Shown here: one piece after another, positions 1-35,166 of the stretch
Layout of the letters: each line of letters starts with the position of its first letter
How positions within the stretch are numbered: position 1 is the first letter of the stretch
DNA from: a virus
Reading direction: 5' to 3' (one strand)
Virus record (IMG/VR): IMGVR_UViG_3300028831_000629
Span: 1 to 35,166 of that record
Length of the DNA: 35,166 nt
Made by a program: the position numbers and the translations under genes
The notes under the pieces: generated by a model
What the model saw: the letters and a program-made list of their open reading frames with translations, nothing else
The model's database searches: none
Told to the model about the DNA's origin: nothing

Positions 1-1
1 C

Positions 2-451
2 TGCGCCGGCAGCGAGCTGGGCGCCATCCGCCAGGCCGGCAACGGCAACTCCTACACCTGCACCAAGGACGGCACCCACCAGCGGTGGCTGCCCACCACC
101 CTGCCGGGCGTTGCAGGCACCGGCGATGACGGCATGTGCGACTGCTACGGCACACCCACTGCCACCCCGACGGCGACCGCCACGGCCACCCCGACCGAAA
201 CGCCGGTCGGCCTGCCCTCGCCGAGCTGCACCGACGACGGCTACGGCGGCTGCGACACGCCCAGCCAGACCCCGAGCCAGACTCCGAGCGAGACCCCGAG
301 CGGCACCGTGACGCCGACGCAGACCCCGGTCGGCGGCACCCTGCCAGTGACCAGCTCGACCAACCCGTTGCCGTTCGTCGGCATCGCCGTCATCGCGCTC
401 GCCCTCGGGGCCGGGTTCCTGCGCCTGGCCCGCCGCCGCGACATCGGCTGA
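2..451 (+). CDS. Secreted Thr/Pro-rich protein with C-terminal sortase-like anchor (5' truncated)
   Basis: The frame is open from the window edge, so the N-terminus is missing; 149 residues are visible. A Cys-containing piece with paired cysteines (CAGSELG, SYTC, then CDC) is followed by a long Thr/Pro/Ser linker with PTATPT and TPSQTPSE repeats. Next come LPVTSS, a hydrophobic segment of about 20 residues (PFVGIAVIALALGAGFL) and a basic end (RLARRRDIG). The order LPxTx, membrane segment and Arg-rich tail is that of a cell-wall sorting signal, although the fifth motif residue is Ser rather than Gly. I infer a protein exported from the host and held at its surface or wall, with the Thr/Pro stretch as a stalk. 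Its function is unknown. It is followed at once by a strong terminator, so it ends its transcription unit. Confidence 0.75.
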   Translation, partial: CAGSELGAIRQAGNGNSYTCTKDGTHQRWLPTTLPGVAGTGDDGMCDCYGTPTATPTATATATPTETPVGLPSPSCTDDGYGGCDTPSQTPSQTPSETPSGTVTPTQTPVGGTLPVTSSTNPLPFVGIAVIALALGAGFLRLARRRDIG

Positions 452-460
452 CCGGCAACC

Positions 461-508
461 TGTAGAAGACTCCGGAGGCGGGATTTCCCGCACCCGGAGT
501 CTTCTGCA
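461..508 (+). terminator. Strong intrinsic hairpin terminator
   Basis: Arms at 461-475 and 494-508 pair over 15 bp (one T-G wobble). An inner 5-bp stem (GCGGG at 478-482 with CCCGC at 487-491) closes a TTT-containing loop. It starts 9 nt after the stop of the anchored protein and separates it from the DNA-processing operon. There is little U-tract, as is common in actinobacteria. The near-perfect symmetry means it could act in both directions. Confidence 0.85.
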
Positions 509-635
509 TTTCGAGGGAGCCCCTGAATGACGGCCACACGCCCGGACAGGCGTAACATCGCCGCAATCGAGCGTGGACGTACGTCAACAGACTGGGGTAT
601 GCTTCGGGCACCGGGAAATCGTGAGGTGGCCGAGC

Positions 636-1604
636 GTGCGTGACTATCTTCTGGTTAACGACATCCATTTGTCCGACCGGCCGCCGTCCTCCTGCACGGA
701 CACCTACAACGACGACCTGTTCGACCTGCTCGGCGAGGTCGGGGCGCTGGCCGGACAGCGCCAATCCCGGGCCGTCATCCTGGCCGGGGATGTCTTCCAC
801 CTCAAAACCCCCACCCGCACCACCCACCGCACCGTGCGCCGGTTCATCGAAACCCTGCGCAGCTGGCCGTGCCCGACGCTGATCGTGCCCGGCAACCACG
901 ACATGCAACACGACCGGCTCGACTCCCTCGACGAGACCCAGCCCCTCGGTGTGGTCTTCGCCTCCGGCGCCGCCCACCTGCTGCACGGCTGGTCCGCCGT
1001 CGACGCCGGGATCATCCCCGACCCGGTCTACGGGGTGCCCTGGCTGATGCGCTTCGCAGACGACCTCGTCGCCGACGCCTTCGCCGACTGGCGCAGCCGC
1101 CTCGACGGCGGCGTGCCGGCGCTGGTCGTCGCCCACGCCCCGCTCTACCGGCCCGGCCTGGAGCTGCCCTACGAGTTCTACCCGGCCGAGGCGTGGGCCA
1201 AGGCGATGGACGGGCACGGCACCGTGCACTACGGCCACGTGCACGAGGCGCACGGCGAATACACCGTCGGCGGGGTCCGCTTCTCCAACCCCGGCGCGCT
1301 GTCGCGCGGGTCGCTGCACGAACACAACCTGACCCGGCAGGTCGCCATCGGCGCCTGGACCCCCGGCTCGCCGGCCGTGGAACACCTCGTCCTGCCGCAC
1401 AAGCCGGCCAGCGAGGTGTTCCGCCTCGCCGAAACCGCAAAGACGGCCGCCGCCCAGCTCAGCCTGGACGCCTTCCTCGACTCGATCGGGCAGACCCGCA
1501 TCGAGATCACCTCCATCGAAGCCGTCCTCGCCCACGTGCGCAGCCTGCAGCTCGGCCCCGACCTGGAAGCCGTCATCGCCGAGCTGCTGGAGACGGCCCG
1601 ATGA
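636..1604 (+). CDS. Mre11/SbcD-like metallophosphoesterase (DNA nuclease)
   Basis: This 322-residue protein carries the calcineurin-type phosphoesterase motifs in order: D9-I-H11, G-D52, G86-N-H-D89, H167 in VVAHAPL, and G200-H-V-H203. These are the two-metal ligands of the SbcD/Mre11 nuclease family, and the size fits the catalytic core of T4 gp47-like phage proteins. I start at GTG 636 because GAGGTGG lies about 6 nt upstream and the next residues lead straight into the first beta strand; GTG 621 and ATG 573 are in-frame alternatives. It is first in an operon with a Cas4-like nuclease, a sliding clamp and a Rad50-like ATPase, which suggests DNA end processing for recombination or replication. 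The stop overlaps the next start (ATGA). Substrate and partner are inferred, not shown. Confidence 0.88.
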   Translation: MRDYLLVNDIHLSDRPPSSCTDTYNDDLFDLLGEVGALAGQRQSRAVILAGDVFHLKTPTRTTHRTVRRFIETLRSWPCPTLIVPGNHDMQHDRLDSLDETQPLGVVFASGAAHLLHGWSAVDAGIIPDPVYGVPWLMRFADDLVADAFADWRSRLDGGVPALVVAHAPLYRPGLELPYEFYPAEAWAKAMDGHGTVHYGHVHEAHGEYTVGGVRFSNPGALSRGSLHEHNLTRQVAIGAWTPGSPAVEHLVLPHKPASEVFRLAETAKTAAAQLSLDAFLDSIGQTRIEITSIEAVLAHVRSLQLGPDLEAVIAELLETAR

Positions 1605-2524
1605 CCGCTGCACCGGCAGAGCCGATCGCCATCTCCTGGAGCCAGCTGCGCGCCCACCAGGAATGCCGGCAGAAGTCCGCCCTGCTGCGCGCCGGGCACC
1701 GCAGCAAGGGCGCCAACATCCGCAACTACTTCCACGGCATGGTCGTGGACGGGCTGATGCGCCGCTGGCTGGCCGACCCGGACCGCCGCCACGGGCAGAT
1801 GGCCGCCCAGATCGACGAGTACATCGCCACCTGCGCCCAGCAGGCCATCGACGACGGCGACGGCGTGGTGCGCTGGCGGCACCCCGAAGACCGGGCCGAA
1901 CTGCGGGAGTTCTGCCTGCAGCTGCTCACCCGCCTCGAACCGCTGCTGGACACCCTGGTCCTGCCCTACCAGTTCGCCTGCGCGCAACGCTTCCGCCAAC
2001 CCGTCGTCGTGCCCTACCTGGACGGCACCCCCACCACCATCTACCTGCGCGGCGAAATGGACCTGCTCACCGTCGAAGCCGCCGGCCGGGCCGTGTGGGA
2101 CCTCAAAGGCACCAAGGACGACAGCTACTGGCGCAAGGTCCTCGGCCAGCTCGTCTTCTACGACCTGGCCGTGCTCGCCGAACACGGCAGCCCCACCATC
2201 CGGGTCGGGCTGATCCAGCCGATGTGCCGCAACCCGGTGCTGCACTGGACCCTCACCGACGAGCACCGCCGCCAAATGTGGGCCGCCATCCTGCGCATGG
2301 CCGGGGACATCTGGCGCGCCGAAGCCAGCTGCAAAACCGGCACCGACGGCTGCCGCTACTGCGAGGTCCGCCACGCCTGCGCCCGCTACGCCCCGGTCGG
2401 CAACACCATCGCCATCGGCGGCAACCCCACCAGCCGCACCGCCGGCAGCACCACCAGCACCACCAGCACCATGGCGAGCGCGCTGCGCGCCGCCGCCAGC
2501 ACCGCCCGGGAGGCCAGCGCATGA
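1601..2524 (+). CDS. Cas4/RecB-like PD-(D/E)XK exonuclease with predicted Fe-S cluster
   Basis: In this 307-residue protein the nuclease core is visible as G151-E-M-D154 followed by D167-L-K169 (the D-x-K of PD-(D/E)XK enzymes). Cysteines at C22, C251, C254 and C260 (C-x2-C-x5-C at the end) reproduce the Cas4/AddB [4Fe-4S] arrangement, in which one N-terminal and three C-terminal cysteines bracket the nuclease fold; C244 is extra. Such proteins degrade or trim DNA ends. There is no cas1, cas2 or CRISPR array nearby, so a CRISPR adaptation role is not supported. Position between the Mre11-like gene and the clamp points to DNA recombination. The last 50 residues are Ser/Thr/Ala-rich and look disordered. 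It overlaps both neighbours by 4 nt, so translation is probably coupled. Confidence 0.85.
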   Translation: MTAAPAEPIAISWSQLRAHQECRQKSALLRAGHRSKGANIRNYFHGMVVDGLMRRWLADPDRRHGQMAAQIDEYIATCAQQAIDDGDGVVRWRHPEDRAELREFCLQLLTRLEPLLDTLVLPYQFACAQRFRQPVVVPYLDGTPTTIYLRGEMDLLTVEAAGRAVWDLKGTKDDSYWRKVLGQLVFYDLAVLAEHGSPTIRVGLIQPMCRNPVLHWTLTDEHRRQMWAAILRMAGDIWRAEASCKTGTDGCRYCEVRHACARYAPVGNTIAIGGNPTSRTAGSTTSTTSTMASALRAAASTAREASA

Positions 2525-2787
2525 CCCAGCAGCACACCAGCGCAGATCTCGACGCCCAGGTGGCCGCCATCCGGACCCGCCTGGCCACCGCACAGCGCGC
2601 CCGGGTACGCGCCGAGGCCGACCGGGACGCCGCCGCGGCCAGCGCCGCCACCGCCCGCGCCCAGCTCGCCGAGGAGTTCGGCGTGCAGACCGTCGAAGAA
2701 GCTCAGGCGATGCTGCAGCAACTGGACACCGCCCTGGCCGGCGAGATCGCCACCCTGGCCGCCGCCCTCGACGAGATCGGAGCCTGA
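2521..2787 (+). CDS. Small coiled-coil protein of the recombination operon
   Basis: This 88-residue protein is almost entirely helical and Ala/Glu/Gln/Arg-rich, with heptad-like spacing of hydrophobic residues through about residues 8-85. It has no Cys, membrane segment or catalytic motif. ATG 2521 overlaps the stop of the Cas4-like gene (ATGA), and the sliding clamp starts 3 nt after its stop, so it belongs to the same operon. I do not recognise a family. It could be a partner or structural subunit of the phosphoesterase/ATPase pair, but that rests on position alone. Confidence 0.7.
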   Translation: MTQQHTSADLDAQVAAIRTRLATAQRARVRAEADRDAAAASAATARAQLAEEFGVQTVEEAQAMLQQLDTALAGEIATLAAALDEIGA

Positions 2788-2790
2788 CCC

Positions 2791-4065
2791 ATGACCCCAA
2801 CCCCCGGCACCACCAACTCCGCGGTCGTGGACGGGCACAGCTTCATCGATGAGCTGCTCGCCCCGGGCACGGACAACCCGGCCGCCGCCTTCGCCGCCGG
2901 CCTGGCCGCCGCCCCGCCGGCCGAGATCGGCTTCACCATCAAACGGTTCATCCTGCAGCTGCTGCTGGACCGGGCGGCCACCGTCGTGCCGACCCGCGAC
3001 GTCATGCCGGTGCTGAAGAACTTCCAGATCGACGTGCGGCCCGGCCGGCTGCGGGTGATCGCCTCCGACACCGAACTGTCGATGATCGCCACCACCGAAC
3101 TGGTCGAAGTCGACGCCCCCGGCGTGGCCGTCTTCCCGGCCCGCAAGATGCTCGACATCGTCCGCGAAGCCGACGAGGGCGACGTGCGCATCCGGGTCCG
3201 CGGGCAGGCCGCCGCCATCACCATCGGACGCACCACCTGGAACCTCATGCTGGCCGGCGGCGCCGACTACCCGGCCATGCCCGAGATCACCGAAGTCACC
3301 CTGGTCGCCGTCGAGCGGGCCGCGTTCGCCGCCTCCCTGCACGCCGTGCGCTACGCCGCCTGCCGTGACGCCAACCGGGCCAGCCTCAACATGATCGACG
3401 TCGCGCACGGGCGGATGACCGCCTGCGACGGCGCCCGCTTCGCCCAGGCCGGCACCGCCGAGCTGCCCTTCACCTGCCAGATCCCGATCGGCGCCGTCGA
3501 CGACCTGCTCAAGCTGCTCAAAGGCAGCGACCTCACCGACATCCACGTCGGCGAATCCAAACTGCACCTGATCTTCCGGCTCGGCGCCGACGTGTTCATC
3601 GTCAACAAGCTCATCGCCCAGTTCCCCGACCTGGAAGCGCTGTGGCTGCGCCCGGCCCTGAGCAACAAGCAGCCACTGCGGGTCGAACGCGCCGACCTGC
3701 TCACCGCGATCAAGCGGGTCCGCATCACCGCCGACCCCAACACCTCCGCCATCGGGCTGCACCTGGCCCCCGCCGCCCCCGGTGCCCCCGGTGCCCCCGG
3801 CCGGCTGAGCGTCTCGGCCCGCGACAAGTACAAGAACGCCGCCGAGGAAACCATCGACGAGGTCGGCTGGGACGGCCCCGAACGCACCCTCGTGGTCAAC
3901 CACGCCTTCCTCACCGACATGATCGGCGGACACACCGGGCCGACCCTGACCTTCCTGCTCGGCGAGGACACCAAGACCCGCAAAGCCCCGCTGCTGCTGC
4001 GCGACCCCGACACCGGCACCGTCGCCGTCGTGCAGCAGATGCTGCTGGACTGGACCGGCGCATGA
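2791..4065 (+). CDS. dnaN: DNA polymerase III beta-type sliding clamp
   Basis: This 424-residue protein resembles bacterial DnaN over three repeated domains after an unusual N-terminal extension of about 45 residues. The first domain has the typical run of residues: RDVMPVLKNFQID, LRVIASDTELSMIA, VFPARKMLDIVRE and GRTTWNLMLAGGADYPAMPE, matching the beta-clamp signatures (PVLxN, ATDxE, PARKLLDIVR, DFPxxPE). A short GAPGAPGAPG insert lies in the third domain. Bacterial clamps are about 370-390 residues, so this one is longer. The clamp tethers polymerases and repair enzymes to DNA. A DnaX-like loader ATPase is encoded at 10502-11641. Its place between a nuclease and a Rad50-like ATPase suggests coupling of replication and recombination. 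The SbcC-like start overlaps its stop by 4 nt. Confidence 0.88.
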   Translation: MTPTPGTTNSAVVDGHSFIDELLAPGTDNPAAAFAAGLAAAPPAEIGFTIKRFILQLLLDRAATVVPTRDVMPVLKNFQIDVRPGRLRVIASDTELSMIATTELVEVDAPGVAVFPARKMLDIVREADEGDVRIRVRGQAAAITIGRTTWNLMLAGGADYPAMPEITEVTLVAVERAAFAASLHAVRYAACRDANRASLNMIDVAHGRMTACDGARFAQAGTAELPFTCQIPIGAVDDLLKLLKGSDLTDIHVGESKLHLIFRLGADVFIVNKLIAQFPDLEALWLRPALSNKQPLRVERADLLTAIKRVRITADPNTSAIGLHLAPAAPGAPGAPGRLSVSARDKYKNAAEETIDEVGWDGPERTLVVNHAFLTDMIGGHTGPTLTFLLGEDTKTRKAPLLLRDPDTGTVAVVQQMLLDWTGA

Positions 4066-4739
4066 ACCAGACGGCCCAGCTCGCCGCCCTCACCGAACGG
4101 CTGCGCCGCGCCCGGCGCCAACTGGACCGCGAGGCCGGCGCCGCCCGCACCGTCGCGGTCACCGGCCAACGGCTCACCGCCGAAGTCGCCCACCTGTCCG
4201 GCCAGGTCGACCTGCACGAGCAGGCCGCCGCGCTCCTCGCGAGCATCGGCGAGGACCGCCAGACCGCCGCCCAGACCCAGATCGAAACCCTGGTCACCAA
4301 AGGACTGCAGACCATCTTCGGCGCGGACCTGTCCTTCCACCTGGTCCCCGGCGTGCGGGCCAAAACCCCGGTCGTCGACTTCGTCGTGCGCTCCGGCATG
4401 AACGACGGCACCGGTGACACCGTGGTCGACACCGACGTCCTCGACGCTCGCGGCGGCGGCCTGGCCGCCACCGTCGGGTTCCTGCTGCGCCTGGTCATCC
4501 TGCTGCTGTCCACCAAAGGCCGCGCCGGCAGCTCGGAGAGCACCCTGCTGCTGGACGAGACCTTCGCGCACGTCTCCGCCGAATACGAACCGAGGCTGGC
4601 CGAATTCCTGCGCGAACTGGTCGACAAAACCGGCGTGCAGATCATCCTGGTCACCCACTCCGACGCCTTCACCGACGCCGCCGACGTGCGCTACCGCTTC
4701 GAACTGACCGGCGGCGTCACCACCGTCCGCGCGGTGTGA
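4062..4739 (+). CDS. Rad50/SbcC-like ATPase, C-terminal half only
   Basis: This 225-residue protein has a coiled-coil N-terminus (about 1-75), then a domain ending in ABC/SMC-type motifs: a signature-like loop A129-R-G-G-G-L134, a Walker B strand with catalytic D165-E166 (TLLLDETFAHVS), and an H-loop histidine H199 in LVTHSD. This matches the C-terminal lobe of Rad50/SbcC and T4 gp46. No Walker A P-loop exists in this protein or in any nearby gene of the operon. The hinge and long coiled coil are also absent. It may pair with an N-terminal half encoded outside the window, or be a non-canonical ATPase. The Mre11-like partner is encoded 2.5 kb upstream in the same operon. Start ATG 4062 overlaps the clamp stop; its stop overlaps the next start. 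Confidence 0.8.
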   Translation: MNQTAQLAALTERLRRARRQLDREAGAARTVAVTGQRLTAEVAHLSGQVDLHEQAAALLASIGEDRQTAAQTQIETLVTKGLQTIFGADLSFHLVPGVRAKTPVVDFVVRSGMNDGTGDTVVDTDVLDARGGGLAATVGFLLRLVILLLSTKGRAGSSESTLLLDETFAHVSAEYEPRLAEFLRELVDKTGVQIILVTHSDAFTDAADVRYRFELTGGVTTVRAV

Positions 4740-4915
4740 TGACCCCCGACGAGATCCCGCAGGAGCTGGTCGACCTGCTCGACCGGCGCGCCGGCAGGCT
4801 GCACCGTCGCGGCGGCACCGTGCTGAGCACGCTCGCCGAGATCCTCACCCGCTACGACGAGCTGCGCGAGGAGCCGAAGGCTTTACCCGAGAAAAACTCG
4901 GCCGCCGGCCAGTAG
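4739..4915 (+). CDS. 58-aa hypothetical protein with a TTA codon
   Basis: ATG 4739 overlaps the TGA of the Rad50-like gene (ATGA) and the frame runs 58 codons to TAG at 4913. The product is charged and mostly helical: it begins MTPDEIPQELVDLL, contains RRAGRLHRRGGTVLSTL, and ends in a polar tail. The coupled start, GC-rich third positions and absence of another use for the gap support a real gene. Codon 49 is TTA (4883-4885), a leucine codon very rare in such genomes; in Streptomyces, TTA-bearing genes depend on the bldA tRNA. The last 12 codons (GAGAAAAACTCG region) are less GC-rich than the rest. No family is recognised. Confidence 0.65.
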   Translation: MTPDEIPQELVDLLDRRAGRLHRRGGTVLSTLAEILTRYDELREEPKALPEKNSAAGQ

Positions 4916-4923
4916 AAGCATGG

Positions 4924-5769
4924 GTGGCCGACTCCCTGCCCCGTTTCCTGCCCAGCGCCAAGGTGATCGCCGACTCGATCAGCCCGCTCGGGCACCGGCT
5001 GACCACCCTCGAAGTCACCATGCACCGGTACATGCTGCCGGAGTTCAACACCCACCGGGCCTTCTCCCGCAACAGCGCCTCCTCCCGGGCCATCCCGGTG
5101 CACAAGATGATGGCCAAGCTCGCCGACACCCCGGCCCTGCCGATCGGCTTCCGCGCCGAGCAGAAAGGCATGCAGGCCGGCCCCTACCTGCCCAAGGACA
5201 TTCAGGACCAGGCCCGCGACATCTGGCTGGCCGCCCGGGACAGCGCCGTCGAATCGGCCGAGCAGCTGGTCCGCCTCGGCGTGCACAAATCCATCGTCAA
5301 CCGGCTGCTGGAACCGTTCCTGCCGCACACCGTCATCGTCTCGGCCACCGACTGGCGCGGCTTCTTCGCCCAACGCAGCAACTACCTCGCCCAAGACGAG
5401 ATCCGCTGGCTGGCCAACAAGATGGAGGACTGCGTCGAGTTCTCCGACCCGCACGAACTGGACTTCGGCGCCTGGCATCTGCCCTACCTCACCGGCGATG
5501 AAGCCGGCCAGCTCGGCGAGATCGCCGCCTGTCAGGTCTCGGCCGCCCGCTGCGCCCGCGTCTCGTATCTCACCCACGACGGCCGGCGCGACCCCGCCGA
5601 AGACATCAACCTCTACCAGCGCCTCGTGAGCGCCGACCCGCCGCACGCCTCCCCGCTGGAACACGTCGCCACCCCGGCGCTCAACGGCACCGGCAACTTC
5701 ACCGGCTGGCGGCAACTGCGCCACCTTGTGCTGCGTGAGCCGGCGCCGCCGTGCGAGCACGAGGAATAG
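4924..5769 (+). CDS. thyX: Flavin-dependent thymidylate synthase (ThyX)
   Basis: This 281-residue enzyme shows the ThyX signature at residues 44-55 (H-R-x2-S-x4-S-x-R, read as HRAFSRNSASSR), preceded by the MHRYMLPEFNT strand. ThyX methylates dUMP to dTMP using methylene-tetrahydrofolate, NADPH and FAD, and phages use it to feed DNA synthesis. The start is GTG 4924; an overlapping ATG at 4920 is in another frame and is a shadow. The Shine-Dalgarno sequence is weak (AGAAG), so it may rely on coupling with the 58-aa gene 8 nt upstream. The next gene starts 3 nt after its stop. Another pyrimidine modification cannot be excluded, since the neighbouring radical SAM enzyme is unexplained, but plain dTMP synthesis is the simplest reading. 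Confidence 0.9.
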   Translation: MADSLPRFLPSAKVIADSISPLGHRLTTLEVTMHRYMLPEFNTHRAFSRNSASSRAIPVHKMMAKLADTPALPIGFRAEQKGMQAGPYLPKDIQDQARDIWLAARDSAVESAEQLVRLGVHKSIVNRLLEPFLPHTVIVSATDWRGFFAQRSNYLAQDEIRWLANKMEDCVEFSDPHELDFGAWHLPYLTGDEAGQLGEIAACQVSAARCARVSYLTHDGRRDPAEDINLYQRLVSADPPHASPLEHVATPALNGTGNFTGWRQLRHLVLREPAPPCEHEE

Positions 5770-5772
5770 CCC

Positions 5773-6036
5773 GTGGCCGCCGAGGACGACATCCGCGCCG
5801 GGCTGCTCGCCCAAGCCGACCAGGACTGCGCCGCCGCCTACCACGACGTGATCACCCTGGCCCGCGACTGCCACGACCTGGACATCATCGAAGCCACCCG
5901 CCGCCTCGGCCTGCACCTCGCCGACCGGATCAGCCCCGACGGGCTCGCCTTCACCCTGGCCTACTTCGCGTTGCTGGCCGCCCGCACCCCACGCCGCAGC
6001 CAGCACGGAGGCCGCGATGGAGGCCGCGATGCCTAG
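5773..6036 (+). CDS. 87-aa hypothetical protein
   Basis: GTG 5773 has a good ribosome-binding site, GAGGAA at 5761-5766, overlapping the thyX stop. The 87-residue product is helical and acidic in its first 70 residues, with DxxxxxYHDVITLARDCHDLDII in the centre interrupted only by ordinary residues. It ends in a Gly/Arg/Asp tail (GGRDGGRD) that comes from a 12-bp tandem duplication containing the start of the next gene. No family is recognised. The 20-nt overlap with the radical SAM gene suggests coupled expression. Confidence 0.65.
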   Translation: MAAEDDIRAGLLAQADQDCAAAYHDVITLARDCHDLDIIEATRRLGLHLADRISPDGLAFTLAYFALLAARTPRRSQHGGRDGGRDA

Positions 6037-8923
6037 CCCGGTGCAGATCCACAAGTTCCTCGACCAGCACAGCCACCGCATGGACCTGCCCGCCCAGTAC
6101 CTGGGCGACGAACCCAACGCCCGCGGCACCGACTGGGACAGCGCCGCCGTGCGCTGGTGCATGCTCGCCTCCTGGCCCTACGAGGCCGCCGCCGGCAACT
6201 CCTCCATCCCGGCCGTCTACAGCGCCATCAACGACGCCGGCTACCTGTGCGACCGGTTCTACCTGCCGGCCACCCCCCGCGACCTGAAGCTGCTCGACAA
6301 GCACGGCATCGGCGCGTTCGGCATCGAATCCAAGCACCCGCTCACCGACTTCGACGTGGTCGGCTCCTCCATCAGCTATCCGGTGCTGTCGATGAGCTAC
6401 CTGAAGCTGCTGAGCATGTCCGGCATCCCGGCCCGCTGGCGCGACCGCGAACCCGACCCGCTCGACGGGCAGGCCCGCCACCCGATGGTCATCGTCGGCG
6501 GCCAGTGCTACGGCGCCCCCGAGGTCCTCGCCCCGGTCGTGGACTGCTGGTGGCTCGGCGAAGTCGAGGACGAACCCGGCAACCCCGGCATCGGCGCCGT
6601 CTGCCACCGCATCGCCGGCTTCAAGCAGTCCGGCGCCTGGACCGGCGACCGGATCGGCTGCTACCGCGACCTGGCCCGCGAATTCAGCTTCCTGTACTTC
6701 CCCCGCTTCGTCGACGTGCACTACGGCTACGAGGACCGCAGCCACGCCGGGGTCGGCCCGCACCCGTCCAAGCAGGTCATCGGCTACAGCAGCAACCTGA
6801 GCGGCATGCGGCTGCCGCTGCGGCGCCGCTACGTCAAAAACCTCGACCAGGCCGCCCCGCTCGTCGCGCCGCCGCTGCTGTACAGCGACCCGGCCATGGG
6901 CTCCGGCGACCTGGAGGTGGGCCGCGGCTGCCCCGCCTGGTGCTCCTTCTGCGCCCTGACCTACCGGCAGAAGCCCTACCGGCAACGAAGCGTCGACGCC
7001 GTCCTGGACTACGCCGACCAGTTCGCCCGCAACATGGGCTCGGTGCGGATGGCCCCGTTCAGCCCCGACTTCCCCATGTACACCCAACGCAAGAAACTCA
7101 TCGCCGCGCTGCTCGAGAACGTATCGGATGAAGTCGATGCGGCCACGATGCGGGTCGACGACTTCATCGCCGATCACGACTTCATCCTGCTGCAGGTGCA
7201 CGGCGGCATGGACGCCGTCACCCTCGGCGTGGAGGGCAACAGCCAACGCATGCGTGACCTGGTCGGCAAGGGCACCGCCGACGCCGACATCATCGAGGCC
7301 GTCACCCGGGGCATCCGCGCCGGCATCCGCCGCTTCAAGCTGTACATGATCTCCAACCTGCCCGGTGAGGACGTCGGCGACGTCTACCGCATCCTCAAGT
7401 TGGCCAAAGACCTCGCCGACGTGCGCGAGTCGATGCACCAGCCCACCGTGCGTATCCAGTTCTCCTGGACCCCGTTGATGATCGAGGCCAACACCCCGTT
7501 CCAGTGGTTCGCGCCCACCCTGGCCAGCCGCATCCTCGGCGACGTCTGGGACGAATTCCGCGACCTGAAAATCGACTTCAAGCTCGGCGCCAAGGCCGAA
7601 CCCAACAAGGCCGCCTTCTTCCAGCTGTGCCAGCGCGCCTCCCGCGACGTCGGGGAGGCCCTCGTCGACGCCATGCTGCAGCTCGATCAGGCGTGCTGGG
7701 GCGGCGTCCCGCGCACCTTCCGCGCGCTGCTGGAGGACAAGCTGCACGAGCGGGGCTTCCGCAACGGCTTCGGCGACTGCTTCGACGAACGCGCCAAGCA
7801 CGACATGTTCGGCTGGGAACACATCGACCAGGGCATCTCCAGCGAACTGCTGTGGGTCACCTACCTGCAGATGCGCGAATTCATCGAGCAGACCGACAGC
7901 CACACCTACGACCTGAACTTCGACGCCGACTACCACGGCAATGAGTGGATCGAACGCTGCGACACCAAGTGCCAGGGCAAGACCTGCGGCGCCTGCGACC
8001 ACGCCGACCTGAAGATCCGCACCGGCTACATCCGGGCCGCCGCCGCGGAACGCCACGTCGACCTCACCGCGCTACGCCCGATCGACCAGCGCAGCCAGGC
8101 CGTGCGCATCCGCGCCCGCGTCGCCAAGCCCGCCCGGTACCGCTTCGTGGACAACCGGCACTGGCGCTTCGCCGTGCGCCGGGCCGCCTTCCGCGCCCAG
8201 CACGCCCTGGCCACCCCGTACGGCATCACCAAACGCTCGATCCGCTTCGCCAGCGACGAAATCAAGCACCGCGACTGGACCGCCGGGGTCGACTACCTCG
8301 AATTCGGGCTCACCGGCAGTGCCGCCGCCGCCGATCCGGCTGCGCTGCAGCGCTTCCTCGACGCGATGAACCACGAACTGCACCCGTGGCTTCACATCGG
8401 CGACTGGCTGCCGCACCCGGCCGGCGCCACCACCATGCGCGCCGCCGTCGACCTCAACCTGTTCGAGCTGGCCGTCGACGACAACCCCGACCGGGTCCTG
8501 GCCCGGCTGGCCGGCTGGCGGCACGCCGAACACGTCCCGATGCGGCTGCCCATCGTCGGCGGCTACTTCGCCCCCGCCTCCGAAGAGGTCGACGCCAAGA
8601 CGTTCGTCGAGGACCTGTGGCTGATCAACGACCACGCCCAACCCAAACTGCGGATGCTGGTGCGCGGCCGGCCCAACCCGTACAACGTCTACGCCGCCCT
8701 GATGGGCCGCCCGTCCTGGATCGACGCCGCCCGGCTGCCGGCCACCCGGCTGGAAGCCTTCACCGACACCGACCGCGCCCAACAGGACTTCCTGCGCCCC
8801 AACTGCCACAGCTGCACGCTGCAGATCCCCACCACCATCCTCGACCGGCCCTACCACCCCACCCACTGCCCGCGCTGCCTGGACGAGGCCGCCGGCCGGC
8901 GCATCCAGGAGCCGCACCGGTGA
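6017..8923 (+). CDS. B12-binding-like radical SAM protein with DUF2344-like C-terminal domain
   Basis: The 968-residue protein resembles the large uncharacterised TIGR03960-type radical SAM proteins throughout. Residues about 22-200 match their N-terminal B12-binding-like Rossmann region (AQYLGDE, IGAFGIESKHPLTDFDVVG, MVIVGGQCYGAPEVLAPVVD). The [4Fe-4S]/SAM motif is C305-x3-C309-x2-C312 (CPAWCSFC). A cysteine cluster follows at C648, C652, C657 and C660. Residues about 694-830 resemble the radical SAM-linked domain DUF2344 (RIRARVAKPARYRF, WRFAVRRAAFRAQ, DYLEFGLTG). A zinc-ribbon pair C930-x2-C933/C951-x2-C954 ends the protein. Cobalamin binding is not certain, because no DxHxxG motif was seen. 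The substrate is unknown; RNA, protein or nucleotide modification are all possible. ATG 6029 is an equally good start, because GGAGGCCGCGAT is duplicated. Confidence 0.85.
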   Translation: MEAAMPSPVQIHKFLDQHSHRMDLPAQYLGDEPNARGTDWDSAAVRWCMLASWPYEAAAGNSSIPAVYSAINDAGYLCDRFYLPATPRDLKLLDKHGIGAFGIESKHPLTDFDVVGSSISYPVLSMSYLKLLSMSGIPARWRDREPDPLDGQARHPMVIVGGQCYGAPEVLAPVVDCWWLGEVEDEPGNPGIGAVCHRIAGFKQSGAWTGDRIGCYRDLAREFSFLYFPRFVDVHYGYEDRSHAGVGPHPSKQVIGYSSNLSGMRLPLRRRYVKNLDQAAPLVAPPLLYSDPAMGSGDLEVGRGCPAWCSFCALTYRQKPYRQRSVDAVLDYADQFARNMGSVRMAPFSPDFPMYTQRKKLIAALLENVSDEVDAATMRVDDFIADHDFILLQVHGGMDAVTLGVEGNSQRMRDLVGKGTADADIIEAVTRGIRAGIRRFKLYMISNLPGEDVGDVYRILKLAKDLADVRESMHQPTVRIQFSWTPLMIEANTPFQWFAPTLASRILGDVWDEFRDLKIDFKLGAKAEPNKAAFFQLCQRASRDVGEALVDAMLQLDQACWGGVPRTFRALLEDKLHERGFRNGFGDCFDERAKHDMFGWEHIDQGISSELLWVTYLQMREFIEQTDSHTYDLNFDADYHGNEWIERCDTKCQGKTCGACDHADLKIRTGYIRAAAAERHVDLTALRPIDQRSQAVRIRARVAKPARYRFVDNRHWRFAVRRAAFRAQHALATPYGITKRSIRFASDEIKHRDWTAGVDYLEFGLTGSAAAADPAALQRFLDAMNHELHPWLHIGDWLPHPAGATTMRAAVDLNLFELAVDDNPDRVLARLAGWRHAEHVPMRLPIVGGYFAPASEEVDAKTFVEDLWLINDHAQPKLRMLVRGRPNPYNVYAALMGRPSWIDAARLPATRLEAFTDTDRAQQDFLRPNCHSCTLQIPTTILDRPYHPTHCPRCLDEAAGRRIQEPHR

Positions 8924-9417
8924 GCAGCATCGACACCCGGTTCGCCGAGTTCCACGCCGCCAACCCGCACGTCTACGCCCAGCTGGTCAGCCTGGCCCGC
9001 CAGGCCCACCGCCGCGGCTACCGCCGCATCGGCATCGAGCTGCTGTTCTCCGCGCTGCGCTGGCGCTCCATGATGCGCACCACCGCCGACGAGTACGGCT
9101 TCAAACTCAACGACCACTTCACCAGCCGCTACGCCCGGCTGATCATGGCCCGCGAACCCGACCTGGTCGGCCTGTTCGCGCTGCGAACCCTGCGCGCCCC
9201 AACCGGCACGACCGATGGGAACCAGCACGCCCACCACCGCCCGCAGGAGGCCGAGATGACCGACCCGACCCCGGTACCCAACCCGGACCCGCAGCCGGAC
9301 CCGGGCAACACCGACCCGTCCGAGCTGGTCGAGGACCTCGACCCCGACGACGACGTCTACGACCGCATCAGCGGCCTCGACCTGCCCGACAGCGACCGGC
9401 CCGAGCAAGGCCAGTGA
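8920..9417 (+). CDS. Conserved phage protein with acidic C-terminal tail
   Basis: GTG 8920 overlaps the radical SAM stop (GTGA). The first 85 of 165 residues (FAEFHAANPHVYAQLVSLARQAHRRGYRRIG, with the terminal part IGIELLFSALRW) match a small domain I recall as common in phages near DNA-metabolism genes and usually unnamed. Conserved features are the FxxFHxxNPHVY start, a basic helix, and the RYARL-x-MAREPDLVGLFALR end. The rest is a Pro/Asp/Glu-rich disordered tail. ATG 9256 inside the frame has a strong AGGAGG site and could yield the tail alone. Function is unknown. Confidence 0.75.
   Translation: MSSIDTRFAEFHAANPHVYAQLVSLARQAHRRGYRRIGIELLFSALRWRSMMRTTADEYGFKLNDHFTSRYARLIMAREPDLVGLFALRTLRAPTGTTDGNQHAHHRPQEAEMTDPTPVPNPDPQPDPGNTDPSELVEDLDPDDDVYDRISGLDLPDSDRPEQGQ
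9256..9417 (+). CDS. Possible internally started acidic 53-aa product (same frame)
   Basis: ATG 9256 lies in frame within the gene that begins at 8920 and is preceded by CAGGAGG (9244-9250) with 5 nt spacing. This is a better ribosome-binding site than that of the full-length start. The product would be a Pro/Asp-rich acidic peptide (TDPTPVPNPDPQPDPGN onward). It might be a separate protein, or the site may be chance in a region encoding QEAEM. Only the sequence signal supports it. Confidence 0.25.
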   Translation: MTDPTPVPNPDPQPDPGNTDPSELVEDLDPDDDVYDRISGLDLPDSDRPEQGQ

Positions 9418-9746
9418 GCACGACCGCCACGGAGGGCTGGCGGGAGCTGGCGGCGCCCTGCGCCGACCCGGAATGCCTGGACTCGAACGGCCGGCGCAGC
9501 CTCGCCGAACCGGAAGCCGACGGCAACCACCGCTACTTCGCCTGCCCCGAATGCGGCTTCACCTTCGGCTGGCAGCGCGCCCAACCGGTGGCGGTGAATA
9601 GCGAGGGGTCCTGCGCCGTAGGTGTACCAGAGGCCCTGCGCCGCAACGCCTCAGCCGCGATGCACGCGGCCATCAGCGGCGCCGCAGAGCGCCCGAAGCT
9701 ACCCCTGCTGCAGATCGGGAGACGGCCAGATGCCCACCCTGCGTGA
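9414..9746 (+). CDS. Zinc-ribbon protein
   Basis: GTG 9414 overlaps the preceding stop by 4 nt. The 110-residue product has two cysteine pairs, C16-x4-C21 and C44-x2-C47 (YFACPECGFTFGW), typical of a small zinc ribbon. The second half is Ala/Arg-rich without recognisable motifs. The ribbon suggests nucleic-acid or protein contact, but no family can be named. Its last 17 nt overlap the protease gene start. Confidence 0.65.
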   Translation: MSTTATEGWRELAAPCADPECLDSNGRRSLAEPEADGNHRYFACPECGFTFGWQRAQPVAVNSEGSCAVGVPEALRRNASAAMHAAISGAAERPKLPLLQIGRRPDAHPA

Positions 9747-10464
9747 CGGCACCACCAACACCGACGTCCGGCTGGACCGGCTCGCCGAATTCGACGAAGC
9801 CAGCCGCCAGTACCCGGTGACCGCCCTCATCGGCACCGCCGAGGTGCCGACCACCAAGCTGTGGAGCATCCCGGACGGCTCCCCGGTGCTCGACCAGGGC
9901 CAGGAAGGCGCCTGCGTCGGCTTCGGCGTCACCAACGAGCTGCGCTTCAACCCGGTGCCGATCCCCAACCTGGACGCCACCTTCGCCAAGCAGACCATCT
10001 ACTGGGGCGCCCAGCGCACCGACCAGTGGCCCGGCGGCTCGTACCCCGGCGCCACACCGCAGTACGAAGGCACCTCCGTGCTCGCCGGCATCAAGACCGC
10101 CGCCAAGCTCGGCTTCTACGGCGAATACCGGTGGGCGTTCGGGGAGAACGACCTCGCCCTGGCCGTCTCCAAGATCGGCCCGGGGGTGATCGGCATCAAT
10201 TGGTACACCGGCATGTTCAAGCCGGACGCCAAGGGCTACCTCAACATCACCGGCAAGGTCGAAGGCGGGCACTGCATCCTGGTCAGCGGCCTGACCATCA
10301 CCACGGCGGCCGGCGGCGGCTACTACACCGTCTACAACTCGTGGGGACCCAACTGGGGTAGGCAGGGCACCGCCCGGATCCGCCGATCCGCGATGACCCG
10401 GCTGCTGCACGAGGACGGCGACGCCTGCATCGTCACCCAGCGCCTCACCCCGACCGCCGCCTAG
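9730..10464 (+). CDS. Papain-like (C1-type) cysteine protease
   Basis: The 244-residue protein carries the papain tetrad in order: oxyanion Q56 in LDQGQEGACVGFG, nucleophile C62, general base H181 in EGGHCILVSG, and N203 in VYNSWGPNWG. The mature enzyme layout is complete, with only a short 45-residue N-terminal extension and no signal peptide, so it acts in the cytoplasm or is packaged with the virion. ATG 9730 has GGGAG at 9717-9721; the longer upstream frame lacks such a site. It could process a phage or host protein. Substrate unknown. It lies between a zinc-ribbon gene and the DnaX-like gene, away from the head protease. Confidence 0.85.
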   Translation: MPTLRDGTTNTDVRLDRLAEFDEASRQYPVTALIGTAEVPTTKLWSIPDGSPVLDQGQEGACVGFGVTNELRFNPVPIPNLDATFAKQTIYWGAQRTDQWPGGSYPGATPQYEGTSVLAGIKTAAKLGFYGEYRWAFGENDLALAVSKIGPGVIGINWYTGMFKPDAKGYLNITGKVEGGHCILVSGLTITTAAGGGYYTVYNSWGPNWGRQGTARIRRSAMTRLLHEDGDACIVTQRLTPTAA

Positions 10465-10501
10465 TCCGGCCCAGTACCGCAGCGCCGGGGGAGGCAGCAC
10501 C

Positions 10502-11641
10502 GTGGAGCAGCTCGCACTGAAGTACCGGCCCACCGGCTTCGACGACCTGGTGGGCCAACGCGCCGTGAACTACCCGCTGCGGGCCATGGTCGAGCAGGAC
10601 AAGGTGCCCACCGCCCTGCTGTTCAAGGGCAGCCGCGGCACCGGCAAGACCACCACCGCCCGGATCCTCGCCGCCGCGCTGAACTGCGAGCAGCGGCCCG
10701 GCCCGTGCGGGCAGTGCGTGTCCTGCAAGGCCGTCTTCGACGGCACCAGCCTCGACCTGGTCGAGATCGACGCCGCCTCCAACGGCCTGGTCGACGACAT
10801 CCGGGCGCTGCGCCAGCACGTGCTCTACGGCGTCGGCGGCCAGTACCGGGTGGTCGTGCTCGACGAGGCCCACTCGATGAGCCAGGCCGCGTTCAACGCA
10901 CTGCTGAAGACCCTCGAAGAACCCCCACCGGGCACCGTGTTCATCCTGGCCACCACCGAACCCGGCCGGATCATGCCCACCGTGCGGGACCGGTGCATGC
11001 CCTTCACCTTCACCCGCATCGGCATCGCCGACATGACCGCCCGGCTCGCGCACATCTGCCAGGCCGAGTGCCAAGGCGACGTCGAACCGGCGCTGCTGCA
11101 CGCCCTCGCCGAACACGCCGACGGATCCATGCGCGACGCCATCATGGTGCTCGACCAGCTGCTGCGCATCGGGATCACCACCCTGGCCGGCTACCACGAC
11201 CTGATCGGCGACGCCGATCACGGCCCGGCCCTGCTCGACCCGATCACCCGCGGCGACATCGCCGCCGCCTACACCACCCTCGACGCCATCCTCACCCGCA
11301 CCGGCGACCCCAACGCCGTGGCCACCGCCCTGGCCGGCACCCTGCGCGACCTGCAGGTGCTGCGAGCCGGCGGCCAGCTCGCCATGCAAGGTGAGGCCCT
11401 GGCCGCCCGCACCGCCCTCGCCGAACGCCTCGACCCGCCGGCCATCTTCGCCGCCCAGACGGTCCTGTGGGACCTGCGCACCAAGATCCGCCCCGGCGAC
11501 GACCCGCGGAGCAGTCTCGACCTCGCGGTAGCGATGATCATGAGTAAGCTCGTCCGGCCGGCCGCCACGGCCGCCTCCAGCGCAGCGCCGGCAGCGGCCC
11601 GCAAACTGACCCTCGCGGACATGGCGGCCCTGCGCCGATGA
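10502..11641 (+). CDS. dnaX: DNA polymerase III gamma-type clamp loader ATPase
   Basis: This 379-residue protein begins ALKYRPTGFDDLVGQ, as in bacterial DnaX. It has Walker A G43-SRGTGK-T50, the DnaX zinc module C62/C69/C72/C75, and Walker B D121-E-A-H124. LLKTLEEPPPGTVFILATTE leads to R164 in D163-R-C165, where bacteria have SRC. The length fits the gamma form; the tau extension that contacts the polymerase and helicase is missing. A phage-encoded clamp is at 2791-4065, so loader and clamp may be matched, with delta subunits borrowed from the host. GTG 10502 has a strong GGGGGAGG site at 10487-10494. Its stop overlaps the glycosyltransferase start (ATGA). Confidence 0.9.
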   Translation: MEQLALKYRPTGFDDLVGQRAVNYPLRAMVEQDKVPTALLFKGSRGTGKTTTARILAAALNCEQRPGPCGQCVSCKAVFDGTSLDLVEIDAASNGLVDDIRALRQHVLYGVGGQYRVVVLDEAHSMSQAAFNALLKTLEEPPPGTVFILATTEPGRIMPTVRDRCMPFTFTRIGIADMTARLAHICQAECQGDVEPALLHALAEHADGSMRDAIMVLDQLLRIGITTLAGYHDLIGDADHGPALLDPITRGDIAAAYTTLDAILTRTGDPNAVATALAGTLRDLQVLRAGGQLAMQGEALAARTALAERLDPPAIFAAQTVLWDLRTKIRPGDDPRSSLDLAVAMIMSKLVRPAATAASSAAPAAARKLTLADMAALRR

Positions 11642-12438
11642 GTGCACCCCACGGCGACCTGTCCGCCGAACTGCACGCTGTGCACCAGGTGCACCAGAGC
11701 GGTGAACTGCTCGTCCTCGTACCGAGCCGGCTGCGCCCGCACACCGTGATCGACCTCGCCGACGCCTGCGCCGAGACCTGCACCGCCAACACCTGGCTGG
11801 CCTGGTGCCTGGACGACACCCCCGACCCGATGGCCTACCACGAGGCCGCCTGGGACGCCGCCGAGATCTACCCCAACCTGATCATGGTGGAGAGCAGCAC
11901 CCGCCGCGGCCTGGTCGGCACCCTCAACCACTACGCCAGCCAAGCGGCTGCCCCGTTCGTGGCCGGCGGCCACAGTCCCTACGCCATCGGCTACCTCGGC
12001 GACGACCACCGCCCCAAAACCGTCGGCTGGGACGCCGCCTACCTGGCCGCGCTGCACGAGCTGGGCACCGGCATCGTCTACGGCGACGACGAACACCAAG
12101 GCGCCAAGCTGCCCACCCAGATGGCCATGACCGCCGACATCGTCCGGACGCTGGGCTACCTGGCCCCGCCCGAGCTGTGGCACATGTACTGCGACAACTT
12201 CTGGAAGGACCTCGGCGAGGGCGCCGGCTGCCTGACCTACCTGCCCGAGGTGACCGTCACCCACCGCCACCCGGGCGCCGGGCGGGGCAGCTGGGACGCC
12301 TCCTACCGGGAGACCAACGCCGCCGAGCGCTACGCCGCCGACCAGGCCGCCTACCGCCGCTACCGACGTGCCCGCCTTGCGCACGACATCGCCGCCGTCG
12401 CCGCGCTGCGCGCCCAACACGATCAGGACGTTCGATGA
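11638..12438 (+). CDS. GT-A-like glycosyltransferase
   Basis: The 266-residue protein has a nucleotide-sugar transferase layout: GYLGDDHRPKTVGWD with D122-D123 as a DxD-like metal site, then YGDDEHQG at 149-156. Next come an aromatic acceptor region (PELWHMYCDNFWKDLGE) and a late VTVTHRHPGAG segment that supplies a metal-binding His in related enzymes. No membrane segment is present. Donor and acceptor sugars cannot be told. It opens a four-gene run of alternating glycosyltransferase and FkbM methyltransferase genes, each start overlapping the previous stop, which suggests one glycan is built and O-methylated. Confidence 0.72.
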   Translation: MSAPHGDLSAELHAVHQVHQSGELLVLVPSRLRPHTVIDLADACAETCTANTWLAWCLDDTPDPMAYHEAAWDAAEIYPNLIMVESSTRRGLVGTLNHYASQAAAPFVAGGHSPYAIGYLGDDHRPKTVGWDAAYLAALHELGTGIVYGDDEHQGAKLPTQMAMTADIVRTLGYLAPPELWHMYCDNFWKDLGEGAGCLTYLPEVTVTHRHPGAGRGSWDASYRETNAAERYAADQAAYRRYRRARLAHDIAAVAALRAQHDQDVR

Positions 12439-13049
12439 GAGTGTTTCTGCCCGCGTACCAAGCGTGGACCTTTGCGCGGCTACCCAGGCTGCTCGCCGAC
12501 GCCGGCATCCACGCCCGCACCGTGCTGCATGTCGGCGCCCACCACGGCGAGGAAGTCGCGATCTACCGGCAGTGCGGCTTCGCCACCATCCGGCTCGTGG
12601 AACCCGACCCGGGCAACCTCGCCGTGCTCGGCGAACGCTATGGCGCCGACCCCGACATCGACATCATCGCCGTCGCCGCCACCCCGGCCGCCACCCCGCA
12701 GGGCAACGCCAAGCTGTGGCTGGCTGAGCGTTCCGTGTGGAGCGGGCTGCAGCCGCACCCGAGCGCCACCGGCGAGAAGATCCAGGTCCCCACCGTCACC
12801 CTCGGCGTTTTGCAGTCCGACGAAAACCTGCTCGTCCTGGACACCCAGGGCAGCGAACTGGAGCTGCTGCGCACCGCCGACCTGCGCCACCTCGACATGG
12901 TCATCGTGGAAACCACCCGCCGGCCGGGCGACACCGCCGCCGACTACAGCGCCACCACCGCGTACATGCGCAGCCAGCACTGGCGGGCCGCCGAGGAATG
13001 GGTGCACGACAACTCCGGCTACACCGACACCGTGTTCCTGCCGCAATGA
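12435..13049 (+). CDS. FkbM-like SAM-dependent methyltransferase
   Basis: A 204-residue Rossmann methyltransferase. Motif I is V33-G-A-H-H-G38 (TVLHVGAHHGEE), the acidic SAM ribose contact is E56 in RLVEPDPGN, and the FkbM-type motif is LDTQGSELELL with D136, G139 and E141. FkbM-family enzymes methylate sugar hydroxyls, so O-methylation of a sugar added by the flanking glycosyltransferases is the likely role. ATG 12435 overlaps the preceding stop (ATGA), and its own stop overlaps the next start. Confidence 0.82.
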   Translation: MRVFLPAYQAWTFARLPRLLADAGIHARTVLHVGAHHGEEVAIYRQCGFATIRLVEPDPGNLAVLGERYGADPDIDIIAVAATPAATPQGNAKLWLAERSVWSGLQPHPSATGEKIQVPTVTLGVLQSDENLLVLDTQGSELELLRTADLRHLDMVIVETTRRPGDTAADYSATTAYMRSQHWRAAEEWVHDNSGYTDTVFLPQ

Positions 13050-13843
13050 GGTGCCGGCTCGTCTTCACCGCCTACCGCCGGCCGCACTACTTCGCCGAGG
13101 TCCTCGACGCCTGGACCCAGGTCCGCGGCTTCGCCGAATGGAAGCCGGCCGTGTACCTCGAACCCAGCCCGGTCGAGCAGGAGATGGCCGAGCTGGCCAC
13201 CGCCGCCGGCCTGCGGGTGCACCTCAACATGGCCCGGCTCGGGGTGCTGTCCAACCCGTGGCAGGCCCTGGAAGGCGCCTTCACCGGTCACGGCGACCCG
13301 GCCGACGCCGCCGAGTTCGCCGTGCTCGCCGAGGACGACCTGCTGCCCTCCACCGACATCCTGGAATTCTTCACCTGGGCCGCCACCAGCCTGCGTGGCG
13401 TCGACTTCGCCGGCCCGCCCACCAACCCCCGCCGGCCGCGGCGGGTTCTCACCGTGTGCGCCGCCTCCCTCGCCCCGGCCGTCACCCCCGAACAGCAGCA
13501 CGATGTCACCCTGTCCGGGACGTTCTGCAGCCAGATCTGGGGCACCTGGGCCGGCAACTGGACCGCCCAGCTACGCGACACCTGGGACCACGACTACTCC
13601 AGCGCCCCACCCGGGCGCGGCAACGAGGCCGGCTGGGACTGGAACATCTACCGCCGCCTGGTGCCCGGCTGCCGGGTCGCCCACCCGGTCGCCTCCCGGG
13701 TCACCCACATCGGCCGCTTCGGCGGCGCGCACACCACCGAGGCCAGCTTCCCCGGCTCCCAGCTGCCCACCTTCGCCCAGCACCGCCCACCCGGGCAGTA
13801 CCGGCTCGTCCCGCTGCGCGACGGCGACGCCCCAACCCCATAA
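13046..13843 (+). CDS. GT-A-like glycosyltransferase (second)
   Basis: A 265-residue protein beginning with a nucleotide-binding strand (RLVFTAYRRPHYFAEVLDAW) typical of GT-A glycosyltransferases. The acidic metal site is E96-D97-D98 in FAVLAEDDLLPSTD. Later segments include a Trp-rich acceptor region (QIWGTWAGNW, AGWDWNIYRR) and a THIGRFGGAH end. The EDD site and size recall GT13-like and phage capsid-glycan enzymes, but the exact family is unclear. It is translationally coupled to both FkbM genes by overlap or close spacing. Confidence 0.72.
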   Translation: MRCRLVFTAYRRPHYFAEVLDAWTQVRGFAEWKPAVYLEPSPVEQEMAELATAAGLRVHLNMARLGVLSNPWQALEGAFTGHGDPADAAEFAVLAEDDLLPSTDILEFFTWAATSLRGVDFAGPPTNPRRPRRVLTVCAASLAPAVTPEQQHDVTLSGTFCSQIWGTWAGNWTAQLRDTWDHDYSSAPPGRGNEAGWDWNIYRRLVPGCRVAHPVASRVTHIGRFGGAHTTEASFPGSQLPTFAQHRPPGQYRLVPLRDGDAPTP

Positions 13844-13852
13844 GGAGCCGAC

Positions 13853-14503
13853 ATGAGACCCGCCCCGAGCGACCCGCCGGAGATCGAGCGCCGCCTGTGG
13901 GCCGGTTTCCACGGCCACGTCGGCTGGGACATCGGCGCCAACTGCGGGCAAAGCCTCGATGAGATGATCGGCCGGTTCAAGCAGGTCGTCGCGTTCGAAC
14001 CGGCCATCGAATGCAAACCGCACCTGCTGAACTGGGCGACCCACCCCAACGTGTTCCTCTGCGACTACGCCGTGTCCGACACCGACGGGGACATCGTCCT
14101 CGCCGCCCTCCCCGACAAGATCGACACCGGGCAGCTCGTGACCCCCGGCACGCACGGCATGGAATGGGACCCCGACCGCCCCGACGCGGTAGCCCGCACC
14201 GTGCCCGCCCGCACCGTGGACACCCTCGTCGACGACGGCCTGCCCGCCCCCGACTTCATGAAGATCGACGTCGAAGGCCACGAACTGCAGGTCCTCACCG
14301 GCGCCTGGCAGACCCTCACCGACTTCGCCCCCGACCTGCTCATCGAATTCCACACCCCGCAGCTGCGCGAGGCGTGCATCGAATGCCTCCAACAGCACGG
14401 CTACACCGAGATCGCCACCGTGCGCCATCCGCACTACCGGCCCGGCAGCGACATGTGGCACCAGCACGGCTGGCTCAAAGCGCGCGGAGAGGTCAACCGA
14501 TAG
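13853..14503 (+). CDS. FkbM-family methyltransferase (second)
   Basis: A 216-residue methyltransferase. SAM motif I is D26-I-G-A-N-C-G32 (VGWDIGANCGQS), followed by VVAFEPAIE, and the family motif FMKIDVEGHELQVL with D139, E141 and G142. This is the classic FkbM pattern, clearer than in the gene at 12435. The start has a strong AAGGAG (13842-13847) that overlaps the previous stop. The two FkbM proteins are divergent, so they probably methylate different positions rather than being recent duplicates. Confidence 0.88.
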   Translation: MRPAPSDPPEIERRLWAGFHGHVGWDIGANCGQSLDEMIGRFKQVVAFEPAIECKPHLLNWATHPNVFLCDYAVSDTDGDIVLAALPDKIDTGQLVTPGTHGMEWDPDRPDAVARTVPARTVDTLVDDGLPAPDFMKIDVEGHELQVLTGAWQTLTDFAPDLLIEFHTPQLREACIECLQQHGYTEIATVRHPHYRPGSDMWHQHGWLKARGEVNR

Positions 14504-14510
14504 AGAAGGC

Positions 14511-14948
14511 ATGGCCTACGAGGAGCTGGACGGCGCCTTCGAGCTGCCCGACGTGGTGGACGACCCGAAGCTGCGCGCCCTCTACGAGGTCATCGTGCAC
14601 AACATGCGTGCCGAAGCCGCGCACCTGCCGATGAACACCGTCCAGCAGCTGCTCATCGAACGCATCGCCTTCAACTACGTCGTGCTCAAAAGCAAGGAAC
14701 GCGGCGAACTCGGCGGCTTCCAGCACTCCGGCGTGCAGAAGGACTACAACACCTTCTGGCTGACCATGACCGCCGAGTTCAACCGGCTGCTGGGCAAGGC
14801 CGAGCCGATGAAGGGCGCCGACCGCAAGGCGCTGATGAAGGAAATGCAGCAGATCATCGTCAGCACCGTGTCCACCGTCGCTGACCCCCGGGTGCGCAGC
14901 GATCTGCTGGAGAAGCTGGCCACCGCCTTCGACAAAGCCGGAATCTGA
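14511..14948 (+). CDS. Phage protein, possible small terminase subunit
   Basis: A 145-residue, mostly helical, acidic/basic protein: LPMNTVQQLLIERIAFNYVV, then GGFQHSGVQKDYNTFWLTM, then EFNRLL. The helix-turn region followed by xxFxxTxxEFNRLL recalls P27/Terminase_4-type small terminase subunits, and it is the first gene of the packaging/head block. The large subunit lies three genes downstream at 17609, so the pair is not adjacent, which weakens the call. ATG 14511 has AGAAGG 1-6 nt upstream, within the CCGATAGAGAAGGC element. Confidence 0.5.
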   Translation: MAYEELDGAFELPDVVDDPKLRALYEVIVHNMRAEAAHLPMNTVQQLLIERIAFNYVVLKSKERGELGGFQHSGVQKDYNTFWLTMTAEFNRLLGKAEPMKGADRKALMKEMQQIIVSTVSTVADPRVRSDLLEKLATAFDKAGI

Positions 14949-14965
14949 CCGCGGGGAGACCAACC

Positions 14966-15319
14966 ATGGCAACCAAGTCCAGCGACACCCACACCGACGC
15001 CACCGCCGCCGCCAAGCCGACCAGCGACAGCGACACCGCCAAGCGGGCCGCCCGGCGCGGCACCGTGCAGGACGGCGACATCCAGTTCTTCGACGGCACC
15101 ATTGTCAAGATCAACCGCGACGGCGACGAGGTGATGAGCGACCACCTGGAGCCCGGCGAGGTGCTGCGCCGCGACACCACCGACCGGTACACCGCCGTCA
15201 AGGGCGCCCACGACGACCAGGCCGACACCAAGGCCGACGCCAAGGACACGACGAAGGCCGCCGACAAGGCCACCGACAAGGCCACCGACAAGGCCACCGA
15301 GAAGACCGACACCAAGTAG
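14966..15319 (+). CDS. Hypothetical structural-block protein with K/A/T/D repeat tail
   Basis: A 117-residue protein. The middle (VQDGDIQFFDGTIVKINRDG followed by a DEVMSDHLEPGEVL stretch) looks like a small beta domain. Both ends are low complexity. The C-terminus consists of repeated T-D-K-A units from a 12-bp DNA repeat (ACCGACAAGGCC, about 15254-15304). GGGGAG precedes ATG 14966. Such Lys/Ala-rich tails occur in DNA-binding and capsid-associated proteins, but I recognise no family. Confidence 0.6.
   Translation: MATKSSDTHTDATAAAKPTSDSDTAKRAARRGTVQDGDIQFFDGTIVKINRDGDEVMSDHLEPGEVLRRDTTDRYTAVKGAHDDQADTKADAKDTTKAADKATDKATDKATEKTDTK
15254..15304 (+). repeat. 12-bp coding tandem repeat
   Basis: About four copies of a unit close to ACCGACAAGGCC lie head to tail, encoding repeated A-T-D-K. 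The first (GCC for ACC) and last (GAG for GAC) units differ slightly. Slippage could change the number of copies between related phages. Confidence 0.8.
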
Positions 15320-15329
15320 CCACCGGCGA

Positions 15330-15355
15330 CCGGGACACGCCACGGCGTGTCCCGG
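15330..15355 (+). terminator. Hairpin terminator or RNA stem
   Basis: CCGGGACACGCC (15330-15341) pairs perfectly with GGCGTGTCCCGG (15344-15355) around a 2-nt gap, effectively a 10-bp stem with a larger loop. It sits 11 nt after the stop of the repeat-tail protein. No U-tract follows. It may lower transcription into the next gene. Confidence 0.65.
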
Positions 15356-15398
15356 GTCCCGTCGGCACGTGCAGCACCAGCAGAAGGCGGACCCAACG

Positions 15399-16265
15399 GT
15401 GGGAACCAGCGTCATCTTCGACCGCGATGAACTCGACCTCATCGTGGCCTTCGCCGGCTGCAGCCTGGACGAAAGCCCCGGCAAGAACTGGGTCGAAGGC
15501 GTCGGCGGACTGCCCGAGTACATCTGCCAGATCGCCCGCGCCGTCAAGCGCACCGGCAAGACCACCAGCCAGGCCGTGGCCATCGCCGTGTCCCGGGTGA
15601 AGAAGTGGGCCACCGGCGTCGGCGTGGACAAGAAGACCCAGGCCAAGGCGACCAAGGCCCTGGCCCAGTGGGAAGCCAAGAAGGCCGCCAACAAGACCAA
15701 GACGGCCGCCAAGGAAGCCGCCGGTCGGGTTGGCATGTCCAATCTGGACACTGCGGTGCTGAACCTGGCCGCCACCACGACCTTCAACGTCGACCTGGTC
15801 AAGCAGGCGTTCGACAACCGCCAGCGGGACGCCCGCAAGACCTGGCGCGCCGCCAACCCCAACGCCACCTACGAGGACGGGCCGCAGTACCTGTACATCA
15901 AGGAGCAGTGGACCACCTACCTCATCGCCGCCAGCGGCTACGGCGAAGGCAAGTCCCTCTACAAGATCCCATACACCGTCGACACCGACGGCACCGTCAC
16001 CTTCGGCGACGCCACCGAGGTGCAGACCCAGTACGTGGCCGTCGACGGCAGCGACATCGGCGACGACGGCACCCTGTCCGACGCCGACCTGCAGAAGCTG
16101 ATGGACCTGTGCGGCCCGTGCCCGAACCGCGCCGCCGACCGCATCCTCACCCTCACCGCCGCGCGGAACACGCCGACGGTCAGCGGCCTGCAGAAGCTGC
16201 TCAACCACGCCAAGAGCGGCGAGGCACGCGACCCGAAGAAGCCCACCAGCCCAACCACGGACTGA
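15399..16265 (+). CDS. Capsid-associated phage protein (two-domain, function unknown)
   Basis: Residues about 1-105 of this 288-residue protein ([15 protein letters not shown], then [22 protein letters not shown]) form a helical module that I recall beside or fused to prohead proteases and minor head proteins in actinophages. A Lys/Ala-rich linker follows. The second module ([44 protein letters not shown]) is a small beta domain of the same setting. I start at GTG 15399 (AGAAGGCGG 8 nt upstream) rather than GTG 15369, which lacks a good site. It probably belongs to head assembly. Confidence 0.6.
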
Positions 16266-16268
16266 GCC

Positions 16269-16634
16269 ATGACGGTGCAGAGCCTGCCCCTGCCGATCGA
16301 CTTCACCGTCTACGCCGGCACCAGCTTCCGCCGCCAGTTCCGCTGGCTGCCCGACGGCAGCACCCCGCAGGACTTCACCGGCTGGTCGGCCACCATGCTC
16401 ATCGGCCCGCAACACGGCACCGCCGTGCTCACCCTGTCCACCGGCGACGAGGGCGGCGTCGACCTGTCCGACTCCACCATCACGCTGAGCATCACCGTCG
16501 ATCAGGGCAAGGCGCTGCCGGCCGGCAGCGCCTTCCACGTGCTGGACCTCACCGACCCGGACGGGTTCACCACCCGCTTCCTGCGTGGCCGGCTGCTCGT
16601 CGTGCACGACGTCGCCGCGGCGGTGAGCCCGTGA
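16269..16634 (+). CDS. Beta-sandwich phage structural protein
   Basis: A 121-residue protein of alternating beta strands: [41 protein letters not shown] and [23 protein letters not shown]. This order is typical of small Ig-like beta-sandwich domains found in phage tail, fibre and baseplate proteins. It starts 3 nt after the previous stop and overlaps the collagen-like gene (GTGA), so it may be a base or adaptor for that fibre. Confidence 0.65.
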
Positions 16635-17599
16635 GCGTCGACGAAGTCTCGGTCGTCGAGGTCTACCTGCCGGCCGCCCAGCTGATCAACATCCCCACCG
16701 GCGTGCCCGGCACCCCCGGCCCGGCCGGCGCCTCCGGCACCAAGATCTTCACCGGTGCCGGTGCCCCCGGCAGCGTGGCCGGTGCGGCCGTCGACGACTT
16801 GTACGTCAACACCACCAACGGCGACCTGTACCGGCTGGGACTGTCCACCTGGACCGTGACCGGCAACCTGCGCGGCCCGGCCGGCCCGACCGGCCCGACC
16901 GGTCCCACCGGCCAAACCGGAGCGACCGGCGCCACCGGCCCGGCCGGCCCCACCGGTCCCACCGGCCCGACCGGCCTAACCGGTGCGACGGGAGCGACCG
17001 GCCCGACAGGAGCGACCGGTCCCACCGGCCCCACGGGTCCGACTGGTCCGCAGGGTCCCTCGGCCGCCCTGGACTCCTCGCTGCTGACCACGGGGGAGGA
17101 GAGCCTGCCCCGCATCCTGTGCCGGGACACCACTCTCACCCTGACCAGCGGCCGGCTCCTGCTGTCCTACTTCACCGCCCGCAAGACCGAGACCGTCACG
17201 CAGATCCGCCTGGTCTCGGGCGGCACCGCGGCCGGCGCCACCCCGGGCACGTTCCTGGCCGGGGTCTACTCGGTGGCCGGCAACGGCGACCTGACCCGTC
17301 TCGCCGTCATCAACAACGACACCAGCCTGTTCGCCGCCTCCGGCACCACCTACACCCGCAGCTTCACCAGCTCCTGGACCAAGACCGCCGGCAACCGCTA
17401 CGCGATCGGCGTCCTCGTCGTCACCTCGGCCACCGCCCCGACCATCGCCGGCACCTTCGGCGGCGGCAACTCCAACGAGGTCGCCATCGACCCGCGCCTC
17501 GCCGGGGCGCTGACCGGGCAGACCGGCCTGCCCGCCTCGATCACCGCGGCGTCACTGACCAACACCACCAACATCATGTACGCCGCCGTCCTGCCGTGA
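16631..17599 (+). CDS. Collagen-like fibre protein
   Basis: The 322-residue product has a short N-terminal domain with a [13 protein letters not shown] start, then about 20 Gly-X-Y triplets (residues 82-143, mostly GPT, GAT and GPA). A C-terminal beta-rich head follows (about 150-322: [39 protein letters not shown] and a [11 protein letters not shown] end). Collagen-like repeats in phages form trimeric stalks, so this is probably a fibre or surface appendage whose C-terminal head contacts the host. The Thr content of the stalk offers many O-glycosylation sites. It lies just upstream of the large terminase. Confidence 0.8.
16874..17059 (+). repeat. Collagen-like Gly-X-Y coding repeat
   Basis: Degenerate 9-bp units (GGCCCGACC, GGTCCCACC, GGAGCGACC and variants) repeat across the segment and encode the Gly-Pro-Thr/Gly-Ala-Thr stalk. 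Synonymous codons vary between units. Confidence 0.85.
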
Positions 17600-17608
17600 G
17601 CGACGCCC

Positions 17609-19570
17609 ATGAGTGACTTCGCCGAACTGCTGCGCCAGGCCGCCGCCACCCCACCCCCGGCCGGCGACATCGACGTGCCCACCGACTTCGCCGAGGAGCC
17701 GGTCAGCCTCACCGTCTTCGTGCAGGACCCCGGCTTCCTGAAGAACCCGCCGCTGTCCCCGGTGCAGTACGAGGCGGTGCGCCACATCGAGCGGATCTAC
17801 TACAACGGCTGGTTCCTCGGCGACGACGGCGCCCCCTTCTACCGGCCCGGCCGCGACACCTACCGCCAGCTCGCCGAGCACCTCGACGCCGGCAAGCGCG
17901 CCACCACCCTGCACGTCGGTGCGGTCTCCGCGTGGCGGGACGAACCGTACTGGTCGCAACCCACCCGGATGATCAATTTCGCGACCCTGCAGTGGGGCAA
18001 GGGCGGCGGCAAGGACCACATCTGCCGCGTCGCGTCGATGCGCATCGCCTACCTGCTCATGTGCCTGGAATCGCCGCAGCAGTACTACGCGCTGCCCGAG
18101 CAGGACACCATCCACCTGCTCAACGTCGCCTCCAGCTCCGGGCAGGCCCAGCAGGCGTTCTTCACCCCGATCGTGCGGGCCGTCAACCGCAAGGGCAACT
18201 GGTTCGCCGGCAAGTGCGAACCCCGGCAGAACACCATCTCCTACGCCAAGAACGTCGAATCGATCTCCGGGCACTCCGACGCGGAAAGCCAGGAGGGCCT
18301 CAACCTGATGCTCGGCATCGCCGACGAGATCGACGCCTTCAAGTCCAAGAAGGAGATGGCGGTGCGCCGCGGCGCGTCGGCCCGCGAACCCACCAAGAGC
18401 GCCGAGGGCATCCTCAACATGATGCGCACCTCGGCGGCCACCCGCTTCCCCGAGGTGTTCAAGCAGATCCGCATCTCCTACCCGCGCTACCTGGGCTCCA
18501 CCATCCAACGCCTCACCGAGGAGGCCCAGGCCGACATCGACCAGCACGGCATCGACTCACGCCACTACGTGAGCGGGCCGTTGGCGACTTGGGAGGTCAA
18601 CCCCCGTGTCAAAGGCAAAGAAGCGTTCGCGAACGACTACCGCGAAGACCCGGTCATGGCTCGTAGCAAGTACGAGTGCCGCCCTGCTCGGGCTATCAAT
18701 CCTTACTTCCGCAATCATCAGGCGCTCGATGCGTGCTTCCAGCACGTCGCGCACCCGCCGGTCGAAGTCGCGTACCGGCTCGAAGAAAAAGTAGCCCGCC
18801 CGGTCTGGGTGCCGCAGTACCACTTCGCCGCCGACTTCTACCCGGTGCGCGGCGCCATCTACGCGATGCACGCCGACATGGCCGTCTCCGGTGACCGGGC
18901 CGGCGTGGCCATGGCCCACGTGGTGCGCTACGCCGAACACGAAACCTTCGCCGAGGACGAGGACGGCGCCCGCCACCCGATCCGGGAGATCCGCCCGCAC
19001 GTCAAGGTCGACTTCGTCATCTCCTACGCCGCCGACCCGTCGGCCACCCCGGCCCGGGAGATCCAGATCCGGTGGGCGCGGCAGCTGGCCTTCGAGCTGA
19101 TCCGCCGCGGCTTCAACGTGCGCTACTTCTCCTTCGACTCCTTCCAGAGCACCGACAGCATGCAGATCCTGGAGTCCAAGGGCATCGAATGCCGCAAGGT
19201 CTCCACCGACCTGCATGAAGACCCCTGGCGCAACCTGCGCGACCTGGCCTACGAAGGCCGCCTGAGCATCCCCCGCCCGACCGGGCCGGACCCCGAACAC
19301 CCGGCGCCCATGCTGCTGCGCGACGAACTGCTCAGCCTCACCCGGCTGCCCAACGGGCGCATCGACCACCCCTCCGACGGCAGCAAGGACGAGGCCGACG
19401 CCCTCGCCTGCGCCGTGCTCGGCGCCGTCGGCCTCGGCGGCGCCGAGGAGGAGAGCGGCGAACGCAGCTACGCCGGCATCCCGGACGTCACCGTCGGGCG
19501 GGTCTTCGACCTGCCGCTGGGCACCAACCTGGCCGCCATCTGGCAGCACGAGGTCCCCTCACCGTTCTAG
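17609..19570 (+). CDS. terL: Terminase large subunit
   Basis: This 653-residue packaging motor has a Walker A-like loop G130-KGGGK-D136, the phage variant in which Asp follows the P-loop Lys. Walker B is LMLGIA-D239-E240. The C-terminal RNase H-like nuclease has acidic residues D423 (HADMAVSGD), the FSFDSFQS strand and D594/D597 (KDEADALACA). The ATPase pumps DNA into the prohead and the nuclease cuts the concatemer. ATG 17609 follows the fibre gene by 9 nt. DNA at 18600-18720 is slightly lower in GC than its surroundings but the frame continues. Confidence 0.92.
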   Translation: MSDFAELLRQAAATPPPAGDIDVPTDFAEEPVSLTVFVQDPGFLKNPPLSPVQYEAVRHIERIYYNGWFLGDDGAPFYRPGRDTYRQLAEHLDAGKRATTLHVGAVSAWRDEPYWSQPTRMINFATLQWGKGGGKDHICRVASMRIAYLLMCLESPQQYYALPEQDTIHLLNVASSSGQAQQAFFTPIVRAVNRKGNWFAGKCEPRQNTISYAKNVESISGHSDAESQEGLNLMLGIADEIDAFKSKKEMAVRRGASAREPTKSAEGILNMMRTSAATRFPEVFKQIRISYPRYLGSTIQRLTEEAQADIDQHGIDSRHYVSGPLATWEVNPRVKGKEAFANDYREDPVMARSKYECRPARAINPYFRNHQALDACFQHVAHPPVEVAYRLEEKVARPVWVPQYHFAADFYPVRGAIYAMHADMAVSGDRAGVAMAHVVRYAEHETFAEDEDGARHPIREIRPHVKVDFVISYAADPSATPAREIQIRWARQLAFELIRRGFNVRYFSFDSFQSTDSMQILESKGIECRKVSTDLHEDPWRNLRDLAYEGRLSIPRPTGPDPEHPAPMLLRDELLSLTRLPNGRIDHPSDGSKDEADALACAVLGAVGLGGAEEESGERSYAGIPDVTVGRVFDLPLGTNLAAIWQHEVPSPF

Positions 19571-19625
19571 GCCCGACCGATAGATCCAGCACGGCAGGCA
19601 GCACAACGACGGGGAGCAAGCGGCG

Positions 19626-21707
19626 ATGACGAGCCCGACCAAGGCGGCCCCCAGCAAGCCGGCGCCGATCAAGGCGGCCGGCGGGGTCATCCCGAAGCCG
19701 ACCCCGGACACCGAGGTCGGCGTCTCGGCCTACCTGCCCTTCGTCGTGCCCTACCAGAACGCCTGGGAGGCGCTGCGCACCGACGAGGTCACCGTCAAGC
19801 AGCTGCAGGCGATGCGCCGCACCGACGGTCAGGCCCGCGCCCTGTACCGGCTGATCACCCTGCCCATCCGCTCGGCGCTGAAGACCGCCACCTTCGTGCC
19901 GGAGGACGACGTCGAAGGCGGCGAGGAAGAGGCCACCTTCATCCGGCAGATGTTCACCCTGCCCGCCTCCGGCGGCGGCATGACCGTGCCGTTCAACAAG
20001 GTGATCGCCCAGATGCTGCTGGCCGTGTTCGACGGGTTCACCGCCTTCGAGATGGTCTACACCGTCCCCGACACCGGCCCGCTGAAGGGCAAGTGGACGC
20101 TCAAGAAGCTCGCCCAGCGGCCCGCCGAAACGCTCACCTTCCTGCTCGACGACAACAGCGAATTCGCCGGCCTGCGCCAGCAGACCATGTACATGGGTCA
20201 ACACATCGACCGGAAGCTGCCCGGCGAGCACTGCGTCTACTACGCGGCCAACGAAGAGGAGAAGCCGTTCTACGGCCAGTCCTACTTCCAGTCCGCGTTC
20301 GCCCACTGGGACAAGAAGTTCCGCCTCTACGTCATCGCCCATCTGGCCGCCCAGCGCGCCGCCGTGGGCACCCGCATCGGCAAGCTGCCGGCCAACCCCA
20401 ACCGGGAGGAGAAGGCCGCCTTCCAGAAGGGCCTGGCCGACCTCGGCGCCTTCCAGTGGATGACCGTGCCCTCGGACTACGAGGTCGAATCGCTGCGCGA
20501 GGCCACCGGCTTCGACTTCCTCGCCCTGGTCAACCACCACAACTCGCAGATGTCCAAGAGCGTCCTCGCCGCGTTCTTCGACAAGGAGCAGGGCGGCGGC
20601 GACTCCGGCAAGCTGGTCGACTTCGGCCAGCAGTCCGACGCGCTGTTCCTGCTCATGCTGGCCACCATCATGGGCGAGATCGAAGAGGTCATCAACCAGA
20701 AGATCATCCCCCGATTCATCGACTGGAACTTCGACAGCGGCAAGTACCCCAAGTTCCAGTTCGGCTCCCTCTCCCAGGCCGAGAAGCAGGCCATGCTCGA
20801 CCTGTTCAAGACCCTGTCGGTCGCCGGGCAGAGCCTGACCATCCGCCCCGAGTTCGTGCACGAGCTGGAGAAGCAGGTCAGCGAGGAACTCGGCCTGGAA
20901 ATCGACTGGGACACCGTCGAAGCCGAGATGGAGCAGGAGAAGCAGGCCCAGGCCATGGAGGAGGAGCTGGCCGCCCAGCAGCAGGCCGGCGCCATCCCCG
21001 GCGACCAGCCGGCGGGGGCCGGTGCGCCCGCGGCCGGGCCGGTCGAGGTCGACCCGTCGCTGGTGCCCGAGGGCTTCACCCTCAGCGACCAGCAGGCCGA
21101 TGAGGACCCGGCGGTGCTGGCCCTGACCGGGCTGGCCCGCGACCTGTTCGACGAGGCCACCGACGCCCTCGGGCTGACCCGCGGGGTGCCCACCTCCGGC
21201 GGCCCCAAGTACGTGCGCACCGCCGCCGGGGCCAAGGTCTACGGCGTGCCGGTCGGCACCCCGATCACCCGCGACATCGCCGAACGGGCCGGCGGGCACG
21301 GCGTCAAGGGCAAGGTCCACGGCGGGGTACGCGGCAAGGACCGCGGCGCCGCCAACACCGGCAAGGAGGTCCTCGGCGGCGGCCTGGGCGCCAAGGCCCA
21401 ACACCCGGGCAACGTCATCACCGACCCCAACACCCAGGAACCGGCCGGCGTCACCCCGACGCGCATCCTGGGCAACCCGGCCGCCCCCGGCGTGCAGCTG
21501 CTCGACTTCGGCGACGGCACCGTGGCGCTGCGCGACGCCAACGGCAACCTCTCGGCCCGGCAACGCTTCCAGATCGACAAGTTCCTCAAGCTGGGCTGGC
21601 AGGTCGCCCGCGGCACCACCGCGAGCCGCGCCACGAAGGCCGCCGACCAGAAGGCCGCCGCCGCGACCGACGGGAAGGCCGCCGGCAAGGCCGCCGGCAC
21701 CAAGTGA
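19626..21707 (+). CDS. Portal protein (DUF935/Mu gp29-like) with C-terminal extension
   Basis: Of 693 residues, about 30-440 match DUF935-type portals: RALYRLITLPIRSALKTATF, then GFTAFEMVY, then YGQSYFQSAFAHWDKKFRLY, then LREATGFDFLALVNHHNSQMSKSVLAAFFD. A Gln/Glu-rich helix and a disordered linker follow. Residues about 525-693 form an extra module (PKYVRTAAGAKVYGVPVGTPI, VQLLDFGDGTVALRD, RFQIDKFLKLGWQVARG) and a Lys/Ala tail. The portal ring forms the DNA channel; the extension may be a recruited or internal head domain. GGGGAG precedes ATG 19626. The stop overlaps the next start (GTGA). Confidence 0.88.
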   Translation: MTSPTKAAPSKPAPIKAAGGVIPKPTPDTEVGVSAYLPFVVPYQNAWEALRTDEVTVKQLQAMRRTDGQARALYRLITLPIRSALKTATFVPEDDVEGGEEEATFIRQMFTLPASGGGMTVPFNKVIAQMLLAVFDGFTAFEMVYTVPDTGPLKGKWTLKKLAQRPAETLTFLLDDNSEFAGLRQQTMYMGQHIDRKLPGEHCVYYAANEEEKPFYGQSYFQSAFAHWDKKFRLYVIAHLAAQRAAVGTRIGKLPANPNREEKAAFQKGLADLGAFQWMTVPSDYEVESLREATGFDFLALVNHHNSQMSKSVLAAFFDKEQGGGDSGKLVDFGQQSDALFLLMLATIMGEIEEVINQKIIPRFIDWNFDSGKYPKFQFGSLSQAEKQAMLDLFKTLSVAGQSLTIRPEFVHELEKQVSEELGLEIDWDTVEAEMEQEKQAQAMEEELAAQQQAGAIPGDQPAGAGAPAAGPVEVDPSLVPEGFTLSDQQADEDPAVLALTGLARDLFDEATDALGLTRGVPTSGGPKYVRTAAGAKVYGVPVGTPITRDIAERAGGHGVKGKVHGGVRGKDRGAANTGKEVLGGGLGAKAQHPGNVITDPNTQEPAGVTPTRILGNPAAPGVQLLDFGDGTVALRDANGNLSARQRFQIDKFLKLGWQVARGTTASRATKAADQKAAAATDGKAAGKAAGTK

Positions 21708-22672
21708 GCGACGACGCCCTGCTGCGCACCCTGGAGCAGCGGGTCCGCACCCTGGTCGACGCCGCCCTGCGGGCGATACCGGCCCAGGTCGGCGGCCACC
21801 TGACCGCCCAGCTCAACGCCCAGCCGGACGCCTCCGGCGCGCAGATCGTCAGCGCGCCGGAGGTCCACGACGCCCTCGTCACCGCCCTGGACGCCGCCCG
21901 CGGCAAGGCCGAAGCCGCCATCCGCGCCGGCTTCAAGGCCGCCGCCCAGGCCGGCATCGGCCGGGCCGGCGCCCAAGCCCGGGACCTCGGCTTCGACGCC
22001 GGCTCCATCACCGCACCCACCGCCACCCTCGACGCCATCCTGCGCGACCTGCAGACCGCCTTCGACACCGCGCGCCTGGACATGCTCGACACCGTCCGGG
22101 CCGGCCTGGACGATGCCGCCGGCAGCGACCCAGCGGCCCGCGTCCTCATCGCCCGGGGCGCCCTGGAACGTGCCCGCCGCCGCCTCAGCGTGCGCGCCAG
22201 CGCCGCCGCAGCCGTCGCCGTACACCGCGGCTACACCGACGGGCAAAGCAGCGTCCACGACGCGCTGAAGGCCGCGCACCCCTACCTGCGGCTGACCAAG
22301 CGGTGGGAGGTCCGCTCGGCCACCCCCTGCCCGGCGTGCGCCGCCCTGCACGGCACCACCGTCGACCTCGACGCCCAGTTCGACGCCACCGCCGGGCGCA
22401 CCGCCGACTACAGCCCGCCCCGGGTCTGGCAGGACCTGCACGGCCCGCCCCGGCACCCCAACTGCCGCTGCCGGCTCGTCCTGGACCCCTCCGAAGCCAG
22501 CACGGCGCTGCGCCACCAGGCCGCCCAACCCACCCCCGGGCGGGCCGCCCACCTGGCCGCCGCCGACATCCGGCGCATGCCCGAGGCCCAGTACCAGGCC
22601 CTGAGCACCTTCCTGGCCGCCGCCGTGGCCCGGCTCAAGGCGCTGCTCAAGGACATCGGCCGTGGGCACTGA
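21704..22672 (+). CDS. Minor head protein (Mu gpF/SPP1 gp7-like)
   Basis: A 322-residue protein. The long Ala-rich helical first half is followed by the MuF signature: C209-P-A-C212-AALHG, then HPNC254-R-C256-RLV. These residues bind a metal in the gpF-type C-terminal domain. The family binds the portal and is carried inside the head, sometimes fused to effector domains. It is coupled to the portal gene by a GTGA overlap. Confidence 0.9.
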   Translation: MSDDALLRTLEQRVRTLVDAALRAIPAQVGGHLTAQLNAQPDASGAQIVSAPEVHDALVTALDAARGKAEAAIRAGFKAAAQAGIGRAGAQARDLGFDAGSITAPTATLDAILRDLQTAFDTARLDMLDTVRAGLDDAAGSDPAARVLIARGALERARRRLSVRASAAAAVAVHRGYTDGQSSVHDALKAAHPYLRLTKRWEVRSATPCPACAALHGTTVDLDAQFDATAGRTADYSPPRVWQDLHGPPRHPNCRCRLVLDPSEASTALRHQAAQPTPGRAAHLAAADIRRMPEAQYQALSTFLAAAVARLKALLKDIGRGH

Positions 22673-22892
22673 ACTCACCCGGCTGCTCTACCGCGGCGAC
22701 GGCCCGGCCGCCTACGCCGCCGCCCTGCTCGCGCTGACCCGCCACGCCCGCGACAGCACCGACGAGTTCACCTTCGGGCCGCTGCGGCTGCTCGACTGCG
22801 AACGCGACGGGCTGAGCCTCACCGGCCCCGACCTGGCCGGCCCGATCGGCGTGCTGTCCACCGTCCCCGGACTCGCCACCGTCGATCACTAA
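22662..22892 (+). CDS. 76-aa hypothetical protein
   Basis: GTG 22662 overlaps the MuF gene by 11 nt. The 76-residue product begins with a helical region (TELTRLLYRGDGPAAYAAAL) and has a beta-like end (FGPLRLLDCERDGLSLTG). GC-rich third positions support coding. No family is recognised. Confidence 0.6.
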   Translation: MGTELTRLLYRGDGPAAYAAALLALTRHARDSTDEFTFGPLRLLDCERDGLSLTGPDLAGPIGVLSTVPGLATVDH

Positions 22893-22900
22893 CCGCTCAG

Positions 22901-22917
22901 CCGCCCATACCGGGCGG
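22901..22917 (+). terminator. Short hairpin, possible terminator
   Basis: CCGCCC (22901-22906) pairs with GGGCGG (22912-22917) around a 5-nt loop, followed by AAAA. It lies just after the stop at 22892. The stem is short, so it may only attenuate. Confidence 0.45.
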
Positions 22918-22931
22918 AAAACCCCCACCCG

Positions 22932-22964
22932 CTGACCGTATGTAGATGCCGTACATGCAGTCAG
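22932..22964. promoter_or_regulatory. Imperfect inverted repeat before the polyvalent gene
   Basis: CTGACCGTATGTA (22932-22944) faces TACATGCAGTCAG (22952-22964) across 7 nt, with 11 of 13 positions matching. It ends 18 nt before GTG 22983 and is AT-richer than its surroundings. It could be a protein-binding operator or an mRNA stem controlling the long gene. No promoter was firmly identified. Confidence 0.4.
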
Positions 22965-22982
22965 TAGTCGGGGGGCGCGGCG

Positions 22983-25900
22983 GTGGCCGAGAAGTACAGC
23001 GTGGACACGGCACCGATCATCTACGACGACCCGTTCGTGGTCGAGCCGCTCAACGCGGACAGCGTCGCCGCGAAGGTGAAGATCATCGAGAGCCTGGCCG
23101 CCTCCGCCCAGCAGGTGATCACCAACGCCAAGCCGATCGCCGACTGGACCTGGACGAAGAACTGGACCACCAACCCCGGCTACTACATCACCACGAACCA
23201 GTGGCCGTCCTACTGGGGGCCGTCCGGGTCCGCCGTCATCACGCTCAACGACGAGCCCACCACCAAACCCGTCTTCGTGCCCGACCCGGCGCCGGCCCCC
23301 GAGCCCGCTGCCGTCGAGGCGGCTGGGGCCATGGAACCGGTGCCCGCGCCGAATCCGCTGCCGATCAAGAAGAAGCCGGCGCTGGCCAAGACGGTCCGCC
23401 TCGGCGGGCAGTCCATCGCCACCAAGCACATCCGCGCCGCCATCGCCGTGCTGCAGGCCGCTTCCGGGCTGGCCGTGTACCGGCCGCTGCGCACCGCCGG
23501 CAGCCCCCTGGCCGCCCTCGACCTGCGCGCCATCGCCGCCGCCCAGGCCGCCTGGTACCCGACCGTCGAATGCGCCAAGCAGGGGCTCAAGGCCACCGTC
23601 CTGGCCGCACTACGCCGGGCCATCGACCCGACCCGCCGCGGCCCGTTCGCCGTCGACGACGAGGGCTACTGCGTACCGATCACCGGCGCGCAGAACGACA
23701 TCCGGGCCATCACCAAGGCGCTGGGCAACGGCCGCGTCGTCGGGCGCGGGATCGCCGCGATGAGCAACGCCGCCCAGCTGGACTGGCTGGAAGCCTGGCA
23801 CATCGGCGACCTGGCCCACTGCTACGCCCTGGAAGCCGAGCACTGCACCAAACCCAACCCGGCCCACCCCGGCGGCCCGGACCATCCCGAGACCCAGCAG
23901 GTGATCTGGTCCCCGGCCGTGCCCGGGGAGATCCCGGCCGGCGTGGCCATCGAGGGCGACTGGTCGGCGCCGAGCGACCCGTGGAGCAAGGCCGAGGTCG
24001 ACAACTACCTCATCGCCGCCCGGATGGCCTACCCGCAGTCGCTGTCCAACCTGTACCGGCGGCACTGGGCGATCAGCCACCTGCGCGGCGACAAGCGCGA
24101 GGTCGACAACATCAGCCGCAAGGCCAAGCGCGAAAACGCCATCGCCTGGAAGATCTCTCCGCCGCTGCAGGCCACCGTGCTGCCGCCGCGGCCCGGCTAC
24201 CCGGCCCTCCTGTTCGAAGGCGTCCACCCCAAGCAGTGGTCCACCGGCGCCCTGGCCGCCTACGCCGCCGACCACGACCTGATCCTGCCCCGCCGCCACA
24301 GCCGGCAGGTCCTCGCCGTGCAGGCCCACCGCGAGGAAGCCGCCCGGCGCAAAGCGATCGAAGACGCCAAGCTCAAATTCAGCTACGCCCCCGACCAGCC
24401 GCCGCTGTCCGGCTTCCACCGCAAGGCCGTGCTGGTCGACCAGCACCAGCAGCGTTGGCTGTTCAAACCCGCGCCCAACGAGGCCGCTCGCTTCCGGCCG
24501 GAGACCGAACACGAGGCGCACCAGCTGGCCCGCGCCTGGGGTTTCCGCACCACGGCCAGCCACCTGGACACCTTTGACGGCAAGTACGGCCAGCTGCAGG
24601 CCATGCTCGACGCCGAACGCAACCTGCTCGGCTTCCACGGCGCCGACTTCGCCGGGCTCACCCGTACCCAGCTGTGCGCCGTGGCCCGCGAACACCTCCT
24701 CGACTGGGCCATCGACAACGACGACTGCCACGGGGAGAACATCGTCATCACCACCGACGGCGCCGCGGTGGGCATCGACAAGGGCCGCGCCTGGCGCTAC
24801 TTCGGCGGCTGGCCCGGCCTGTCCGGCGACGCCAAGGCCAACACCAACTGCCACCTCGTCTACACCGCGCTGTACGAGGCCATCGCCGACGGGCACCTGG
24901 AGCGCGACACCGTCGACGCGATGTACCGCTCGGTCATCGCCCAGGCCCGGCGCATGCAGCTGCTGCCCGACACCATCCTGGCCGGGCACATCAGCCGGGC
25001 CGTGGCCAACCGGCCGCACTACAAGCCCTCCTCGTACCAGACCCCGGTGCCGCACGCGCCGAGCAGCGCCGAGGAACTCATCGCCGCGGCGACCGCACGC
25101 AAGAACCGGCTCGTCGAGGACTTCACCGACCTATGGACCCGCATCTACGAGCGGGCCGGCTGGACGCTGCCCGAGCAGCACAAGACCCTCGGGCTCAACC
25201 CGCAGGGCCACCCGCTGCACGCCGGACTGCACAGCCCCGACCTGCACGCCGCCGTCGCCGCCACCAAGTCCTTCGGCACCGCCACGTTCCTGGCCGGGCA
25301 GCACATCGAAGACGCCCATCTGCTGCTGTGGCGCGAACGTCGCCCGGACGGCGTGTACGCCATCCGCGGCCAATGCAAACTGCGCGAACCCGTGTACAGC
25401 GCCTTCGCCGGCTGGTGCCAGCAGCGCGCCAAAGAGGCGGTCCCGGGTGTGCATCAAGACAAGCTGCTGGAGCAGCGCAGCTACCTGGCCATCATCAACG
25501 CCGCCAAGACCGTCTCGTACCACTCTCAGGACGGCGAGTACAACCCGGGGAAGATGGCCGACCTGGCCGGCGCCAAGACGCAGCTGCTCGAATGCCGCAA
25601 GCGCAACCTGCCGGGCAGTCCGCACGATGCGTGGGCCGCCGCCTGCACCGAGATGGCCGATCGCTACCTCGGCTACATCACCGCCGTGGAAGCGCACCTG
25701 GCCGCCCACACCAAGAGCAGCGAGGGCGACTTCCCGCCCTACCAGTGGAGCGTGCCACCGCCCACCCCGCCGGCTCCGACCGGGCCGAAGGTCAGCCGGG
25801 TACCGGCCAGCCGCCCGGCGGCCACCCTCGACGATGTGGTCACCCTGCAGCCCGACGGGGAACTGGCGCTGTCCGGCTCCGACCTCGTCGACCGCCAGGG

Positions 25901-27026
25901 CCAGGTCTACGGCCAGCCCGGCTACATGTACCGCATCGAACTGGACACCGGAGAGCACCTGACCTACCGCTGCTCAGCCACCGAGACCCCGAAGGCGCTG
26001 TGCGGGCAGCTCGAATTCACCATCGACGACGCCGCGAACATCGCCGCCGGCCTGGCCAACATCGACCAGGCGCTGCGCGAGGCCGGCGTCTGCCTCGACC
26101 CGGCCGACGCGATCGACCTGGAGCTGTTCTACTGGCGGCACCTGGCCGGTATCTACGCCGCGCGGGCCGACACCAAACCCGGCGGGTACGCCCGCGGCGG
26201 CCTGCCGCAGGACCCCCGCTACACCACCTTCTGGGCGGCCGAGGCCGTCGCCGCCAAAGCCGAGGAGAACGCCGACAGCCGCGAGGAGGTGATCGCCGCG
26301 TTGCGGGCCGCCTTCGCCCACCTGAGCAGCACCGAACAGATCGACGCCTTCATCGCCGCCGACGCCCACCTGCCCCGGTTCATGCACTTCGACCTGCGCC
26401 AGCCCGGCCAGCCCTGCGGCAAGCCGTACTGGGTGCGCTTCGACGTCACCGACGAGCAGTGGCGCAGCCGGCCCATGCCCACCATCCACTACCGCAGCGG
26501 CCCGATCTACCCGGCCAGGACCGGCGCGGCGATGGCCACCGAAGCGCGGGTGCGCACCTTCGCCATGTGGAAGGGCGGCATGTCCAGCGTCGACGACATG
26601 CACCACGGCTCCAGCGCGTTCCTGTTCACCCGCCAGAACCAGGAGGAGGGCGAACACAAACCCAACGTCTACCTCAGCCCGCGGGTGCTGACCCGCACCC
26701 ACAACTACGCCTACCCCGACGACCGGTACGGACGCATCAGCGAGCGGGCCACCCACTCGTGCTACGTCTTCGACGCGATGACCAACCAGAGCGAGAGCTG
26801 CAACGAGCTGCTCATCAAGGACGCGGTCAGCCTGCTCGACGACATCGAGATCCTCATCTTCGGCAACCCGGCCAAACGCGACGCCGCCGAAGCCGGCCTC
26901 GCCGCGCTGGGCATCACCGCCATCCGCGGTGTGCCCGTCGCCACCCGGTTCATCGTGCGCGGCGACTACCCGGCCTACGTCGCCGCGGTCAAGGCCGCCC
27001 GCGCCTCGTACCATCAAGACTGGTAG
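22983..27026 (+). CDS. Polyvalent virion protein with kinase-like domain and possible ADP-ribosyltransferase
   Basis: A 1347-residue multidomain protein downstream of portal and MuF genes. After an N-terminal region and a Pro/Ala linker (about 97-131), residues about 475-665 resemble PI3/4K/HipA-type kinases. There is a strand with K495 (RWLFKPAP), a catalytic loop D581-C-H-G-E-N586, and a metal aspartate D599 in GIDKG. Residues about 1165-1290 carry an order like that of R-S-E ADP-ribosyltransferases: R1171 (IHYRSG), S1201-S1202 (GGMSSVDD), and E1275 (CNELLIK). Helical spacers separate the modules. Phage polyvalent proteins of this type are packaged and can be ejected with DNA. The kinase call is fair; the ART call is tentative. 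Substrates are unknown. Confidence 0.7.
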   Translation: MAEKYSVDTAPIIYDDPFVVEPLNADSVAAKVKIIESLAASAQQVITNAKPIADWTWTKNWTTNPGYYITTNQWPSYWGPSGSAVITLNDEPTTKPVFVPDPAPAPEPAAVEAAGAMEPVPAPNPLPIKKKPALAKTVRLGGQSIATKHIRAAIAVLQAASGLAVYRPLRTAGSPLAALDLRAIAAAQAAWYPTVECAKQGLKATVLAALRRAIDPTRRGPFAVDDEGYCVPITGAQNDIRAITKALGNGRVVGRGIAAMSNAAQLDWLEAWHIGDLAHCYALEAEHCTKPNPAHPGGPDHPETQQVIWSPAVPGEIPAGVAIEGDWSAPSDPWSKAEVDNYLIAARMAYPQSLSNLYRRHWAISHLRGDKREVDNISRKAKRENAIAWKISPPLQATVLPPRPGYPALLFEGVHPKQWSTGALAAYAADHDLILPRRHSRQVLAVQAHREEAARRKAIEDAKLKFSYAPDQPPLSGFHRKAVLVDQHQQRWLFKPAPNEAARFRPETEHEAHQLARAWGFRTTASHLDTFDGKYGQLQAMLDAERNLLGFHGADFAGLTRTQLCAVAREHLLDWAIDNDDCHGENIVITTDGAAVGIDKGRAWRYFGGWPGLSGDAKANTNCHLVYTALYEAIADGHLERDTVDAMYRSVIAQARRMQLLPDTILAGHISRAVANRPHYKPSSYQTPVPHAPSSAEELIAAATARKNRLVEDFTDLWTRIYERAGWTLPEQHKTLGLNPQGHPLHAGLHSPDLHAAVAATKSFGTATFLAGQHIEDAHLLLWRERRPDGVYAIRGQCKLREPVYSAFAGWCQQRAKEAVPGVHQDKLLEQRSYLAIINAAKTVSYHSQDGEYNPGKMADLAGAKTQLLECRKRNLPGSPHDAWAAACTEMADRYLGYITAVEAHLAAHTKSSEGDFPPYQWSVPPPTPPAPTGPKVSRVPASRPAATLDDVVTLQPDGELALSGSDLVDRQGQVYGQPGYMYRIELDTGEHLTYRCSATETPKALCGQLEFTIDDAANIAAGLANIDQALREAGVCLDPADAIDLELFYWRHLAGIYAARADTKPGGYARGGLPQDPRYTTFWAAEAVAAKAEENADSREEVIAALRAAFAHLSSTEQIDAFIAADAHLPRFMHFDLRQPGQPCGKPYWVRFDVTDEQWRSRPMPTIHYRSGPIYPARTGAAMATEARVRTFAMWKGGMSSVDDMHHGSSAFLFTRQNQEEGEHKPNVYLSPRVLTRTHNYAYPDDRYGRISERATHSCYVFDAMTNQSESCNELLIKDAVSLLDDIEILIFGNPAKRDAAEAGLAALGITAIRGVPVATRFIVRGDYPAYVAAVKAARASYHQDW

Positions 27027-27054
27027 GTCGCTTGATGCGGGACGGGGTGCGGTG

Positions 27055-27345
27055 ATGGCGGTGTTCCTCGTGCACATCGCCGCCGGCAGCCCGGTCGGCG
27101 TGTGGCGCCTCGACGGCGAGCACCTCAGCGGGCACCACTACCCGGCCGAACACGCCGCCCTGCAGGGCAAGGCGCAGGCCGCGCTGGACGCCAAGGGCGA
27201 TACCGTGCCCTGGCTGTCCTGGTTCCGGCGGCTGAGCGAACGCAGCCCCTACTTCGACGACTACGCGCTGTTCGACGGCCCCGACGACCTGGACCTGGCC
27301 GGCGCGCTGGCCCGCTTCACCCAGGGCTGGCAGCACACCACGTAG
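27055..27345 (+). CDS. 96-aa hypothetical protein
   Basis: The ATG at 27055 follows GGGACGGGG by about 7 nt; GTG 27052 is an alternative start. The product is 96 residues, with short strands at first (VFLVHIAAGSPVGVWRLDG) and an acidic second half (YFDDYALFDGPDDLDLAGAL). It is Trp- and aromatic-rich and soluble. No family is recognised. It precedes the head protease. Confidence 0.6.
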   Translation: MAVFLVHIAAGSPVGVWRLDGEHLSGHHYPAEHAALQGKAQAALDAKGDTVPWLSWFRRLSERSPYFDDYALFDGPDDLDLAGALARFTQGWQHTT

Positions 27346-27354
27346 CGCAGGCCG

Positions 27355-27374
27355 GCTGACCGATAGAGGTCAGC
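27355..27374 (+). promoter_or_regulatory. Hairpin covering the protease ribosome-binding site
   Basis: GCTGACC (27355-27361) pairs perfectly with GGTCAGC (27368-27374) around GATAGA. The descending arm contains part of the AGAGGT Shine-Dalgarno sequence and ends directly before ATG 27375, so folding would hide the site. The 7-bp stem is short, and regulation is inferred only. Confidence 0.35.
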
Positions 27375-28520
27375 ATGGCCGACGAACTTGTCATCGTGCC
27401 GTCCGACGGTGACGGCTACGTCGAACTGGCCCGCACCAAGCAGGGCCGGCTGTTCCGCAAGCACATCCTTTCCAAGGGTCCGCTGCTGCACCCGACCACG
27501 GGCGCGACGATCAGCATCGACGACAAGTTCGTCTCGACGCTGACCAAGAACTTCAACGACGGCGTGTGCGACATCGTCCAGGTCCCGCTGGCCAACGACA
27601 AGAACGAGCACAGCGAAGACCCGATGCGCAACATCGGCGAGGTCATCGGCATCGAAGCCAAGGACGACAAGGTCTACGCGGTCATCGACGCCCGCGACGC
27701 CACCGCCGCCGACAAGCTGGGCAAGACCCTGCTCGGCGCCTCGGCGATGCTGCACCTGGACTACACCAACACCAAAACCGGCCAGAAGGTCGGTCCGACG
27801 CTGCTGCACACCTGCGTCACCAACCGGCCCTACGTGACCGGTCTGGAGGATTACAAGGAGATCGTCGCAGCTACGTCCGATACATCTCAGCGAGCGGTAC
27901 TGCTCACCACCGCCCCGGCCCCGGCCGAGGTCGTGGAGGTCCCAGCACCGAGCACAACCACTGAGGAGACGGACGAAATGCCTGAGGCGACGACGACCAC
28001 CGAGACGCCAGTCAAGCCGTCTCTGGAAGAGCTGCTCAGCGTTCTGAAGGACGAGCACGGCATCGACGTGACCGGCCTGCAGGCCAAGGCCGCCGAAGGC
28101 GAGCAGGCCGCCGGGCTGTCCAAGACCATCGTCGACGCGCTCAGCGCCGCCGGTGTGGTCAAGCTGTCCAACACCGAGGCCGAGCAGGTCTCCAGCGAGG
28201 ACGTCGTCACCGCGGTCGCCGAGCTGGCCACCAACAACGTGACCCTCAGCAACCGGGTCCAGGCCCTGGAAAAGGCCGACGCGGAGCAGCGCGTCGACGC
28301 GCTCATCCGCTCGGGGCACATCAAGCCGGCGAAGAAGGACTTCTACGTCGAGCTCAAGCTGACCAACCCGACGGTCTTCGATCAGGTCCTCCCGGACGAG
28401 CCGATCGTCAAGCTCAACAACGAGACCGGCGTCACCCCGCCGCAGGACGAGGCCCACACGAAGAACGTGGACGACGAAATCGCCCGCCTCTCCGCGCTGC
28501 TGGCCTCCGGCAAGAAGTGA
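27375..28520 (+). CDS. Prohead protease-scaffold protein (Mu I/Z-like)
   Basis: A 381-residue protein. The N-terminal ~170 residues resemble Mu gpI-type head proteases: GPLLHPTTGATISIDD, GVCDIVQVPLANDKN, GEVIGIEAKDDKVYAVID, and GASAMLHLDYTN leading to GPTLLHTCVTNRPYVTGLEDY, the counterpart of the ALTNxPxIxG motif. A Thr/Pro/Glu linker (about 178-210) is followed by a helical scaffold region. In Mu the scaffold Z is made from an internal in-frame start, and a matching start exists here at 27978. The protein shapes and then clears the prohead interior. Decoration and capsid genes follow directly. Confidence 0.82.
   Translation: MADELVIVPSDGDGYVELARTKQGRLFRKHILSKGPLLHPTTGATISIDDKFVSTLTKNFNDGVCDIVQVPLANDKNEHSEDPMRNIGEVIGIEAKDDKVYAVIDARDATAADKLGKTLLGASAMLHLDYTNTKTGQKVGPTLLHTCVTNRPYVTGLEDYKEIVAATSDTSQRAVLLTTAPAPAEVVEVPAPSTTTEETDEMPEATTTTETPVKPSLEELLSVLKDEHGIDVTGLQAKAAEGEQAAGLSKTIVDALSAAGVVKLSNTEAEQVSSEDVVTAVAELATNNVTLSNRVQALEKADAEQRVDALIRSGHIKPAKKDFYVELKLTNPTVFDQVLPDEPIVKLNNETGVTPPQDEAHTKNVDDEIARLSALLASGKK
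27978..28520 (+). CDS. Internally initiated scaffold protein (same frame as protease)
   Basis: ATG 27978 is preceded by GAGGAG (27963-27968) with 9 nt spacing and lies precisely at the linker between protease and helical scaffold. The product would be 180 residues, acidic and helical, ending LSALLASGKK. Nested scaffold starts within head protease genes are known from Mu (I/Z) and lambda (C/Nu3). The evidence here is position plus ribosome-binding site. Confidence 0.55.
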   Translation: MPEATTTTETPVKPSLEELLSVLKDEHGIDVTGLQAKAAEGEQAAGLSKTIVDALSAAGVVKLSNTEAEQVSSEDVVTAVAELATNNVTLSNRVQALEKADAEQRVDALIRSGHIKPAKKDFYVELKLTNPTVFDQVLPDEPIVKLNNETGVTPPQDEAHTKNVDDEIARLSALLASGKK

Positions 28521-28567
28521 CAACCCCTTCCCCCGTTCGGCGGCAGCAGAAAGGCTGAGAGGACACC

Positions 28568-28963
28568 ATGGCAACCGTCTACGACAAGCTCCCGGTTCCG
28601 GGCTACTCGCAGGGTCCGGACTACACGGACACCGAGATCCTGTACAGCTACGCCGGGTTCACCCAGAAGGGTGTGACGCTCGCCGGCGGTCAGGGCATCC
28701 TCCCGGCAGGCACCGTGCTGGGCCGCAAGACCTCGGACAAGAAGTACTACGTCTACAACAACGGCGCCTCCACCGGTGTGGAGGTCGCCCGCGGCGTGCT
28801 GCGCCGGGCGGTGGACACCGGCTCGGCCGGCGCCGCCGACCAGCTCGCCAACATCGTCATCGCCGGCATCCTCAAGCTCAGCGCCGTCTCCGGCGCCGAC
28901 TCGGCCGCGCTGACCGACCTGGGCGCCGTGACCGACTCGGTCCGCGGCACCTTCAAGTTCTAA
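28568..28963 (+). CDS. Head decoration protein (lambda gpD-like)
   Basis: A 131-residue beta-rich protein with the pattern of lambda D/HDPD decoration proteins: TLAGGQGILPAGTVLGRKT, KKYYVYNNGASTGVEVARGVL, then IVIAGILKLSAV. These trimers clip onto capsid three-fold positions. Position between protease-scaffold and major capsid genes is canonical. AGAGGA lies 5 nt before ATG 28568. A GC hairpin follows its stop. Confidence 0.82.
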   Translation: MATVYDKLPVPGYSQGPDYTDTEILYSYAGFTQKGVTLAGGQGILPAGTVLGRKTSDKKYYVYNNGASTGVEVARGVLRRAVDTGSAGAADQLANIVIAGILKLSAVSGADSAALTDLGAVTDSVRGTFKF

Positions 28964-28971
28964 CCGCACCA

Positions 28972-29003
28972 GGGGGCGGGCCGGCCGCCGGCCACCCGCC
29001 CCC
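28972..29003 (+). terminator. GC-rich hairpin between decoration and capsid genes
   Basis: GGGGGCGGG (28972-28980) pairs perfectly with CCCGCCCCC (28995-29003), with a GGCC-rich interior that allows alternative folds. It lacks a U-tract. It could be a partial terminator or an mRNA-stabilising stem setting the ratio of the two structural proteins. Confidence 0.65.
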
Positions 29004-29031
29004 AGCACGACCACAGACGAAGGCCAGCCAG

Positions 29032-29091
29032 ATGTTCCCCTCCGGGGAGGCGCAGGCCGGGCTCCTTTCGGAGTCGCTGACGGAAACGTGA
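29032..29091 (+). CDS. Possible 19-aa leader peptide before the capsid gene
   Basis: ATG 29032 follows GAAGG (29019-29023) by 8 nt and opens 19 codons ending with TGA at 29089-29091, 21 nt before the capsid start. Codons at 29062-29070 (CTC CTT TCG) contain CTCCTTT, the complement of the capsid Shine-Dalgarno AAAGGAG. The peptide itself is unremarkable. The case rests on arrangement; chance is possible. Confidence 0.3.
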   Translation: MFPSGEAQAGLLSESLTET

Positions 29092-29104
29092 GTGTCCAAA
29101 GGAG
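29062..29104 (+). promoter_or_regulatory. Anti-Shine-Dalgarno/Shine-Dalgarno pair of the capsid gene
   Basis: CTCCTTT (29062-29068) is the perfect 7-bp complement of AAAGGAG (29098-29104), the ribosome-binding site of the capsid gene at GTG 29113. A competing small stem, CTCC/GGAG (29062-29065 with 29070-29073), would free the site. Together with the short ORF this has the form of a translational switch. Its use is inferred. Confidence 0.35.
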
Positions 29105-29112
29105 ACAGTGCC

Positions 29113-30129
29113 GTGCCTGACATCAGCCTGCTGGAGCCGATGGTTCTGCGCGGGGTCGTGGAGAAGTTCGTCGCCCCCGAGACGCTGATCATGCTCGGGC
29201 GCACTCCTCAGACGCCGTGGCCGTTCCCGAGCGTGACCTGGGACGTCATCAAGGGTTCGCGGATGGTCGCGAAGCCCAACGTGCCCAACTCCGAGGCGCA
29301 CATCGTGCCCCGGCTCGGCCGCAGCCAGGAATCGGCCGCGTTCGTCTACCTTCGCGAGAAGAAGGTCTTCGAACCGACCACCCTGCACTGGCTGCGCACG
29401 CCAGGCGAGATCGCCGCGACCAACGCCGAGAAGGCGGTCCTGCGTGAGGTCAACGACCTCAACCAGCGCTTCGACAACTTCGCCGAGTTCATGATCTGGG
29501 GTGCCCTCAAGGGCGCGCTGGTCCTGGACTACCCGGACGTGCAGGCCACGGTCGACTACAAGCTGCCGACCTCGCACAAGCCGAACCCGGGCACCGGCTG
29601 GGACACCGCGACGCCGCAGCAGATCGTTGCGGACATCCGGGCCTGGAAGCGGCTCATCGCCCGCGACGGGCGGGTGCCGGCCCGCGAGGCGTTTGTCACC
29701 GAGAAGACCCTCGCGCTCATCTTCGACTCCTTCGCCACCAAGGGCGTGGCCACCACGTTCATGGGCGCCTCGCTGCTCAGCGACCGGATGAAGGACCAGT
29801 ACTACAGCCAGGGCACGCTGCCGGGCTTCATGGGCCTGGACTGGAACACCGTCGAGACCGTCTACGACGACGACTCGGGCGTGTCCACCCTCTTCGTGCC
29901 GGACAACGCGCTGTTCATGGGCAACTACACCGACCAGCGCCCGATCGAGGTCATGATCGGCCCCACCGCCGACGACGAGGCCCCGGACGGGTTCACCGGC
30001 AAGTTCGCCAAGACCTGGAAGGAAAAGGACCCCTCCGCGCGGCAGTACCTGCTGGAGTGGAACCTCCTGCCGGTCATCACCCGGCCGGAGCAGATGATCT
30101 ACGTCGACGACGTCACCTCGACGAGCTGA
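29113..30129 (+). CDS. Major capsid protein (lambda gpE-like)
   Basis: The 338-residue product has the size and features of gpE/HK97-fold capsid proteins: an N-terminal arm (SLLEPMVLRGVVEKFVAPETL), P-domain strands (PRLGRSQESAAFVYLREKKVF), a spine helix (AEKAVLREVNDLNQRFDNFAEF) and a late A-domain part (VPDNALFMGNYTDQRPIEVMIG, then WKEKDPSARQYLLEWNLLPVI). GTG 29113 is chosen because AAAGGAGA precedes it by 7 nt; GTG 29092 lacks such a site. Decoration and protease-scaffold genes stand directly upstream, and two terminators directly downstream. Confidence 0.88.
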   Translation: MPDISLLEPMVLRGVVEKFVAPETLIMLGRTPQTPWPFPSVTWDVIKGSRMVAKPNVPNSEAHIVPRLGRSQESAAFVYLREKKVFEPTTLHWLRTPGEIAATNAEKAVLREVNDLNQRFDNFAEFMIWGALKGALVLDYPDVQATVDYKLPTSHKPNPGTGWDTATPQQIVADIRAWKRLIARDGRVPAREAFVTEKTLALIFDSFATKGVATTFMGASLLSDRMKDQYYSQGTLPGFMGLDWNTVETVYDDDSGVSTLFVPDNALFMGNYTDQRPIEVMIGPTADDEAPDGFTGKFAKTWKEKDPSARQYLLEWNLLPVITRPEQMIYVDDVTSTS

Positions 30130-30148
30130 CCCGACCAGCTGAACCACC

Positions 30149-30174
30149 GACGCCCGCTTGACGGGGCGGGCGTC
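30149..30174 (+). terminator. Terminator hairpin 1 after capsid gene
   Basis: GACGCCCGC (30149-30157) pairs perfectly with GCGGGCGTC (30166-30174) around an 8-nt loop, 20 nt after the capsid stop. It is the first of two back-to-back stems. Confidence 0.75.
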
Positions 30175-30175
30175 A

Positions 30176-30211
30176 CAGAAGGGGACCGGACCAGACGCCG
30201 GTCCCCTTCTG
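30176..30211 (+). terminator. Terminator hairpin 2 after capsid gene
   Basis: Arms at 30176-30189 and 30198-30211 pair over 14 bp without mismatch around ACCAGACG, followed by CATGT. It begins one base after hairpin 1 ends. The AGAAG-CCGG-CTTCTGCA frame resembles the stem at 461-508. Confidence 0.85.
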
Positions 30212-30272
30212 CATGTCCGATGAAAGTAGTACCGGCACCGCCAGGCTCGCGAGGTAGGAGGCAGCGCCCTTG

Positions 30273-30695
30273 ATGGACTTCGCCAACCTGGAACGCATCG
30301 TCAGCGACGAGCGCGCCATCATCTACGTGCGCGACGACGAGGGCCGCTACGTCTGGGTCAACGCGAAGTATCTGGCCGATCTGCCGGTCGACAAGGACCG
30401 GATCATCGGGCGCACCAACCGGGAAATCTACGGCGACCAGGCCGCCCGCGGCTGGGAGATCGCCGACAGCCTGGCCACCGCGACCAACACCTTCGTGATC
30501 ACCCCGGAGGAGCTGTACGACAGGCCGCGGCGCAAGTGGCGCAAGTTCCTGTCCACCAAGGTCATGATCGGCATCGGCGAGCAGCGCTACCTGGCCGGCA
30601 TCTCCATCGAACTGGTCGATGACGACGCCGTGCGCTACGAGAAGAAGCTCGCCGAATTCCGCGCCCGCCTGATCGAACAATTCGGGACCCGATGA
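30273..30695 (+). CDS. PAS-domain protein
   Basis: The 140-residue product is almost wholly one PAS-type fold: IIYVRDDEGRYVWVNAKYLADL, split as IIYVRDDEGRYVW and VNAKYLADL, then IIGRTNREIYGDQAARGWEIAD, split likewise by ordinary residues, then FLSTKVMIGIGEQRYLAGISIELVDDD. The strand-helix-strand order and GRTNxEIYG/IGxGxxRYLAGISIEL ends match PAS_4-like sensors. No output domain is present, so it may bind a ligand or partner alone. TAGGAGG (30255-30261) is 11 nt from ATG 30273 and 8 nt from an in-frame TTG 30270, either of which may be used. Directly followed by small membrane-protein genes. PAS domains are rare in phages. Confidence 0.65.
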   Translation: MDFANLERIVSDERAIIYVRDDEGRYVWVNAKYLADLPVDKDRIIGRTNREIYGDQAARGWEIADSLATATNTFVITPEELYDRPRRKWRKFLSTKVMIGIGEQRYLAGISIELVDDDAVRYEKKLAEFRARLIEQFGTR

Positions 30696-30698
30696 ATC

Positions 30699-31004
30699 GT
30701 GGACTTCGCAGACGGGGGCAGCGCCGCCACGGACAACATCCTCGGTGTGGTGCTGCAATACGGGATCCTCGGCGTCGCCGCGATCATTCTGTTCCTGGTG
30801 GCCAAGCGGCTCTTCGACCGGGAGCAGGCCCGCGCGGACCGGCTGGAAGCCGATGTGCGCCGGCTCAACGACCTGATGGTCGATCAGATGGTGCCGGCGC
30901 TGACCAAATCCACGGAGGCGGTGGCCAATGCCGTTCGGATCCTGGAGGAGATCCGTCGTCAGAAGGATATCGAGGATGCGGCAAGGAAACTGCGCGGTGA
31001 GTAG
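30699..31004 (+). CDS. Small membrane protein with cytoplasmic coiled coil (holin-like)
   Basis: A 101-residue protein. One membrane segment (about residues 14-35, ILGVVLQYGILGVAAIILFL) is followed by a basic patch (AKRLFDREQAR), so the C-terminus is probably inside. The rest is a coiled coil with VDQMVPALTKSTEAVANAVRIL. Many actinophage holin or membrane proteins have this form, but no endolysin is in the window, so the role is open. GTG 30699 lies 3 nt after the PAS gene stop. A longer overlapping frame from ATG 30692 lacks any protein features and is rejected. Confidence 0.65.
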   Translation: MDFADGGSAATDNILGVVLQYGILGVAAIILFLVAKRLFDREQARADRLEADVRRLNDLMVDQMVPALTKSTEAVANAVRILEEIRRQKDIEDAARKLRGE

Positions 31005-31170
31005 GGACAAGATGCGCAAGGACACCGCCGCCGACGCGGGCGAGCCGTTGGAGCACCGCCTGGAGCGGGTCTCGCGCAACCTGAGCGAGGCCGCCGCCGA
31101 GCTGCAGCGCCTCGTCGACCTGCTGTGGAAGGACCTGCGCCCCGGCGAAGAAGGGCCATCGCGGACATGA
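30997..31170 (+). CDS. 57-aa coiled-coil protein (first)
   Basis: GTG 30997 overlaps the membrane protein gene by 8 nt and has AAGGAA 8 nt upstream; ATG 31012 is an in-frame alternative. The product is charged and helical (HRLERVSRNLSEAAAELQRL, then VDLLWKDLRPG). It may pair with the coiled coil of a neighbouring membrane protein. No family is recognised. Confidence 0.5.
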   Translation: MSRDKMRKDTAADAGEPLEHRLERVSRNLSEAAAELQRLVDLLWKDLRPGEEGPSRT

Positions 31171-31340
31171 GCCAACTCGACGTGGCGCGCCTTGAGCAGG
31201 CCAAGCGGCGGGTCCAGGAGATCGCCGACCGGCTCGACTGTGTCGCTCAGGAAATGGACGTCATCGCCCAGCTCATCCGCGACTCAGCCGATGAGTTTGA
31301 TGCTGAACGGAGACAGGACACCGATGCTGCAAAGCCTTGA
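31167..31340 (+). CDS. 57-aa coiled-coil protein (second)
   Basis: ATG 31167 overlaps the previous stop (ATGA). The 57-residue product is helical and acidic (VARLEQAKRRVQEIADRL, then CVAQEMDVIAQLIRDSADEF). It has the same length and style as its neighbour but little residue identity. It overlaps the next gene by 17 nt. No family is recognised. Confidence 0.55.
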   Translation: MSQLDVARLEQAKRRVQEIADRLDCVAQEMDVIAQLIRDSADEFDAERRQDTDAAKP

Positions 31341-31815
31341 ACACGTGGCCGAGGCCGTCGGTAAGCTCGCCGACGAGACCCGGGACCTCAGCTTGGAGGT
31401 CCGCACCGACAACGCCGAGCGCAAGCGGCAGAGCCGGCAGCAGATGCTGCTGATCGTCATCACGCTGGTCGTGCTGGCGCTCCTCGTGGCGGTCGTCGTG
31501 CGCCAGCAGGTCGACCTGACCTCCCGCTCCCAGGCGGCGGCCCAGCAGCGGCAGTCCCAAATCGAGGTGGCCAACCAGATCAACGACTGCATCAACCCGG
31601 CCGGCGCCTGCTACAAGCGCAGCCAGGCCAACCAGCAGGCCATCATCAGCAGGATCGTGCAAGGCGAGATCGCGGCCAACCGCTGCGGGGTGCAGGCCAA
31701 CGGGGATGTCGCCAAGTTCGACGCCTGCCTCAAGGCCCACGGCCTCGCCCCGACCCCGCCGCCACCCCCGTCAGCGACCCCCTCGCCGACCCCCTCGCCG
31801 CGGGCGACGGGCTGA
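31324..31815 (+). CDS. Membrane-anchored protein with Cys-rich exported domain
   Basis: A 163-residue protein. A 38-residue cytoplasmic helix with a basic stretch (ERKRQSRQQ) is followed by one membrane segment (41-59) and an exported part of about 100 residues. This holds four cysteines (C89, C96, C121, C135) that could form two disulfides, and ends in a Pro/Ser/Thr-rich tail that may reach into the wall. The topology (basic side before the segment) favours N-in/C-out. Spanin-like, holin-associated or superinfection-exclusion roles all fit; none is proven. Confidence 0.65.
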   Translation: MLQSLEHVAEAVGKLADETRDLSLEVRTDNAERKRQSRQQMLLIVITLVVLALLVAVVVRQQVDLTSRSQAAAQQRQSQIEVANQINDCINPAGACYKRSQANQQAIISRIVQGEIAANRCGVQANGDVAKFDACLKAHGLAPTPPPPPSATPSPTPSPRATG

Positions 31816-31817
31816 AC

Positions 31818-31860
31818 TTGGCCACCGCCCGATAGGGGAACTCCGAAAGGTGGTGGCCAA
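31818..31860 (+). promoter_or_regulatory. Stem enclosing the ribosome-binding site of the next gene
   Basis: TTGGCCACCGCC (31818-31829) pairs with GGTGGTGGCCAA (31849-31860) over 12 bp with one wobble. The descending arm includes most of the GAAAGGTGG ribosome-binding site of ATG 31864. Folding would shut off that gene; the loop holds a CCGATAGG element. Function inferred. Confidence 0.4.
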
Positions 31861-31863
31861 CCA

Positions 31864-32496
31864 ATGCCCAGAGCACCCCGCACGCCCAAGCCCGGCGACC
31901 CGCAGGTCATCGACGTGCTCGCCGAACAACCAACCGAACAGTCCACAACGCAGGTCGTGAACCCGCCGGTCGCGCAGCAGCCGGTGGATCACCGGCCGGT
32001 GCCGGAGTCCGAGCTGACCCCCGACCAACGGCGCATCCGCGAGCTGGAAGACCGTCTCGCCAAGGAGTTGGGCCGCAAGGACCCGGACGTCGAACTGGCC
32101 GCGCCGGCCCAGCCCGGCGCCGAGGGCAACATCCTCATCCACTTCCTCGAAGACGGCTTCACCGTGCTCGGCCAGGTCTGGTACCGCGGCCAGGAGCTGG
32201 AGTTCGAACCGGGAAGCCCGGCCCACCAGGACACCTACGACCGCACCGGACGCAGCTGGCTGGACCTGCGCAACGACGAGTTCGCCCAGGCCGCCCGCTG
32301 GGGCAAGGTGATGTTCCGCAACGGCCCCTGGCCGGGCAAGAGCCTCGCCGAGGCGGCCGAGGTCCCCTACGAAGCGCTGCGCCCGATCAAGGAAGGCGCC
32401 GCCCGCCCGGCCGCCCCCAGCGAAGCCGAACTCGTCGCCGCCGGCATGGCCGAGGCCAAGCGCCGCCGGGCCGCCCCACGCCTGTCCGACCGGTAA
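31864..32496 (+). CDS. Actinophage head-region protein, function unknown
   Basis: A 210-residue protein. A Pro/Gln/Thr-rich first third is followed by a compact domain (NILIHFLEDGFTVLGQVWYRG, split by ordinary residues; SWLDLRNDEFAQAARWGKVMF; NGPWPGKSL). I recall this domain as a conserved protein just after the major capsid gene in many actinophages, where it is usually unnamed. The sequence resembles a small beta domain with an aromatic-rich surface. A strong hairpin follows its stop. Confidence 0.65.
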   Translation: MPRAPRTPKPGDPQVIDVLAEQPTEQSTTQVVNPPVAQQPVDHRPVPESELTPDQRRIRELEDRLAKELGRKDPDVELAAPAQPGAEGNILIHFLEDGFTVLGQVWYRGQELEFEPGSPAHQDTYDRTGRSWLDLRNDEFAQAARWGKVMFRNGPWPGKSLAEAAEVPYEALRPIKEGAARPAAPSEAELVAAGMAEAKRRRAAPRLSDR

Positions 32497-32501
32497 CGCG
32501 C

Positions 32502-32541
32502 GAGGCCGAGGCCCTGGTCTGCCCCAGGGGTCCTCGGCCTC
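32502..32541 (+). terminator. Long hairpin terminator
   Basis: GAGGCCGAGG (32502-32511) pairs with CCTCGGCCTC (32532-32541), and an inner CCCTGG/CCAGGG stem (32512-32517, 32524-32529) extends it to 16 bp with one 2-nt bulge. It starts 6 nt after the preceding stop and separates it from the connector gene. Confidence 0.85.
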
Positions 32542-32645
32542 ACTTCCGGCCCAACGTCATCAGGCCGGCGAACCCCTGCAGGGTACCGCCCACATCGCGC
32601 GCCCAGCCGGCCAACCGATGAAATAGACGAAAGGTGGTGAGCAGC

Positions 32646-33179
32646 ATGCTGGCGGTGCCGAGCGTGGCCAACCTCGCGGCGTTCACCGGACGCGCCGAGT
32701 CCAGCTTTACCGGCTTCGCCACCCAGGCGCTCACCCAGGCCACGCTGCTGTTCAGCGTCGTCACCCGGCTCACCGACTTCCCCACCGGCACCGACCCGGA
32801 CACGCGGCAGCTGGCCATCAACGCCATCCTGGAGATGGCCGACCGGATCTACCTGGAGCAGCCGTACGCGGCGGCCAAGTCCACCCCGTACAGCTCCGAG
32901 ACGATCGGCTCCTACAGCTACGCCAAGGGCTCCACCGCCGCCAAGGCCAAGGACCGCCAACCCACCGGGCTGCTGTGGTGGGACCTCGCCGTCGACGAGC
33001 TGAGCCTGCCCGAACGCTCCATCGTCGCCTCCGGCTCGATCGCCGTGGACCACACCGCCGTCTACTGCGACGCCGACGGCAACCGCTACGTGCTCGGCCC
33101 CGACCAGACCGACACCGGCCCGGACTGGCTCGGCGCCGACGTCAACGCCGAACTCAACCCGCGCCCGGCACTGGGATAG
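32646..33179 (+). CDS. Head-tail connector (adaptor) protein
   Basis: A 177-residue protein in the position of gp6/gp15-like adaptors that dock to the portal. A helical first half (FATQALTQATLLFSVVT, then LAINAILEMADRIYLEQPYA) and an IGSYSYAKGST segment are typical of actinophage adaptors. I choose ATG 32646, with AAAGGTGG 8 nt upstream, over GTG 32634, which lies inside that site. The rest is polar. Neck genes follow in the usual order. Confidence 0.78.
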   Translation: MLAVPSVANLAAFTGRAESSFTGFATQALTQATLLFSVVTRLTDFPTGTDPDTRQLAINAILEMADRIYLEQPYAAAKSTPYSSETIGSYSYAKGSTAAKAKDRQPTGLLWWDLAVDELSLPERSIVASGSIAVDHTAVYCDADGNRYVLGPDQTDTGPDWLGADVNAELNPRPALG

Positions 33180-33185
33180 GAGCCC
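33173..33185 (+). promoter_or_regulatory. GGGATAGGAGCCC start-associated sequence
   Basis: This 13-mer ends 3 nt before GTG 33189 and includes both the stop TAG of the connector gene and the Shine-Dalgarno AGGAG. As I recall, it equals the start-associated sequence of Cluster K mycobacteriophages, which lies 3-8 bp before start codons. It may be a true shared element or a chance stop-plus-ribosome-site. Confidence 0.5.
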
Positions 33186-33188
33186 GAC

Positions 33189-33614
33189 GTGCGGCACCTG
33201 TACAACTGCCGGGTCGGCGTCGACGAGCTGTCCGGCGACATCGTCAACGGCAGCCCGGTGATGCGCTGGACCCAACTCACCGACACCCTGGACCCCTACC
33301 TGCCCGACAGCCCCGGTGAGCTGATGTGCCGCATCGACCTGCAGTTCATGCGGCCCGGCAAGGACGCCCCCATGCCGGTGGTGGCCGGGCGCGCCCCCGA
33401 CCGCATCGGCGTCATGTTCTTCGACGTCACCACCGCCGTCAAGGCCGGCCAGCGCGTCCGGGTGCTCTCCGGGCCGGTCAGCGGCACCTTCGAGATCCGG
33501 GCCGTCCCCGACCCGGCGGTGGCCATGAGCGCCGCCCACCATATGGAAGTCCAGATCGTCGAGGTCGCCCAGGCCACCGCCGCCTTCCCCGGCCACGGCG
33601 TCGAGGAGGCGTGA
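33189..33614 (+). CDS. Head closure (stopper) protein
   Basis: A 141-residue beta-rich protein in the position of the head-completion/stopper genes: a CRVGVDELSGDIVNGSPVM start, RIDLQFMRPGKDAPMP, then VKAGQRVRVLSGPVSGTFEIRAV, split by ordinary residues. The pattern matches small barrel-type neck proteins of siphoviruses. It overlaps the next gene by one base (TGATG). Confidence 0.72.
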   Translation: MRHLYNCRVGVDELSGDIVNGSPVMRWTQLTDTLDPYLPDSPGELMCRIDLQFMRPGKDAPMPVVAGRAPDRIGVMFFDVTTAVKAGQRVRVLSGPVSGTFEIRAVPDPAVAMSAAHHMEVQIVEVAQATAAFPGHGVEEA

Positions 33615-34057
33615 TGGCCGTCGAATTCGACGTCGACATCTCCGACGCCATGCGCGCCCTGGACCACCTCGACCACCCACCCGACCTGGGCACCACCCTG
33701 CGCCTGGAAGCCGTGCTCACCGCCCAGTTCCAGGCCACCCAGCAGTACGTGCACGTCATCACCGGCTCGCTCAAGGCGTCCGGCAAGCTGCACAGCGGCA
33801 CCCGCGACGGCATCTGGACCGGCGAAATCAGCTACGGCGGCGAAGCCCCCGGCAGCCCACACGATCCGGTGCGCTACGCCGAACTGGAACAGTCCCGCAA
33901 CCCCGGCAACCCCGGCTACTACTACCGCCGCGGCAACATCCCCGGCACCGACAGCCAGGGCCGGGTCAGCGTCAACCACGACTTCATGGCCCCGGTCGCC
34001 GCGTTCGAGCCGATGTACCGGGAAGCGATGATGGCGTACCTGCGCGGTGAAGCATGA
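33614..34057 (+). CDS. HK97 gp10-like neck/tail completion protein
   Basis: A 147-residue protein with the gp10-like order: a helical start ending in LRLEAVLTAQFQATQQYV, then HVITGSLKASGKLHSG, GEISYGG, DPVRYAELEQSRN and a late FEPMYREAMMAYL helix. Family members join tail and head. GAGGAGG lies 5 nt upstream. It overlaps the next gene by 4 nt. Confidence 0.82.
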   Translation: MAVEFDVDISDAMRALDHLDHPPDLGTTLRLEAVLTAQFQATQQYVHVITGSLKASGKLHSGTRDGIWTGEISYGGEAPGSPHDPVRYAELEQSRNPGNPGYYYRRGNIPGTDSQGRVSVNHDFMAPVAAFEPMYREAMMAYLRGEA

Positions 34058-34542
34058 CCTCTCCGGTCCAGACCGACGACCTGATCCAGGGCGCGGTCAA
34101 ATACCTGCTCGGCTGCCCGGACATCACCGCCGTGCTGGGCGCCTTCCCGGAGACCGGCACGCCCTGGCTGTTCCAGCACACCCTGTGGTGCACCGTGGAA
34201 GGCAGCCAGTCCACCGCCGCCGTCATCGACCGGGCCGGCGGCTGGGCCGGCGCCAACGCCCACAACACCATGCGCTTCCCCCGCATCGTGCTGCAGCTGT
34301 ACGTCGACCCGCTACGCGACGCCGCCGGCAACGTCACCGACCCCGGCGAGGCGTACCGGCGCATCGACGCCGCCTTCGACGCCTTCGACAAGCGGCTGCA
34401 CCGCGCCGCGTCCGGCACCCAGATGTGGGGCACCGTGCGCACCATCGGCTGCCTGCGCCTCGGCGAACCCGACGCCTACCCGGTCCCCGACGGCGACGGC
34501 GGCATGCGGCTGACCACCTTCTACGGCCTGTCCGTCGGCTGA
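34054..34542 (+). CDS. Tail terminator protein
   Basis: A 162-residue alpha/beta protein following the gp10-like gene, as lambda gpU/gp17-like terminators do: DDLIQGAVKYLLGCPDITAVLG, MRFPRIVLQLYVDPLRDAAG, AYRRIDAAFDAFDKRLH and VRTIGCLRLGEP are consistent with the family. ATG 34054 overlaps the previous stop. The expected next gene, the major tail protein, is displaced by a glycosyltransferase. Confidence 0.75.
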   Translation: MTSPVQTDDLIQGAVKYLLGCPDITAVLGAFPETGTPWLFQHTLWCTVEGSQSTAAVIDRAGGWAGANAHNTMRFPRIVLQLYVDPLRDAAGNVTDPGEAYRRIDAAFDAFDKRLHRAASGTQMWGTVRTIGCLRLGEPDAYPVPDGDGGMRLTTFYGLSVG

Positions 34543-34614
34543 ACCCCGGCCGAGGACCGTCCACATTGCACAACCTGCACGGCAGCTTGCACGATCCGCA
34601 CGAATGGTGGCCCC

Positions 34615-35166
34615 ATGCTCAAGGTTCTGGTCAAGACCCCGCTCAACCCGTACTCCGGCTACGGCAACGACGGCATCGGCATCATCACCGCCCTCGCCGA
34701 CGCCGGCCTGGACGTCTACCTCGACCCCACGTTCGTCGCCCCGCCGCTGCCGGCCGTCGTCGCCGGGCTGCTCACCAAACGGCTGCAGGCCCCCTTCGAC
34801 CTGCTCATCCACCACGCCGACCCGGGCCAGCTGGGCATCAGCCCGGAAGCCCGCCGGGCCGCCAAGACCGCGGTGGCCTGGACCATGTGGGAGTACACCA
34901 CCCTGGACAACATGGTCGGGCGCAGCAAACTGCGCAAGGCGCTGCGCCCCTACGATCTCGTCCTGGGCTACGACGCGATCAGCACCGGCGCCCTCGCCCC
35001 GTACGTCACCAAGAAAGCCGGCACCCTGCAGGGCGGTTTCTGGCCCGACCAGTGGCCGCACGCCGAACGCGACTGGCACAGCGACCGGTTCGGCTTCTGC
35101 ATGGTCGGGCAGCTGCATGAACGCAAAGACCCGTTCGTGGCCATCCAGGCGTTCAAGGACCTCAAA
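34615..35166 (+). CDS. GT4-like glycosyltransferase (3' truncated by window end)
   Basis: The frame from ATG 34615 is open to the window edge (184 codons). It begins LKVLVKTPLNPYSGYGNDG, the first strand and Gly-rich loop of GT-B enzymes. WTMWEYTTLDN, YDLVLGYDAI and FGFCMVGQLHERKDPFVAIQAF follow; the last is the hinge region (xGRxxxxKxxxxxIxAF) of family GT4. The catalytic C-terminal lobe is beyond the window. It sits inside the tail gene block 72 nt after the tail terminator gene, where some phages keep enzymes that glycosylate virion proteins. Confidence 0.78.
   Translation, partial: MLKVLVKTPLNPYSGYGNDGIGIITALADAGLDVYLDPTFVAPPLPAVVAGLLTKRLQAPFDLLIHHADPGQLGISPEARRAAKTAVAWTMWEYTTLDNMVGRSKLRKALRPYDLVLGYDAISTGALAPYVTKKAGTLQGGFWPDQWPHAERDWHSDRFGFCMVGQLHERKDPFVAIQAFKDLK

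Follow-up and report, generated by a model that had tools for sequence, protein, structure and literature searches.

What would a virus use a protein for that reads like two bacterial proteins in one chain, when the literature searched offers no function for either TIGR03960 or TIGR03936 and nothing on DUF2344 combined with a radical-SAM domain? This question is raised by a single intact open reading frame of 968 aa at positions 6017-8923 (+ strand) of the window, as we call the whole stretch of 35,166 nucleotides analysed here (IMG/VR record IMGVR_UViG_3300028831_000629). The true start is probably the in-frame second ATG at 6029, because a GGAGG sequence lies 5 nt upstream and the N-termini of the homologues match there; the stop codon occupies 8921-8923. 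GC content by codon position was 67, 46 and 95%, and dN/dS against relatives was 0.17-0.37 in four pairs, the third-position value and these ratios together indicating a real gene under purifying selection. The protein had no match among PHROGs, and its gene was the sole PF04055 match per record in the 8 of 8 carrier records tested.

Pfam searches located a Radical_SAM_N2 domain (PF19864) in residues 66-185 (6212-6571, +; E 3e-22, 79 bits, gathering score 29) and a Radical_SAM domain (PF04055) in residues 300-462 (6914-7402, +; E 1e-13, 52 bits, gathering score 29.5). The top NCBIfam match was TIGR03960, over residues 21-614 (E 4e-52), with 178 bits, below the equivalog cut-off of 462.3 bits. 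None of 17 phage records reached this cut-off, nearly all of those tested scoring 145-200 bits and the best 200. The PF10105 and TIGR03936 HMMs found nothing significant on the window protein, and in relative L025 the scores were 16.6 bits (cut-off 23.8) and 17 bits (cut-off 71.9), respectively. When the C-terminal domain (residues 694-945; 8096-8851, +) was compared with bacterial TIGR03936 by hhalign, however, the match had a probability of 95.1% (E 3e-8, 201 columns), with 0.1% for the reversed and unrelated controls, so that the DUF2344-like homology is upheld. The initial annotation had proposed a TIGR03960-type architecture fused to a DUF2344-like domain in a phage protein, and this was confirmed; the profiles named there matched in the case of TIGR03960 (far short of its cut-off) and the radical-SAM models, whereas TIGR03936 was recovered only by profile-profile comparison.

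The comparison set consisted of TIGR03960 and TIGR03936 proteins encoded by neighbouring genes of Nonomuraea, Collinsella, Monoglobus and Acetoanaerobium. The N-terminal 660 residues of the phage protein were colinear with TIGR03960, the C-terminal Cys cluster included; this alignment, together with the profile-profile match, identifies the phage protein, as judged from sequence, as a fused and divergent form of the bacterial pair in one chain. Both forms have, in the same order, the N2 domain, a barrel with CxxxCxxC and TPFQ, a post-barrel Cys cluster and a DUF2344-like domain. The phage form differs in being one chain, in its identity of only about 25%, in a longer second Cys site and in an added zinc ribbon. 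The contexts differ as well, since the phage gene is in a replication module while the bacterial pair lies near rplU, rpmA and obgE. In Collinsella the pair is beside rplU-rpmA-obgE; in Nonomuraea it is beside a large ORF that, by reading only, resembles RNase E/G; and TIGR03960/TIGR03936 are present in several bacterial phyla next to core translation genes. The fusion of both proteins in the phage suggests that bacterial TIGR03960 and TIGR03936 work as one unit, and the phage form makes the long-unassigned function of the pair directly testable.

Such colinear homology is also what would be expected if the phage had simply acquired the bacterial pair as an ordinary metabolic gene that does the same job and tops up host capacity. 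We consider this very improbable, given the low identity to bacterial members, far under the NCBI equivalog cut-offs, the single fused chain to which a zinc ribbon has been added, and the presence of another phage gene that co-occurs with it (see below). Moreover, no close relative was found in GTDB representative genomes, and the gene tracks the tree of one phage lineage.

The radical-SAM [4Fe-4S] motif, CPAWCSFC (6929-6952, +), contains C305, C309 and C312, and was invariant in all of the 24 full or near-full phage sequences of the homologue alignment. The intact C-x3-C-x2-C motif of the initial annotation was thus found to hold, with no loss in any homologue surveyed, as did its two extra cysteine clusters. 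The first of these, CDTKCQGKTCGAC (7958-7996, +), has the pattern C648-x3-C652-x4-C657-x2-C660, was kept in 24/24 phage homologues at the level of the alignment, and has a counterpart at the C-termini of bacterial TIGR03960 proteins. The other, a C-terminal zinc ribbon CxxC-x17-CxxC (8804-8878, +), was found in 22 of the 24 and was absent from the bacterial proteins compared, being phage-only in this comparison. Relative L095 has an intein-like insertion between F311 and C312, inside CxxxCxxC, and relative L030 has one with a homing-endonuclease domain inside the second Cys site. Inteins favour indispensable sites, and insertions splitting exactly these two sites, together with their invariance, mark both as functional.

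A full-length AF2 model (pLDDT 80, pTM 0.81) predicted a cobalamin-type Rossmann domain ahead of the radical-SAM barrel in residues 46-545 (6152-7651, +). The best PDB fold match of this part was MgmA (9ccb; Z 16.1, rmsd 3.3, 368 aligned residues, 18% identity), in agreement with that domain order, and the structure search also matched the N-terminal part to the cobalamin radical-SAM enzymes OxsB and TsrM and to the tRNA-modifying MiaB. MgmA, OxsB, TsrM and CysS are cobalamin radical-SAM methylases, to which the phage protein may be related by its predicted fold. The DxHxxG cobalamin motif was not conserved; TsrM, however, is a case of cobalamin binding with no His ligand (PMC8992657). The 'B12-binding' character given to the protein at first thus finds support at the level of the predicted fold only. 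MgmA, the methyl-coenzyme M reductase glutamine methylase, has a chain of 417 residues, with no room for the C-terminal domain or the zinc ribbon of the phage protein.

Modelled alone, the C-terminal domain (pLDDT 88, pTM 0.85) gave its best fold matches with PUS3 (Z 11.9) and TruA (Z 11.8), about 190-210 residues being aligned. TruA, PUS1, PUS3 and PUS10 matched at Z 10-12, and Cbf5, TruB and TruD with lower values of about 8. Among the best 50 matches, most were pseudouridine synthases or related H/ACA and mitoribosomal-assembly proteins, and the first 30 were so without exception. The predicted model thus has a TruA-type catalytic fold (Z 11-12). What residues 694-945 would have in common with TruA, PUS1, PUS3 and PUS10 is fold, since similarity in sequence was undetectable: hhalign did not detect TruA, and the domain contained no RTD-type motif (the catalytic Asp of RTDxGVHA). 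D747, the Asp nearest to the expected catalytic position as judged from topology, not from coordinate superposition, is replaced by Gly or Ser in five relatives (L015, L018, L023, L024 and L029). On these sequence grounds the domain is unlikely to pseudouridylate in the usual way, and because D747 is replaced and TruA undetectable we read it as a probable docking module instead of an active pseudouridine synthase. This predicted TruA-type fold of a DUF2344-like domain, lacking a conserved catalytic Asp, is newly described here; it was modelled for the phage domain only, and the same fold would follow for bacterial DUF2344 by homology. The predicted fold points to a nucleic-acid substrate.

The genes around the radical-SAM gene were compared in 25 loci. 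The usual order was an Mre11/SbcD-like metallophosphoesterase (669-1604 in the window; cluster 5, 20/25 loci), a PD-(D/E)XK exonuclease (1601-2524; cluster 2, 24/25), a small coil, a DnaN-like sliding clamp (2791-4065; PF00712, phrog_947; cluster 1, 24/25), an SbcC-like ATPase (C-terminal half, 4062-4739; phrog_15167), the radical-SAM gene and a DnaX-like clamp loader (10502-11641; PF13177, phrog_5846), all on the + strand, with variable small genes interspersed in this conserved module. A ThyX-like gene (4924-5769, +; phrog_85) is only an occasional neighbour, found near 4 of the 25 loci. The thyX context, from which a role had at first been argued, consequently lost its weight, and a ThyX partnership was rejected; it is the sliding clamp, the SbcC-like ATPase and the clamp loader that are conserved in the neighbourhood. 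Wherever both flanks were found, carriers had the gene in a fixed slot between the ATPase and the loader, which is also reported here for the first time.

This constant slot could be taken to mean that the enzyme modifies bases of the replicating phage DNA through the replication module, evading host nucleases. Radical-SAM enzymes are found in pathways that hypermodify phage DNA, the gene is closely followed by glycosyltransferase-like and methyltransferase genes, and a trait for evading defence could well be missing from some relatives, as this gene is. However, phages lacking the radical-SAM gene have the clamp module and the glycosyltransferase-like genes as well, ThyX is sporadic, and the screen of a close relative described below showed no recognisable hypermodification gene with the carrier pattern. 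Since RNA is suggested both by the fold of the C-terminal domain and by the surroundings of the bacterial genes, DNA modification seems improbable to us.

A survey of presence and absence using the ATPase as query gave 50 contigs, in 42 of which the loader was also found. The radical-SAM gene lay between them in 19 of these 42 contigs and was absent in 23; in one of the latter (L083) the two flanks were 121 bp apart. Seventeen non-carrier records had neither a match to the radical-SAM protein nor PF04055 elsewhere. Altogether the gene was absent from 24 of 44 related loci, including the cultured Microbacterium phage Magritte (OR553905), in whose case identities were 49-54% for the SbcC-like ATPase, 42-44% for the clamp loader and 46-49% for the terminase. 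The replication module of Magritte has a similar gene order but lacks the radical-SAM gene and its zinc-ribbon partner, and a 123-aa gene occupies the slot. On an ATPase-plus-loader tree of 44 rows, the window and Magritte among them, three changes explained presence and absence, and L083, the closest to the window, lacked the gene. Its distribution matches the tree of a single phage lineage, in which the gene is long-standing and dispensable; because this was a quick tree with no outgroup, its three changes may be gains or losses alike. L083 and Magritte are natural non-carriers and thus built-in controls.

When whole genomes were compared in pieces, starting from the 199 genes of the close relative G004, only the radical-SAM gene and a 77-aa zinc-ribbon gene were shared with carriers G012 and G016 while missing from the non-carriers G017 (L083) and Magritte. 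A profile of the zinc-ribbon protein matched 20 of 24 carrier records (E 1e-12 to 1e-31) and none of 22 non-carriers (best 0.03, partial), and three of the four carriers without the gene are contigs ending 0.7-5 kb upstream of the radical-SAM gene. The association gave an uncorrected Fisher p of 2e-9; independent contrasts on the tree were concordant in 3/3 cases (sign test p 0.25), too few independent gains or losses for the test to reach significance. Between the two genes, which often lie 7-20 kb apart, there are core genes that the non-carrier G017 has kept, so a single simple deletion does not account for the absence of both. The zinc-ribbon protein is about 60-70 aa long, with a strongly conserved tail, PG[WFY]xxRxEAG, that reaches the last residue, and in the contig of the window its gene is expected just beyond the left edge. 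This co-occurrence of a small, separately encoded zinc-ribbon protein with the radical-SAM protein is a new observation, and provides a concrete partner candidate for co-expression.

Taken with the domain predictions, these results lead us to favour, tentatively, a cobalamin-type radical-SAM enzyme that would modify a base of nucleic acid, RNA being the likeliest, with docking by the pseudouridine-synthase fold and help from the zinc-ribbon partner. SAM cleavage by the [4Fe-4S] cluster at CxxxCxxC would yield a 5'-deoxyadenosyl radical, with cobalamin perhaps serving as a relay for a methyl group or for radical chemistry. Without a conserved catalytic Asp, the pseudouridine-synthase fold would grip the strand and place the base before the barrel. 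The second four-Cys site and the terminal zinc ribbon might bind nucleic acid or hold a second metal cluster, and the small zinc-ribbon protein would be a dedicated partner, an adaptor or possibly a substrate. As both genes are missing from related phages, any benefit would be conditional. Our preference for RNA over DNA comes from the pseudouridine-synthase fold and from the surroundings of the bacterial pair (rplU, rpmA, obgE and the RNase E/G-like ORF), although the phage gene lies amid DNA-replication genes, not RNA genes. The modification used in infection that the initial annotation had suggested is still the best reading, strengthened by the predicted fold and by the zinc-ribbon gene.

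Against a nucleic-acid substrate, a fold held in common does not establish a function, and MgmA, the protein glutamine C-methyltransferase to which the catalytic half is closest in fold, acts on protein. The enzyme might then modify a protein by C-methylation or otherwise, most simply the zinc-ribbon protein, which is small and, in the G004 screen, the only other gene product with the carrier pattern, or else part of the replisome, for example the clamp or the clamp loader, between whose genes the radical-SAM gene sits. The substrate of MgmA and the conserved zinc-ribbon tail make protein modification a serious rival, if an unlikely one: it leaves the pseudouridine-synthase-fold domain unexplained, the gene is missing in phages whose clamp and loader are the same, and no comparable zinc-ribbon gene adjoins the bacterial pair in the annotated loci inspected. 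A search for clamp-binding motifs in the radical-SAM proteins gave none. In its fullest form, base modification would amount to a two-component system of a virus, with a cobalamin radical-SAM enzyme, a catalytically silent pseudouridine-synthase fold docking RNA or DNA, a zinc-ribbon partner and a base modification so far undescribed. This is possible but doubtful; if true, the function of bacterial TIGR03960 and TIGR03936 would be revealed as well.

Relatives of the radical-SAM protein were found in about 30 IMG/VR contigs (24 loci from the first scans, more later), with 46-73% identity, and many of these contigs are 100-152 kb long. No close relative was found in cultured phages, and none, prophage or bacterial, was confirmed in GTDB representative genomes with peptide patterns that would miss distant members. 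Some apparent matches were discarded. Three inspected human-faecal 'phage' matches (MT83xxxx) resemble fragments of the bacterial TIGR03960-TIGR03936 operon, and the match in Microcystis phage MaAM05 is flanked by mqnC, ispG and trpS. In L022 a single open frame of 1449 aa joins the radical-SAM protein to the clamp loader, but this fusion was treated as chance read-through or a frameshift, because the linker reads as out-of-frame and the loader retains its own start (MSDAREALATKYRP). Finally, tRNA arrays did not track with the radical-SAM gene, there being 33 tRNAs in carrier G016, 2 in carrier G004 and more than 20 in the non-carrier Magritte.

Intein-like insertions were found in two homologues of the radical-SAM gene, in the related loci L095 (9103-12987) and L030 (9989-13870); they differed from each other, and each of the two conserved cysteine sites of the protein held one of them, CxxxCxxC in L095 and the second four-cysteine site in L030. 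The homologue of another related locus, L026 (9989-12861), was present as two ORFs of 573 and 326 aa separated by a 171-bp gap, corresponding to a frameshift, a split gene or an insertion. In the window as well as in three further loci, the radical-SAM gene was adjoined by a papain-family cysteine peptidase gene (window 9730-10464; PF00112, phrog_16701).

In the record of Microcystis phage MaAM05 (MW495066), mqnC, ispG, trpS and a TIGR03960-like gene were all located at the end; the sequence bearing these genes looks bacterial. NZ_LT559118 (11.9 Mb) and NZ_CP154629 (2.6 Mb) were chromosome-sized despite their listing as plasmids, and contained core genes such as the TIGR03960-TIGR03936 pair.

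In the replication module, a Rad50/SbcC-like ATPase seems to be divided among separate genes (window 2521-2787 and 4062-4739; related locus L011, 4957-5910): one for the N-terminal half, which contains Walker A (gene family cluster 9), one for a coil of ~85 aa, and one for the C-terminal half, which contains Walker B. Genes for an Mre11-like protein, an exonuclease and the clamp are interspersed among these pieces.

Between the clamp loader and the terminase, glycosyltransferase/methyltransferase-like genes were located (window 11638-13843), with matches to phrog_14945 and FkbM-type PF05050 and a homologue of glycosyltransferase 8 of the Microbacterium phage Magritte, whose same interval contains a UDP-glucose dehydrogenase and glycosyltransferases. 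The products of these window genes could possibly glycosylate DNA or the capsid.

What the first reader, a model, noticed from the sequence alone, without database searches (positions are those of the whole stretch)
22983..27026. 1347-aa polyvalent protein with kinase-like core and possible ADP-ribosyltransferase end
A single gene behind portal and MuF carries a PI3/4K/HipA-like set (K495, D581-x4-N586, D599) and, 570 residues on, an R1171/SS1201-1202/E1275 order like ADP-ribosyltransferases. Two predicted modifying activities in one head-block protein suggest an effector carried in the virion and delivered at infection. Phage polyvalent proteins are known, but I do not know this combination as characterised.
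Basis: partly seen in the sequence, partly recalled or inferred. Interest (0 to 1): 0.72.

Follow-up and report, generated by a model that had tools for sequence, protein, structure and literature searches.

The report
Phage-head kinase and ADP-ribosyltransferase protein
A phage gene beside the head genes encodes a large protein with a HipA-like kinase and, at its end, an ADP-ribosyltransferase resembling DarT (a bacterial enzyme that marks DNA); in many related phages both are fused to a head protein, so it is probably an enzyme pair carried in the virion and put into the host at infection.

Summary
The kinase-like core is real: K495, D581 and D599 are three of only 8 invariant columns across 26 homologous domains, and the profile retrieves genuine HipA proteins. 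The C-terminal domain is very probably an ADP-ribosyltransferase (ART), but not of the R-S-E type proposed: E1275 and S1201 are invariant in 44 homologues, R1171 and S1202 are not. A confident model of a homologous domain (pLDDT 86) gives only ARTs as its first 13 PDB matches, DarT (DNA ART) leading. The domain is widespread: of 80 viral loci read, 56 carry MuF, kinase, linker and ART in one polypeptide; several others, like the window, carry a MuF gene immediately upstream. Elsewhere the same kinase is paired with VIP2-type or DRAT-type ARTs; every complete protein found with the kinase alone as query carries an ART or ART-like C-terminus (one by motif only). Best reading: a virion-packaged, MuF-linked two-enzyme effector delivered with the DNA. 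Virion presence, substrates and activity are not shown. Head-packaged ART effectors are known; a HipA-like kinase joined to a DarT-like ART was not found in the papers searched.

The parts
22983..27026 (+). 1347-aa kinase + ART protein (P0001)
21704..22672 (+). MuF-like minor head protein gene directly upstream; in 56 of 80 homologous loci MuF is fused to the kinase-ART protein
23628..24317 (+). residues 216-445: domain found only in the window clade (L001, L007, L011), function unknown
24375..25175 (+). residues about 465-731: HipA/PI3-4K-like kinase domain
24465..24467 (+). K495 codon, predicted ATP-binding lysine (invariant, 26/26)
24723..24740 (+). D581-C-H583-G-E-N586, predicted catalytic loop (D and H invariant; N586 is N or Q)
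24777..24779 (+). D599 codon, predicted metal-binding aspartate (GIDKG; invariant)
25170..25817 (+). residues 730-945: conserved linker domain, also in the MuF-kinase-ART fusions; a similar stretch (read by eye) is in Pan1_15, which has no kinase
26403..27023 (+). residues about 1141-1347: DarT-like ADP-ribosyltransferase domain
26493..26495 (+). R1171 codon: predicted first-strand position; H in most relatives, not conserved
26583..26588 (+). S1201-S1202: S1201 invariant, S1202 usually P
26805..26807 (+). E1275 codon: invariant glutamate, predicted ART catalytic Glu
17609..19570 (+). terminase large subunit (weak match)
19626..21707 (+). portal protein
27375..28520 (+). Mu-like head maturation protease
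28568..28963 (+). head decoration protein
29092..30129 (+). major capsid protein

Best explanation
The gene encodes the enzyme half of a split MuF effector. During head assembly it associates with the portal/MuF complex and is packaged (inferred). On infection it enters the cell with the DNA (inferred). There the HipA-like kinase phosphorylates a host target, or the protein itself, and the C-terminal DarT-like domain uses NAD+ to ADP-ribosylate a host macromolecule (substrate unknown: DNA, RNA or protein), disabling a host function or a defence early in infection. Shown here by sequence and model: the ORF, kinase homology and intact kinase residues, an ART fold with invariant Glu in the family, fusion of the same module to MuF in homologues, and the head-gene context. 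Inferred: packaging, injection, catalysis, targets.
For: Kinase: HipA_C matches in 19 of 26 domain homologues and PI3_PI4_kinase in 7; in 247 genomes the kinase profile finds, besides phage-type proteins, smaller proteins of which four of six are HipA_C at 1e-36 to 1e-51 in Pfam. ART: AlphaFold model of a homologous domain, pLDDT 86, pTM 0.84; the first 13 PDB matches are all ARTs (DarT2, DarTG, DarT1, Mtb DarT, SopF, CopC, OspC3), six DarT entries at probability 0.99-1.00; viral matches include baculovirus ORF30/ORF32 and an iridovirus protein, and the literature relates the ORF28 ART family of such viruses to DarT (PMC9503650). The window domain belongs to that family: a profile of the five window-type domains finds the fused type at E 1e-24 to 1e-26 (alignments). 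MuF: 56 of 80 loci have MuF-kinase-linker-ART in one ORF; split members have MuF in the next gene upstream. Pairing: complete ORFs found with the kinase alone carry VIP2-type, DRAT or DarT-like ARTs, one of them (L015) by motif only; in an independent draw of 247 genomes, 4 of 5 strong kinase hits have the ART in the same ORF and the fifth has it interrupted.
Against: No virion proteomics and no activity assay. Foldseek E-values to DarT are modest (1.5e-3 to 1.8e-2; TM about 0.43-0.54), the good model is of a 23%-identical relative, and the window-led model is weaker (pLDDT 69; DarT top but E=0.58). No Pfam ART family matches the window domain. The window clade has R and F where most relatives have H and Y. 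The kinase fold itself was not modelled. No MuF is fused to the window protein itself.
Confidence: 0.6

Rival explanations
1. Kinase-gated ART: the kinase acts in cis, autophosphorylating or phosphorylating a host factor to switch the ART on only after delivery, so the two domains form one enzyme unit rather than two effectors.
For: The same kinase is kept beside different ART types (DarT-like, VIP2-type, DRAT-type), and all complete kinase proteins found had an ART or ART-like end; on the kinase tree the partner changes a few times while pairing persists.
Against: Pan1 has MuF and the ART without the kinase, so the ART can do without it; the search seeds were all ART-bearing.
Confidence: 0.2
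2. Lysogeny or superinfection toxin of the MuF polymorphic-toxin kind, acting on competitors or on the lysis-lysogeny decision rather than helping takeover.
For: MuF toxins with ART domains are known in temperate phages (PMC5576092); the mycobacterial kinase-ART proteins lie in prophages.
Against: Kinase-ART proteins also occur in phages recorded as isolates, Phrappuccino and Onyinye (whether temperate was not tested). No immunity gene was identified, but none was sought in detail.
Confidence: 0.12
3. Mainly structural: a head-completion or ejection protein whose enzyme-like domains are remnants.
For: Head-block position and MuF fusion.
Against: Kinase K/D/D and ART E are invariant over 26 and 44 divergent homologues.
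Confidence: 0.08

Closest known systems
Mycobacterial 'minor capsid and ADP-ribosyltransferase fusion proteins' (BK061308-BK061312) and Onyinye gp16
   Same: Homologous kinase domain followed by an ART; head-gene context; minor-head (VG15) N-terminus in the prophage one scanned
   Different: VIP2-type ART (PF03496) instead of DarT-like; kinase not named in the annotation; kinase only about 25% identical
DarT (DarTG toxin)
   Same: Closest solved fold; the invariant Glu strand lines up with the DarT Glu strand in the weak profile comparison
   Different: No PF14487 match; head-gene location; no DarG or NADAR partner recognised; substrate unknown
HipA
   Same: Pfam HipA_C similarity; K, D, N, D arrangement
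   Different: No HipA N-terminal domain seen; GIDKG motif is family-specific
Polyvalent proteins and MuF toxins (PMC5512222, PMC5576092, PMC9503650)
   Same: Large multidomain head-linked proteins with ART effectors
   Different: Not matched by Kinase-PolyVal or ART-PolyVal; HipA-like kinase with ART not mentioned in the passages read
Pan1_15 of Pseudanabaena phage Pan1
   Same: MuF and the same DarT-like domain, annotated head morphogenesis protein
   Different: No kinase match

Membership tests
HipA/PI3-4K-like kinase superfamily | ATP lysine, catalytic D-x4-N, metal-binding D | tested here: met
   26/26 K495, D581, D599; N586 is N or Q
HipA/PI3-4K-like kinase superfamily | Profile similarity both ways | tested here: met
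   HipA_C 5e-6 for the window domain, below the curated cut-off; family profile retrieves true HipA
HipA/PI3-4K-like kinase superfamily | Kinase fold in a structure | not tested
HipA proper (HipBA toxin) | HipA N-terminal domain | tested here: not met
   No Couple_hipA match in P0001; HipB neighbour not sought
ART superfamily | ART fold | tested here: met
   Homologous domain model; first 13 PDB matches are ARTs; window-led model weak
ART superfamily | Catalytic glutamate | tested here: met
   E1275 invariant 44/44
ART, R-S-E class | Conserved R, S-T-S and E | tested here: not met
   R1171 and S1202 not conserved
ART, H-Y-E class | H, Y and E | tested here: inconclusive
   H, Y and E in most relatives; R, F and E in the window
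DarT family (PF14487) | Pfam profile match | tested here: not met
DarT family (PF14487) | ssDNA ADP-ribosylation | not testable with these tools
   needs an assay
Polyvalent kinase / ART (PF18762, PF18760) | Pfam profile match | tested here: not met
Virion-packaged effector | Fusion or linkage to head genes | tested here: met
Virion-packaged effector | Presence in virions and injection | not testable with these tools
   needs proteomics

The most novel reading that the evidence does not exclude
Phages carry in their heads a DarT-like nucleic-acid ADP-ribosyltransferase, a fold best known from the bacterial anti-phage system DarTG, whose activity is gated by an attached HipA-like kinase, and inject it to modify host DNA or RNA.
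Probability: 0.15. Interest if true: 0.85.

Novelty: new variant of a known kind. Interest (0 to 1): 0.6.

Why it matters
It defines a widespread, largely unannotated class of head-linked phage enzymes that couples two modifying chemistries in one polypeptide, and shows that a fold related to the anti-phage toxin DarT is used by phages. The kept kinase-ART pairing with exchangeable ART types makes a concrete, testable question: does one enzyme control the other, and what do they modify in the first minutes of infection?

Tried and rejected
R-S-E triad: rejected, R1171 and S1202 vary. Direct Pfam, NCBIfam, PHROG or PDB-sequence identification of the C-terminus: nothing. Profile-profile comparison of the C-terminus with DarT gave the best score of the independent comparisons (P=0.011) but hhalign probability only 3.9%, so it is not significant by itself; two known ART families also fail to find each other this way, so the test is insensitive (one search used some DarT loci on the wrong strand and is void). 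Profile search of the kinase against PDB sequences: only weak HipA (E=0.86). Kinase-PolyVal and ART-PolyVal: no match. Phrappuccino (L015) C-terminal repeats look ART-like by motif only; profile comparison did not confirm. Pfam showed no macrodomain or NADAR in the window ORFs scanned with it; not every ORF was scanned with Pfam.

Full report
Observation. The window is a 35,166-base virus record. The ORF at 22983-27026 encodes 1347 aa and all named residues are correct. It lies in a head block: terminase, portal, MuF, this gene, Mu-like protease, decoration protein, major capsid. In the protein itself Pfam sees only a sub-threshold HipA_C match at 475-533.

Relatives. Full-length relatives are L001 (52% identity), L007/L010 and L011; L008 is a fragment. 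They keep a similar order around the gene; L001 and L007 have a MuF ORF just upstream and a Mu-like protease just downstream (L007 is just under the cut-off).

Kinase. Twenty-six homologous domains align; eight columns are invariant, among them K495, D574, W575, D581, H583, D599 and K600. Scanned singly, 19 of 26 match HipA_C and 7 PI3_PI4_kinase. A search of 247 genomes of one phylum with this profile gave five strong hits, all in 1539-1588 aa frames, and weak hits in six genomes; of the six weak proteins checked, four are strong HipA_C proteins and the other two match PI3_PI4_kinase weakly. It is a divergent HipA/PI3-4K-like kinase, not the described polyvalent kinase. The intact residues argue for an active enzyme; activity is inference, and the fold was not modelled.

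C-terminal domain. A profile of the five window-type domains found the same domain in MuF-kinase proteins of bacterial genomes (L034-L046) and in giant phage proteins. A search with the fused type gave 126 viral candidates, 80 kept and read. In 44 sequences G1199, S1201, D1205, G1209, F1215, R1217, D1247, G1250, E1275 and G1316 are invariant. Most relatives have a first-strand H (YSLVH, YGLYH), the window clade R (HYRSG), L011 neither; the alignment is uncertain there. A first model led by the window gave pLDDT 69 and DarT as a weak top match. A second, led by L037 with 44 sequences, gave pLDDT 86 and pTM 0.84. Its first 13 PDB matches are all ART-fold enzymes, led by DarT (that SopF, CopC and OspC3 belong to this superfamily is my own knowledge). 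Viral matches include baculovirus ORF30/ORF32, an iridovirus protein and a phage minor capsid protein. Published work relates the ORF28 family of such viruses to DarT (PMC9503650) and divides ARTs into H-Y-E and R-S-E classes (PMC11543638). The domain is therefore an ART, DarT-like in fold; it is not in Pfam DarT, and its substrate is unknown.

Architecture. In 56 of 80 loci one polypeptide holds MuF, kinase, linker and ART; many of the rest are cut by contig ends, and eight are complete without MuF. Seven of these have a separate MuF ORF next door, as does the window, while the eighth (L081) is a broken fused gene. Pan1 has MuF and the ART without kinase. With the kinase alone as query, complete proteins carry a DarT-like ART, PF03496 (P0003, L012, L018, L022, Onyinye) or DRAT (L020); L014, L016 and L017 are close relatives of P0003 and were not scanned singly; L015 has ART-like motifs only and L019 a weak DarT-like match. 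Four of five strong genome hits have the DarT-like domain in the same frame; in the fifth it is interrupted. On a quick kinase tree ART types mostly follow clades with a few changes; long branches make it provisional.

Mechanism. Fusion to MuF, which in SPP1 gp7 binds the portal and is in the capsid at one to two copies (PMC5576092), is the main argument for packaging; injection with DNA follows by analogy with T4 Alt (PMC5512222). Kinase and ART would then act on the host early. Whether the kinase has its own target or gates the ART is open.

Known or new. Head-packaged ARTs, MuF toxins and polyvalent proteins are known (PMC5512222, PMC5576092, PMC9503650). The words HipA, MuF and phage together returned two papers, neither on this subject by title and abstract (not opened), and the passages read name no HipA-like kinase joined to an ART. 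The library holds only open-licence papers, so absence is weak evidence. I rate it a new variant of a known kind.

Noticed in passing
window 2791-4065 and 10502-11641: DNA polymerase III beta-clamp-like protein and a clamp-loader AAA protein on the same phage record.
   Followed up: no
window 6017-8923: 968-aa radical SAM protein with Radical_SAM_N2 domain; role in a phage unclear.
   Followed up: no
window 4924-5769, 13853-14503, 573-1604: Thy1-like thymidylate synthase, FkbM-type methyltransferase and calcineurin-like phosphoesterase.
   Followed up: no
L122 and L125 (same 133-kb contig IMGVR_UViG_3300001567_000262): Two separate MuF-kinase-ART genes about 88 kb apart on one contig.
   Followed up: no
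L024 7194-9557: Two tandem kinase domains in one protein.
   Followed up: no
L015 / Phrappuccino gp195: Kinase followed by three repeated ART-like (RG, ExE) segments, annotated hypothetical.
   Followed up: partly
genome G136 C1:582582-584734: Kinase-ART gene of this family in a bacterial genome whose ART domain is interrupted by a frameshift or stop.
   Followed up: no
window 23628-24317: Residues 216-445 form a conserved domain restricted to the window clade, with no family match.
   Followed up: partly
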